A DNA stretch of 34,845 nt from Desulfobacteraceae bacterium. GTDB lineage: Bacteria; Desulfobacterota; Desulfobacteria; Desulfobacterales; JAJDOA01. Position numbers and translations under genes: made by a program. Of the stretch, positions 1 to 34,845 are shown piece by piece. The notes beneath the pieces are model-generated. The model saw nothing but the letters and a program-made list of their open reading frames with translations. It searched no databases and had not been told where the DNA came from. The stretch is from contig JAJDOA010000329.1 of assembly GCA_022340405.1 (NCBI GenBank), positions 1 through 34,845 on the forward strand, written 5' to 3'. Within the stretch, counting starts at the first letter, position 1, and the number at the start of each line of letters is the position of its first letter.

Positions 1-519
1 GTTCGGGTTCTTTTCCTTGATCATCGCGATCACCTTCTTCATACCCAGCATCGTCGTGGTCATCATCGCGCTCATGGCCACCACCTCGCTGTCGGTGCGA
101 AGCTGCTCCTCCACAAAATTCTCCAGCGGAACGTCCCGGCCCAGATCGTGCACATCCCAGCCAGCCACGTCGAACATCATCTTCACCAGGTTCTTGCCGA
201 TGTCGTGCACGTCGCCCTGGATTGAGCCGATCACCACCTGCGCGTTCAACCCTCCCTCCTGCTTGGGCACGTGCGGGCGCAGTATCGCCAGTCCCGCGTA
301 CAGCGCGTCCGCGCACATCAGCACCTCCGGTACGAAATACTCGTTCTTGTCGTACAGGTCGCCCACGATCTCCATGCCCGCCGCCAGTCCGTCCATGATG
401 CCTTCCAGCGCCTCGTAGCCGCCGTCCAGCCAGCCCTGCGCGGCCTCCTTGACCGTGTCCTCCTCGTACTCCACAACGCCGTTTTTCAACTGTTCGACCA
501 ATTCTTCCTTGCTTGCCAT
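1..519 (-). CDS. Corrinoid (B12-binding) methyl-carrier protein, partial
   Basis: This is the methyl-carrying cobalamin protein of a methyltransferase system. It shuttles a methyl group between a substrate methyltransferase and an acceptor methyltransferase in the cytoplasm. At least 173 residues are present and the C-terminus lies beyond the window edge. The N-terminal part (about residues 1-90) is the helical cap domain typical of MtaC/MtbC/MtvC proteins. It is followed by the Rossmann-type B12 domain with the DxHxxG motif (D103-V-H105-D-I-G108), in which H105 is the lower cobalt ligand. Further conserved pieces are DLGRDVP and MSAMMTTTM. The ATG has a good ribosome site (AAGGAG) about nine bases upstream. 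It is the last visible gene of a run with a UroD-family and an MtrH-family methyltransferase. Family assignment is firm; the methyl donor is unknown. Confidence 0.93.
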   Translation of the reverse strand, partial: MASKEELVEQLKNGVVEYEEDTVKEAAQGWLDGGYEALEGIMDGLAAGMEIVGDLYDKNEYFVPEVLMCADALYAGLAILRPHVPKQEGGLNAQVVIGSIQGDVHDIGKNLVKMMFDVAGWDVHDLGRDVPLENFVEEQLRTDSEVVAMSAMMTTTMLGMKKVIAMIKEKNPN

Positions 520-587
520 TGGATCCGTCTCCTTTTCTGATTTCCGAAAAGCGTGTCGCTTGCGGTCAAAATCCTGACCCGTGCGGT

Positions 588-1640
588 TTACAGCCGGCCG
601 ACGGCCGGGCTGGGCTTCTTGCCGTACTCGTGGGTGGTTTCCACGCAGGCCTTCATGTTCTCTTCTTTGATGTCCGGCCAGAGGTCGCAGCCGGGCATGA
701 CCGCGTCCATTCCGCCGTCGATGATGTCCTTGATGTGGGCAATGGTGGCTTCCTTGGGCGTTTCCGGATCGCAGGTCATCTTGTAGGTGTCCACGTTACC
801 CATGAACAGAACGTCCGGACCCAGGATCTCGCGGCCCTTGCGCACGTCGCACTTGATATCCACGGTGATGCCGTCCGCGTGGCACTCGGCCATCATGGCC
901 AGCAGCGGTTCGGTCTGGCCGCAGATGTGCAGCAGCTTGGGCGACTGCCAGGCGTCGATGATCCGCGTCAGCCGAGGCTTGATGAACTCCTTGAAGGTGC
1001 GCGGGCTCAACAGGTCGGCGGCCACGCCTGGCTCCCGCAGCGTGATGTAGTCGCAGCCGGAGGCCTGGAAAAATTTTCCGATGTCGATGATCATGTCCGT
1101 GAGCTTGTCCAGGACCTCGGCCACTTTTTCCTTCTGCTTGAAAACGCCCTTGAGCATGAGGTCCAGCTCCAGGATTTGACCGGCCTGGGTGAACGGCCCC
1201 AGCTGCCAGCAGCCGATGGGCAGTTCCGGTGCGTTTTCCTTGATGATCTTGATGGCCTCGGGAATGATGGGCAGCCGTCCCTTTTCCCAGATCTTGTCGG
1301 GCACGACCACTTCGTCGAGGGTGGACCACATCTTGTTCGGGATGGTGGGATAGAGAATGTCCTCGGAACCCTCGTAGAGGCTGATGGTATTGCCCATGGC
1401 CTCGGACTCCATGGTCATGTCATAGGGAATCACCACGCAGTCGAATCCCATCAACCGCGCCGAATGAATGGCCGACCAGGCCATGCGTTCGGCATTGGTG
1501 TGCACCGTGGCGAAGTTGAATCCGCCTTCCTTGATGCCCGGCATGACGACCATTCCCATGCCGCTGAAAAACGGCATCGTGTCGATGGGTTCTTTCTTCA
1601 AAAGCCGCAGGACGCGTTCTTTGGGGGTCAATTCTGCCAT
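588..1640 (-). CDS. UroD/MtaA-family corrinoid methyltransferase
   Basis: This 350-residue protein belongs to the uroporphyrinogen decarboxylase-like methyltransferases (MtaA/MtbA/CmuA and the O-demethylase MtvB/OdmB type). The zinc-site pattern of the methyltransferase branch is visible: H238-x-C240 (in HICGQT) and C318 (in MPGCDLWPD). This argues against a haem-pathway decarboxylase. The start is the ATG of MAELTPKERV, which has GGAG about eight bases upstream; a longer in-frame extension upstream lacks such a site and is Arg/Pro-rich. It lies between an MtrH-family gene and a corrinoid-protein gene. In that setting it most likely transfers the methyl group from a methylated substrate to the corrinoid protein, as in acetogen demethylases. 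A methyl-acceptor role, as in MtaA with coenzyme M, is the alternative. The substrate cannot be read from the sequence. Confidence 0.9.
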   Translation of the reverse strand: MAELTPKERVLRLLKKEPIDTMPFFSGMGMVVMPGIKEGGFNFATVHTNAERMAWSAIHSARLMGFDCVVIPYDMTMESEAMGNTISLYEGSEDILYPTIPNKMWSTLDEVVVPDKIWEKGRLPIIPEAIKIIKENAPELPIGCWQLGPFTQAGQILELDLMLKGVFKQKEKVAEVLDKLTDMIIDIGKFFQASGCDYITLREPGVAADLLSPRTFKEFIKPRLTRIIDAWQSPKLLHICGQTEPLLAMMAECHADGITVDIKCDVRKGREILGPDVLFMGNVDTYKMTCDPETPKEATIAHIKDIIDGGMDAVMPGCDLWPDIKEENMKACVETTHEYGKKPSPAVGRL

Positions 1641-1698
1641 CTCGTATTGCTCCTTTCTCAACACACTGTTTGTTGCAGGATGGGTATTTCGCCTCGGA

Positions 1699-2652
1699 TC
1701 ACTGAAGTCCCTTGAGCTGCTCCACGAAATCGGGCCAGAGCTTGTAAAGCGGGTGGTTCGGATCCTTGGGCAGTTCCTTGGTCTCCGCAAACACAGCCGT
1801 GGCCAGAAATGCCTCGGCTTCGGCCACCGCCGGAAGGATGCGGGTGGCTCCGGCCATGGGTCCGGAGAAAATCATGTCGTGGTAGTAGAAGGCCGACAGT
1901 CCCTCCAGGGCGGCGTCGGTGGCAGCCCAGCCCTTGAACTCCATGCTCTCCTTGAAGCGCTTTAGGTCCATGTAGGACCCGTTGCTGGGGGCGCTGGCCG
2001 TCGGGTATCCCCATTTTTCCTTGATCAGCCGGTTGGCGACACCGCAAAAGGCCGTGGCCGGACCGTTCATGACGGAGGTGTCCACAAAGATGCTTTCGAA
2101 CTTGGCGCCCACCTTGTCGATGGCGTCCAGCAGTTTCTGGGTACCCGTGATCCGGCCCGACGGCATCTGGTCCTCTTGGTCGAAGGACACCAGCAGCACG
2201 TGCTTGACACCCATGTCGGCGATCTCTTTGATCTCGGTCTCCAGGTCCTGCTCCCAAACCGTCAGGCTGTTGTAGAACATCCGGTCCATCAGACCCTTTT
2301 CGGCGCAATAGGCAGCGCCGGCCAGCTTGGGCTTCATCACCCACGCGTCGATGCAAAAGGGCATGCTGCTGTTCTCCACGACGAAATCGATGAAGCGTTT
2401 GAACTCCTCACCGGTGTTGGCTACGACGTCGGCCATGCCCGGAACGCCGGTTTCGGCGGTCAGGCGCTCCTGTGTCTGGAGCAGTTCAGCGGCCCGCTTT
2501 TCGTCGAACCCCTCCTTGCGCTTGCCGGTGAACACCTTGTCGCCCTTTTGAAAAATCGAGCTGACACAGACGCAGGGATGGTCTCCGGGCTGTCCGCCGA
2601 ACTTGACGCCGCCCACTTCGCAAACCTTCTGCTCGGTGCTGAAACGAAACAT
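1699..2652 (-). CDS. MtrH-family methylcorrinoid:pterin methyltransferase
   Basis: This 317-residue protein matches the family of subunit H of methanogen tetrahydromethanopterin S-methyltransferase. The N-terminus (MFRFSTEQKVCEVGGVKFGG followed by QPGDHPCVCVSSIF) is the family hallmark, and the IKEKWGYPTASAPSN stretch falls at the usual place. The other Mtr subunits are absent, so this is a free-standing enzyme. With a corrinoid protein and a UroD-like methyltransferase next to it, it probably passes the methyl group from methyl-Co(III) corrinoid to tetrahydrofolate or a similar pterin for oxidation. The start was set at MFRF because the strong Shine-Dalgarno GGAGG lies inside the five codons of a possible upstream ATG. 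It is the first gene of a three-gene operon. Acceptor identity is inferred. Confidence 0.88.
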   Translation of the reverse strand: MFRFSTEQKVCEVGGVKFGGQPGDHPCVCVSSIFQKGDKVFTGKRKEGFDEKRAAELLQTQERLTAETGVPGMADVVANTGEEFKRFIDFVVENSSMPFCIDAWVMKPKLAGAAYCAEKGLMDRMFYNSLTVWEQDLETEIKEIADMGVKHVLLVSFDQEDQMPSGRITGTQKLLDAIDKVGAKFESIFVDTSVMNGPATAFCGVANRLIKEKWGYPTASAPSNGSYMDLKRFKESMEFKGWAATDAALEGLSAFYYHDMIFSGPMAGATRILPAVAEAEAFLATAVFAETKELPKDPNHPLYKLWPDFVEQLKGLQ

Positions 2653-2852
2653 GTCACCCTCCTCCATGGTTGAAAGTCATGCAGATAAACGATCGGCTCG
2701 AAGCGTTGGTTGGAGATTGCCTATGGGATGAAGATACGGCATATCGGTTGTTTATTAGTCGAAGAGCAGGGGATTTGGATATCGTCCAAAGGTTGATTTT
2801 TGCAGAGGGTGCAGATGATTTTGCGGCAGGCGGTTTTCGGGCGGGAGCAACG
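2653..2852 (-). promoter_or_regulatory. Leader/promoter region of the methyltransferase operon
   Basis: This is a 200-base gap between the response regulator stop and the MtrH-family start, and it is more A+T-rich than its surroundings. It must hold the promoter of the methyltransferase operon unless that operon is read through from the signalling genes. It contains a perfect 6-bp inverted repeat with a five-base spacer (TTTGGA-cgata-TCCAAA, 2774-2790), a possible operator. I found no convincing sigma-70 pair and no sigma-54 GG-N10-GC element. Confidence 0.35.
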
Positions 2853-3515
2853 TCAGATTTCCGGATCGACAATCCCCAGCTGGATGGCGACATGCACGAG
2901 GCGCACGGGAGTGTCGATCCCCAGTTTTTCCATGATGTTGGCCCGGTGGGACTTCACGGTGCTGATGCTCACACAGAGTGTTTCCGATATTTGTCGGGTG
3001 GATTGGCCTTCGGCGATGAGTTGAAACACTTCCCGTTCCCGATTGGACAGCTGCTTGTACCGGTCGGCAATGGGGGCGCTCTTCTGCGGCGAAAGGTAAG
3101 TGTCGACGAGCTTCTTGGAAATTCCCGGGCTCAGGTAGGTTTCGTCCCGTATGGCCGCGTGAATGGCCTGGAGGATGTCCCGGCCGCTGGCGTCCTTGAG
3201 CAGGTAGCCCGAAATGCCGGTTTCCAGCAGTTCGTGAATGTAGTGTTCGTGGGAATACATGGACAGGATGAGGATCTTGGTGCGGGGCAGGGCCTTGCGA
3301 ATGCGCTTGGCTGCCTCGATCCCGTTCATGCGCGGCATGGCGATGTCCAGAATCACGATATCCGGCTCTTTCTGCAGAGCTTTTTCCACCGCCACCTGAC
3401 CGTTGGTGGCCTCGGCCACCACCTTGATATTGGGCTGCTCCTCCAGAAGGCGCGCCAGTCCCTGGCGCACAATGGTGTGATCGTCGGCCAACAGAATACG
3501 TATCGTGTCGGTCAC
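2853..3515 (-). CDS. NarL/FixJ-type response regulator
   Basis: This 220-residue two-component regulator has an N-terminal receiver domain with the acidic pair D11/D12, phosphoacceptor D57 (in IVILDIAMP) and the conserved lysine in GYLLKDAS. A LuxR-type helix-turn-helix follows at about residues 154-199 (LSNREREVFQLIAEG, STVKSHRANIMEKLGI). Phosphorylated proteins of this class bind DNA as dimers and usually activate transcription. The start is GTG, directly abutting the TAG stop of the histidine kinase. Its ribosome site GGAGG lies inside the end of the kinase gene, so the two are translationally coupled and form a cognate pair. The next genes downstream on the same strand encode the methyltransferase system, the obvious candidate target. 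Confidence 0.95.
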   Translation of the reverse strand: MTDTIRILLADDHTIVRQGLARLLEEQPNIKVVAEATNGQVAVEKALQKEPDIVILDIAMPRMNGIEAAKRIRKALPRTKILILSMYSHEHYIHELLETGISGYLLKDASGRDILQAIHAAIRDETYLSPGISKKLVDTYLSPQKSAPIADRYKQLSNREREVFQLIAEGQSTRQISETLCVSISTVKSHRANIMEKLGIDTPVRLVHVAIQLGIVDPEI

Positions 3516-5765
3516 CTATGCCTCCTCGGGCGACGGTACTTCGATGCGGATGCGCGTTCCCTTTCCGATTCGGCTGCGCAGGTGAAAGCTGCCGCCCATC
3601 ATGGAAACCCTCTCCCGCATACCCAACAGACCCAGATGCTGGGCATCCTTTCCGATGACCTTTTCGTCGAATCCCGTACCGTCGTCTTCGGCGATGAAAA
3701 TGATGCAGGGGTAGGATTTGATGATCGACAGCCGGAACGCTTCCGCGCCGGAATGCTTCAACGTGTTGTTGAGCGCCTCCTGGCTGAAACGGTATAGCAC
3801 GGTTTCGATGTCGGGATCCAGACGGTGATCGAAGCCCACCATGGAAAAGTCGATGTCCAGGCCGCTGTGCCGTTCGATCTCCTTGAAGAGGAATTTCAGT
3901 GCGGGCTCCAGTCCCAGATCCACCAGCAGCGTCGGATGCAGACGGTAGCTCAGCCGTCGGATTTCGGCGGCGGTCCGGTGAATCATTTTGCGGATCTCTT
4001 CGATGTCCTCGTGCAGCCGGCTTCCGGCCACGTCGTGCTTTTCCTCCAACCGGTCCAACCCCAGCTTGATGGCCGTCAGCGACTGGCCGGCCTCGTCGTG
4101 CAGTTCCCGGGCGATACGCCGGCGCTCTTCCTCCTGGCTCTGGAATAGCTTTTCCGTCAGCGTCCGGAGCTCCTGCCGGTGCCGACGGATTGTTTCCATC
4201 AGCCGGGCGTTTTCGATGGTCCCGCCGAGAAAGTTTCCCAAAGAGCCCAGCAGGTGCATCTCGTGAAGCGTCAGCTCTCGACCGTCGGGAGTGGCAAATC
4301 CCAGAAAACCGACGCCCCTTCCCTTGGAGGTGATCAAAAAACACGACATCCAGGGCGAGTATCCACCCCCCCGACAGCGATAGCGGACCTGAAAGGCGGG
4401 AAAAGTCTGCTTGGGAGTGAGCTGCGCCTTTTCGTGCACGAGGTGGTGGGCCAGCATGGCGTCTTTGAACACCACGTGGTCCGGTTTGTGGATCTCCGGT
4501 TCGGGCAGGGCGATGTTCACCGGCATGTGGATTCGACCTTCGGGATCAATGAGAAAGATCCCCCCCTGCTGAAGCCGCATCACCCGCAGCAGGTCTCGGA
4601 TGGTCAGGGTGAGAATGTGCCCCAGCTCCACGGCGTTGTTGAGGGCGACGGCGACCTTGTTGAGAATGGAAAGCTCCCGGTTGCGGTCCTTGATGATCTC
4701 TTCGGCCTGCTTGCGCTGGGTGATGTCCTTGATGATCCCCTCAAATTCGATCTCCCCGGTTTCCGGGTTCTCGTATCGGCGGCTGGAGATCAGCACGTGA
4801 ATGGCGGATCGGTCCCGACGGATGAAAGGCACCTCGAAATCCTTCACGAAACCTTCCCGGTTGATGTGCTCCAGAAAACGCTCGCGGTCCTCGGGATTGA
4901 GGTAAAAATTCTGGGCACGGATCTGCTGCAGCATCTCGGCCTTGGAAGCGTAGCCCATCAGTTCCACCCCGGCCTCGTTGATGTCCAGGATCTCGCCGGG
5001 CTGGTTGGTGGAATAGATCATGTCGTGGCTTCCCTCGAAAATGCGGCGGTACTTCTTTTCGCGGCGGGCCACTTCTTCCTGGAGCCGCTTGATCTGGGAT
5101 ATGTCCTTGAAGATTTCCAGTCCACCGGTGAGCCTTCCGGTGCTGTCCTGGAAGGCCGAGGTGGAGCAGATGATGGGTATGGGCTCCCCATCGATATTCG
5201 TGATTTCATATTCGCAGTTGTGGATGGGATGCCCGGCGGAAACCGCACGCTTCAGGGCGCAGTCGGTCTCGCAGATGCTGTTTTTGAACACGTCCCTGCA
5301 GTACATGCCCACGGCGTCCCGGGCCGAAAACCCCGTAATCTGCTCGGCGGCAGGGTTGAAATAGGTGATGCGCCACTCGTGGTCCGTGGTGAACAATCCG
5401 TCGGGGATCCGGTTGAGGATCTCCACGAAGCTTTCCTCTTTCTGGTAAATCCGCTCCAGAGCGTTGATGTTGTATCGGTGAAGCTGCTCGGAAAGGAAAA
5501 AATTCATGCCGTTGGGATGGTTTTCGCCGTGCAGCAGAAAAAAGCTGCACTCCAGGCATCCGGCGAGCTTGCTGAAAAAATCCTCCTCTATCCTGTTGGA
5601 ACAATGGGTGCGCGCCAGCAGCCAGCAGTCCGACCGCTGTTTTCCGTGAGCGGGGCACAGCACCTTGGGGCATTCCAGCACCTGCCAGCAGGGCAGGTGC
5701 CTGGCCTTCCGGTGGCGTTCTCTGGGGATGTCAATCCGATGGCTTTTTTCGAGCGACAAACGCAC
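3516..5765 (-). CDS. Cys-rich PAS-PAS-GAF sensor histidine kinase (NarX/HisKA_3 type)
   Basis: This sensor kinase of about 749 residues has no obvious membrane segment. A Cys-rich head (C26W, C32, C37, C47W, C55, C70, C73) resembles the 'CW' cysteine motifs seen at the N-terminus of many deltaproteobacterial sensors and could bind metal or sense redox state. Two PAS domains follow (about 115-235, ending GLEIFKDIS, and about 245-365, ending FEGIIKDIT), then a GAF-like region (about 380-530). Next are a HisKA_3 dimerisation domain with phosphoacceptor His in RELHDEAGQS and a HATPase_c domain (QEALNNTLKHS, DDGTGFD, GLLGMRERV). I chose the GTG at 5765 because AAGGGAG lies nine bases upstream. The ATG at 5774 directly abuts that site and is less likely. 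It overlaps the preceding V4R gene slightly and abuts its response regulator. Confidence 0.9.
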   Translation of the reverse strand: MRLSLEKSHRIDIPRERHRKARHLPCWQVLECPKVLCPAHGKQRSDCWLLARTHCSNRIEEDFFSKLAGCLECSFFLLHGENHPNGMNFFLSEQLHRYNINALERIYQKEESFVEILNRIPDGLFTTDHEWRITYFNPAAEQITGFSARDAVGMYCRDVFKNSICETDCALKRAVSAGHPIHNCEYEITNIDGEPIPIICSTSAFQDSTGRLTGGLEIFKDISQIKRLQEEVARREKKYRRIFEGSHDMIYSTNQPGEILDINEAGVELMGYASKAEMLQQIRAQNFYLNPEDRERFLEHINREGFVKDFEVPFIRRDRSAIHVLISSRRYENPETGEIEFEGIIKDITQRKQAEEIIKDRNRELSILNKVAVALNNAVELGHILTLTIRDLLRVMRLQQGGIFLIDPEGRIHMPVNIALPEPEIHKPDHVVFKDAMLAHHLVHEKAQLTPKQTFPAFQVRYRCRGGGYSPWMSCFLITSKGRGVGFLGFATPDGRELTLHEMHLLGSLGNFLGGTIENARLMETIRRHRQELRTLTEKLFQSQEEERRRIARELHDEAGQSLTAIKLGLDRLEEKHDVAGSRLHEDIEEIRKMIHRTAAEIRRLSYRLHPTLLVDLGLEPALKFLFKEIERHSGLDIDFSMVGFDHRLDPDIETVLYRFSQEALNNTLKHSGAEAFRLSIIKSYPCIIFIAEDDGTGFDEKVIGKDAQHLGLLGMRERVSMMGGSFHLRSRIGKGTRIRIEVPSPEEA

Positions 5766-6336
5766 AGTGTCCATCTCCCTTGGCACGGCAATAGGGCTCC
5801 TCGGCCTGGAAAGTGAAGCAACCGTCCGGGTAGTCCTGACCGTACAGCAAATCCATGAAAGCGCCGGCAACCCCCCGCAGCATGTAGCACTTGCCGGTTT
5901 GCGCCGTTCCGAAGCGCTCCAGAAAGCCGGTGGCCTCGTAGGTTTCATCGGCTTCGATGACCATTTTTTCCCCAGGGACCAGCTCCGTCATCGTCAACTG
6001 TCCCCATCCGAACGCCACGGCCACGGCCAGAAAGCCGTCGATCTGGTCCTCCCGGGTTTCGATCATGGGTGCCACCAGCTCGGCCCATTCGAAGGAGTTC
6101 CGAATGCCCTGGAAGGTGGCGTATCCGCACTCCTGGGCCGCCTCCACGAGAAGGGAGGCGGCTTCCTCTTTTCGGTCCGGGCCCAGCCGCCGTTCGAAAT
6201 CGAAGCTCAGCAGGTTATAGTAGTGAACCGAGAACACCGACAGGTACACGCCGAACAGGGGGATGATCCCCTTGGACTCCCGGATGCGGCTTCCTTCCAT
6301 GACCGCATGGATGATTTTTTTTCCGTCAATGGCCAC
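5731..6336 (-). CDS. V4R-domain (4-vinyl reductase-like) sensor protein
   Basis: This 201-residue soluble protein has a V4R fold. The diagnostic C-terminal cysteine pattern is present in EEPYCRAKGDGHCAFVA, after a helical N-terminal half containing HYYNLLSFD. V4R domains bind small hydrophobic or aromatic ligands in regulators such as DmpR/XylR and occur in BchJ. Standing alone beside a histidine kinase, it is more likely a ligand-sensing partner than an enzyme. The start is GTG with GGAG upstream. Its 3' end overlaps the start of the kinase gene, and a diverged paralogue lies 55 bases upstream. The ligand is unknown. Confidence 0.82.
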   Translation of the reverse strand: MAIDGKKIIHAVMEGSRIRESKGIIPLFGVYLSVFSVHYYNLLSFDFERRLGPDRKEEAASLLVEAAQECGYATFQGIRNSFEWAELVAPMIETREDQIDGFLAVAVAFGWGQLTMTELVPGEKMVIEADETYEATGFLERFGTAQTGKCYMLRGVAGAFMDLLYGQDYPDGCFTFQAEEPYCRAKGDGHCAFVARKKPSD

Positions 6337-6391
6337 GAACGGCTCCTTTCCCTATCGCCGTTTTGCGGAACGCACATCACGGATGCATCGG

Positions 6392-6919
6392 CTAACCGGC
6401 TGGACGGACTTCAAACACGCAGTCGGGGTCCCGGGCCATTTTGCAGGCGGTCTCCCGCACGGTGTAGTATCCCGGCGACTTGCCGAAGATGGCCTCCAGG
6501 GCGCCGGCGATCCAGCCGCGGGTGAAATGGCAGCCCGGCGTGTCGCGGCGGCCGTGCTTGGCCAGCCATCCGGTAACGTGGTGGCTGGCGGGGCTCACCA
6601 GAACACCGCCGTTCTCGTCCACTTGCTGAAAGTAGATGATGCCCATGCCGCAATTCTGAAAAAGGATGGAGGCCATCTCGAATTTGGATTTTTCGGTCCG
6701 AAGCCTGCCGTATTGCCCGAGCAGATATTGAAAATTGGCGAAGCTGGCCTCTTCTGCGGAGCGGAACAGGAGCGCTACCCCTTCTTCTCCCAGAGTATCC
6801 TCCAGCGTTCGCTGCAGATTGATGTTGTAGTGGTGGCAGTGCATCGCAAAGGGTTGCCCGGAAAACACCACCCGCGGGCCGTCCCGCTGCAGATCCTTTT
6901 TCCAGTTGAATGCGTCCAT
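6392..6919 (-). CDS. Second V4R-like domain protein
   Basis: This 175-residue protein appears to be a diverged paralogue of the neighbouring V4R protein. It shares the HHYN-containing N-terminal region (MHCHHYNINLQRTLED) and ends with the spaced cysteine pair in TACKMARDPDCVFEV. Extra histidines and cysteines (HCHHYN, NCGMGIIYF, PGCHFTRGW) could form a metal or ligand site. The ATG is preceded by GGAGG. It is the first gene of the four-gene signalling set (V4R, V4R, kinase, response regulator) and diverges from the cobW-like gene. Its function is inferred as signal input; enzymatic activity cannot be excluded. Confidence 0.75.
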   Translation of the reverse strand: MDAFNWKKDLQRDGPRVVFSGQPFAMHCHHYNINLQRTLEDTLGEEGVALLFRSAEEASFANFQYLLGQYGRLRTEKSKFEMASILFQNCGMGIIYFQQVDENGGVLVSPASHHVTGWLAKHGRRDTPGCHFTRGWIAGALEAIFGKSPGYYTVRETACKMARDPDCVFEVRPAG

Positions 6920-6959
6920 GGGGCCTCCGGCACCTTTGCGCGGAAGATTCCGCCCCTCC

Positions 6960-6989
6960 CTTATGGGGCAAAGCGGGGCGGCGGGTCAA
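6960..6989 (-). promoter_or_regulatory. Candidate promoter of the V4R/kinase operon
   Basis: On the minus strand a TTGACC hexamer (6984-6989) is followed 18 bases later by CATAAG (6960-6965), about 40 bases before the V4R start. The spacing and hexamers fit a moderate sigma-70 promoter. It is divergent from the stronger plus-strand promoter 15 bases away. Confidence 0.35.
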
Positions 6990-7003
6990 GCAGAACCCGT
7001 GGA

Positions 7004-7032
7004 TTGACAGGCGGCGGTGCCCTCTTTATAGT
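7004..7032 (+). promoter_or_regulatory. Near-consensus sigma-70 promoter for the cobW-norD operon
   Basis: A perfect TTGACA (7004-7009), a 17-base spacer and TATAGT (7027-7032) lie about 95 bases before the CobW start. This is one of the two clearest housekeeping-type promoters in the window. It implies steady transcription of the three plus-strand genes that follow. Confidence 0.7.
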
Positions 7033-7125
7033 AGGTCGCCTCGAACGCCGGGAGCGAGCGGTGGGATCCCCCCTCCGAAGCCCGATAGCCCATGCGCATG
7101 CCAACCGACGGGAGAACGAGAGATC

Positions 7126-8106
7126 ATGCCTGCTGCCACCGATGCATCCGAAAGAACGGCCGTGGTGCTGCTGAGTGGATTCCTGGGCGCGGGAAAAACC
7201 ACCCTGCTCCGGCGGGTCCTTTCCTGGGAAACCGACTTGACCGGAACCGTGGTGATCGTCAACGAGTTCGGCGAGGTGGGGATCGACGGAACCCTGTTGA
7301 AAGACGCCGCCGGCTCCGACATGGTGGAATTGACCAGCGGCTGCATCTGCTGCACCCTCAGCAGCGATCTGAAGCAATCCATTCTGGGCATCTGGGACCG
7401 TCTGTCCCCCAAACGCATTCTCATCGAGGCCACCGGCGTCGCCGATCCCACGGCCATCGCCGACGTGTTGTCCGAGTCGGACATGGCCGATCGCATGCGG
7501 CTGGAAAAGACCGTCACCGTATTGGATGCCGACTTTTGGGAGGCTCGCGAGGTATTCGGTCCGCTGTTCTACAACCAGTTGGAAACGGCCGATCTCATCC
7601 TGCTCAACAAAATCGACCTTGTCGACGCCGACCGGGTTCCCGCCTATCTGAAAGAAATTCACGAGACCGTACCCAACTGCCGGGTGGTGCCCACGATCCA
7701 CTGCCGGGTGGACCCGGAGACCCTCTGGTCCAAACCGGAGCGACAGAAAACGGTATTGCTCAAGCCCATGGAATTTTACCGCCCCGCCGCAATGCACCGG
7801 GAGGGGCACGGTCGCAATACGGATCGTGTGGACGCCTCCGGCTATGTCACCTTTACCTTCCGAACCGACCGACCGCTCCAAGAGGATCGCTTCCGTCTGT
7901 TTGCGCAGTCGCTTCCCTTCGAGGTCTTTCGCATGAAGGGTCCGGTACGGTTTTCCGAACGGTCTGCCATGATCAACCACGTGGGAGGCAAAAGCGACAT
8001 CTTTCCTTGGCCGGACGAGGGAGAAACCCTTCTGGCCTTCATCGGCTGGCACATCGAGGCGGAGGCAATATTGGAACGGCTGCGTGGCTGCGTGGTCGGG
8101 GAGTGA
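7126..8106 (+). CDS. CobW/COG0523-family GTPase (metallochaperone)
   Basis: This 326-residue G3E GTPase has Walker A GFLGAGKTT near residues 18-26. The metal-binding C73-x-C75-C76 motif (GCICCTL), the guanine-specificity motif NKID and a C-terminal CobW domain are also present. Family members deliver Zn, Co or other metals to client enzymes with GTP hydrolysis. The ATG at MPAATDAS was chosen because the upstream in-frame sequence overlaps the promoter and leader. It is first in an operon with a SUMF1-fold and a NorD-like VWA protein. Together with the CbbQ-type ATPase on the other strand, this suggests metal-centre assembly. No zinc-starvation operator was recognised, so the metal is open. 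Confidence 0.92.
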   Translation: MPAATDASERTAVVLLSGFLGAGKTTLLRRVLSWETDLTGTVVIVNEFGEVGIDGTLLKDAAGSDMVELTSGCICCTLSSDLKQSILGIWDRLSPKRILIEATGVADPTAIADVLSESDMADRMRLEKTVTVLDADFWEAREVFGPLFYNQLETADLILLNKIDLVDADRVPAYLKEIHETVPNCRVVPTIHCRVDPETLWSKPERQKTVLLKPMEFYRPAAMHREGHGRNTDRVDASGYVTFTFRTDRPLQEDRFRLFAQSLPFEVFRMKGPVRFSERSAMINHVGGKSDIFPWPDEGETLLAFIGWHIEAEAILERLRGCVVGE

Positions 8107-8114
8107 AAACAACC

Positions 8115-9155
8115 ATGCCCGAAACACCCCCTTTGACCAAGGAACAGTTTCTGGAAAACCTCGAAAAAGCGCTTCGGACGCTTATCTGCGATCGGCTGCA
8201 CGCCGACGCGGACGACGAGACCCGCAGCGCCCTTGCCTCCGAAGTAGCCGAGTTCGTTCGGGAAAACGCCGCCGAGTATTCGCTGGAAGATCTCGTTGAG
8301 ACCTTCCGCTCCTACGATGCCGCCCTCGGTCTCTTCTACGAATACCAGGACGCCAAGCGGCTGGTGTCGCAGCGCGCCTTGGGCAGCCGTCCCGAGGCAG
8401 CGGCTACGGCCGGGCTGCGGACGGCCGGAACCCGATGGAAAGAGCCGACGACCGGCATGGTGTTCGTGTGGGTGCCGGGCGGCTCCTTCCTCATGGGCTC
8501 CGGGGAATGGGACAGCCAAGGCCGGTCCGACGAAAAGCCGGTGCACGAGGTGTGGCTGGACGGCTTCTGGATGGCCAGGGTGACGGTGACGGCATCCCAG
8601 TATCTCCGTTTTGCGCAAGCCCATCCGGAGCACCGTCCGGCGGACCTTCCGGAAGAGGAGGCAACCGGCGGAAACGACCGCCCCGTAACCGGTGTTTCCT
8701 GGCACGATGCCAACGCATTCGCCCGTTGGCTGTCCCGTCAGAGCGGGCGGCTGATCCGGCTTCCCAATGAGGCCCAGTGGGAGTACGCCGCCCGCAGCGG
8801 CGGTCGGCCCGAAGTCTATGCCGGCGGGGCCGACGTGGATGCCGTGGCCTGGTACGCGGGAAACAGCGGGGCGCGCGTCCACCGCGTCGCACGGAAGGGG
8901 CCCAACGGACTGGGCCTCTATGACATGTGCGGCAATGTCTGCGAATGGTGTCTGGACCACTACGGAAAAGCCGCCTATCGAGACCACGAGGGCCACAACC
9001 CCGTCGTGCGCCTGGACGAGGATCGCGCTCGGGTGGTGCGCGGAGGGAGCTGGCGCCAGGGGGCGCGGGACGTGCGCTGCGCGGAGAGAGGGCTGTTCGT
9101 GGCCGGGTACCGGGCCGCGGACGTGGGGTTCCGCCTGGTCCGAACCGATGGGTAG
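8115..9155 (+). CDS. SUMF1/FGE-fold (EgtB-like) protein, probably not a true FGE
   Basis: This 346-residue protein carries a formylglycine-generating-enzyme-fold domain from about residue 115 to the end. Motifs include GMVFVWVPGGSFLMGSGEW, RLPNEAQWEYAARSG, GLYDMCGNVCEW and VVRGGSW ending in VGFRLV. The first 110 residues are helical and unrecognised. The catalytic cysteine pair of real formylglycine-generating enzymes is not evident in the C-terminal part, where only RCAERG is seen. No sulfatase gene lies nearby. It is therefore better read as a SUMF1-fold protein of another role. It starts nine bases after the CobW stop, which implies cotranscription and probable coupling. Confidence 0.85.
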   Translation: MPETPPLTKEQFLENLEKALRTLICDRLHADADDETRSALASEVAEFVRENAAEYSLEDLVETFRSYDAALGLFYEYQDAKRLVSQRALGSRPEAAATAGLRTAGTRWKEPTTGMVFVWVPGGSFLMGSGEWDSQGRSDEKPVHEVWLDGFWMARVTVTASQYLRFAQAHPEHRPADLPEEEATGGNDRPVTGVSWHDANAFARWLSRQSGRLIRLPNEAQWEYAARSGGRPEVYAGGADVDAVAWYAGNSGARVHRVARKGPNGLGLYDMCGNVCEWCLDHYGKAAYRDHEGHNPVVRLDEDRARVVRGGSWRQGARDVRCAERGLFVAGYRAADVGFRLVRTDG

Positions 9156-9218
9156 GGCCGGTCACGGGAGGCTGGCGGAGGTGGAAGGCGGAATGAACCC
9201 CATGACGGATATCGTGCC

Positions 9219-11297
9219 GTGTTCGGAATGAAGCGCTCCGGAACCTTCCTGCCCATTTCCGAACGCAGGGAGAATATCCGCCGGCAGGCCGCCCACGCCG
9301 TCCGGGATGCCGGCGTGCCGCCAGCCGTCTGGGAAGAACAGGCGGACCGGCTGGCACGGCGGGCCCCTGCCGCGGCGGACGCGTTCCTGGCCGGCACCGC
9401 GGATGCCGTCTGCCACTGGTCGCCGGACCGTGTCGCGCTGTGGGGCCGCCAAGCGCTGGAAGCGCTGGAGGGGGAGGAGGCGCCGATGCCGGCCGGCATC
9501 GTCCGTGCCTATCTGCGGGCCTCGGTCCAGTTGCACCGCGAAATCCCGCTGGATCGCTGGCCCGAACTCCTGGCACTGGGGCGGCGGATCGCCGCGGTTT
9601 CCGAACCGGCTGCAGAGGCGTTTCTGCGCTATGGCGTTCGCCTGTGCCGCCAGCTCACCGCCGGTGAATCCCTCCAGTGGGTGCAGGAGGGCCTGCGCAG
9701 GGGTCCGGGCAGAGCGCTCCTGCTGGCCTGGTTCAACGGCACTTCGCCGGAGGCCCTCCGGCACCGCGACATCCTCCGGAAGAGCGTTCTCCTGGAGGAC
9801 AGCCTGCCCGTGTTGTCCCTCATGGTCCAGGCGTTCTGCGGCCGGGCGGTGCCGATCCAGTCCGGGAAAACCCTGAACGGACTGGCGGGATACACGGGCG
9901 GGGGGGCCACGGACGGCCGGGCCGTCTACCTTCCGGAAACGGCCCCGGACCGGGCCCGCTTCCAGCTCGCCGCACTGCACCAGGCCGTACTGATGGAGCG
10001 GATCGCGCAGGAGCCCGGCGTCGCCTGGATGGAGACGATGCCGGAACGCGCCCACGCCGCGGCGGACCGCGTCATGGCCCGCCGGCTGCCCGGCATGAAG
10101 CGGAGGATGCGGGAATCAGACGGTTCGCCTCCGGGATATCCGGACCGGGGGGCGCCTCTTCCGCAGGAGCCCCTGCCGTGGTGGGGAGAGCTGCTGCCGG
10201 ATCTGGTGCGCACCACCGATGCCGCCGTCCGGACCGTCCGGGAAAGAGCGGCGGCAGATTCCGAGCTTTCCCCGGAAATGATCGAGAGCCTCACCGCCGC
10301 CCTTCTGGCCCGGGGTCACCGGGACGGAGACGAAATATGGGCCCTGCTGCAGCAGATGGACCGCACCCAGTTCGCGTCCCCGGGACCGGAAGACCTTCCC
10401 CCGGAGATCGTCACCCGCACCTGGCCCGAGTGGGATATCTTTGCCGCGGGATACCGACGCAACTGGTGCTGTGTGCGGGAGCTGCCCGGCGATGAGAGCC
10501 CCAACGACTTCGTAGAGCGCCAGCGGCAGCGGCACGCGGGTTTGATCCGGCTGATCCGCCGACGATTCCTCCGGCTCAAGCCCGAGGCCCTCCTCAAGCG
10601 CAAGGCCCAGTCGGCGGGAGACGACCTGGATCCGGACGCGCTCATCACGGCCGTGATCGACCGACGAGCACGCTCGGAACTCACGGAAAACGTCTACATC
10701 CAACGCCGTATCAACCGGCGGGATGTGGCGACGATGTTCCTGCTGGACATCAGCGCCTCTTCCGGCGAGAAGGCGGGCGGGCGTCGGGTCATCGACATTC
10801 AAAGGGAGGCGCTGGTGCTCCTGTCCTCGGCCCTGGAGGCACTGGGGGACCGGTACGCGGTCTACGGGTTCCGATCGGAGGGCCGCCACCGGGTGGACAT
10901 GGTCGCCGTCAAATCCTTTGCCGAACCGTTCGGGGAGGCGTGCGCCGCACGCATCGGAAATCTAGAGCCCGGGGGGTTCACCCGCCTGGGCGCCGGAATC
11001 CGTCATGCCGCCCACCTGCTGGAGGCCGTGACGGCCCGGGTCCGACTGCTGATGATCCTCACCGACGGGAGACCCTACGATTACGAGTACGGCGACCTGG
11101 ACTACGCCGTGGCCGACACCCGCAACGCAGCCGACGCCCTGCAGCCGTCCCGGATCCATCCCTTCGTCATCACTTCCGACCGGGAGGGGGCCGACTATCT
11201 GGAACGCATGGTACCCGGAGCGGCGAGCGTGATCCTGCCGCGGGTGGAGCGCCTGCCCGACCTGCTGCCTCGGCTCTATCGGCGGCTGACGATGTAG
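9219..11297 (+). CDS. NorD/CbbO-like von Willebrand factor A protein
   Basis: This protein of about 690 residues has a long helical N-terminal region and a C-terminal VWA domain of the NorD/CbbO type. The MIDAS metal site is complete: D510-x-S512-x-S514 (LLDISASS), T588 (GGFTRLG) and D616 (ILTDGRPYDYEYGD). The ending (PRVERLPDLLPRLYRRL) is also typical. Partners of this class work with a CbbQ/NorQ MoxR-type AAA+ ATPase to remodel a client, for example Rubisco or the FeB site of nitric-oxide reductase. That ATPase is encoded here at 12869-13675 on the opposite strand. Neither Rubisco nor NO reductase is in the window. The start is GTG at 9219 or ATG at 9228, both with weak ribosome sites. Confidence 0.88.
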   Translation: MFGMKRSGTFLPISERRENIRRQAAHAVRDAGVPPAVWEEQADRLARRAPAAADAFLAGTADAVCHWSPDRVALWGRQALEALEGEEAPMPAGIVRAYLRASVQLHREIPLDRWPELLALGRRIAAVSEPAAEAFLRYGVRLCRQLTAGESLQWVQEGLRRGPGRALLLAWFNGTSPEALRHRDILRKSVLLEDSLPVLSLMVQAFCGRAVPIQSGKTLNGLAGYTGGGATDGRAVYLPETAPDRARFQLAALHQAVLMERIAQEPGVAWMETMPERAHAAADRVMARRLPGMKRRMRESDGSPPGYPDRGAPLPQEPLPWWGELLPDLVRTTDAAVRTVRERAAADSELSPEMIESLTAALLARGHRDGDEIWALLQQMDRTQFASPGPEDLPPEIVTRTWPEWDIFAAGYRRNWCCVRELPGDESPNDFVERQRQRHAGLIRLIRRRFLRLKPEALLKRKAQSAGDDLDPDALITAVIDRRARSELTENVYIQRRINRRDVATMFLLDISASSGEKAGGRRVIDIQREALVLLSSALEALGDRYAVYGFRSEGRHRVDMVAVKSFAEPFGEACAARIGNLEPGGFTRLGAGIRHAAHLLEAVTARVRLLMILTDGRPYDYEYGDLDYAVADTRNAADALQPSRIHPFVITSDREGADYLERMVPGAASVILPRVERLPDLLPRLYRRLTM

Positions 11298-11318
11298 TTT
11301 GGGATACAGAAACAGATA

Positions 11319-11344
11319 GAATTTGGAATTTGGAATTTAGGATT
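11319..11344 (+). repeat. Short tandem AATTTGG-type repeat
   Basis: Three near-identical 7-8 base units (AATTTGG, AATTTGG, AATTTAGG) stand in the convergent intergenic space between the VWA gene and the PrmA-like gene. The tract is A+T-rich against a G+C-rich background and may be a remnant of an interspersed repeat. No transposase or inverted ends were seen. No clear terminator was found in the remaining bases to 11416. Confidence 0.5.
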
Positions 11345-11416
11345 GGGGATTTCGCGCTGCGGCGAGGGATGCTCGCATCTTTCCGGCGAATGCGGTGCTG
11401 CGGCCGCCTCCTCTCT

Positions 11417-11971
11417 CTACTTCTCGCGCCGCGCGGCGAGGCCCACCCACAGGTCTTGGAAATCGCGGCGGATCACCTCGAAACCGCGTCTTTCCAGGCG
11501 CGTCTCCACCCGGTGCGTGTTGCTCCGAATCATGCCGGAGCAGAGCAGGATCCCCCCGGGGCGGATCACGCCGGGCAGGTCGTCGATCATGGCCAGGATC
11601 ACCCCCGGCAGGATGTTCACCGCCGCAAGGTCGAACCGGCACCGCAGCCCCGCCGGCCGATCCGCCACCCAGATGGCGCATCGGCAGTCTCCGACGTCGT
11701 TGGCGCCCAGGTTGGCGCTGGCGATGCGCGCCACGGAGGGAAATTTGTCGAACCCTACGGACAGCGCGGCACCCATCCGGGCCGCCGCAATCAGCAGGAT
11801 CCCGGTCCCGGTGCCGATGTCCAGGAAGCGGTACCCGGGTCTGAGGTAGCGGTGCAGAAGGCGGAGGCATAGGGCGGTGGTGGCGTGCCGGCCCGACCCG
11901 AAGGCCTGGCCCGCACCGAGGTCCAGGTCTTCGGGGCGGACCCGTGTGGCGGGGAATGTCTCGGCGCTCAT
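11417..11971 (-). CDS. PrmA-like SAM-dependent methyltransferase (short form)
   Basis: This 184-residue class I methyltransferase contains GQAFGSGRHATTALCL, close to the PrmA signature FGTGxHPTT. The SAM-binding loop is LDIGTGTGILLIAA, and VNIL stands where PrmA-type enzymes have an N-x-L active-site motif. Compared with ribosomal-protein-L11 methyltransferase (about 290 residues) it lacks the N-terminal substrate-recognition domain. Its target is therefore probably another protein or a small molecule. It is the last gene of the minus-strand CbbQ/SMC set, 51 bases after the YkgJ-type gene, and converges with the VWA gene. Family is confident; substrate is unknown. Confidence 0.85.
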   Translation of the reverse strand: MSAETFPATRVRPEDLDLGAGQAFGSGRHATTALCLRLLHRYLRPGYRFLDIGTGTGILLIAAARMGAALSVGFDKFPSVARIASANLGANDVGDCRCAIWVADRPAGLRCRFDLAAVNILPGVILAMIDDLPGVIRPGGILLCSGMIRSNTHRVETRLERRGFEVIRRDFQDLWVGLAARREK

Positions 11972-12022
11972 CCTGTGCGGCTCCGGTTTTGCGGCCGGCC
12001 GCCGTTTTCCGCGGGGATGGTC

Positions 12023-12796
12023 CTAGCCGGACGTCTCCCCTCTGAAAAGGCCCGCCGCCGCGCGGGAATTCATCTGGGACTCCAGCTTTCGCAGCCTGCG
12101 GTCGGTTCCCTCTTCAGCCATCTCCTTGACCACGGCCATCTTGGCCAGTACGGCCTTTCGGGCGCCCAGCAGCAGTGCGGCAAGGAGATAGCTGAAGTCC
12201 GAATGGTACTGATCTTCGAAACGGTCCCGGCATGGGCCGAATGGCTCGTCCAGGGCGTAGACCCCGGCCAGGACATCCATGATGTGCCGGTCGGAGGGCG
12301 GGGGCTGGGTGCGGCTCTCCACCTGGGTGCAGTAATCCATTTCCAGGGCCACCGCATCGTCCGCCACCCGGATGCCCAGTTGCTTCCAACTGCGGATCAG
12401 CTTCCTTTTGCCGTCGCGGTGCTGTCGGGTCCGGGACCGTCCGGCGGTGACACTCCACAGTCCGTAGGCCCGACAGGCAAAGGGCCGACGGGGGTAGATG
12501 GAGCAGCCCCCTTCCGCCTCGAGGAAAGGACACCCCGCCTGCCTGAGGGGGGTGGCCATATAGAAGGAGAGAAACCGCAGCAACAGCGCGTCTCTTCTCT
12601 TTTCCGGCATCTGCGCCATCGCGTCGATCCACTGGAGTGCCTCCAGAAGGGTCATCTCCGGCATGAACCGGCAGCAGACCCCCGGGGTGCCGCAGTGGCA
12701 TCGGGTGGCCGGAAGCCTTTCGTACTGCGCCTGCAGCGCAGAAAACGACTCCCGTCCGCGCCGCAGCGCACTCGACAACTCCTCGATGGTCAGCAT
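12023..12796 (-). CDS. YkgJ-family cysteine-cluster protein
   Basis: This protein of about 257 residues has the zinc/iron-chelating Cys cluster of the YkgJ (CxxCxxCC-like) family. The cysteines lie in RCHCGTPGVCCRFMPEM, AGCPFLEAEGGCSIYPRRPF and ACRAYGLW. The C-terminal half is helical and unrecognised. Family members are thought to bind a metal or Fe-S centre, with no settled function. It begins at ATG 12796, or at the GTG one codon earlier, after AGGA. It sits between the CbbQ-type ATPase and the PrmA-like methyltransferase on the same strand. This placement fits a role in metal handling for the NorD/CbbQ machine, which is inference. Confidence 0.85.
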   Translation of the reverse strand: MLTIEELSSALRRGRESFSALQAQYERLPATRCHCGTPGVCCRFMPEMTLLEALQWIDAMAQMPEKRRDALLLRFLSFYMATPLRQAGCPFLEAEGGCSIYPRRPFACRAYGLWSVTAGRSRTRQHRDGKRKLIRSWKQLGIRVADDAVALEMDYCTQVESRTQPPPSDRHIMDVLAGVYALDEPFGPCRDRFEDQYHSDFSYLLAALLLGARKAVLAKMAVVKEMAEEGTDRRLRKLESQMNSRAAAGLFRGETSG

Positions 12797-12868
12797 CACA
12801 ATGTCCTATGGGTTTCGTCCCGGATGTTTCACCGCAACCGTTCGCCGCCGCGAATCCGGAACACCTCT

Positions 12869-13675
12869 TCAGAATACCGCCTCCACGATTTCGGAGATGG
12901 CCTGCTGCATGGTCGGATCGTCGGTTACGGCGCGAACGATGCCCACCCGGCAGGCTGCCGGCACGGCGAGTCCGGCAGTCATGAGTTTGGCGGTGTAGAC
13001 CAGAAGGCGGGTGCTGACGCCCTCCTCCAGCCCCTGTTGGCGAAGGTTGCGCACCATCTGCCCGAGGCTGACCAGCTGCCGTGCCGTATCGGCGTCGATG
13101 CCCGTTTCCCGGACCAGGATGTCCGACTCCGTATCGGGGGGCGGGTAATCGAAATCCACCGCCACGAACCGCTGGCGGGTGGAGTGCTTCAGCTCCTTGG
13201 TCACGCTCTGGTAGCCGGGATTGTAGGAAAGCACCAGCAGAAAGTCGGGATGGCACGGGACAAACCGCCCCCTTTTTTCCTGCGGGAGGATGCGCCGGTC
13301 GTCCGTGAGGGGGTGGATGACCACCGTGGTGTCCTTGCGGGCCTCCACCACCTCGTCCAGATAGCAGAGGGCGCCGTGGCGTGCGGCCAGGCTCAACGGC
13401 CCGTCCGCCCAAACGGTTTCGTCCCCTTTCAGCAGAAAACGTCCCACCAGATCGGCTGCCGTGAGGTCTTCGTGGCAGGCGATGGTCACCAGCGGCCGAT
13501 GCAGCCGCCAGGCCATGTGCTCCAGAAAACGGGTCTTCCCGCAGCCGGTCGGCCCCTTCAGCAGAACGGGCAGCCGGAGCTGGGCGGCGGTCAGAAACAC
13601 CTCGACCTCGTCGTTCACCGGCAGGTAGAAGGGCTCGCTGGCGAAGCGGTGTTCGTGGAGTGCGGGGTCCGTCAC
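12869..13675 (-). CDS. CbbQ/NirQ/NorQ-family MoxR AAA+ ATPase
   Basis: This 268-residue AAA+ ATPase has Walker A GPTGCGKT (41-48), ITACHEDLTAADLVGRF-like pore-side sequence, Walker B CYLDEVVEA and DTTVVIHPLTDDRRILP. VVSYNPGYQ-type sensor sequence (LSYNPGYQSVTKELK) and STRQRFVA are also present. These are close to the CbbQ/NorQ signatures. Such ATPases form rings that act with a VWA partner to activate or load metal into a client enzyme. The likely partner is the NorD-like protein at 9219-11297, unusually encoded on the opposite strand. The start is GTG with GGAG about ten bases upstream. It follows the SMC-like ATPase gene by 31 bases. Confidence 0.93.
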   Translation of the reverse strand: MTDPALHEHRFASEPFYLPVNDEVEVFLTAAQLRLPVLLKGPTGCGKTRFLEHMAWRLHRPLVTIACHEDLTAADLVGRFLLKGDETVWADGPLSLAARHGALCYLDEVVEARKDTTVVIHPLTDDRRILPQEKRGRFVPCHPDFLLVLSYNPGYQSVTKELKHSTRQRFVAVDFDYPPPDTESDILVRETGIDADTARQLVSLGQMVRNLRQQGLEEGVSTRLLVYTAKLMTAGLAVPAACRVGIVRAVTDDPTMQQAISEIVEAVF

Positions 13676-13706
13676 GGTGGGGGACTCCTTCGGGCGGTGG
13701 CCTGCG

Positions 13707-14687
13707 TCAGCAGCATTTGTACAGCCGGAGCAGACGTTCGTCCATTACGAAATAGAATTTCATGAACGAGGACCCGTCGAAGCGCGTCCGTACTCCGTGC
13801 AGGGTGTTGGCCAACTCGATGGTGCTGCGCAGATGCGTGATCATGATGAGTTGCTTTTCGGCAGCCACATCCTTCAGGAACGCCTGCATGGATTTGTGGT
13901 TCGTGTAGTCCAGGGAGGGCTCCACTTCGTCCAGGAGGAAAAACGGGCTTTCCAGCTCGTGGAAAACGGCCAGCTTTAGCGCCAGGCTGGTGATGGCCTT
14001 TTCCCCCCCGGAGAGCTGGTGGGCCCTGCGCCTACGGTTGCCGGGAAGGTTGGCTTCGATTTCGAGCCCCCGTTTCCCGTTCTGGGAAATCATTCCCAGA
14101 CCCACCTCCGCAAGGGGCATGAGGTGGCCCATGTAGCGCACGAACCGTTCGGCGATATCGCCGTGCAGCCGACGCACGGCTTCGGACTCCTCCACCAAAC
14201 CCAGCAGCGCGGTGACAGACGAGAACCGCTGTCGGGGCGGAAGGAGCAGAATGTCGTTGATCTCTTCCTGGCGAACGATGGTTTTCAGTGACTGGCGCAG
14301 TTGAAAATCCTCCAGCCGGTGTCGGTACTGCTCCCGGGAATAGGTCTTCCCGTCGATGCGGTACCGCTCCCTGCCCTCCCGCGGGGTTTCCCGCGAAAGG
14401 CGGACCCGGGTCGCATTCTCTTCCGGTCCGTCCCGGAGGATCAGTTCGATGAAAAACCGCTCGGCCGGGGGCGTGTTCTTGCTGCCCGCAAAAAATAGCT
14501 CGTCCCGATCGTAGCAGCGCACGCGATCCAGCCGGTCCTCGCCCAGGGCCCATACGATGGCGTCGAGGATGTTGGACTTGCCGACGCCGTTGTTGCCGAT
14601 GACGACGCCGATTCCCGGCTGGAATCCCATTTCCGTTTTCTCGGAAAAGGATTTGAACCCTTCGATGTGGACCTCTTCCAGAATCAT
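13707..14687 (-). CDS. Coil-less SMC/RecF-type ABC ATPase
   Basis: This 326-residue protein contains both halves of an SMC-type head. N-terminal motifs are IEGFKSFSEKTE, typical of SMC proteins, and Walker A GNNGVGKSN (31-39). C-terminal motifs are the ABC signature QLSGGEKAI and Walker B FFLLDEVEPSLD, followed by MITHLRSTIELAN. Only about 190 residues separate them, so the long coiled coil and hinge of true SMC, Rad50 or SbcC proteins are missing. It therefore cannot be a chromosome condensin. It more likely acts as a dimeric switch ATPase. The ATG lies one base after the stop of the selenoprotein gene, and the CbbQ-type ATPase follows. Function is unknown. Confidence 0.88.
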   Translation of the reverse strand: MILEEVHIEGFKSFSEKTEMGFQPGIGVVIGNNGVGKSNILDAIVWALGEDRLDRVRCYDRDELFFAGSKNTPPAERFFIELILRDGPEENATRVRLSRETPREGRERYRIDGKTYSREQYRHRLEDFQLRQSLKTIVRQEEINDILLLPPRQRFSSVTALLGLVEESEAVRRLHGDIAERFVRYMGHLMPLAEVGLGMISQNGKRGLEIEANLPGNRRRRAHQLSGGEKAITSLALKLAVFHELESPFFLLDEVEPSLDYTNHKSMQAFLKDVAAEKQLIMITHLRSTIELANTLHGVRTRFDGSSFMKFYFVMDERLLRLYKCC

Positions 14688-14688
14688 T

Positions 14689-14985
14689 TCACTCGTCCCG
14701 GTTTTTGGCGGTGAACCGACGTTGGATCTCGGCGATCATCTCCTCCTGCATGGGGATCAGAGATTCGTAGACCAGCTCGTCGTCCAGGGCCACGCTGGGA
14801 AGGGATTTGGCCTTGAGTTCCCGAAACCGCTGGACGCCCTCGCGTGTGCGCATGTCCCACTCGCGCACCTCGATGATCTCTTGAATCTCCTGCGGTAAAA
14901 CCTTTACCGACTCCGCCATATAGACGCAGGCGACTCACTGGTTGAAATCGGTCAACAGCACGTCCACCACAACTGGCTGCGACAT
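14689..14985 (-). CDS. Thioredoxin-like selenoprotein with UxxC motif (in-frame TGA read as Sec)
   Basis: Conventional translation yields only a 76-residue piece starting at 14919. Extending the frame upstream gives a 98-residue protein beginning MSQPVVVDVLL from an ATG (14985) with an excellent GGGAGG ribosome site. It is interrupted only by TGA at codon 17 (14935-14937). Read as selenocysteine, the sequence is FNQ-U-VAC: a UxxC redox motif after the first beta strand, as in thioredoxin/glutaredoxin-fold proteins. The remainder fits that fold, with LKAKSLPSVALDDELVYES including the cis-Pro region. A SECIS-like hairpin lies 26-42 bases after the TGA. The gene sits between the TSCPD-domain gene and the SMC-like ATPase. 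The alternative is a broken gene or a start at 14919, which would lose the redox motif. Confidence 0.82.
14893..14909 (-). promoter_or_regulatory. Bacterial SECIS hairpin
   Basis: On the minus-strand mRNA, CGGUAAA-GGU-UUUACCG forms a perfect 7-bp stem with a three-base GGU apical loop. The loop lies 33-35 bases after the in-frame UGA. Known bacterial SECIS elements lie inside the coding region just after UGA and need a G (often GU) in a small apical loop at about this distance. The match supports Sec insertion by SelB. Confidence 0.75.
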
Positions 14986-15025
14986 GTAACCTCCCGTTTT
15001 CATATATTTTTCCGACAACTGCTTT

Positions 15026-15982
15026 TCAATCCCGAGATAGCGGGATCCTCTCCAAACGCAGCTGTCCCGCATGCTCCTCCAGCATCCCCCACCCGGGCTT
15101 GCGGGGGCCCGCCAACGGACCCACCCGGACGAAGTCCACGCCGCCGACCTGCCAGTGCCCCCAGCCTCCGCCTTGGGCGAACACCACGATACCGGCCTCG
15201 AACTGCGGCGTCATGGCCTCCAGAGCTGGAAACACGGACGTGTCCTGCATACAGCAGGTCATGGAAAATACCATGTTCATCTCCAGGGCAAAGGGATCGA
15301 AGTCCGAGAAACCCTGCAGATGCTGAAGAAAATCACCGGTAAACGCGACACCTATCCGCTCTCCGAGCCGGAAACGAAGCGCCTGGGGCAGCCGTAGAAG
15401 CCAGTCGCGCCTGCGATTGGAAAGCGGCGGCAAACCCGCCGGCTCCTCGCGCAGAGCATACCGCCAATCCCGCTCGCCCTGCAGCAGAATGACGTCCGTT
15501 TTGCCGAGGTCTCGGATCCAATCCTCGTTTTCCGCCGCATCGCCCGTGATGTTTCCCATGCAGATCGCGGCGTCCGGCCGCCTTCTGCCCAGCTCCGCCA
15601 GAAGCCTTTCCCACAGTCCAGGCTGGCCGGCCGGATCGGCAACCACACCGATACGGTGAAGGGGCTCCTCAATGCGGTGAAGGCGGAACGATTCCATCGG
15701 AGCCAGCTCACCGGACCGGACGGCCAGCAGCGCCGCGGCAAGCTGGTCCGGGCAGGAGGTGTCGTTGCGGCACGCGATGCCGTCCAGCTTCTCCACCACG
15801 GTATCCAGCAGCTGGTCCTCCAGCAGGCGGCTCACCAGCTGCGCGTTTCCCGGGCAACCGCCGCCGATGAATCGCACGTTTTTCAGGCGATTTTCCTGAA
15901 GCTGGAAATGGATCTCCTGGGGACAAACCCCGGTGGTGCGATAGATGAAACGTTGCACTTTGGCTGCTTCGGTTGCGCTCAT
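15026..15982 (-). CDS. TSCPD-domain protein fused to a degenerate metallophosphoesterase-like domain
   Basis: The N-terminal part (about 10-90) is a TSCPD domain: RFIYRTTGVCPQEIHFQ, RFIGGGCPGNAQLVSRLLED and CRNDTSCPDQLAAAL with conserved cysteines. Small free-standing TSCPD proteins and the tail of B12-dependent ribonucleotide reductase carry this module. The remaining 220 residues resemble a calcineurin-like phosphoesterase in order of motifs (GVVADPAG, CMGNITGD, LLQGERDW, GGGWGHW). The metal ligands are mostly replaced, for instance GNHD has become GERD, so catalysis is doubtful. I used the ATG at 15982 next to the domain; a GTG at 16057 is the longer alternative, and neither has a clear ribosome site. 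It lies 40 bases upstream of the selenoprotein gene, in the same direction. Confidence 0.75.
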   Translation of the reverse strand: MSATEAAKVQRFIYRTTGVCPQEIHFQLQENRLKNVRFIGGGCPGNAQLVSRLLEDQLLDTVVEKLDGIACRNDTSCPDQLAAALLAVRSGELAPMESFRLHRIEEPLHRIGVVADPAGQPGLWERLLAELGRRRPDAAICMGNITGDAAENEDWIRDLGKTDVILLQGERDWRYALREEPAGLPPLSNRRRDWLLRLPQALRFRLGERIGVAFTGDFLQHLQGFSDFDPFALEMNMVFSMTCCMQDTSVFPALEAMTPQFEAGIVVFAQGGGWGHWQVGGVDFVRVGPLAGPRKPGWGMLEEHAGQLRLERIPLSRD

Positions 15983-16057
15983 GGTCGGGTCGTTGGCGAA
16001 ACTCCCTTTGGTTCTGTGGCATTCGCGGGCCCATTTGGACCATTCTGCGCTTTCCAC

Positions 16058-16265
16058 AGGGCATACTTCAAGAGATCACCTCTCTACTACAGCGGCGCGG
16101 GAAAAAAAATCGTCCTTTGGTTGAATTTTGGCGGCAGGGGCGGCGGTTTTCCCGCCAGGTGCAGAAGCTCGGCTGTTTCCACCCGAGGCGTGTGTAACGA
16201 TCTCCGGGCGAGGGGGCAAAGACTCCCCGCCGCAAGCATGCGGGAATGCGCCCGCTGACGCCGGT
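16058..16265. other. Intergenic region with G+C-rich inverted repeats
   Basis: This 208-base gap follows the AIR-synthase-like gene and precedes the TSCPD gene on the minus strand. On that strand it holds GCGGG-cgcatt-CCCGC just after the stop, GGCGG-gaaaa-CCGCC further on, and then a run of eight T. These are likely terminator or leader structures. No small gene and no recognisable riboswitch core was seen. Confidence 0.4.
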
Positions 16266-17255
16266 TCAATCCGTGGCCGGACGTCGAATCCCGGTAATGA
16301 CCTCACGGGAGAAATCGAACAGGGTCTCGTTGCAGTTGCCGCTGCGAAGCCGGACACGGGAGCCGTCTTCCACCCGGCCCACCACGGCGGCGGTGACGTC
16401 ATGCTCGGAAAACAGCGACACCACATCGCCGGCGTGGTGGGGAGAAACGGAGAGAATGAAGCCGAAGCTCTGGAAACAGAGAATCCATTGCTCCAGCGGT
16501 AGCGCCGGCGGACAGGGCAGGGCGTCCACATCGATAACGGCACCCACCCCGGAGTTTTCGACGAGAATGGCGGCCGTGCCCAAAAGGCCGGCGTTGCTCA
16601 CGTCCTTGGCCGCAAAGGCCAGTTCGTACTCGGCAATCAGCGGCAGGGCCTCCAGTCGGTGCCGGAGGGCTTCGGGGCTTTTGCCGGAATTGGCGTCCCA
16701 ACTGACCACGGACCGGCACCCGGCGCGCCCCTCCAGGTCCACGGCCACGACGAGGTCGTCGCCGGGCGCGGCACGGTGACTGCGCAGCAGCTTTTTCGCC
16801 CGGCCGACAATGGTGACGCTCAACGCCGGCTGATCGTCGGGGGCGTCCGGGTGCAGATGCCCTCCCAACATGGGAACGCGGAGTTTGTCGCACCCCTTGG
16901 TGATGCCCTCCACGATGCGCCGGCGCTGCTCGGGATTTCCACTGGCCAGGACGTTGACCAGTCCGAGGGGCCGGCCGCCCATGGCGTATATGTCGTTGAC
17001 GGTCGCCATCACCGATGCCTTGCCGGCGGCATAGGGCTCGTTGACCAGCAAGGTGGTCTGGATGCCGTCCGCCGCGACCAGGAGATAGTCGTCCTCCCAG
17101 GGCAACACGGCTGCGTCGTCTCCCCAGTTGGGCAGCGGGTTGCCGAACCAGTGCGTCTCCCGCAGGGTGGAGAACACATCCTGGATGGGCTGTTTTCGCC
17201 GGAGGCCGGGATAGTCTCGGACCCGTTCCACGATCTGCTGCAGGGAATCCGTCAT
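16266..17255 (-). CDS. AIR-synthase (PurM/SelD/HypE-fold) protein, sll0787-like
   Basis: This 329-residue protein has the PurM/ThiL/SelD ATP-binding fold. GDDAAVLPWEDDYLLVAADG is the nucleotide/Mg loop, followed by ATVNDIYAMGGRPLGLVNVL, MLGGHLHPD and KDVSNAGLLGTAAI. It lacks the N-terminal Cys/Sec catalytic loop of selenophosphate synthase. Its best fit is the sll0787 branch found in cyanobacterial and actinobacterial 'Nit1' clusters, because the adjacent gene encodes the radical SAM and GNAT members of the same cluster. The ATG overlaps the preceding gene's stop (ATGA), with GAGGAG upstream. The two genes are therefore translationally coupled. The substrate is unknown; an ATP-dependent phosphorylation or amidine-forming step is expected from the fold. 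Confidence 0.87.
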   Translation of the reverse strand: MTDSLQQIVERVRDYPGLRRKQPIQDVFSTLRETHWFGNPLPNWGDDAAVLPWEDDYLLVAADGIQTTLLVNEPYAAGKASVMATVNDIYAMGGRPLGLVNVLASGNPEQRRRIVEGITKGCDKLRVPMLGGHLHPDAPDDQPALSVTIVGRAKKLLRSHRAAPGDDLVVAVDLEGRAGCRSVVSWDANSGKSPEALRHRLEALPLIAEYELAFAAKDVSNAGLLGTAAILVENSGVGAVIDVDALPCPPALPLEQWILCFQSFGFILSVSPHHAGDVVSLFSEHDVTAAVVGRVEDGSRVRLRSGNCNETLFDFSREVITGIRRPATD

Positions 17256-18829
17256 GGGCTCCTCGTTTCGTCTTCTGCGGTGCGGGACCGCGTTCCATCG
17301 TCGGGCACCCGGTCCAGATCGGCCTGCATCGGGCGGTGGGGATGCCCGCAGAGGATCTCCGTCGGGCCGATCGCCGTCCAGCCGAGCTTTTGGAAAAAAT
17401 GGACGTTTTTCTCTTGAATGTGAGCGGTAAAAACGGTGCATCCCTTTTTCTTGACCCGGCGCATGGCTTCCCGGACCAGTCCCGCTCCGATCCGATAGAT
17501 CCGTGCGTCGCGATCCACGGCCAGACGGCTGCCGATCCAGTGGCCGTTGCCTCTTTCCGGGTCGGGGAACACCCGCACGGTCCCCACCACACGGCCGTCC
17601 TGCTCGGCCACCAGGTGGATGCTGCAATCGTCGTGTTCGTCCCGGTCCGAGCCGGCGAACAGCCCCTGCTCCTCGACGAAGACCGCGTGCCGGATGGCGC
17701 GGGCTCTGTCCAGCTCCACTTCGTTTCGCGCCGTATGGATCCGGATCCGGGCCGCGGGCACTTCGTACAAGGCCAACGCCGAACAGGCACCGCAGCGCAC
17801 GCACCCTGCCCGGCAGTTTGTTGCGCTCAGCCCCTTGCGTCGCAGCACTTGGGCCACCGCCTCGTAGACGGCTTCCATGACATCGGGCTCGGGCGGCCGG
17901 TGGTTCTGCATCCAGGATCCGGGAACGGGGCGCAGCGGCACCACGTAGGGGTAGACACCCAGATCCGCCAGCACTTCGCTTCCGGAAACGATGGACTCCG
18001 GGGGTTCGCCGAGACCGGCGATCAAGAAGCTGCTCACCTGGTTGACGCCAAAAAGAGCGACGGCCCGACGCCACGCGGCTTCATATCGCTCCAGGCCGAG
18101 GGCCGCTTTCGCCGGCGCGACACGCTGCAGCGTCGGCCTATCGAAGCACTCGATGTGGATGCCCACCGTGTCCACCCCGGCTGCCAACAGCCGCTCCATG
18201 GCGTCCAGGTCCGGGGGCGGTGAAAACTGGACGTGAACCGGAAGGTCCGCCGCCGCTTTAACGGCGGCGGCGCAACGCGCCAGAGCATCGATTTCCGAGC
18301 CCGGAGGGTCGCCGACTCCGGTGGTGAGCACCGCGTGGCGGACACCGTCCAGTTCGGCGGCCCGACGCACCACCTCGCCAAGTTGCTCCGGGGTCTTTTG
18401 GGCGATGGTGGCGCCGCGCTCCAAGGAAACCTCGGTCGCGCAAAAGGCGCACCGCCGGGAGTGTCGCCAATGGAAACAGCGCTGCAGGACGGTGGTGGCG
18501 ATACAGTCTGTGCCGTGCAGCAGGGCGATCTTCCGGTAGCCGACGCCGTCGGCATCCGAAAACTCGTAAAACCGGGGATCGGGCACCGCGGATACGGAAG
18601 CGATCGGCTCGCCGTCCCGCAGCAGTTGCAGCCCGCCGCCGTCATCCTCGGCAAGGGAAAAGGGGGAGTCCGCCGTGTAGGCGGCACGGATGGGGACGTT
18701 GACCGCCGTCTCGCCGATCACCAGCGCCCTGCCCTCGGACGGTCCGGCACCCCCCTCCCGTCCCGTGAGGTTTCCGGGGACCCGCACCCCGAGGCTCTGT
18801 ATTTCGGTGACAATCCGCTTCACGTCCAT
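17252..18829 (-). CDS. Radical SAM (MSMEG_0568-like) - GNAT (MSMEG_0567-like) fusion protein
   Basis: This 525-residue protein has two parts. Residues about 1-365 form a radical SAM enzyme with an atypical cluster motif C118-x8-C127-x2-C130 (RCFHWRHSRRCAFCATEV), the downstream motif TTGVGDPPG and a C-terminal Cys-rich patch (CRAGCVRCGACSAL). These features are characteristic of the MSMEG_0568 family. Residues about 375-510 are a GNAT acetyltransferase of the MSMEG_0567/sll0786 type (RHAVFVEEQGLF, GRVVGTVRVFPD, FFQKLGW). In most genomes these are separate neighbouring genes; here they are fused. The start is the ATG at 18829 with AAGGTGA five bases upstream. It is coupled to the AIR-synthase-like gene. 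The usual nitrilase, flavoprotein and glycosyltransferase partners are not in the window. Confidence 0.88.
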   Translation of the reverse strand: MDVKRIVTEIQSLGVRVPGNLTGREGGAGPSEGRALVIGETAVNVPIRAAYTADSPFSLAEDDGGGLQLLRDGEPIASVSAVPDPRFYEFSDADGVGYRKIALLHGTDCIATTVLQRCFHWRHSRRCAFCATEVSLERGATIAQKTPEQLGEVVRRAAELDGVRHAVLTTGVGDPPGSEIDALARCAAAVKAAADLPVHVQFSPPPDLDAMERLLAAGVDTVGIHIECFDRPTLQRVAPAKAALGLERYEAAWRRAVALFGVNQVSSFLIAGLGEPPESIVSGSEVLADLGVYPYVVPLRPVPGSWMQNHRPPEPDVMEAVYEAVAQVLRRKGLSATNCRAGCVRCGACSALALYEVPAARIRIHTARNEVELDRARAIRHAVFVEEQGLFAGSDRDEHDDCSIHLVAEQDGRVVGTVRVFPDPERGNGHWIGSRLAVDRDARIYRIGAGLVREAMRRVKKKGCTVFTAHIQEKNVHFFQKLGWTAIGPTEILCGHPHRPMQADLDRVPDDGTRSRTAEDETRSP

Positions 18830-18996
18830 CGATTCACCTTGGATGAGCGGTAAGGACACCCCGATTCATCCCTGCGGCAGGGGTGGTGTACATCATTATC
18901 ATTGCCAAAGATTTAGGGGGCATCCCGTTCATCGGCGGCGCACCCTATCGCATCCGGCCTGCCTTGGCAATACCCGCACCCGCACTCCAAACGCCG

Positions 18997-19033
18997 GACA
19001 GGCTCCGCCCGCAAGCGGGGATCGGAGCCTGTC
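18997..19033 (-). terminator. Strong hairpin after the aldehyde dehydrogenase gene
   Basis: A perfect 11-bp stem (GACAGGCTCCG, 18997-19007, with CGGAGCCTGTC, 19023-19033) encloses a further CCCGC/GCGGG pair. It lies 28 bases past the aldehyde dehydrogenase stop. There is no long T-run, so it may need Rho or serve to stabilise the mRNA 3' end. It probably marks the end of the long catabolic operon. The rest of the gap to 18830 holds no recognisable gene. Confidence 0.55.
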
Positions 19034-19061
19034 GGTTGCCGTCGGATGAAACTGCGAGCAG

Positions 19062-20654
19062 CTACTTCTTGTCCTCCACCGGCATGGAGGAGATGGTTCC
19101 GTCCCAGGTGTCCACGCACCCGGTGTCCTCGATGTCCTCCGGGAACCACGTGGCGGTCACATTTTTCTGCTCGGTATAAAACCGAACGCCGTCCATTCCC
19201 ATGACGTGCAAATCGCCGAAGAAGGAATTCTTGTGTCCGGTGAAACCGAAAATGCCCAGCGGCACGGGAATGCCGACGTTGATCCCCACCATTCCGGCGT
19301 GGGTCTTTTTGGAAAAGTTCCGGGCGTAGTAGCCGTTCTGGGTATAGATCACGGAGCCGTTGGCGAACCGGCTGTTGTTCATGATCTCCAGGCCCTCCTC
19401 GAATGTGTCGACCCGCTTGATGCATAGAACGGGCCCGAAGATCTCATCTCGGCCAACGGACATGTCCTCGGTGACGTGATCGAAAATGGAGGGGGCCAGG
19501 TAGAATCCGTTTTCGTATCCCTCCGGCACTTTGGGATTGCGGCCGTCTACGATGAGCTCGGCGCCTTCTTCGATACCCTTTTCGATCCAGTCCGTCACGA
19601 ACTTGAGGTGCCCGGCATTCATGATGGGCCCCATGCCGGTTTCCGGGTCGTAGGCCGGTCCGACATTCATCTCCGCGACGAATCTTTTCAGACAGGCGAT
19701 GAGCGGATCGGCGATGGCGTTTTCCACGACGATAACCGGACAGGCCATACAGCGGGCGCCGGCGCATCCGCAGTACGCATTGATGATGCCGCGCGCAGTG
19801 CGCTCCACCTTGCAGTCCCGCATGACCAGGGCATGGTTTTTCGCCTCGGTTAGCGCCTGAACCCGCTTGCCGTTGGCGGCGGCGGTGGCGTAGATGTGGC
19901 GGCCCACCTTGGTGGATCCGACGAAGGAAACCCCCTTGATATCCGGGTGCTTGAGAAGGATCTCAGCCTCGTTCCGGCTGGTGGTGACCAGGTTGATGAC
20001 GCCGTCGGGCAGCCCGGCCTCCTGCCACAGTTCGAGCAGCCGCATGGAGGACTGGGGAACGAAGCTGGCCGCCTTGAGCACGATGGTGTTTCCGGTGGCG
20101 ATGCACAGTGGGGTCATCCAGCCGTGGGGGATCATGGCGGGAAAGTTCCAGGGGGCAATCCCGGCAAATACGCCCAACGGCTCGTTGTACATGACCGTGT
20201 CGTAGTCGACGCTCACGTTCATTCCGGAGACGCCCTTCAACAGGTGTGGAATCCCGCAGGCGAATTCCACCACCTCGTTCACCTTGAGAACGTCGCCCAT
20301 GGATTCGCGCCAGTTCTTTCCTTCCTCCTTGCACAGCAGATAGGTGAGCTCCTCCAAATGTTTGTCCACCAGCGCCTTCATCCGGTACAAGACCTGGACG
20401 CGTTTGCTGGCCGGCGTCTCGGCCCAGGCCGGAAAGGCAGCGGCTGCCGCTTGGATGGCTTCGTTGACTTCGTCTTCGGTGCAGCAGGGCGCTTGAGCGA
20501 TGATCTCACCGGTGGAGGGATTGTAGCAGTCCATGTATTTTTCCGTCTTGGACTCCTTCCACTGACCACCGGCGCAGTATTTCAGCTTTTTCATTTCACT
20601 GTCTTCCTTTCCTATTTCAATGAAGTATCGGTCCTCTGATTTTTTGTCCAGCAT
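19062..20654 (-). CDS. MmsA-like (methylmalonate-semialdehyde type) aldehyde dehydrogenase
   Basis: This protein of about 530 residues is an aldehyde dehydrogenase of the CoA-acylating MmsA branch. It oxidises a semialdehyde to an acyl-CoA with NAD. Recognisable motifs are NEPLGVFAGIAPWNFPAMIP, GLPDGVINLV, GVSFVGSTKVGRHIY, the catalytic cysteine in AGARCMACPVIV, GRDEIFGPVLCI and the MmsA-type ending PLGIFGFTGHKNSFFGD. Two starts are possible. The ATG at 20654 has AAAGGAG nine bases upstream and is used here. The ATG at 20594 (MKKLKYCAGG) would give about 510 residues, nearer the family length. It is the last gene of the operon, after the ureohydrolase. The semialdehyde substrate is not determined by sequence alone. 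Confidence 0.9.
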   Translation of the reverse strand: MLDKKSEDRYFIEIGKEDSEMKKLKYCAGGQWKESKTEKYMDCYNPSTGEIIAQAPCCTEDEVNEAIQAAAAAFPAWAETPASKRVQVLYRMKALVDKHLEELTYLLCKEEGKNWRESMGDVLKVNEVVEFACGIPHLLKGVSGMNVSVDYDTVMYNEPLGVFAGIAPWNFPAMIPHGWMTPLCIATGNTIVLKAASFVPQSSMRLLELWQEAGLPDGVINLVTTSRNEAEILLKHPDIKGVSFVGSTKVGRHIYATAAANGKRVQALTEAKNHALVMRDCKVERTARGIINAYCGCAGARCMACPVIVVENAIADPLIACLKRFVAEMNVGPAYDPETGMGPIMNAGHLKFVTDWIEKGIEEGAELIVDGRNPKVPEGYENGFYLAPSIFDHVTEDMSVGRDEIFGPVLCIKRVDTFEEGLEIMNNSRFANGSVIYTQNGYYARNFSKKTHAGMVGINVGIPVPLGIFGFTGHKNSFFGDLHVMGMDGVRFYTEQKNVTATWFPEDIEDTGCVDTWDGTISSMPVEDKK

Positions 20655-20721
20655 CGCGCAGCGCTCCTTTCTTTCAACAGTTGGCAAAAAGTGTCTGTAA
20701 CAATTTCAGCATCGTTTTCAA

Positions 20722-21807
20722 TTACAGGCAGGGTCGATCGAATACGAGCCTGCCGCCCAGATTGGCGGCGATCTCGTAGGTACGGTCGACCTGGGAACCG
20801 TCATCCATGCCCGCCGTTCTCGGATTGATTTCGGTAATGTCCATCCCCACCAGCTGCAGGTCCCGGCCGCCGGCTGCAGCGATGCTGTCCGCAAGCCGAT
20901 AGATCTGCTTTTCGGACAATCCCTGCCAGTTCCGGAAGCGGACACCGTCCAGCGCGTTGCGCGCGCCGATATCCATGTCCACCGACAGGTACACGTAGGG
21001 TGTACGGATCTTCCGCAGCAGGCTGTTGACCTTTGCCGGTTTCAACTGGCACTCTTTCTTGGTGACAATGGTGGCGCCCTCCTTGCGCAGGCCCGCAAAC
21101 GCCGATACATAATCGGCGATCCGCCGGTCCTTGATGCGGAACACCTTTTTCTCCGGGTAGTCGCTGACACCCAGCAGGTAAAGATCCCGCGGATCCAAAA
21201 GGCCCTCGGCGACCATGTGGTGCAAAAAGGTACTGGCGTTGTAGCTCTCGGCACGATCGTGAAGAAAGGGGTCCGAGGCGTCGTACACGCTGCCGGGATT
21301 GGTATCGATGTCGTAGAAGATGGCCCCGGCAAGCCGCGACATGGGAATCGCATCCGTGTGGCTGTCCAAAACCACAAGCGATAATTTATCCCTCCCGTAA
21401 TGATCGGCCAGCGCACGATACACACCGCCGGTCAGCGAATGCTCCACCGTCACCAAAAACGGGAACCCCGGAAGAATTTCCGATCGCACGGCATCGGCGA
21501 CCCTGTCGGCGTATGTCTTGCAGCCGCCGCCGTCGATGAATGCGACCATGTCGTCCACAACCACGGAACCGCGTTCGGCCTCCGGCGGAATCGGGCGCAA
21601 CCAGCCGGGCACCTCGATGGACCCTCGAAACTCCCACTCGTTTTCCGGAACGCGCCGGGCCAGGCACTGCACCATACCCAGAAGCGGATCGTCGCCTCCC
21701 GGTTCCGGCGCGGGTTGGGCATGCTTCTCCTCAATGGCGTCATATTTCTCGTCGCAATCCAGAGGACATCCGAAAAAGACGACGGGTTGGTCGGCGGGCC
21801 GTATCAC
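20722..21807 (-). CDS. Ureohydrolase (arginase/agmatinase superfamily)
   Basis: This protein of about 361 residues has the manganese-site motifs of ureohydrolases. The His of TVEHSLTGG stands where GGDHS is usual, and LDSHTDA supplies D-x-H-x-D. SVDMD supplies the last two aspartates, and GMDITEINP completes the fold. The usual DPxxxPG after SxDxD is replaced by IGARNALDG, so it is a divergent member. Known members hydrolyse guanidino, amidino or formimino compounds to urea or formamide plus an amine. The start is uncertain: GTG at 21807 is used because upstream in-frame sequence is Arg-rich and unlike the family, but no strong ribosome site is seen. It lies between a corrinoid-type methyltransferase and an aldehyde dehydrogenase, suggesting a guanidino-type intermediate. 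Confidence 0.82.
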   Translation of the reverse strand: MIRPADQPVVFFGCPLDCDEKYDAIEEKHAQPAPEPGGDDPLLGMVQCLARRVPENEWEFRGSIEVPGWLRPIPPEAERGSVVVDDMVAFIDGGGCKTYADRVADAVRSEILPGFPFLVTVEHSLTGGVYRALADHYGRDKLSLVVLDSHTDAIPMSRLAGAIFYDIDTNPGSVYDASDPFLHDRAESYNASTFLHHMVAEGLLDPRDLYLLGVSDYPEKKVFRIKDRRIADYVSAFAGLRKEGATIVTKKECQLKPAKVNSLLRKIRTPYVYLSVDMDIGARNALDGVRFRNWQGLSEKQIYRLADSIAAAGGRDLQLVGMDITEINPRTAGMDDGSQVDRTYEIAANLGGRLVFDRPCL

Positions 21808-22013
21808 GATAGATCCATGCGTGCTCTGGGCAGGCTCACTCTGTTGATAACAAAAGCGGCGGCGGCGCACCGATATCCATGGTTTCCTGCGGCGACACGT
21901 CCGAACCTTCGGCCATTCGACCCGTACCGAACCCACCGCCGCGGCACCTCAGCATGCAGTACGCCCGCCTTCTCGGCCAAACACCGGTGCTCGCCGTCCC
22001 GGAGGGCGCGGGA

Positions 22014-23030
22014 TCAAGCGGCTTTGAAGTAGTCGTCCCGGGCCTTTCGGAGCTGTTGAACATTTTCCAAAGGGGAGCCGGGGGCAATGCCGCAGCCGGG
22101 GGTGAGGAAATGGCATCCATTTTCCAGGCTTGCGATGGCCTCTTTGTAGCAGTCTTCGGCAGTGCCCATGAAAAGCGTGGTTGCCGTGGCTACGTTGCCG
22201 AACACCTTCACGCCTTTGTCGTTGGCGACTTCCGCCGCCTTTTTCATGTCGGCCTTCTCTTCGATGGAAATGCCGGCCACGCCGGTCTCACACATCATCG
22301 GTATGATCAGGTCCGTGTTGGCGCAAATGTGCAGCACGATGGGACCTTTTACCTTTGCGACGATATCGGTCATCATGGGCTGAACAAATTTCTTCCAGGT
22401 CCTGGGGCTCATCAGGGCCGGCCCCGACGAGGGTTCGGCCAATACGTAGTAGTCGGCGCCTTGGTCGAAAGACCAGTTGACCACATCGATGATGACCTCC
22501 TTGGTGAGGTCGATCACCTGCTGGACCTTGTCCACCTCCTTGAAGGTCCACTTCATGAACTGCTCGGTTCCCACCAGATTGCAGGCGGCCGTCCACGCAC
22601 CTTCGGTTTCACCGAAAACGGCGACCTCGTCGCCGAGCTTTTCCTTCAGGATTCTGAACTGCTCCTTGTAAGCGGGGAATCGTCCCTTTTCGAAAATATT
22701 CTCCGGGTATTCCAAACCGTCCAGACTCTCGGAGAAGGGATGTTCCTTGACGAACTTCTGCAGGTCGATCTTGGGTTCCCCCAACGTGCAGCCCATCACC
22801 TCGCTCACCGCCGTGATGTCCCAGCCCATGGCCTTGCACCACTCGAATCCGGCCTCAACGTAGCCGAGTGCCAACGTGGCCATGGCCTGCGGGTCGGTGT
22901 CGGCCAAGGGGCGCTCGGCGCCCACTTTTTTCATGATGTCGACCACGCCGTAAGTGGTGGTGCAGCCAACGGGCGTGATGTCCGCCCCCTTGCCCTCCAA
23001 CTGGTTCATGAATCTCTCTTTGGGTGTCAT
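22014..23030 (-). CDS. Second UroD/MtaA-family methyltransferase
   Basis: This 338-residue protein is a second, clearly distinct member of the UroD-like methyltransferase family. It has the zinc pattern H234-x-C236 (VLHICANTD) and C313 (TPGCGIAPG). The ATG (MTPKERFMNQ) has the best ribosome site in the region, AAGGAGG six bases upstream. No corrinoid protein or MtrH-like gene adjoins it. It may therefore use the corrinoid protein at the left edge of the window or another in the genome. Its position directly after the Liv-type importer suggests that it demethylates the imported compound. Substrate and direction of transfer are inferred. Confidence 0.87.
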   Translation of the reverse strand: MTPKERFMNQLEGKGADITPVGCTTTYGVVDIMKKVGAERPLADTDPQAMATLALGYVEAGFEWCKAMGWDITAVSEVMGCTLGEPKIDLQKFVKEHPFSESLDGLEYPENIFEKGRFPAYKEQFRILKEKLGDEVAVFGETEGAWTAACNLVGTEQFMKWTFKEVDKVQQVIDLTKEVIIDVVNWSFDQGADYYVLAEPSSGPALMSPRTWKKFVQPMMTDIVAKVKGPIVLHICANTDLIIPMMCETGVAGISIEEKADMKKAAEVANDKGVKVFGNVATATTLFMGTAEDCYKEAIASLENGCHFLTPGCGIAPGSPLENVQQLRKARDDYFKAA

Positions 23031-23100
23031 GATGCCTCCTTGCCGTGGCGGCTCTGGCATTGGAAAAACGGTTGCTGCGCAATACGCAGTTGGCCCGCCC

Positions 23101-23823
23101 TCAAACGGCCAAGTGATTCTGGATAATTTGAGGGTCTTCGCGCAATTCGCTGGTGGTGGCGATGCCCTCGATCCTTCCCTTGGTACCCATGAGGTAGTGC
23201 CGGGTGGCGACATTGAGGGCCATGCGGTAGTTTTGTTCGACCACCAACAGGGTGATGCCGGAAGCGACGCAGAAGTCCCGTACCACGTCGGTAACCATCT
23301 CAACCATCAGCGGTGAACGCCCCTGGGAAGGCTCGTCCAGAATAATGATTTTGGGGTTGCTTACCAGGGCACGCCCGATGGCCAGCATCTGCTGCTCTCC
23401 GCCGCTGAGTGTCGACCCGTCCTGCTTTCTGCGGTCCGATAGTATGGGAAATTGTCGGTATACTTTTTCCAGGTCCCAGGCGTCTTTTCCCCTACCGGGT
23501 CGGGCGGCCAGCAGGAGGTTCTCCTCTACGCTCAGACCGGGGAAAATGTGCCTCTCCGCCGGCACGTAAGCTACGCCCATTCGGGAAACCTTGTGGGCAG
23601 GCCATCGGGTGGTCTGGGTGCCGTCGATGTGAATTTTTCCTTCCCGCGGCGGGGTCAGCCCCATCACGGACCGGAGCGTGGTGGTCTTGCCCACCCCGTT
23701 TCGGCCGAGGATGGATACGGCCTCGTGCTCTTCGACATATAGGCTCAGCCCCTGGATGACGTAGCTTTCGCCGTAGTAGGTGTGGATGTCCTCGATGTCC
23801 AGGATCTTATTCTTCCTTGCCAA
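23101..23823 (-). CDS. livF: Branched-chain amino-acid-type ABC transporter ATPase (LivF)
   Basis: This 240-residue ABC ATPase has Walker A GRNGVGKTT, signature TLSGGEQQMLAIGRAL and Walker B IIILDEPSQG. The LivF type is shown by VAYVPAERHIFPGLSVEENLL. It pairs with LivG to power import through LivH/LivM. The start is TTG at 23823, supported by a strong GGGAGG six bases upstream. This makes it overlap the end of livG by 17 bases, so the two are translationally coupled. It is the last transporter gene before the UroD-like methyltransferase gene. The substrate is not readable; Liv-type systems also carry amides, urea and aromatic acids. Confidence 0.95.
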   Translation of the reverse strand: MARKNKILDIEDIHTYYGESYVIQGLSLYVEEHEAVSILGRNGVGKTTTLRSVMGLTPPREGKIHIDGTQTTRWPAHKVSRMGVAYVPAERHIFPGLSVEENLLLAARPGRGKDAWDLEKVYRQFPILSDRRKQDGSTLSGGEQQMLAIGRALVSNPKIIILDEPSQGRSPLMVEMVTDVVRDFCVASGITLLVVEQNYRMALNVATRHYLMGTKGRIEGIATTSELREDPQIIQNHLAV

Positions 23824-24553
23824 GATAGGCCTCCCTGACCATCTCGTTGTTCTGGATCTCTTCGGGTTTGCCCTCGGCGATGATGCTGCCGTAGTGCAGG
23901 ACGGAAATGACGTCGGAGATGCTCATGACGAGATCCATGTCGTGCTCCACCAGGACGACGGATATCTCGTCTGCAAGACCCCGGATCAGTTCAGAGATGT
24001 GCTGGGTTTCCGCCGGTGACATTCCGGCGGTGGGTTCGTCCAGGAACAGGATCTGCGGTTCTCCGGCCAGGGCAATGGCCACTTCCAGTACGCGCTGGTC
24101 TCCGTATGCCAGATTTTTGGCGGGCTGGTCAGCCAGGTCTTGTAGCTCAAGGCGCTCCAGGATGGCCCAGGTCTGCTCCGTCACCGCCTTCAGGCTTTTT
24201 CTGGCGGAAAAGACCCGCAGGGAGCCGCCGAGCCGGGCCTGCTTGGCGATCCGGACATTTTCGAAGACCGTGAGATTCTGGAAAATGCTGGTGATCTGAA
24301 AAGTGCGGCAGATCCCCATTTTGACGAGCTTGTGGGTGGGTTTGTTGGTGATGTCCCGTCCCCTGAACGTGACCTTTCCCGAACTGGCCGGAAGCCGGCC
24401 GGTGACCACGTTGATGAAGGTGGTCTTTCCCGCCCCGTTGGGTCCGATGATGGATCGCAGGCCGTTGGCCTCGATGTCGATGCAGACCTTGTTGGTGGCC
24501 ATCACGCCGCCGAAATGGCGGCACAAGTCTTCGGTGCAGAGAAATTCTTCCAC
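23807..24553 (-). CDS. livG: Branched-chain amino-acid-type ABC transporter ATPase (LivG)
   Basis: This 248-residue ABC ATPase of the LivG type has Walker A GPNGAGKTTFINVVTG, then MGICRTFQITSIFQNLTVFENV. Walker B is ILFLDEPTAGMSPAE, followed by VLVEHDMDLVM. The Q-loop and LivG-specific AGMSPAET are in place. The signature region is degenerate: YGDQRVLEVAIAL stands where LSxGxQ is usual, as is common in LivG. It lies ten bases downstream of livM and overlaps livF. Confidence 0.95.
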   Translation of the reverse strand: MEEFLCTEDLCRHFGGVMATNKVCIDIEANGLRSIIGPNGAGKTTFINVVTGRLPASSGKVTFRGRDITNKPTHKLVKMGICRTFQITSIFQNLTVFENVRIAKQARLGGSLRVFSARKSLKAVTEQTWAILERLELQDLADQPAKNLAYGDQRVLEVAIALAGEPQILFLDEPTAGMSPAETQHISELIRGLADEISVVLVEHDMDLVMSISDVISVLHYGSIIAEGKPEEIQNNEMVREAYLGKEE

Positions 24554-24563
24554 GGCTTGTTCT

Positions 24564-25568
24564 TCAACCCTTCCGTTTCAGGAATCGTTTCAGGTGGTCG
24601 CCGATGCCGACAAAACCGGTGGGTAGAAACAGCACCAGCAAAATGACCACGAGTCCGAGGTAGATCTCCCAGTGCTCGGTCATGGTGCTGATGTAGTCGG
24701 AAATGTAGATAAAGATCACAGCGCCGATCAGCGGGCCCCACAGCGTACCCATCCCACCGAGCAGCACCATCATCAACACGCCCGCCCCTGAAAATGCGCT
24801 CATGGTGGTGGGGCCGATGTAGCCCTTGTACAAGATGAAAAGAGCCCCGGCGATGCTGGCCAGCATACAGGCGAGCATCCACCCGTACAGTTTGTAGCGG
24901 CGGACATTGATGCCCACAAAAGCGGCACGGTCTTCGTTTTCGCGAATGGCCTCCAGGACGGAGCCGAACGGCGAATGGATGATCCGGCGGGTGAGCAGAT
25001 AGCAAAGGCCCACCACCACCACGGTGGTCAGGTACATGACCTTCGGGTCTCCGGTGGTTCCCAGCGACCATCCGAACAGATGGACCTCGGGCGTCGGCAC
25101 GCCCATCAGCCCGTCGTCCCCGCCGGTGAGGCTGTACCACTTCCACACCACGGTATGGAACATCATGCCGAAAGCCAGCGTGAGCAGGGCAAAAGCCAGC
25201 CCTCCGGTGCGCACCTGCACCCAGCCCACGGGAAGTGCGATCAGCGAGGTGGCCGCGATGCCCACCAGCGCCGCAAACCAGATGGAGGTGGGGGAGATGT
25301 GGATCAAAAACAGGCCGACGACATACGCACCGATGCCCAGGTAGGCATTGTGCATGAAGGACAGCAGCCCCGTGTAGCCCAGCAGCACGTCCAGGCTCAT
25401 GGCCAGCAGGCCGAAGATGAGCATTTCGTTGATCAGACTGATGTAAAAGCGATTGTCCCAGACAAAGGGCAGCATCACCAGTGCGACGGCAACCACCGCG
25501 ATCGCTGCGATGCTGGCGGGCGTGAGGTATTTGGTGTCCGCGGGTATCGAGGTGCGGTCGATCATCAT
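24564..25568 (-). CDS. livM: Branched-chain amino-acid-type ABC permease (LivM)
   Basis: This 334-residue integral membrane protein has about nine to ten hydrophobic segments. LivM signatures include LLGYTGLLSFMHNAYLGIGA, LEAIRENEDRAAFVGINVRR and MVLLGGMGTLWGPLIGAV (the EAA-like loop contacting the ATPases). It forms the membrane channel with LivH. Its ATG overlaps the livH stop by four bases (ATGA), showing translational coupling. Confidence 0.95.
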   Translation of the reverse strand: MMIDRTSIPADTKYLTPASIAAIAVVAVALVMLPFVWDNRFYISLINEMLIFGLLAMSLDVLLGYTGLLSFMHNAYLGIGAYVVGLFLIHISPTSIWFAALVGIAATSLIALPVGWVQVRTGGLAFALLTLAFGMMFHTVVWKWYSLTGGDDGLMGVPTPEVHLFGWSLGTTGDPKVMYLTTVVVVGLCYLLTRRIIHSPFGSVLEAIRENEDRAAFVGINVRRYKLYGWMLACMLASIAGALFILYKGYIGPTTMSAFSGAGVLMMVLLGGMGTLWGPLIGAVIFIYISDYISTMTEHWEIYLGLVVILLVLFLPTGFVGIGDHLKRFLKRKG

Positions 25569-26440
25569 TCAAACTTTCCTTCCCCCAGGATGCCGCGGGG
25601 CTTGATGGCCAGAATGATTGCCATGAGCATGTAGACGATCACCATGGCCAGATCGGTGATGAAAAATTCGGCCAGGGTCTGAACGGCTCCGATCAGCAGA
25701 GCGGCGATCACGGCTCCCCGCAGGCTGCCCAGACCGCCAATGACGATGACCACAAAGGAGCTGATCAGCATCTCGTGCCCCATGATCGGATCGATGGTGG
25801 TCAGCGGCCCGGCGATGATCCCCGCGATACCGGCCAGAACCGAGCCGAGCACGAACGCACCGATGTGCACGTACTTCATGTTGACGCCGAGACACGAGAC
25901 CATCTCCGGTATGGTGCTCGAGGCCCGCAGCGTCATGCCGGTCTTCGTGCGGCTCAGAAACAGCATGAGACCGGCCATCACCACCGCAGTGATCAAAAGA
26001 GTCATCAACCGGAACACCGGGTAATGGGTCCCCAGAATCGGAAGGGTCTCCCGCATGAAGGCCGGAAGGTCGATGAAGCGCGGCTCGTTGCCCCAGGTGT
26101 ATTTGATCAAGCCGTCGATGAAAAACATTAAACCGTAAGTGAGAATCAGCGTGTAGACGATGGACCGGCTTCGCATCGGGGCGATGACGGTCCTCTCGAT
26201 GAGCAGACCCGCCACCCCGACCAGCAGGGGGGCAAGCAGGAGTGCAACGAAAAAGTTCAGGCCCGTAGAAACCAGCGTATAGCCGCTGTACGCTCCGAGC
26301 GCGTATAGCGAACCGTGAGCCAGGTTCATGACGCGGCTCAGCCCGTAGATGATGTTCAGCCCGATGGCGACAATGAGGAAGACGCCGCCCAGGACCAGGC
26401 TGTTGAGTGTAATGTCAATGGCCGTGCTGACTCCACCCAT
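25565..26440 (-). CDS. livH: Branched-chain amino-acid-type ABC permease (LivH)
   Basis: This 291-residue membrane permease has LivH signatures: LVLGGVFLIVAIGLNIIYGL, RVMNLAHGSLYALGAY, RASSTIPEMVSCLGVN and VVIVIGGLGSLRGAVIAALL. It partners LivM. It is separated from the binding-protein gene upstream by 196 bases that contain a stable hairpin, so its expression is probably set lower than that of the binding protein. Confidence 0.95.
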   Translation of the reverse strand: MGGVSTAIDITLNSLVLGGVFLIVAIGLNIIYGLSRVMNLAHGSLYALGAYSGYTLVSTGLNFFVALLLAPLLVGVAGLLIERTVIAPMRSRSIVYTLILTYGLMFFIDGLIKYTWGNEPRFIDLPAFMRETLPILGTHYPVFRLMTLLITAVVMAGLMLFLSRTKTGMTLRASSTIPEMVSCLGVNMKYVHIGAFVLGSVLAGIAGIIAGPLTTIDPIMGHEMLISSFVVIVIGGLGSLRGAVIAALLIGAVQTLAEFFITDLAMVIVYMLMAIILAIKPRGILGEGKFE

Positions 26441-26487
26441 AGCGATTGTTTCCGTCCGTCGAGGATGCAGGGAAAAACGAAAACTGC

Positions 26488-26524
26488 CGGGCTGCGAGAA
26501 TCGTTTTCACAATCTCGCAGCCCG
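26488..26524 (-). terminator. Intra-operon hairpin (partial terminator) between livK and livH
   Basis: A perfect 12-bp stem (26488-26499 with 26513-26524) has a 13-base loop. On the minus strand it is followed by a T-rich stretch (GCAGTTTTCGTTTTT). It lies inside the 196-base livK-livH gap. Its form fits an intrinsic terminator or processing site that lets the binding protein be made in excess over the membrane components. No other gene is seen in the gap. Confidence 0.65.
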
Positions 26525-26636
26525 CTATCGTCTGTTTCCTTGTTTCGGATAAATGCGGCAGAAGCCGCAATCGGGTCTCGCCGCCGGAAACGCTATCCCC
26601 GGCGAGCCGAAGTGACGCTTCTTCCTGCCTGTGAAA

Positions 26637-27830
26637 TCACTCGGGCGGTCCGAGCTCTTCCGCCGGGAAGGTTTGCAGCACCTTCATGACGACCTTTGCG
26701 CCGAATGGATTGTCCGGTGCCGCCATGGTCTCGGTGAGCACCGCACTGTTGCGCATGCAGTTGTCCTTGGCCGAGATGCGAACGGTTCCGTAGGGGCCGT
26801 CGTAGCTGATGCCGCGCAGCGCATCGGCGATGGCCTTGGGGTCCGTGCTGCCGGCCTTCTCAATCCCCTTGAACAGGTTCATGGCGCCCACATAGCTGTG
26901 TGCGGCGGCGTCGGAGGGGATGGTCTTGTATTTTTTCCAGAAGGCCATTTCCCATTTGTCGGACTCCGGCGTGTTGACATCCCAGGACCAGTCGGAAGCT
27001 CCGAAGATGCCGTAGCAGGCCTCGCCGCCGGCTTCCAGCTCCAGCGGTCCCGGGGCCGCGGCGGACACCATCTTCACCCCCGCCTGCTGAAGGCCGAAAT
27101 CGTACGCCTGCTTGGCGAACACGGGGATCACGTTGGTAATGAAGGCCATGTAGACGCCGTCCACACCGGAAGCCTTGATCTTGCTGATGTAGGAAGACCA
27201 GTCTTTTGTCTTGATGGGGGCCTTGTCAAAGTCCTCGTTGTAGATCTTGATGCCGTTTTTCTTGGCCAGTTCGATAAAACGCTGGCCGGCATCGTGGCCC
27301 CAGGCATAATCGTGCACGATCACATAGTAGGTGCGGTCCTTCAGGTCGGGGCGCGCCATTATCCCCTTGACGTTTCCGACCGCGGTCTGGTCGTTGGCCA
27401 ACTGTCCGCTGCGGAACACCATCGGATTGAGGCCGTAAAAAGCGGTGGTCATGACGTGCGTGCTCAAAAACGGCACGTTGAGCTTGTCGATGTTTTTCGC
27501 CAGCGCAAGGCCCACGCCGCTGGAAAAGACGCCGATCAGCGCAACGGCACCGTCCTTGTAGACCAGCTTTTCCGCCTTGGTCACGGCAATGGGGGGCTTG
27601 ACCTGGGTGTCTTCGACGATCAGCTCGATGGGCCGACCCAGCAGCGTACCCTTTTCCTCGGCCGCCATCTCGATGCCCATCTTCATCTCCAGCCCGCCCT
27701 GGGCGACGATGCCGGTGAGCGGAACAATAACCCCGATTTTAACGGGATCGGCGGCTGCCGCCTGCTGGGGAACGAACATGGTGAACGAGAGAAACATACA
27801 CAACGACACGATTATCAACCTCTTCATCAT
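26637..27830 (-). CDS. livK: Liv-type periplasmic substrate-binding protein (LivK-like)
   Basis: This protein of about 397 residues begins MMKRLIIVSLCMFLSF, a Sec signal peptide. Cleavage is likely after PQQAAA, and the mature protein starts DPVKIGVIVPLTG, typical of type I periplasmic binding proteins. The start is set by GGAGG five bases before the first of two ATG codons, so a longer reading upstream is excluded. It captures the transported solute for the LivHMGF importer encoded downstream. It follows the Fe-S oxidoreductase subunit gene by about 90 bases. The ligand class cannot be deduced from sequence. Confidence 0.94.
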   Translation of the reverse strand: MMKRLIIVSLCMFLSFTMFVPQQAAAADPVKIGVIVPLTGIVAQGGLEMKMGIEMAAEEKGTLLGRPIELIVEDTQVKPPIAVTKAEKLVYKDGAVALIGVFSSGVGLALAKNIDKLNVPFLSTHVMTTAFYGLNPMVFRSGQLANDQTAVGNVKGIMARPDLKDRTYYVIVHDYAWGHDAGQRFIELAKKNGIKIYNEDFDKAPIKTKDWSSYISKIKASGVDGVYMAFITNVIPVFAKQAYDFGLQQAGVKMVSAAAPGPLELEAGGEACYGIFGASDWSWDVNTPESDKWEMAFWKKYKTIPSDAAAHSYVGAMNLFKGIEKAGSTDPKAIADALRGISYDGPYGTVRISAKDNCMRNSAVLTETMAAPDNPFGAKVVMKVLQTFPAEELGPPE

Positions 27831-27923
27831 TTCTGCCTCCTCTCCCCTGTGAATGAAAATACTCCTGCGCAAAGGTCAATCCTCGGCGCAGGAAATCGCC
27901 TGTCCGCGATAAAAGCGGCTTTG

Positions 27924-29240
27924 TCAGGCAAGCGCCAAATCCAATATTTCGGTCAGATCGTGCAGTGTCATGGTGCTGCCGATCCGTTTCGATCCTTCGT
28001 TGAGGTTGTAATGGCAAAAGGGACAGATGGAGATCATCTTTTCCGCGCCGGACTCCATCCCTTCCTGGATGCGCAACGAGGCATTTTTCGATGCCCAGTC
28101 GCCGAATCCGGTCATGACGCCGCCGCCGCCGCCGCAGCAGAAAGAATTGCCCCGAATCCGTTCCATCTCAACCAACTCAACACCCGGAATCGCTTTGAGG
28201 ATCTCCCTGGGAATGTCGTAGAGGCACTGGCTTTCGTCCACATCCACGTAAGCCCCCTCCCAGAGCTGACTGCCATCTTCGTCCACCCGGAACTTGTTCA
28301 GATGGCGGCCGGTGTGACAGGGATCGTGATAGGTCACCTTCCAGGGCACCTCGTTTTGGAACTTCAGCTTGCCGTCTTTCATGAGGCGGTGCAGAAACTG
28401 CACGGTGTGCATGACCTCGATGCCGTCCATGAGCTTGTCGTATTCCGAAGAAAGGATATAGTCTTTCTTGATGGCCCGGTAGCATCCGGCACAGGAACTG
28501 ACGATGGTCTTGACCCCTTTTTCCTCGTGGAGCTTTTGGAAGGTTTCCAAATTGTTCGTGGCCACACGTTTGAACTCTTCGGCGTCGCCGACCCTCATGG
28601 CCGTTGAGCCGCAGCAGACCTCGCTTTCCCCGAGAATGCCGAAATCGATCCCCAGCTTCTGGAAAATCCGCGCCGTGGCCTGGGGAACGGCCATGGCCGT
28701 TTTGTTGAAGGCCCCGGTGCACCCCACGTAAAACAGCACCTCGGCGGGCTCCTTGTTGAGGTTCTTAATGGGGGTTTTCGCCTTTTTGAAGGGTCGCGTC
28801 CAGTCCAGGCGCATGCGCCGAGGGCCCTGGTACGGGTTGTTATAATTTTTCATGGATTTGACCAGATTCTTCTGCAAGGGCAAAGGACCGTAACCTTGAT
28901 CCACCGCTTCCCGGCGCATGGCCTCGATGACCTCCGGGATGTGGGGCTTGTAGTCGACCTGGCATTGGTTTTGGCAGCCGCCGCAGACGGTGCACTTGTA
29001 GATGGCCTCGAGAAAGTCGGGATCGTCAAAGGTCAGCGACCCGTCGCTGATACCGCGGGCAAAAGCCGCCTTGCCCTTGGATGAATAGTAGCCCTCGAAA
29101 CCGTATTCGGTGCCCGCCGGGCAAATCGGCCGCGCGAACGGAGGTGGACCGAAGTCATAGGCGACGCGGCAGGTACCGCAGGCCGTGCACCTCCAGAAGT
29201 AGTGCTCCAGATCTTTCAGCGAAGGGATGTTCCATTCCAT
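27924..29240 (-). CDS. CCG-domain Fe-S oxidoreductase subunit (GlcF/HdrD-like)
   Basis: This 438-residue protein has two N-terminal [4Fe-4S] ferredoxin-type motifs: CTACGTC with later CP, and CTVCGGCQNQC. Two CCG domains follow (EVCCGSTAMR with SSCAGCYRA, and NSFCCGGGGGVMTG with CPFCHYN). These are the cluster-binding modules of glycolate oxidase GlcF, lactate oxidase and heterodisulfide reductase HdrD. The ATG has GGAGG seven bases upstream. It adjoins a GlcD-like FAD subunit, with which it probably forms a membrane-peripheral dehydrogenase. That enzyme would pass electrons from a 2-hydroxy acid (or similar) to quinone, Hdr or ETF systems. The electron acceptor is inferred. Confidence 0.92.
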   Translation of the reverse strand: MEWNIPSLKDLEHYFWRCTACGTCRVAYDFGPPPFARPICPAGTEYGFEGYYSSKGKAAFARGISDGSLTFDDPDFLEAIYKCTVCGGCQNQCQVDYKPHIPEVIEAMRREAVDQGYGPLPLQKNLVKSMKNYNNPYQGPRRMRLDWTRPFKKAKTPIKNLNKEPAEVLFYVGCTGAFNKTAMAVPQATARIFQKLGIDFGILGESEVCCGSTAMRVGDAEEFKRVATNNLETFQKLHEEKGVKTIVSSCAGCYRAIKKDYILSSEYDKLMDGIEVMHTVQFLHRLMKDGKLKFQNEVPWKVTYHDPCHTGRHLNKFRVDEDGSQLWEGAYVDVDESQCLYDIPREILKAIPGVELVEMERIRGNSFCCGGGGGVMTGFGDWASKNASLRIQEGMESGAEKMISICPFCHYNLNEGSKRIGSTMTLHDLTEILDLALA

Positions 29241-29300
29241 ATCCGTTCCTCCAATGCTTTGTGCAGGGTTGGTTTCTAGAATGCCCGTATCGTCGCCAAC

Positions 29301-30746
29301 CTATATCGCCAGCTTGCCCGGGTTCATGATGTCGTTGGGATCCAGCATCTGTTTGATCCGGCGCAGCAGCATCAAATATCCCGGATGCGCCCGCTGGTTG
29401 ATCTCCTGGCCAAAATCCACCGGAGGTTTATAGGGAATTCCTCCGTTGTCAAGATCCACTTTGAGGCACTCGACGATGGCTTTTCGCGCGTTCTCCGTCT
29501 CCTCTTCGCTCTGTTTGTTGAACGGGATCATGGCTCGAAGCATGCCGTAGTGCACACCGCGATACATGCTCATGCGCACAGACGGAGACAGATTGTGACC
29601 GATCAGGATCTTTTTCCACTCGTTGTAGACGGGGGCCCACTTGTTGGCCGGCGTGAAGGTTCCCGGCCACGATATCCCCGCACCGGCCATCTTGCAGTAG
29701 TTCTTCGTCGACCCCACAATCTGGCTGGGCAGCTGTGTGCGCGCCCGCAGCGCCTCTTCCGGATACTCCGTCACCTTCAGCGAAGTGCCTTTTTTCTTCT
29801 CCTCTTCCACCACCATCTGCCAGATCTCTTCACGGGCCTCCTTCTCCTTTTCGGTGAAGGAGTTCGTGTTGGCAAAGGAGAACCACTCCGGCGCGTCGTC
29901 GGGCTTTTCGCGGTACGGATAGGGGATCGGCACCTGGGCGAGCCACCAGCTTACGGCCGTCAGATCGTCGCAGATCTCGTACCAGGCCAGATTGTGCATG
30001 TAGGAGTACATGTCCTCGGCGTTGTCGCAGCTCACCGTGAACACCTTCAGCACCGGCGGGATTGGATGCACCGTGAGCCCCAGCTTGGTCACCACGCCCG
30101 TGGAGCCCAGCCACCCCTTGAACAGGCCGTCCATCTTCGGCAGCGGCAGCGTCGAGTGCCACGCGTCCTCCACGATGGCGCACGATCCCACGCGCACCAG
30201 CTCCCCGGTGGGCAGCACCACTTCCATGGAAGTGATCTCCTGGCTGTTGAGACCGTAGCGCGCGTTCAAACCCCCGATGCCGTGGGAGATCGCACACGAG
30301 CTCACCGAGGCCGACGGCGGACCCACCGGCCAGCCGAAACGCAGGTTGTGTTCGTGCAGCGCCTCGGCCAGCTGACCGTGGCTCACACCGGGCTCGATCA
30401 CCGCGTAGTGGCTGTCCGGATCGATCTTGATGATCTGGTTCATCCGCTTCAGGTCCAGCAAAATACCGCCCCGCTCGGGGATGCAAAGCCCGCCGATGTT
30501 GGTCCCCGCCGTGTAGGGAACCACCGGGATTTTCTCCTGGTTGGCAAAGCGCATGATCTGCTGCACCTGCTCCACGTTCTCGGCCATCACCACGTAGTCG
30601 GGAAGCTTGGGCTTTACGAAAGACATGTCGTAGGAATAGGCGTAGCGCACGTGTTTGGCCGCCGTGGCATTCTTCTCCCCCACAATGGCCTGCAGCTCCT
30701 TGACCACCCTGAGGACTTCCTTTGACACTTCAGGCATTTCCGTCAT
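29301..30746 (-). CDS. GlcD-like FAD-binding oxidoreductase
   Basis: This 481-residue flavoprotein of the PCMH/vanillyl-alcohol-oxidase superfamily has the FAD-binding region PVVPYTAGTNIGGLCIPERG, then AVIEPGVSHGQLAE and HGIGGLNARYGLNS. It ends MLDPNDIMNPGKLAI, a standard GlcD-type tail. Such proteins oxidise D-2-hydroxy acids or related alcohols and use an Fe-S partner. The partner is the CCG-domain protein 60 bases downstream. The start at MTEMPEVSKE is fixed by GGAGG eight bases upstream. It is the first metabolic gene after the FadR-type regulator. The VAO superfamily also includes aryl ether and phenol oxidases, so an aromatic substrate is possible. Confidence 0.92.
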   Translation of the reverse strand: MTEMPEVSKEVLRVVKELQAIVGEKNATAAKHVRYAYSYDMSFVKPKLPDYVVMAENVEQVQQIMRFANQEKIPVVPYTAGTNIGGLCIPERGGILLDLKRMNQIIKIDPDSHYAVIEPGVSHGQLAEALHEHNLRFGWPVGPPSASVSSCAISHGIGGLNARYGLNSQEITSMEVVLPTGELVRVGSCAIVEDAWHSTLPLPKMDGLFKGWLGSTGVVTKLGLTVHPIPPVLKVFTVSCDNAEDMYSYMHNLAWYEICDDLTAVSWWLAQVPIPYPYREKPDDAPEWFSFANTNSFTEKEKEAREEIWQMVVEEEKKKGTSLKVTEYPEEALRARTQLPSQIVGSTKNYCKMAGAGISWPGTFTPANKWAPVYNEWKKILIGHNLSPSVRMSMYRGVHYGMLRAMIPFNKQSEEETENARKAIVECLKVDLDNGGIPYKPPVDFGQEINQRAHPGYLMLLRRIKQMLDPNDIMNPGKLAI

Positions 30747-30832
30747 GAGATACCTCCTCGAACATCGGCATTTGGGCCTGGGATCACGGGTATATATAGT
30801 AAAGGGCGGCACGAAAATCGCGCCGCCGGCGA

Positions 30833-31552
30833 TCAGGCAACAAAGGGCTTTTCGGCGTCGCAGCAGGCCGTCATCATCTCGTCCACCTCCCGAATATGCC
30901 GCAGCATTTCAACGCGGCAGGTTTCGGGATCGCGGTTTCGCAGGGCTTCCACGATCCGCTTATGGGCCTCGAAAACCTTCACCGAGAAGGCTTGGTCGAG
31001 CTCCAGCTCGAGCTTGATGTTGACGATGGCGTTCTTGAGCGAGTCGATGACAAAACACACCAACCGGTTACCCGTTATGGACGCTATGCGGTGGTGGAAC
31101 TGCGTGTCCAGGTCATAGTAGAATGGCCCGGCGTCCAGCTTTTTCCGGGTCCGCTCCAGATTTTGTTCCAACTCTCGGATGTCTTTCGGCGAGGCTTTCC
31201 GAGCGGCGATCTCCGCAGCAGCCGGCTCGATGAAGGAGCGAAGCTCCGTGAATTCGTGGATGGCCGGGTTTTGAAAAAAGATATAGTTGAACAGATTGCT
31301 TCGCGCTGTTTCCAGATTGACTTCGGTCACGAAGGCCCCGCCGGCCATCCCCTGCCGGACCTCCAGCAGTCCGAGTGCCTCCAGCGCGCGAAACGCTTCC
31401 CGCAGCGAGGCCTTGCTGACGCCGAACTGCTGGGACAATTCCTTTTCCGACGGGAGGCGATCTCCGGGTTTCAGATCGCCGCCGAGGATGGCTTTGCGGA
31501 TCTGATCGACGATATTGCTGGAAATGCGGTTGGTTTTGGCGGGGATGAACAT
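30833..31552 (-). CDS. FadR-family (GntR/FCD) transcriptional regulator
   Basis: This 239-residue regulator has an N-terminal winged helix of the GntR type (about 10-75: SNIVDQIRKAILGGDLKPGD, RLPSEKELSQQFGVSKASLR, REAFRALEALGLLEVRQGMA). A C-terminal all-helical FCD ligand domain (about 95-230) carries histidines in DLDTQFHHRIAS and EAHKRIVEAL that normally hold a metal and an organic acid ligand. It is the first gene of the long minus-strand operon and diverges from the ferredoxin/AOR genes. The large palindrome at 31654-31684 is its probable operator, implying autoregulation and joint control of both directions. The effector is likely a substrate or intermediate of the pathway. Confidence 0.94.
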   Translation of the reverse strand: MFIPAKTNRISSNIVDQIRKAILGGDLKPGDRLPSEKELSQQFGVSKASLREAFRALEALGLLEVRQGMAGGAFVTEVNLETARSNLFNYIFFQNPAIHEFTELRSFIEPAAAEIAARKASPKDIRELEQNLERTRKKLDAGPFYYDLDTQFHHRIASITGNRLVCFVIDSLKNAIVNIKLELELDQAFSVKVFEAHKRIVEALRNRDPETCRVEMLRHIREVDEMMTACCDAEKPFVA

Positions 31553-31653
31553 GATCCACCAGGATGCGAGCGAAAGTTACAGGCGAAACGGCCGCCTGGG
31601 TCTAATGTCGTCCTCAGATGCCATATCGGCCAGCCGCTGTCAAGAAAAATTAT

Positions 31654-31684
31654 AAATATTAAAACATCTGATGTTTTAATATTT
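31654..31684. promoter_or_regulatory. 31-bp palindromic operator (FadR/GntR type)
   Basis: Two perfect 14-base arms (AAATATTAAAACAT and its complement) flank a three-base CTG spacer. Odd-spaced palindromes with a three-base centre are usual for FadR-subfamily GntR regulators. The site lies between the -35 and -10 of a possible regulator promoter and five bases upstream of the -35 of the ferredoxin/AOR promoter. It is placed to control both. Confidence 0.65.
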
Positions 31685-31688
31685 TTTA

Positions 31689-31717
31689 TTGACTTTTATC
31701 CAATGCTTGGCTATAGG
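31689..31717 (+). promoter_or_regulatory. Sigma-70-like promoter for the ferredoxin/AOR genes
   Basis: TTGACT (31689-31694), a 17-base spacer and TATAGG (31712-31717) lie on the plus strand immediately after the palindrome. Transcription would begin near 31724, leaving a leader of about 155 bases before the ferredoxin ATG. Confidence 0.6.
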
Positions 31718-31880
31718 CGGGCCGACGGCTGTCGCTTATCTGGCAAGGAAACGGCAGCATCCGAATATTCTTAGATCAACACGCTGTTAATATTTATATT
31801 TCTTAATCACACCCCTCCAGTCTTTCAGGAGATCAACCCGTAAGACACAGCACCCACAGCTATCGAAGGGAACACGACCA

Positions 31881-32243
31881 ATGGGAATCAAAATCGACGC
31901 GCTGAAATGTACGGGATGCATGGCCTGCGAAATGGCCTGCGGCTATCACAGGGATGACGGATTCGCACTGTTGTCGTCCTGTATCGTCGCTTATCGAACC
32001 AGAGAAAAAAAGGACTACTTCGGTGTGCTGCTGAAGCGGGAGGAGGATCTGCTCATCGCCCGGCCGGAAGGAACCGAAATCCGAAGGCTGGGGGAAACCG
32101 AAGAAGAGGCGGATTCGGGCAAGGAGCAGGATGCTTCCGCCAAACCGATGCTGCTGCGCGAGGCCTGCGATCTGTGCGAGGAAATGGAGATCGGCCCCAT
32201 GTGCGTGAAATTCTGTCCGGTGAATGCCATCACCGAGGAATAA
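31881..32243 (+). CDS. Two-cluster ferredoxin-like protein
   Basis: This 120-residue protein has two [4Fe-4S] half-motif sets. The first is C10-x2-C13-x2-C16-x3-C20 (CTGCMACEMACGYH). The second, near the C-terminus, is C-x2-C-x8-C-x3-CP (CDLCEEMEIGPMCVKFCP). An acidic linker (about 60-90) lies between them. The layout resembles CooF/HycB-type electron-transfer subunits found beside aldehyde:ferredoxin oxidoreductases. AAGGGA lies about ten bases before the ATG. The AOR-like gene follows after 30 bases, so the two proteins probably form a pair. It likely carries electrons to or from that protein or supplies its missing cluster. Confidence 0.9.
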   Translation: MGIKIDALKCTGCMACEMACGYHRDDGFALLSSCIVAYRTREKKDYFGVLLKREEDLLIARPEGTEIRRLGETEEEADSGKEQDASAKPMLLREACDLCEEMEIGPMCVKFCPVNAITEE

Positions 32244-32273
32244 CCCCTCGAAAGAATCGTAAAGGAGCAGGGA

Positions 32274-33590
32274 ATGGATTATCTATCGGCCGACAAGGTT
32301 CTGATTGTGGACCTGGGCACCTCGGAAGTCACCGAGGATGATCTCAGCGAGGATTTGGTTGCGGAAAAAATCGGCGGCGCCGCCATCGCCAAGCAACTGT
32401 GCGAGGAACATGCGGACGGCAACCCCATCGTCATCAGCACCGGCCTCCTCACCGGAACGCTGTTCCCGGCGACGGCCGCCAGTTTCATAACGGCGGTCAG
32501 CCCTGTCACCGGCAAGATCTCCCATTGCCCGGTGACCCTGAAAGTCGGGCTGGAAATCCAGTACTCCGGGTTCGACTACATCGTGCTGAAAGGTGCATCG
32601 GAAACGCCGGTCTTCCTGTGGGTGCACGACGGCATTGCCGACGTCACCGATGCGGCGGACGTCTGGGGAAAGGATGTGTGGGATACCACCGAGAGCTGGC
32701 GCAAAACCATGGGCGACGATCTCATCCAGACGCTGGTCATCGGCAAGGCCGGTGAGGACGGATCGGACATTGCCCAGGTGTGCTGCAATTACTGGGCGAG
32801 TGGCGACCGTTTCGGATTCGGCAAATTGTTCGGCGCCAAAAAGCTCAAGGGCCTGGCCTTCCGCGGGATGGGCCTGCTGGAAGCCGCCGACGCCCCGGAA
32901 TTCGTGGAATTGTCCCTGGACGTCCTGGAAGAGATCAAGGAAAGCGGCTTGGCCGGAACACACGGCATCGGCGACCTCATGGCCGCCGCCGGCCACCCCG
33001 AGGCCAAGGACTGGCTGGCGCCCATCGTTCACCGCCACAGTGCCTGCTACAACACCCCCTACGCCACGAACACCTTCGTGTTCCTGGATGCGGATCCCAA
33101 ACAGATCGAGGAAACAGACAACCCGGAGCCGGGCTTTCTGGTCACCGACATGGGCGCTCTTCTGGGCTTCCACAAAATCGGGCTCTCGGCAGCCGAGGCC
33201 TGTCAGTGCCTGAAGGCGTGCGCCCGATACGGCATCGACGGCGCGGCCGCGGCCGAACTGAGCCTTGCCGCCGGCAAGAGCACCGCCTCGGAAATCCAGG
33301 AAAGCCTCCTCGGTCTCTCCGGCAAAGCGACCGTAGCCGGCGCCGGGACTTTCAGCCCGTGGTGCCCGGTACAGCCCCTGTTCGATGCGGCCGAAGAGGC
33401 CGGCGGCGATCCCTCCGCATGGTGGGAGCGGCGCATGGCCGTATCCTACATTTTCGGTATTCACCCGATCTTCGCAGCCATGTGCCCGGAAATCACCGAA
33501 GAGGATCTGTTGGAAGTGGCCGGGATCGGAACCGAAATCGAGTTCGCTCCGGAAACCCTGGACAAGGCGATAGCAGGCCTCACCGGCTGA
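32274..33590 (+). CDS. Short, degenerate aldehyde:ferredoxin oxidoreductase-family protein
   Basis: This 438-residue protein clearly belongs to the AOR family in its first half (KIGGAAIAKQL, ISTGLLTGTLFPATAASF, AVSPVTGKI, GFDYIVLKGASETPVFLWV). AOR enzymes carry a tungsten bis-pterin and one [4Fe-4S] cluster and are usually about 600 residues. Here the CxxCxxxC cluster motif appears as C258-Y-N-T-P-Y-A-T, with two of three cysteines replaced by Thr. The expected DxxGLD pterin loop is only weakly kept (HKIGLSAAEA), and most of domain 3 is missing. It may be a non-catalytic or altered subunit working with the ferredoxin just upstream. An alternative is an AOR branch with a different cofactor site. 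Confidence 0.85.
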   Translation: MDYLSADKVLIVDLGTSEVTEDDLSEDLVAEKIGGAAIAKQLCEEHADGNPIVISTGLLTGTLFPATAASFITAVSPVTGKISHCPVTLKVGLEIQYSGFDYIVLKGASETPVFLWVHDGIADVTDAADVWGKDVWDTTESWRKTMGDDLIQTLVIGKAGEDGSDIAQVCCNYWASGDRFGFGKLFGAKKLKGLAFRGMGLLEAADAPEFVELSLDVLEEIKESGLAGTHGIGDLMAAAGHPEAKDWLAPIVHRHSACYNTPYATNTFVFLDADPKQIEETDNPEPGFLVTDMGALLGFHKIGLSAAEACQCLKACARYGIDGAAAAELSLAAGKSTASEIQESLLGLSGKATVAGAGTFSPWCPVQPLFDAAEEAGGDPSAWWERRMAVSYIFGIHPIFAAMCPEITEEDLLEVAGIGTEIEFAPETLDKAIAGLTG

Positions 33591-33614
33591 TGTACTGGCG
33601 CAGGATCGTTTTGC

Positions 33615-33669
33615 CCTCCGCCGGCCGGGATCGGGTCCCACCTCGACAAAACTCCCGGTCCGGCGGAGG
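33615..33669 (+). terminator. Large G+C-rich stem-loop after the AOR-like gene
   Basis: CCTCCGCCGGCCGGGA (33615-33630) pairs with 33653-33669, giving a stem of about 16 bp with one bulge and a 22-base loop. It starts 24 bases after the AOR stop. No T-run follows, so it may be a Rho-dependent end, an attenuator or an mRNA-stabilising structure before the amidotransferase-like gene. Confidence 0.45.
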
Positions 33670-33728
33670 CTCCCAAACCGCGGTCACGGTCGGTGCCGCG
33701 GCCGCGCGGCGGTAAAAGAGCGAAGGCC

Positions 33729-34845
33729 ATGCCCTCATCTCACTCCAGTTTCGTTGCCCCGCAGGTTTCCGGGTGGTCCCGGCCCGGCAGGGCGCCGCGA
33801 ATCGGTATTTTCACCGGCGAGGGTTCTTCCCACTCCTGGCTTTGGTTCGTGGAAACCTTCGAGCGGATGGGCTTGACCGACCTTCGGTTTTTCGACGTCT
33901 CGGAAATCGCAGCCGGCCGTCTCCAGCAAAACGACATCCTGGCCGTTTCGGGGGGAGACACCATCGCCATCGCATCGGCCCTGGGGCTGGCCGGGGCAAG
34001 GGAAATGCACCGCTTCATCGAAAACGGCGGTCTGTACATCGGCTCCTGTGCCGGCGCCTACCTGGTGATGCATTCGTCCAAGCCCCACCTGAACCTGTTC
34101 AACTTCGCGGGGGTGAAAATCACCAACCTGAGCAAAAAGCTCCCACAGTGCCGCCGTTTGTCTCACAAGTTTGCCATGGCCTACGGGTGCGACTACGTGT
34201 TCCACCCGGTGCGGGGTCCTGTCCGCCTGTCCGCGTCCGTAGGCCTCGCGTCGCCCGGACGGCAGACGTTGGAGGCGCCGTTGTACGGCGGACCCGGCAT
34301 GATCGCCTCTCCGGAAACCGAGGTGCTGGCTCGCTATCTCGACTTCACGGACAAGACGGTTTTTCTGGTGGACGAGGACATCGCGCGCGAAACCCTCCTG
34401 GACCGGGCTGCCGCCGTTCGGGCACGGATGGGAAACGGGACGCTGGTTCTGTTCGGACCGCACTTCGAGCACCCGCATTTCACTGCGGCGAATCGATTCG
34501 TCGGCGATGTCATATCGGAGGAATGGGACGCTGCTAGAGTCGGACGATTGGACTCGTCCCAACGCGGATACGACCGGGGGACGGCGTCCGTTGCACCGTG
34601 GATCAAAGACCTCAAGCGCGAGTTGAGCAACTCCCGGATCGTTGCCTTGGGCCTGGAAATGACCCCTGTGCGCTGGTTGATCGGAAACAAGGTGTACGAA
34701 CCAGAGAAAATCCGGGTTTTTCTGGAGGCGATGTGGAAACGCGTCTCCGTGCTGGAAAAACGCGGTGCCGTCGGAACCGACACGGATGCAGTGGAGAGGC
34801 TCGTCGCCGGGGCCGGGAAGATCACCGCTCGGCTGCGAAGTATCA
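33729..34845 (+). CDS. BPL_N-type class I glutamine-amidotransferase-like protein, partial
   Basis: The frame stays open to the window edge, giving at least 372 residues. The first 260 residues are a class I amidotransferase-like fold of the biotin-protein-ligase N-terminal (BPL_N) type. It has ILAVSGGDTIAIASALG, the nucleophile elbow Y-I-G-S-C107-A-G-A-Y and the His/Glu pair in GPH245FE247HP, so a Cys-His-Glu triad is complete. The region after about residue 275 is helical and unrecognised. The ATG has only a weak ribosome site (AAGG). It lies 138 bases after the AOR-like gene on the same strand, with a large hairpin between. Whether it hydrolyses glutamine or another amide is unknown. Confidence 0.83.
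   Translation, partial: MPSSHSSFVAPQVSGWSRPGRAPRIGIFTGEGSSHSWLWFVETFERMGLTDLRFFDVSEIAAGRLQQNDILAVSGGDTIAIASALGLAGAREMHRFIENGGLYIGSCAGAYLVMHSSKPHLNLFNFAGVKITNLSKKLPQCRRLSHKFAMAYGCDYVFHPVRGPVRLSASVGLASPGRQTLEAPLYGGPGMIASPETEVLARYLDFTDKTVFLVDEDIARETLLDRAAAVRARMGNGTLVLFGPHFEHPHFTAANRFVGDVISEEWDAARVGRLDSSQRGYDRGTASVAPWIKDLKRELSNSRIVALGLEMTPVRWLIGNKVYEPEKIRVFLEAMWKRVSVLEKRGAVGTDTDAVERLVAGAGKITARLRSI

Follow-up and report, generated by a model that had tools for sequence, protein, structure and literature searches.

Several selenocysteine (Sec)-containing thioredoxin-like proteins have been described in prokaryotes, and the one closest to the locus reported here is the HUIPC motif thioredoxin-like (seleno)protein (HUIPC_Trx_selen, NF047660), which has been attributed to Haft and Tolstoy 2025 (cited in PMC13188914) and appears in the available part of the prokaryotic selenoprotein table of a May 2026 review (PMC13188914). 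Among the rules that this review gives for bacterial SECIS elements (bSECIS) is a free energy of −7.5 kcal/mol or lower, a value for which the available passage leaves the folded length undefined. Methyl-selenium metabolism has been linked to gene clusters that combine corrinoid methyltransferases with corrinoid activators (PMC10418091). Here we analyzed a stretch of 34,845 nucleotides (positions 1-34,845 of contig JAJDOA010000329.1 of a Desulfobacteraceae metagenome-assembled genome (MAG), GCA_022340405.1; hereafter the window), in which positions 14689-14985 encode a real, previously unannotated thioredoxin-type selenocysteine protein.

An in-frame TGA in a thioredoxin-like gene

The features of the gene are the following:

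14689-14985, minus strand: Sec-containing thioredoxin-like gene of 98 codons plus a TGA stop, motif DFNQUVACVYM
14935-14937, minus strand: in-frame TGA read as Sec17, at the predicted N-terminus of helix 1; TGA in 17/17 relatives, Cys in the paralogues
14926-14928, minus strand: Cys20, the resolving Cys of UxxC, invariant in the orthologues and absent only from a divergent second copy (L022:6358-6630)
14990-14995, minus strand: ribosome-binding site GGGAGG, 4 nt 5′ of the ATG
14893-14909, minus strand: SECIS-like hairpin of 7 bp with a GGU loop, its apical loop 32 nt after the UGA, as considered under the bSECIS rules (PMC13188914)

Read on the minus strand from 14985 to 14689, the DNA gives MSQPVVVDVLLTDFNQ-U-VACVYMAESVK...KNRDE-stop, in which codon 17 is TGA (14937-14935) and another TGA serves as the regular stop. 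The complete 98-residue product is MSQPVVVDVLLTDFNQUVACVYMAESVKVLPQEIQEIIEVREWDMRTREGVQRFRELKAKSLPSVALDDELVYESLIPMQEEMIAEIQRRFTAKNRDE. The start context is GGGAGG-TTAC-ATG, and the original prediction had been right in describing a GGGAGG-ATG start, 16 codons, a TGA and V-A-C in one frame, while leaving the strand (minus) unmentioned. It had also foreseen that standard gene calling would report a 76-residue fragment, which we reproduced: ordinary ORF calling returns only a 76-aa ORF at 14689-14919, and the active site of the protein is removed in this way. That the standard callers predict exactly this ORF, and that Met23 is invariant, would be expected if there were no recoding and a 16-codon upstream ORF were followed by a separate 76-residue protein from Met23, but this reading is very improbable. 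No ribosome site precedes Met23, while GGGAGG precedes Met1; the residues VLLTDFxQ before the TGA are invariant through synonymous change; the separate protein would be left without strand 1 and the active site; and the Cys paralogues, which are continuous, read-through single ORFs, keep Met23 invariant as well, which makes it a structural residue.

A scan of one genome per species over 84,980 species recovered 18 related loci, of which 17 include the active-site region, and in all 17 of these UxxC-bearing relatives codon 17 is TGA, with Cys in none. One of the scan patterns spanned the active site and used Cys codons there, the rest being placed elsewhere; a close Cys orthologue ought therefore to have been detected, yet none was seen in the 84,980 species. 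Homologues with Cys in place of Sec, which the original prediction had proposed as a check, are found in the QCxxC (QCAAC) paralogues, which are about 42% identical and in which Cys is aligned at the TGA codon. The relatives share 68-85% identity (best segment) with the window protein, and no full homologue begins at the position of 14919, a start that had been named as evidence against the gene; only a degraded second copy (L023) does. The carriers are about 20 anaerobic bacteria, mostly from sulfate-reducing lineages and mostly Desulfobacterota MAGs, and the TGA is kept in additional carriers outside the species-level scan. Isolates among them include Desulfatitalea alkaliphila M08but (L013) and Desulfofundulus thermobenzoicus DSM 14055 (L022), the latter of which we take to be a Firmicute; with the gene present in named isolates, direct testing is possible. 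The family adds to the bacterial selenoproteome and appears to be Sec-only, as no Cys orthologue was among the sequences found.

Among the 18 aligned genes, synonymous positions ahead of the TGA change more often than non-synonymous ones (VLLTDF-Q being invariant), which shows that the 16 upstream codons are translated in frame with the rest; the codons 3′ of the TGA likewise show change dominated by synonymous substitutions.

Three copies depart from the common form. A second, tandem copy in Desulfofundulus (L022:6358-6630) has the TGA and the same hairpin, but its motif is UASG and the resolving Cys is lost. In L021:1270-1548 a second in-frame TGA replaces the conserved Trp codon 43, which could be an error, decay or a second Sec. 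Strain HSG9 carries a shortened second copy (L023:750-977) that keeps the hairpin, has lost the Sec codon and is fused to the end of a thioredoxin-like (Thioredoxin_3-type) gene.

The hairpin after the TGA and the Sec machinery

The hairpin CGGUAAA-GGU-UUUACCG lies 26-42 nt 3′ of the TGA and is formed by RNAfold, so that the perfect 7-bp stem with a GGU loop was placed and paired correctly in the original prediction. Its GGU loop, 7 bp and distance of 32 nt were compared with the bSECIS rules in the available part of PMC13188914. The free energy is −12.9 kcal/mol for 48 nt and −5.1 kcal/mol for the 17-nt hairpin core, and the stability by itself is unremarkable (z = −0.7, 48 nt). Across 19 sequences the stem is paired at 95.5%, compared with no more than 53% for slid partners, and an inner A-U pair is replaced by G-C in L020 (a compensatory change) and likewise in L054. 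The near invariance of the stem leaves little room for covariation, and as the counts were weak, synonymous-site conservation was used as the test instead. Synonymous change averages 0.14 in the hairpin codons 24-31 vs. 0.52 elsewhere (Mann-Whitney p = 2e−5, a guide only, as the columns come from related sequences). Codon 30 (Leu, in the stem) is TTA in 17/18 genes and codon 27 is GTA in 18/18, compared with 7% of Leu codons (TTA) and 14% (GTA) in the neighbouring ATPase genes. The hairpin is not kept in the QCAAC Cys paralogues, and Rfam scans of the gene region gave no match. The earlier judgement that the arrangement is hard to explain by chance is upheld by the TGA in 17/17 relatives and by the low synonymous change at the hairpin, while the z-scores of the hairpin energy proved uninformative. 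A divergent QUAACVYM relative with TGA (L056, G268:C153:19751-20032) is followed by a different hairpin, UGCU-GGC-AGCA, possibly a second SECIS form.

The source genome encodes SelB (375 bits), SelA (525 bits) and two SelD proteins, each of the selD genes with an in-frame TGA (G000:C220:1193-2110 and C276:7595-8512), together with HdrA matches bearing TGA and a HUIPC-type gene that likewise contains a TGA (C312, locus L029:12893-13180). A tRNA-Sec was not found in the source MAG (375 contigs, 94% complete), the selA and selB contigs included; it scores 74-76 bits in four of the five gene-carrying relatives searched and is absent from G002. The absence from the source MAG is probably an assembly gap. 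The proposed check for sel genes was hence answered by selA, selB and selD in the MAG itself and, for selC, by four of the five carriers; a lack of selB/selC had been put forward as an argument against the gene, and selB is present.

The missing tRNA-Sec is also what could be cited for a pseudogene, a sequencing error or UGA decoded as another amino acid, and these together have the smallest chance of all the readings that we weighed. The same TGA occurs in 17 independently assembled loci, two of them from named isolates, with purifying selection on both sides of it, while genes of the source genome, the Sec gene included, end normally at TGA, and the counterpart residue in the paralogues is Cys and not Trp. 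For Sec insertion at 14937-14935 the support is as strong as sequence by itself can give, and we regard the insertion as nearly certain. SelB and Sec-tRNA would decode the UGA of codon 17 by means of the hairpin 26-42 nt downstream, and this SelB-mediated decoding is strongly supported by the sequence evidence.

Predicted fold, gene neighbourhood and candidate partners

AlphaFold2, run on the alignment, predicted a thioredoxin fold (pLDDT 89, pTM 0.80) with the order beta-alpha-beta-alpha-beta-beta-alpha, in which Sec17 starts helix 1, the UxxC motif lies at that helix, and the invariant Pro63 sits just before strand 3, at the cis-Pro position. The closest PDB structures include thioredoxins and thioredoxin-like proteins (TM ~0.66), whereas sequence searches of Pfam and of the PDB gave no match. 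The C-terminal part had been called thioredoxin-like from the start, which agrees with the predicted fold; unseen at that stage were the distinctness of the family from ordinary thioredoxin and its own conserved operon. A thioredoxin-type redox function is very likely: Sec17 and Cys20 would make up a UxxC active site where helix 1 begins, and, as in the wider family, the selenolate would attack a dedicated partner at a disulfide or comparable bond, with Cys20 resolving the intermediate.

The neighbouring genes in the window are the following:

13707-14687, minus strand: SMC/RecF-like, head-only ATPase ending in KCC-COOH (Pfam SMC_N), with conserved adjacency, tail and co-occurrence
15026-15982, minus strand: TSCPD domain plus calcineurin-type phosphoesterase fold, with four invariant Cys in the TSCPD part
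12023-12799, minus strand: CxxCxxCC (YkgJ-like) protein, adjoining the ATPase in several relatives
7126-8106, plus strand: CobW-type GTPase, the window copy recognised by sequence, with relatives beside the Sec unit in most loci
1699-2667, minus strand: MtrH-type methyltransferase homologue, recognised by sequence

The order of the unit is TSCPD-phosphoesterase, Sec-thioredoxin and short SMC-like ATPase. The ATPase (326 aa) lies directly downstream of the Sec gene in 14/17 loci, with a single base between the stop of the Sec gene and the ATPase ATG in the window, and the TSCPD protein precedes the Sec gene in 13 of the 15 loci that extend far enough upstream. The ATPase has SMC head motifs and almost no middle region; C58 and the C-terminal KCC (13707-13715 in the window) are kept in all 13 aligned copies, and the Lys-Cys-Cys end may be a redox or metal site. 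In the phylum it occurs in 4/395 genomes, three of which also have the Sec gene (Fisher p = 4e−7); in the fourth, the contig opens so close to the ATPase, which starts at its base 2, that the neighbour is cut off. The TSCPD protein exceeds the TIGR03905 cut-off, and the fold of its C-terminal part resembles that of calcineurin-type phosphoesterases. We rejected a reading of the ATPase as part of a defence system: it gave one weak mad3-like match and otherwise only generic ATPase matches, and the neighbours tested gave no defence match.

Other genes were recorded along the window. A CbbQ/NorQ-type AAA gene (12869-13675, minus strand) separates the SMC-like ATPase gene from the YkgJ-like one, and near it is a gene whose C-terminal part reads as VWA-like (9219-11297, plus strand). 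At 17252-18859 an MSMEG_0568-type radical SAM protein is fused to an MSMEG_0567-type GNAT domain, with an AIR-synthase-like gene following it.

The thioredoxin fold and the UxxC motif would suit a general-purpose Sec thioredoxin or a peroxidase-support protein with no dedicated partner; this is unlikely, being ill-suited to the narrow distribution, the identity of 68-87% and the strict co-occurrence with one ATPase. Genes for a CobW GTPase, an ATP:corrinoid adenosyltransferase, DUF1638 and MtrH are found near the Sec unit in relatives (MtrH-type in L007, L009, L011, L017 and L018), and from these corrinoid-related neighbours, together with the cluster around the Cys paralogue (below) and the published methyl-selenium clusters, we infer that the Sec protein takes part in corrinoid methyl transfer. 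Its most likely redox partners would be the two other proteins of the unit, the TSCPD-phosphoesterase, which is rich in Cys, and the SMC-like ATPase, whose C-terminus carries an invariant Cys-Cys. The unit as a whole appears to function in corrinoid (B12) methyl-transfer metabolism.

The same selenoprotein could instead act on the methyl-transfer machinery itself, i.e., a methyltransferase, a corrinoid activator or a methyl-Se/S/As substrate, rather than on the ATPase and TSCPD proteins. The DUF1638, MtrH and corrinoid adenosyltransferase genes near the unit speak for this, as do the Cys paralogues, whose cluster in the source genome holds RACo, an MtaA/CmuA-type methyltransferase, CobW GTPases, a thioredoxin reductase-like gene, a MIP channel, DUF2284 and two HUIPC-like genes; similar clusters are linked to methyl-selenium metabolism (PMC10418091). 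Against it, the tightest links of the Sec protein are with the TSCPD protein and the ATPase and not with any single methyltransferase, and we consider a partner in the methyl-transfer machinery a substantial minority possibility. The choice of the TSCPD and ATPase proteins as redox partners, drawn solely from gene neighbourhood and conserved cysteines, is tentative in its own right. As a whole, the account of a 98-residue thioredoxin-fold selenoprotein that would be decoded through its hairpin, act within its own unit and serve corrinoid methyl transfer is likely to a high degree. A more specific and rather doubtful version would make it the dedicated reductase of a new anaerobic module within B12-dependent methyl transfer, in which the selenol switches or recharges the coiled-coil-free SMC-like ATPase and the TSCPD-phosphoesterase. 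The three-gene unit, uncharacterised in any case, brings a selenol together with an SMC-like ATPase and a TSCPD-phosphoesterase close to corrinoid methyltransferase genes.

Comparison with known thioredoxin-like proteins

Among the NCBIfam models the window protein matches HUIPC_Trx_selen (NF047660) alone, at 43.7 bits against an equivalog cut-off of 105 bits, so it is not a member of that family, and no current NCBIfam model names it above cut-off. All 14 family members tested match the model as relatives (best E 9.5e−13), and judged by sequence the family is a sister of HUIPC_Trx_selen. Both are thioredoxin-like, have about 90 residues and a U/C-x-x-C-x-Y-M motif, and their genes are often side by side (L014, L015, L017, L020, L054); they differ in that identity is 25-28%, the HUIPC motif is absent and replaced by xQUxACVYM, and the middle region is shorter. 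HUIPC-like proteins with Cys occur (L019, L022), in contrast to the Sec family, in which no Cys orthologue was seen. In L054 four consecutive thioredoxin-like genes (reverse strand, 333-1549) carry QCAAC, CLPC, HUIPC (TGA) and QUIAC (TGA). No entry matching the family was found in the available part of the May 2026 review table (PMC13188914), or in those parts of deep-Sep (PMC12013277) and of the 2022 list (PMC9312934) that were available, and the literature searched held no mention of UVAC-type proteins. Measured against these lists and the HUIPC profile, we consider the family new, though of a known kind.

With Sec thioredoxin (PF00085), SaoT and other UxxC thioredoxin-like selenoproteins the window protein shares the fold, a UxxC motif where helix 1 begins, and the cis-Pro position, and it differs from them in having no Pfam or PDB sequence match. 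To our knowledge, the gene neighbours of SaoT and of the other UxxC thioredoxin-like selenoproteins are also different. The QCAAC (QCxxC) Cys paralogues of the RACo/MtaA/CobW clusters share with it 38-47% identity, a similar length and the same active-site position, but they have Cys instead of Sec, no such hairpin, other operon partners and a wider distribution.

What the first reader, a model, noticed from the sequence alone, without database searches (positions are those of the whole stretch)
16266..18829. Radical SAM-GNAT fusion with AIR synthase: a 'Nit1' core without the nitrilase
MSMEG_0568-type radical SAM, MSMEG_0567/sll0786-type GNAT and sll0787-type AIR synthase proteins are known as neighbours in an uncharacterised nitrilase-linked cluster of actinobacteria and cyanobacteria. 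Here the first two are one polypeptide and the third is coupled by an ATGA overlap, in an anaerobe-like genome with no nitrilase in the window. The fusion supports successive action on one intermediate.
Basis: partly seen in the sequence, partly recalled or inferred. Interest (0 to 1): 0.62.

Follow-up and report, generated by a model that had tools for sequence, protein, structure and literature searches.

The report
Fused enzyme trio without its nitrilase
An enzyme trio known only from bacteria that feed on cyanide turns up here, partly fused into one protein, inside a conserved anaerobic gene island that has no nitrilase, which suggests that the trio has a nitrile-independent job and gives a way to find out what it is.

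Summary
On the minus strand, 17252-18829 encodes one 525-aa radical SAM (TIGR04043) plus GNAT (TIGR04045) polypeptide, overlapped ATGA by an AIR-synthase-like gene (16266-17255). It is no frameshift: the fusion is in 22 of 395 genomes of the phylum, in eight families. No Nit1C gene that I tested (nitrilase, NitB, NitG) reaches its family cut-off in 37 carrier genomes, the window's own included. The trio holds together: 38 genomes have the rSAM, 37 the AIRS, 35 both.

The larger find is the context. The window is part of a conserved two-operon island: AOR-like, BPL_N, cytochromes, HdrB/TfrB-like Fe-S protein, sulfonate-type ABC importer, flavin reductase, rSAM-GNAT, AIRS; and, divergently, GntR, aldehyde dehydrogenase, GlcD/GlcF, LivKHMGF, corrinoid methyltransferases. 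Unfused rSAMs of the family occur in 48 of 294 archaeal genomes, often overlapping an aldehyde-sulfurtransferase-type gene. I propose that the trio makes a small, possibly sulfur-containing molecule or cofactor for the island; the chemistry is inferred. Anaerobic enzymes differ from Nit1C in a C109 cysteine and CX8CX2C instead of CX9CX2C. Substrate and product are unknown.

The parts
17252..18829 (-). radical SAM-GNAT fusion, 525 aa (start ATG 18829; in-frame GTG 18859 possible)
17759..18829 (-). radical SAM part (residues 1-357): C118-x8-C127-x2-C130, C109, and C-terminal C343-x2-C346-x2-C349
   Evidence: TIGR04043 392.3 bits; conserved columns in 71 sequences
17297..17746 (-). GNAT part (about residues 362-511)
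   Evidence: TIGR04045 127.3 bits, PF00583 53.1 bits
16266..17255 (-). AIR-synthase-like protein, 329 aa, ATGA overlap with the fusion
   Evidence: PF00586/PF02769 over cut-off; TIGR04049 297.5 and TIGR03267 290.8, both under cut-off
19062..20594 (-). aldehyde dehydrogenase, MMSDH subfamily, upstream of the fusion (start uncertain)
   Evidence: TIGR01722 536.2 bits, cut-off 448.5; recurs in the island
20722..21936 (-). arginase-family protein (start uncertain)
   Evidence: PF00491 69.5 bits; homologues at the same place in G053 and G196
22014..23030 (-). UroD-superfamily methyltransferase, MtaA/CmuA family (UroD2)
   Evidence: NF004889 288.5 bits (cut-off 244), TIGR01463 248.7 (cut-off 235.4)
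23101..27830 (-). branched-chain/amide-type ABC importer: LivF 23101-23823, LivG 23807-24553, LivM 24564-25568, LivH 25565-26440, LivK 26637-27830
27924..29240 (-). GlcF/HdrB/TfrB-like Fe-S protein
   Evidence: NF004898 171.5 bits, under its cut-off 385; 65-75% identical homologues next to GlcD in other islands
29301..30746 (-). GlcD-like FAD-linked oxidase
   Evidence: PF01565/PF02913; 76-84% identity in 10 other carrier genomes
30833..31552 (-). GntR/FadR-type regulator between the divergent operons
32274..33590 (+). short AOR-like protein (AFOR_N domain, 438 aa), first gene of the divergent operon
   Evidence: PF02730 153.9 bits; next to BPL_N in 14 other genomes
33735..34845 (+). BPL_N-domain protein, cut by the contig end (start uncertain); goes on in contig C21 (L165) with cytochromes and an HdrB/TfrB-like protein
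   Evidence: PF09825 46.2 bits
1..519 (-). methyltransferase corrinoid protein, cut by the window edge
   Evidence: PF02607/PF02310; TIGR02370 168.9 bits
588..1640 (-). UroD-superfamily methyltransferase (UroD1)
   Evidence: NF004889 243.3 bits, just under its cut-off 244
1699..2652 (-). MtrH/MtgA-like methyltransferase (probably to tetrahydrofolate)
   Evidence: NF002142 274.7 bits, under its cut-off 287

Best explanation
The rSAM-GNAT fusion and the AIRS form a self-contained, nitrilase-independent biosynthetic module that serves a conserved anaerobic catabolic and respiratory island. Shown by sequence: one polypeptide; tight co-occurrence with AIRS and with the island; absence of the tested Nit1C genes; a conserved variant rSAM cluster motif and a second C-terminal three-cysteine motif. 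Inferred mechanism: the rSAM part cleaves SAM at a [4Fe-4S] cluster on C118/C127/C130, makes a substrate radical and alters it (possibly inserting sulfur from an auxiliary cluster held by C343/C346/C349, with C109 as a possible fourth ligand in anaerobes); the fused GNAT acylates an amine of the intermediate without releasing it; the AIRS, of the ThiL/SelD/HypE/PurM fold family, activates the product with ATP. The product would be a small molecule, possibly a sulfur-containing cofactor, used by the island's redox or methyl-transfer enzymes. In Nit1C the same module would have been recruited beside a nitrilase.
For: Co-occurrence over 395 genomes: rSAM 38, AIRS 37, both 35, Fisher p about 4e-44 (relatedness not corrected). 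BPL_N, an island signature, in 34 of 38 rSAM genomes and 0 of 20 genomes without it. AIRS directly downstream in 17 of 22 fused loci; SsuB-type ATPase upstream in 14 of 22. Island synteny in other genomes. Nitrilase, NitB and NitG over cut-off in 0 of 37 carriers each. C118/C127/C130 in 70 or 71 and C343/C346/C349 in 69 of 71 sequences. L062/L063, which lost the second triad, also lack AIRS, BPL_N and the ABC genes. Sulfur-relay neighbours in some loci: MoaD-like and ThiF in L062/L063; cysteine desulfurase, ThiF and TusA-like (by eye) in L068; DsrE in five loci; a DUF39-type gene overlapping the rSAM in archaea. Nearest solved structures for the rSAM part are ThiH and BioB (weak, E 3e-4), for the AIRS ThiL (5e-20).
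Against: No product, substrate or reaction is shown. The structure model is too poor (mean pLDDT 50.6, two sequences) to place the cysteines. In the window the trio sits in the GntR-side operon, not in the ABC/HdrB operon as elsewhere, so its tie to that operon is looser here. Archaea keep the rSAM without GNAT, and without AIRS next to it. Sulfur-relay neighbours differ from lineage to lineage and are absent from most loci. COG1900 (PF01837) is no commoner in carriers (31 of 38) than in non-carriers (18 of 20). The island's genes could equally mean that the trio acts on the imported substrate. The window's GNAT loop reads RIYRIGAG where most relatives read RxxGAG, so its acyl-CoA binding is uncertain.
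Confidence: 0.45

Rival explanations
1. The trio is catabolic: it acts directly on the compound brought in by the SsuABC- or Liv-type importer (radical rearrangement, acylation, ATP activation), upstream of the corrinoid demethylation, aldehyde dehydrogenase and GlcD/F steps.
For: It is in one island with two importers, GlcD/F, an aldehyde dehydrogenase, AOR-like and UroD/MtrH/corrinoid genes; in the window it follows the aldehyde dehydrogenase in the same direction, with 232 bases between and no terminator-like site.
Against: Catabolic sets usually change with the substrate, whereas this trio is kept in lineages whose fetched stretches show no GntR-side genes (most of L056-L076), and the rSAM lives in archaea with none of these genes near.
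Confidence: 0.25
2. It is a remnant or variant of Nit1C and still serves cyanide or nitrile use, with a distant nitrilase elsewhere in the genome or with external nitrile hydrolysis.
For: rSAM and GNAT pass the Nit1C family cut-offs. Nine of 37 carriers have a nitrilase-like protein scoring 207-434 bits to TIGR04048. DsrE-like genes beside the rSAM in five loci belong to the fold family of NitB, and the two scanned score 19-30 bits to it.
Against: None of the 37 reaches the nitrilase, NitB or NitG cut-off; the nine nitrilase-like genes lie on other contigs than the trio; the window's own genome has only 32 bits; anaerobic rSAMs carry C109 and CX8CX2C, nine of nine Nit1C ones V or T and CX9CX2C.
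Confidence: 0.12
3. The fusion has no chemical meaning: a chance gene fusion tolerated in one lineage, with the GNAT domain decaying.
For: The window's GNAT loop is unusual; L058 is interrupted; L057 and L064 sit inside the fused clade with separate genes.
Against: The fusion is kept in 22 genomes of eight families; invariant GNAT columns such as R380, E387, Q388, D395, R435-A437 and W484 persist in all 21 aligned fusions.
Confidence: 0.08

Closest known systems
Nit1C cluster (nitBCDEFGH; NitD rSAM, NitE GNAT, NitF AIRS)
   Same: rSAM and GNAT pass the same family cut-offs (TIGR04043, TIGR04045); same order rSAM-GNAT-AIRS with tight coupling; C-terminal AGCxxCxxC kept.
   Different: No nitrilase, NitB or NitG; rSAM and GNAT fused; AIRS under the family cut-off; CX8CX2C with C109 against CX9CX2C with V/T; embedded in a respiratory and methyl-transfer island.
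Methanogenesis marker 2 (TIGR03267) AIRS proteins
   Same: Four of five other AIRS proteins scanned score 265-317 bits, three of them above their score to the sll0787 model; mean identity 37.1% against 34.5% to Nit1C AIRS.
   Different: All under the cut-off of 365 bits; in the tree the island AIRS proteins, L057 apart, are a clade of their own.
Archaeal TIGR04043 rSAMs coupled to DUF39/COG1900-CBS genes
   Same: About 47-52% identity to the window, family cut-off passed in the two tested (L128 378.5, L119 360.3 bits), all diagnostic cysteines.
   Different: No GNAT domain and no AIRS beside them; partner is an aldehyde-sulfurtransferase-type protein.
Corrinoid demethylation systems of the UroD superfamily (MtoB/OdmB/MtvB/CdmB with their tetrahydrofolate methyltransferases)
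   Same: The island has UroD-family, MtrH-like, corrinoid and activating proteins.
   Different: The passages that I read name no rSAM-GNAT or AIRS with those systems (PMC13222342, PMC10418091); substrate here unknown.

Membership tests
Nit1C | rSAM of the MSMEG_0568 family (TIGR04043) | tested here: met
   392.3 bits, cut-off 303.7
Nit1C | GNAT of the MSMEG_0567 family (TIGR04045) | tested here: met
   127.3 bits, cut-off 68.45
Nit1C | AIRS of the sll0787 family (TIGR04049) | tested here: not met
   297.5 bits, cut-off 321.3
Nit1C | Nit1-clade nitrilase (TIGR04048) | tested here: not met
   own genome best 32.3 bits, cut-off 502.6; 0 of 37 carriers over it; seven CN_hydrolase matches in the own genome
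Nit1C | NitB (TIGR04044) | tested here: not met
   0 of 37 over cut-off; one weak match, G077
Nit1C | NitG (TIGR04042) | tested here: not met
   0 of 37 with any match at E 0.001
Nit1C | NitH flavoprotein (MSMEG_0569) | not tested
Radical SAM superfamily | three-cysteine [4Fe-4S] motif | tested here: met
   PF04055 43.4 bits, cut-off 29.5; motif is the variant C-x8-C-x2-C, not C-x3-C-x2-C
Radical SAM superfamily | reductive SAM cleavage | not testable with these tools
   needs anaerobic enzyme assay
GNAT | GNAT fold with acetyl-CoA loop (R/Q-x-x-G-x-G/A; motif recalled) | tested here: inconclusive
   PF00583 53.1 bits; most relatives read RxxGAG, the window RIYRIGAG
AIRS/PurM-like ATP enzymes | both AIRS domains and conserved acidic/GGH/KD motifs | tested here: met
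   PF00586, PF02769; K21, D47, D88, G131-H133, K217-D218 invariant in 22 sequences, three of Nit1C included
Methanogenesis marker 2 | TIGR03267 cut-off 365 bits | tested here: not met
   290.8 bits
MtaA/CmuA methyltransferases (window 22014-23030) | NF004889 and TIGR01463 cut-offs | tested here: met
   288.5 over 244; 248.7 over 235.4; methyl acceptor not testable

The most novel reading that the evidence does not exclude
The trio makes a coenzyme-M- or coenzyme-B-like thiol cofactor in bacteria. The island would import sulfonates, carry methyl groups through UroD/MtaA-type transferases to that thiol, and regenerate it through the HdrB/TfrB-like and cytochrome complex, as methanogens do with CoM and CoB; the archaeal rSAM beside COG1900-type genes and the marker-2-like AIRS would be the archaeal side of the same chemistry, and Nit1C a late aerobic offshoot. 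The evidence is circumstantial: UroD2 is an MtaA/CmuA-family member, HdrB-like proteins are common in anaerobes, SsuA-type binding proteins are broad, the MtrH-like protein points to tetrahydrofolate as acceptor instead, and COG1900 shows no link to the trio in bacteria.
Probability: 0.1. Interest if true: 0.9.

Novelty: new variant of a known kind. Interest (0 to 1): 0.6.

Why it matters
What NitD, NitE and NitF do in cyanide-assimilating bacteria is, in the papers that I saw, unexplained: only the nitrilase has a reaction. Finding the same three proteins, two of them fused, kept together without a nitrilase in anaerobes, and the rSAM in archaea, suggests that their shared reaction is not tied to nitrile hydrolysis. 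It gives a comparative handle (island genes, residue C109, cluster spacing, the second cysteine triad) and a single-polypeptide enzyme to assay. If the product is a cofactor, a whole anaerobic demethylation and respiration island may depend on it.

Tried and rejected

Idea 'COG1900 goes with the trio in bacteria': rejected, 31 of 38 carriers against 18 of 20 non-carriers. Idea 'marker 2 AIRS goes with the archaeal rSAM': marker 2 is common anyway (206 of 294 genomes), so it says little. Idea 'window fusion is a frameshift': rejected. Fusion history: on a 70-tip rSAM tree fused/split needs 4 changes against 14 or more in 200 shuffles, but deep supports are low, so one old fusion with splits and several fusions both remain possible (9 of 79 sequences, distant or truncated, dropped).

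Counts: carriers are genomes with an rSAM match of about 260 bits or more, or two adjoining pieces (G274); weaker matches, mostly at 28-32% identity (paralogues), were left out. The Nit1C searches took 37 of the 38 carriers; G274 was left out. Cysteine counts use 71 of 79 sequences. Gene calls in other loci are my own mechanical ones and can miss small genes or starts. Papers: PMC11049912, PMC1199592, PMC12068725, PMC10418091, PMC3226654, PMC13222342, PMC11138216 read as passages; PMC9585515 and PMC8630106 as search listing only; the primary Nit1C papers (Estepa 2012, Jones 2018) only as cited in PMC11049912. Searches that found no description of the fusion or island: (open-licence papers only).
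Full report
WHAT IS THERE. The window is one contig (C160) of a 4.0-Mb, 375-contig, 93.7% complete genome. On the minus strand, 17252-18829 encodes one polypeptide with an MSMEG_0568-family radical SAM part and an MSMEG_0567/Sll0786-family GNAT part, both over their curated cut-offs. The next gene, an AIR-synthase-like protein, starts inside its stop codon (ATGA). About ten residues link the rSAM end (AGCxxCxxCSAL) to the GNAT start. The AIRS sits between two families: 297.5 bits to sll0787 (cut-off 321.3) and 290.8 to methanogenesis marker 2 (cut-off 365).

NOT AN ARTEFACT. A search of 395 genomes of the phylum found fusions in 22 genomes, the window's included, of eight families, at 36-55% identity. 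Another set has rSAM and GNAT as neighbouring genes. One fusion (L058) has an in-frame stop.

NOT NIT1C. Of 37 carrier genomes, none reaches the cut-off for the Nit1 nitrilase, NitB or NitG. MSMEG_0569 was not tested. Results the other way: nine carriers have nitrilase-like proteins of 207-434 bits (below 502.6), all on other contigs than the trio, and DsrE-like genes stand beside the rSAM in five loci, two of which were scanned and score weakly to NitB. Nit1C is not uncharacterised: it is tied to cyanide assimilation in Pseudomonas (PMC11049912, passages; cluster first described in PMC1199592, passages).

THE TRIO HOLDS TOGETHER. rSAM in 38, AIRS in 37, both in 35 of 395 genomes (p about 4e-44, without correction for relatedness). 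The exceptions: G113 (76% complete), G282 and G321 have rSAM only; G001 and G374 AIRS only. AIRS is directly downstream in 17 of 22 fused loci, one of them cut by a contig end.

THE ISLAND. A BPL_N-domain protein found near the trio is present in 34 of 38 carriers and 0 of 20 non-carriers. In the window it lies at 33735-34845(+), cut by the contig end; contig C21 (L165) carries its remaining part, then a multihaem cytochrome, two cytochrome b proteins and an HdrB/TfrB-like Fe-S protein. A short AOR-like gene precedes BPL_N here and in 14 other genomes. Elsewhere the same operon goes on with SsuA, SsuC and SsuB-type ABC genes, an FMN reductase, the fusion and the AIRS (SsuB in 14 of 22 fused loci); whether G000 has the ABC genes cannot be seen, since C21 ends. 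The divergent operon begins with GntR and carries an MMSDH-type aldehyde dehydrogenase, GlcD (76-84% identity in 10 other carriers), GlcF and LivKHMGF; MtrH-like, UroD-like, corrinoid and activating genes stand together in seven genomes. The window shows the same genes; here the trio stands at the end of the GntR-side operon, 232 bases after the aldehyde dehydrogenase.

ARCHAEA. In the phylum of an Alkanophagales MAG (L010), 48 of 294 genomes have an rSAM match of 300 bits or more, none fused to GNAT. Most are closer to the window (47-52%) than the Nit1C rSAMs are (42-44%), and the two tested pass the TIGR04043 cut-off. In 18 of 34 archaeal loci a DUF39/COG1900-CBS gene is nearby, in 15 directly upstream with overlapping ends; the one scanned matches methanogenesis marker 16 under cut-off (163.3 of 363.95). 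COG1900 proteins put sulfur on aldehydes in homocysteine and coenzyme M synthesis (PMC12068725, passages). More distant rSAMs (L146-L148, L150) sit beside marker 11, in L146 near coenzyme M genes.

RESIDUES. C118, C127 and C130 are in 70 or 71 of 71 sequences; C343, C346 and C349 in 69 of 71, the two exceptions (L062, L063) also lacking AIRS and island genes. C109 is in 66 of 67 anaerobe and archaeal sequences and in none of nine Nit1C sequences from plasmids, which have V or T and one residue more between the first two cluster cysteines. A [4Fe-5S] auxiliary cluster in biotin synthases of anaerobes is a precedent for sulfur insertion (PMC11138216, passage); it is analogy only.

HOW IT PROBABLY WORKS. 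Shown: composition, linkage, conservation. Inferred: rSAM makes a substrate radical and remodels it, perhaps with sulfur; GNAT, on the same chain, acylates; AIRS activates with ATP. The island would use the product. I cannot say what the product is. The rival that the trio works on the imported substrate is open. The boldest reading, a CoM/CoB-like thiol in bacteria, is not excluded but has little direct support, and the COG1900 test was negative.

VERDICT. Observation confirmed; the 'Nit1 core' reading only in part. A new variant of a known trio, in an island that I found described in none of the searched papers.

Noticed in passing
L120, L121, L123-L126, L128, L131, L132, L135, L136, L139, L141, L142, L144: In archaea of the Alkanophagales phylum the TIGR04043 rSAM overlaps a DUF39/COG1900-CBS gene, an unexplained pairing of a radical SAM enzyme with an aldehyde-sulfurtransferase-type protein.
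   Followed up: partly
L062 7754-10433, L063 9080-10615: Degenerate fusions that lost the C-terminal cysteine triad and the GGAGP motif, now followed by MoaD-like and ThiF genes; no AIRS in those genomes. Possibly a changed function.
   Followed up: partly
window 15026-16057: TSCPD-domain protein (TIGR03905) with a C-terminal extension of about 230 residues that matched no Pfam or NCBIfam model, downstream of the AIRS.
   Followed up: no
L046 14097-14813, L057 9634-10434, L048 9582-10208, L041 1271-1819: Conserved 180-270-aa protein near the rSAM or ABC genes; the two scanned (L046, L057) match nothing in Pfam or NCBIfam.
   Followed up: no
window 32274-33590: AOR-like protein of only 438 aa with a single recognised AFOR_N domain, conserved in the island; short for this family (family length recalled).
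   Followed up: partly
L046 14911-18470, L047 13722-17179, L069-L071: The HdrB-like protein is longer here (600-680 aa) with, by eye, an N-terminal cytochrome c stretch, and stands with Rieske-like and cytochrome b-like genes: perhaps a bc complex joined to an HdrB-like protein.
   Followed up: no
L053 4918-7571: Beside this fusion, by eye, a GcvH-like protein, a lipoate-ligase-like protein and a LipS-like radical SAM protein on the other strand.
   Followed up: no
window 17440-17510: The acyl-CoA loop of the window's GNAT (RIYRIGAG) is shifted by two residues against most relatives (RxxGAG).
   Followed up: no
window 5731-6919: Two adjacent V4R-domain-like proteins (one under the Pfam cut-off) near a PAS histidine kinase and response regulator (kinase by eye).
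   Followed up: no
G000:C236:4930-6129: The own genome has a second, divergent HcyBio (COG1900) protein, 311.6 bits.
   Followed up: no
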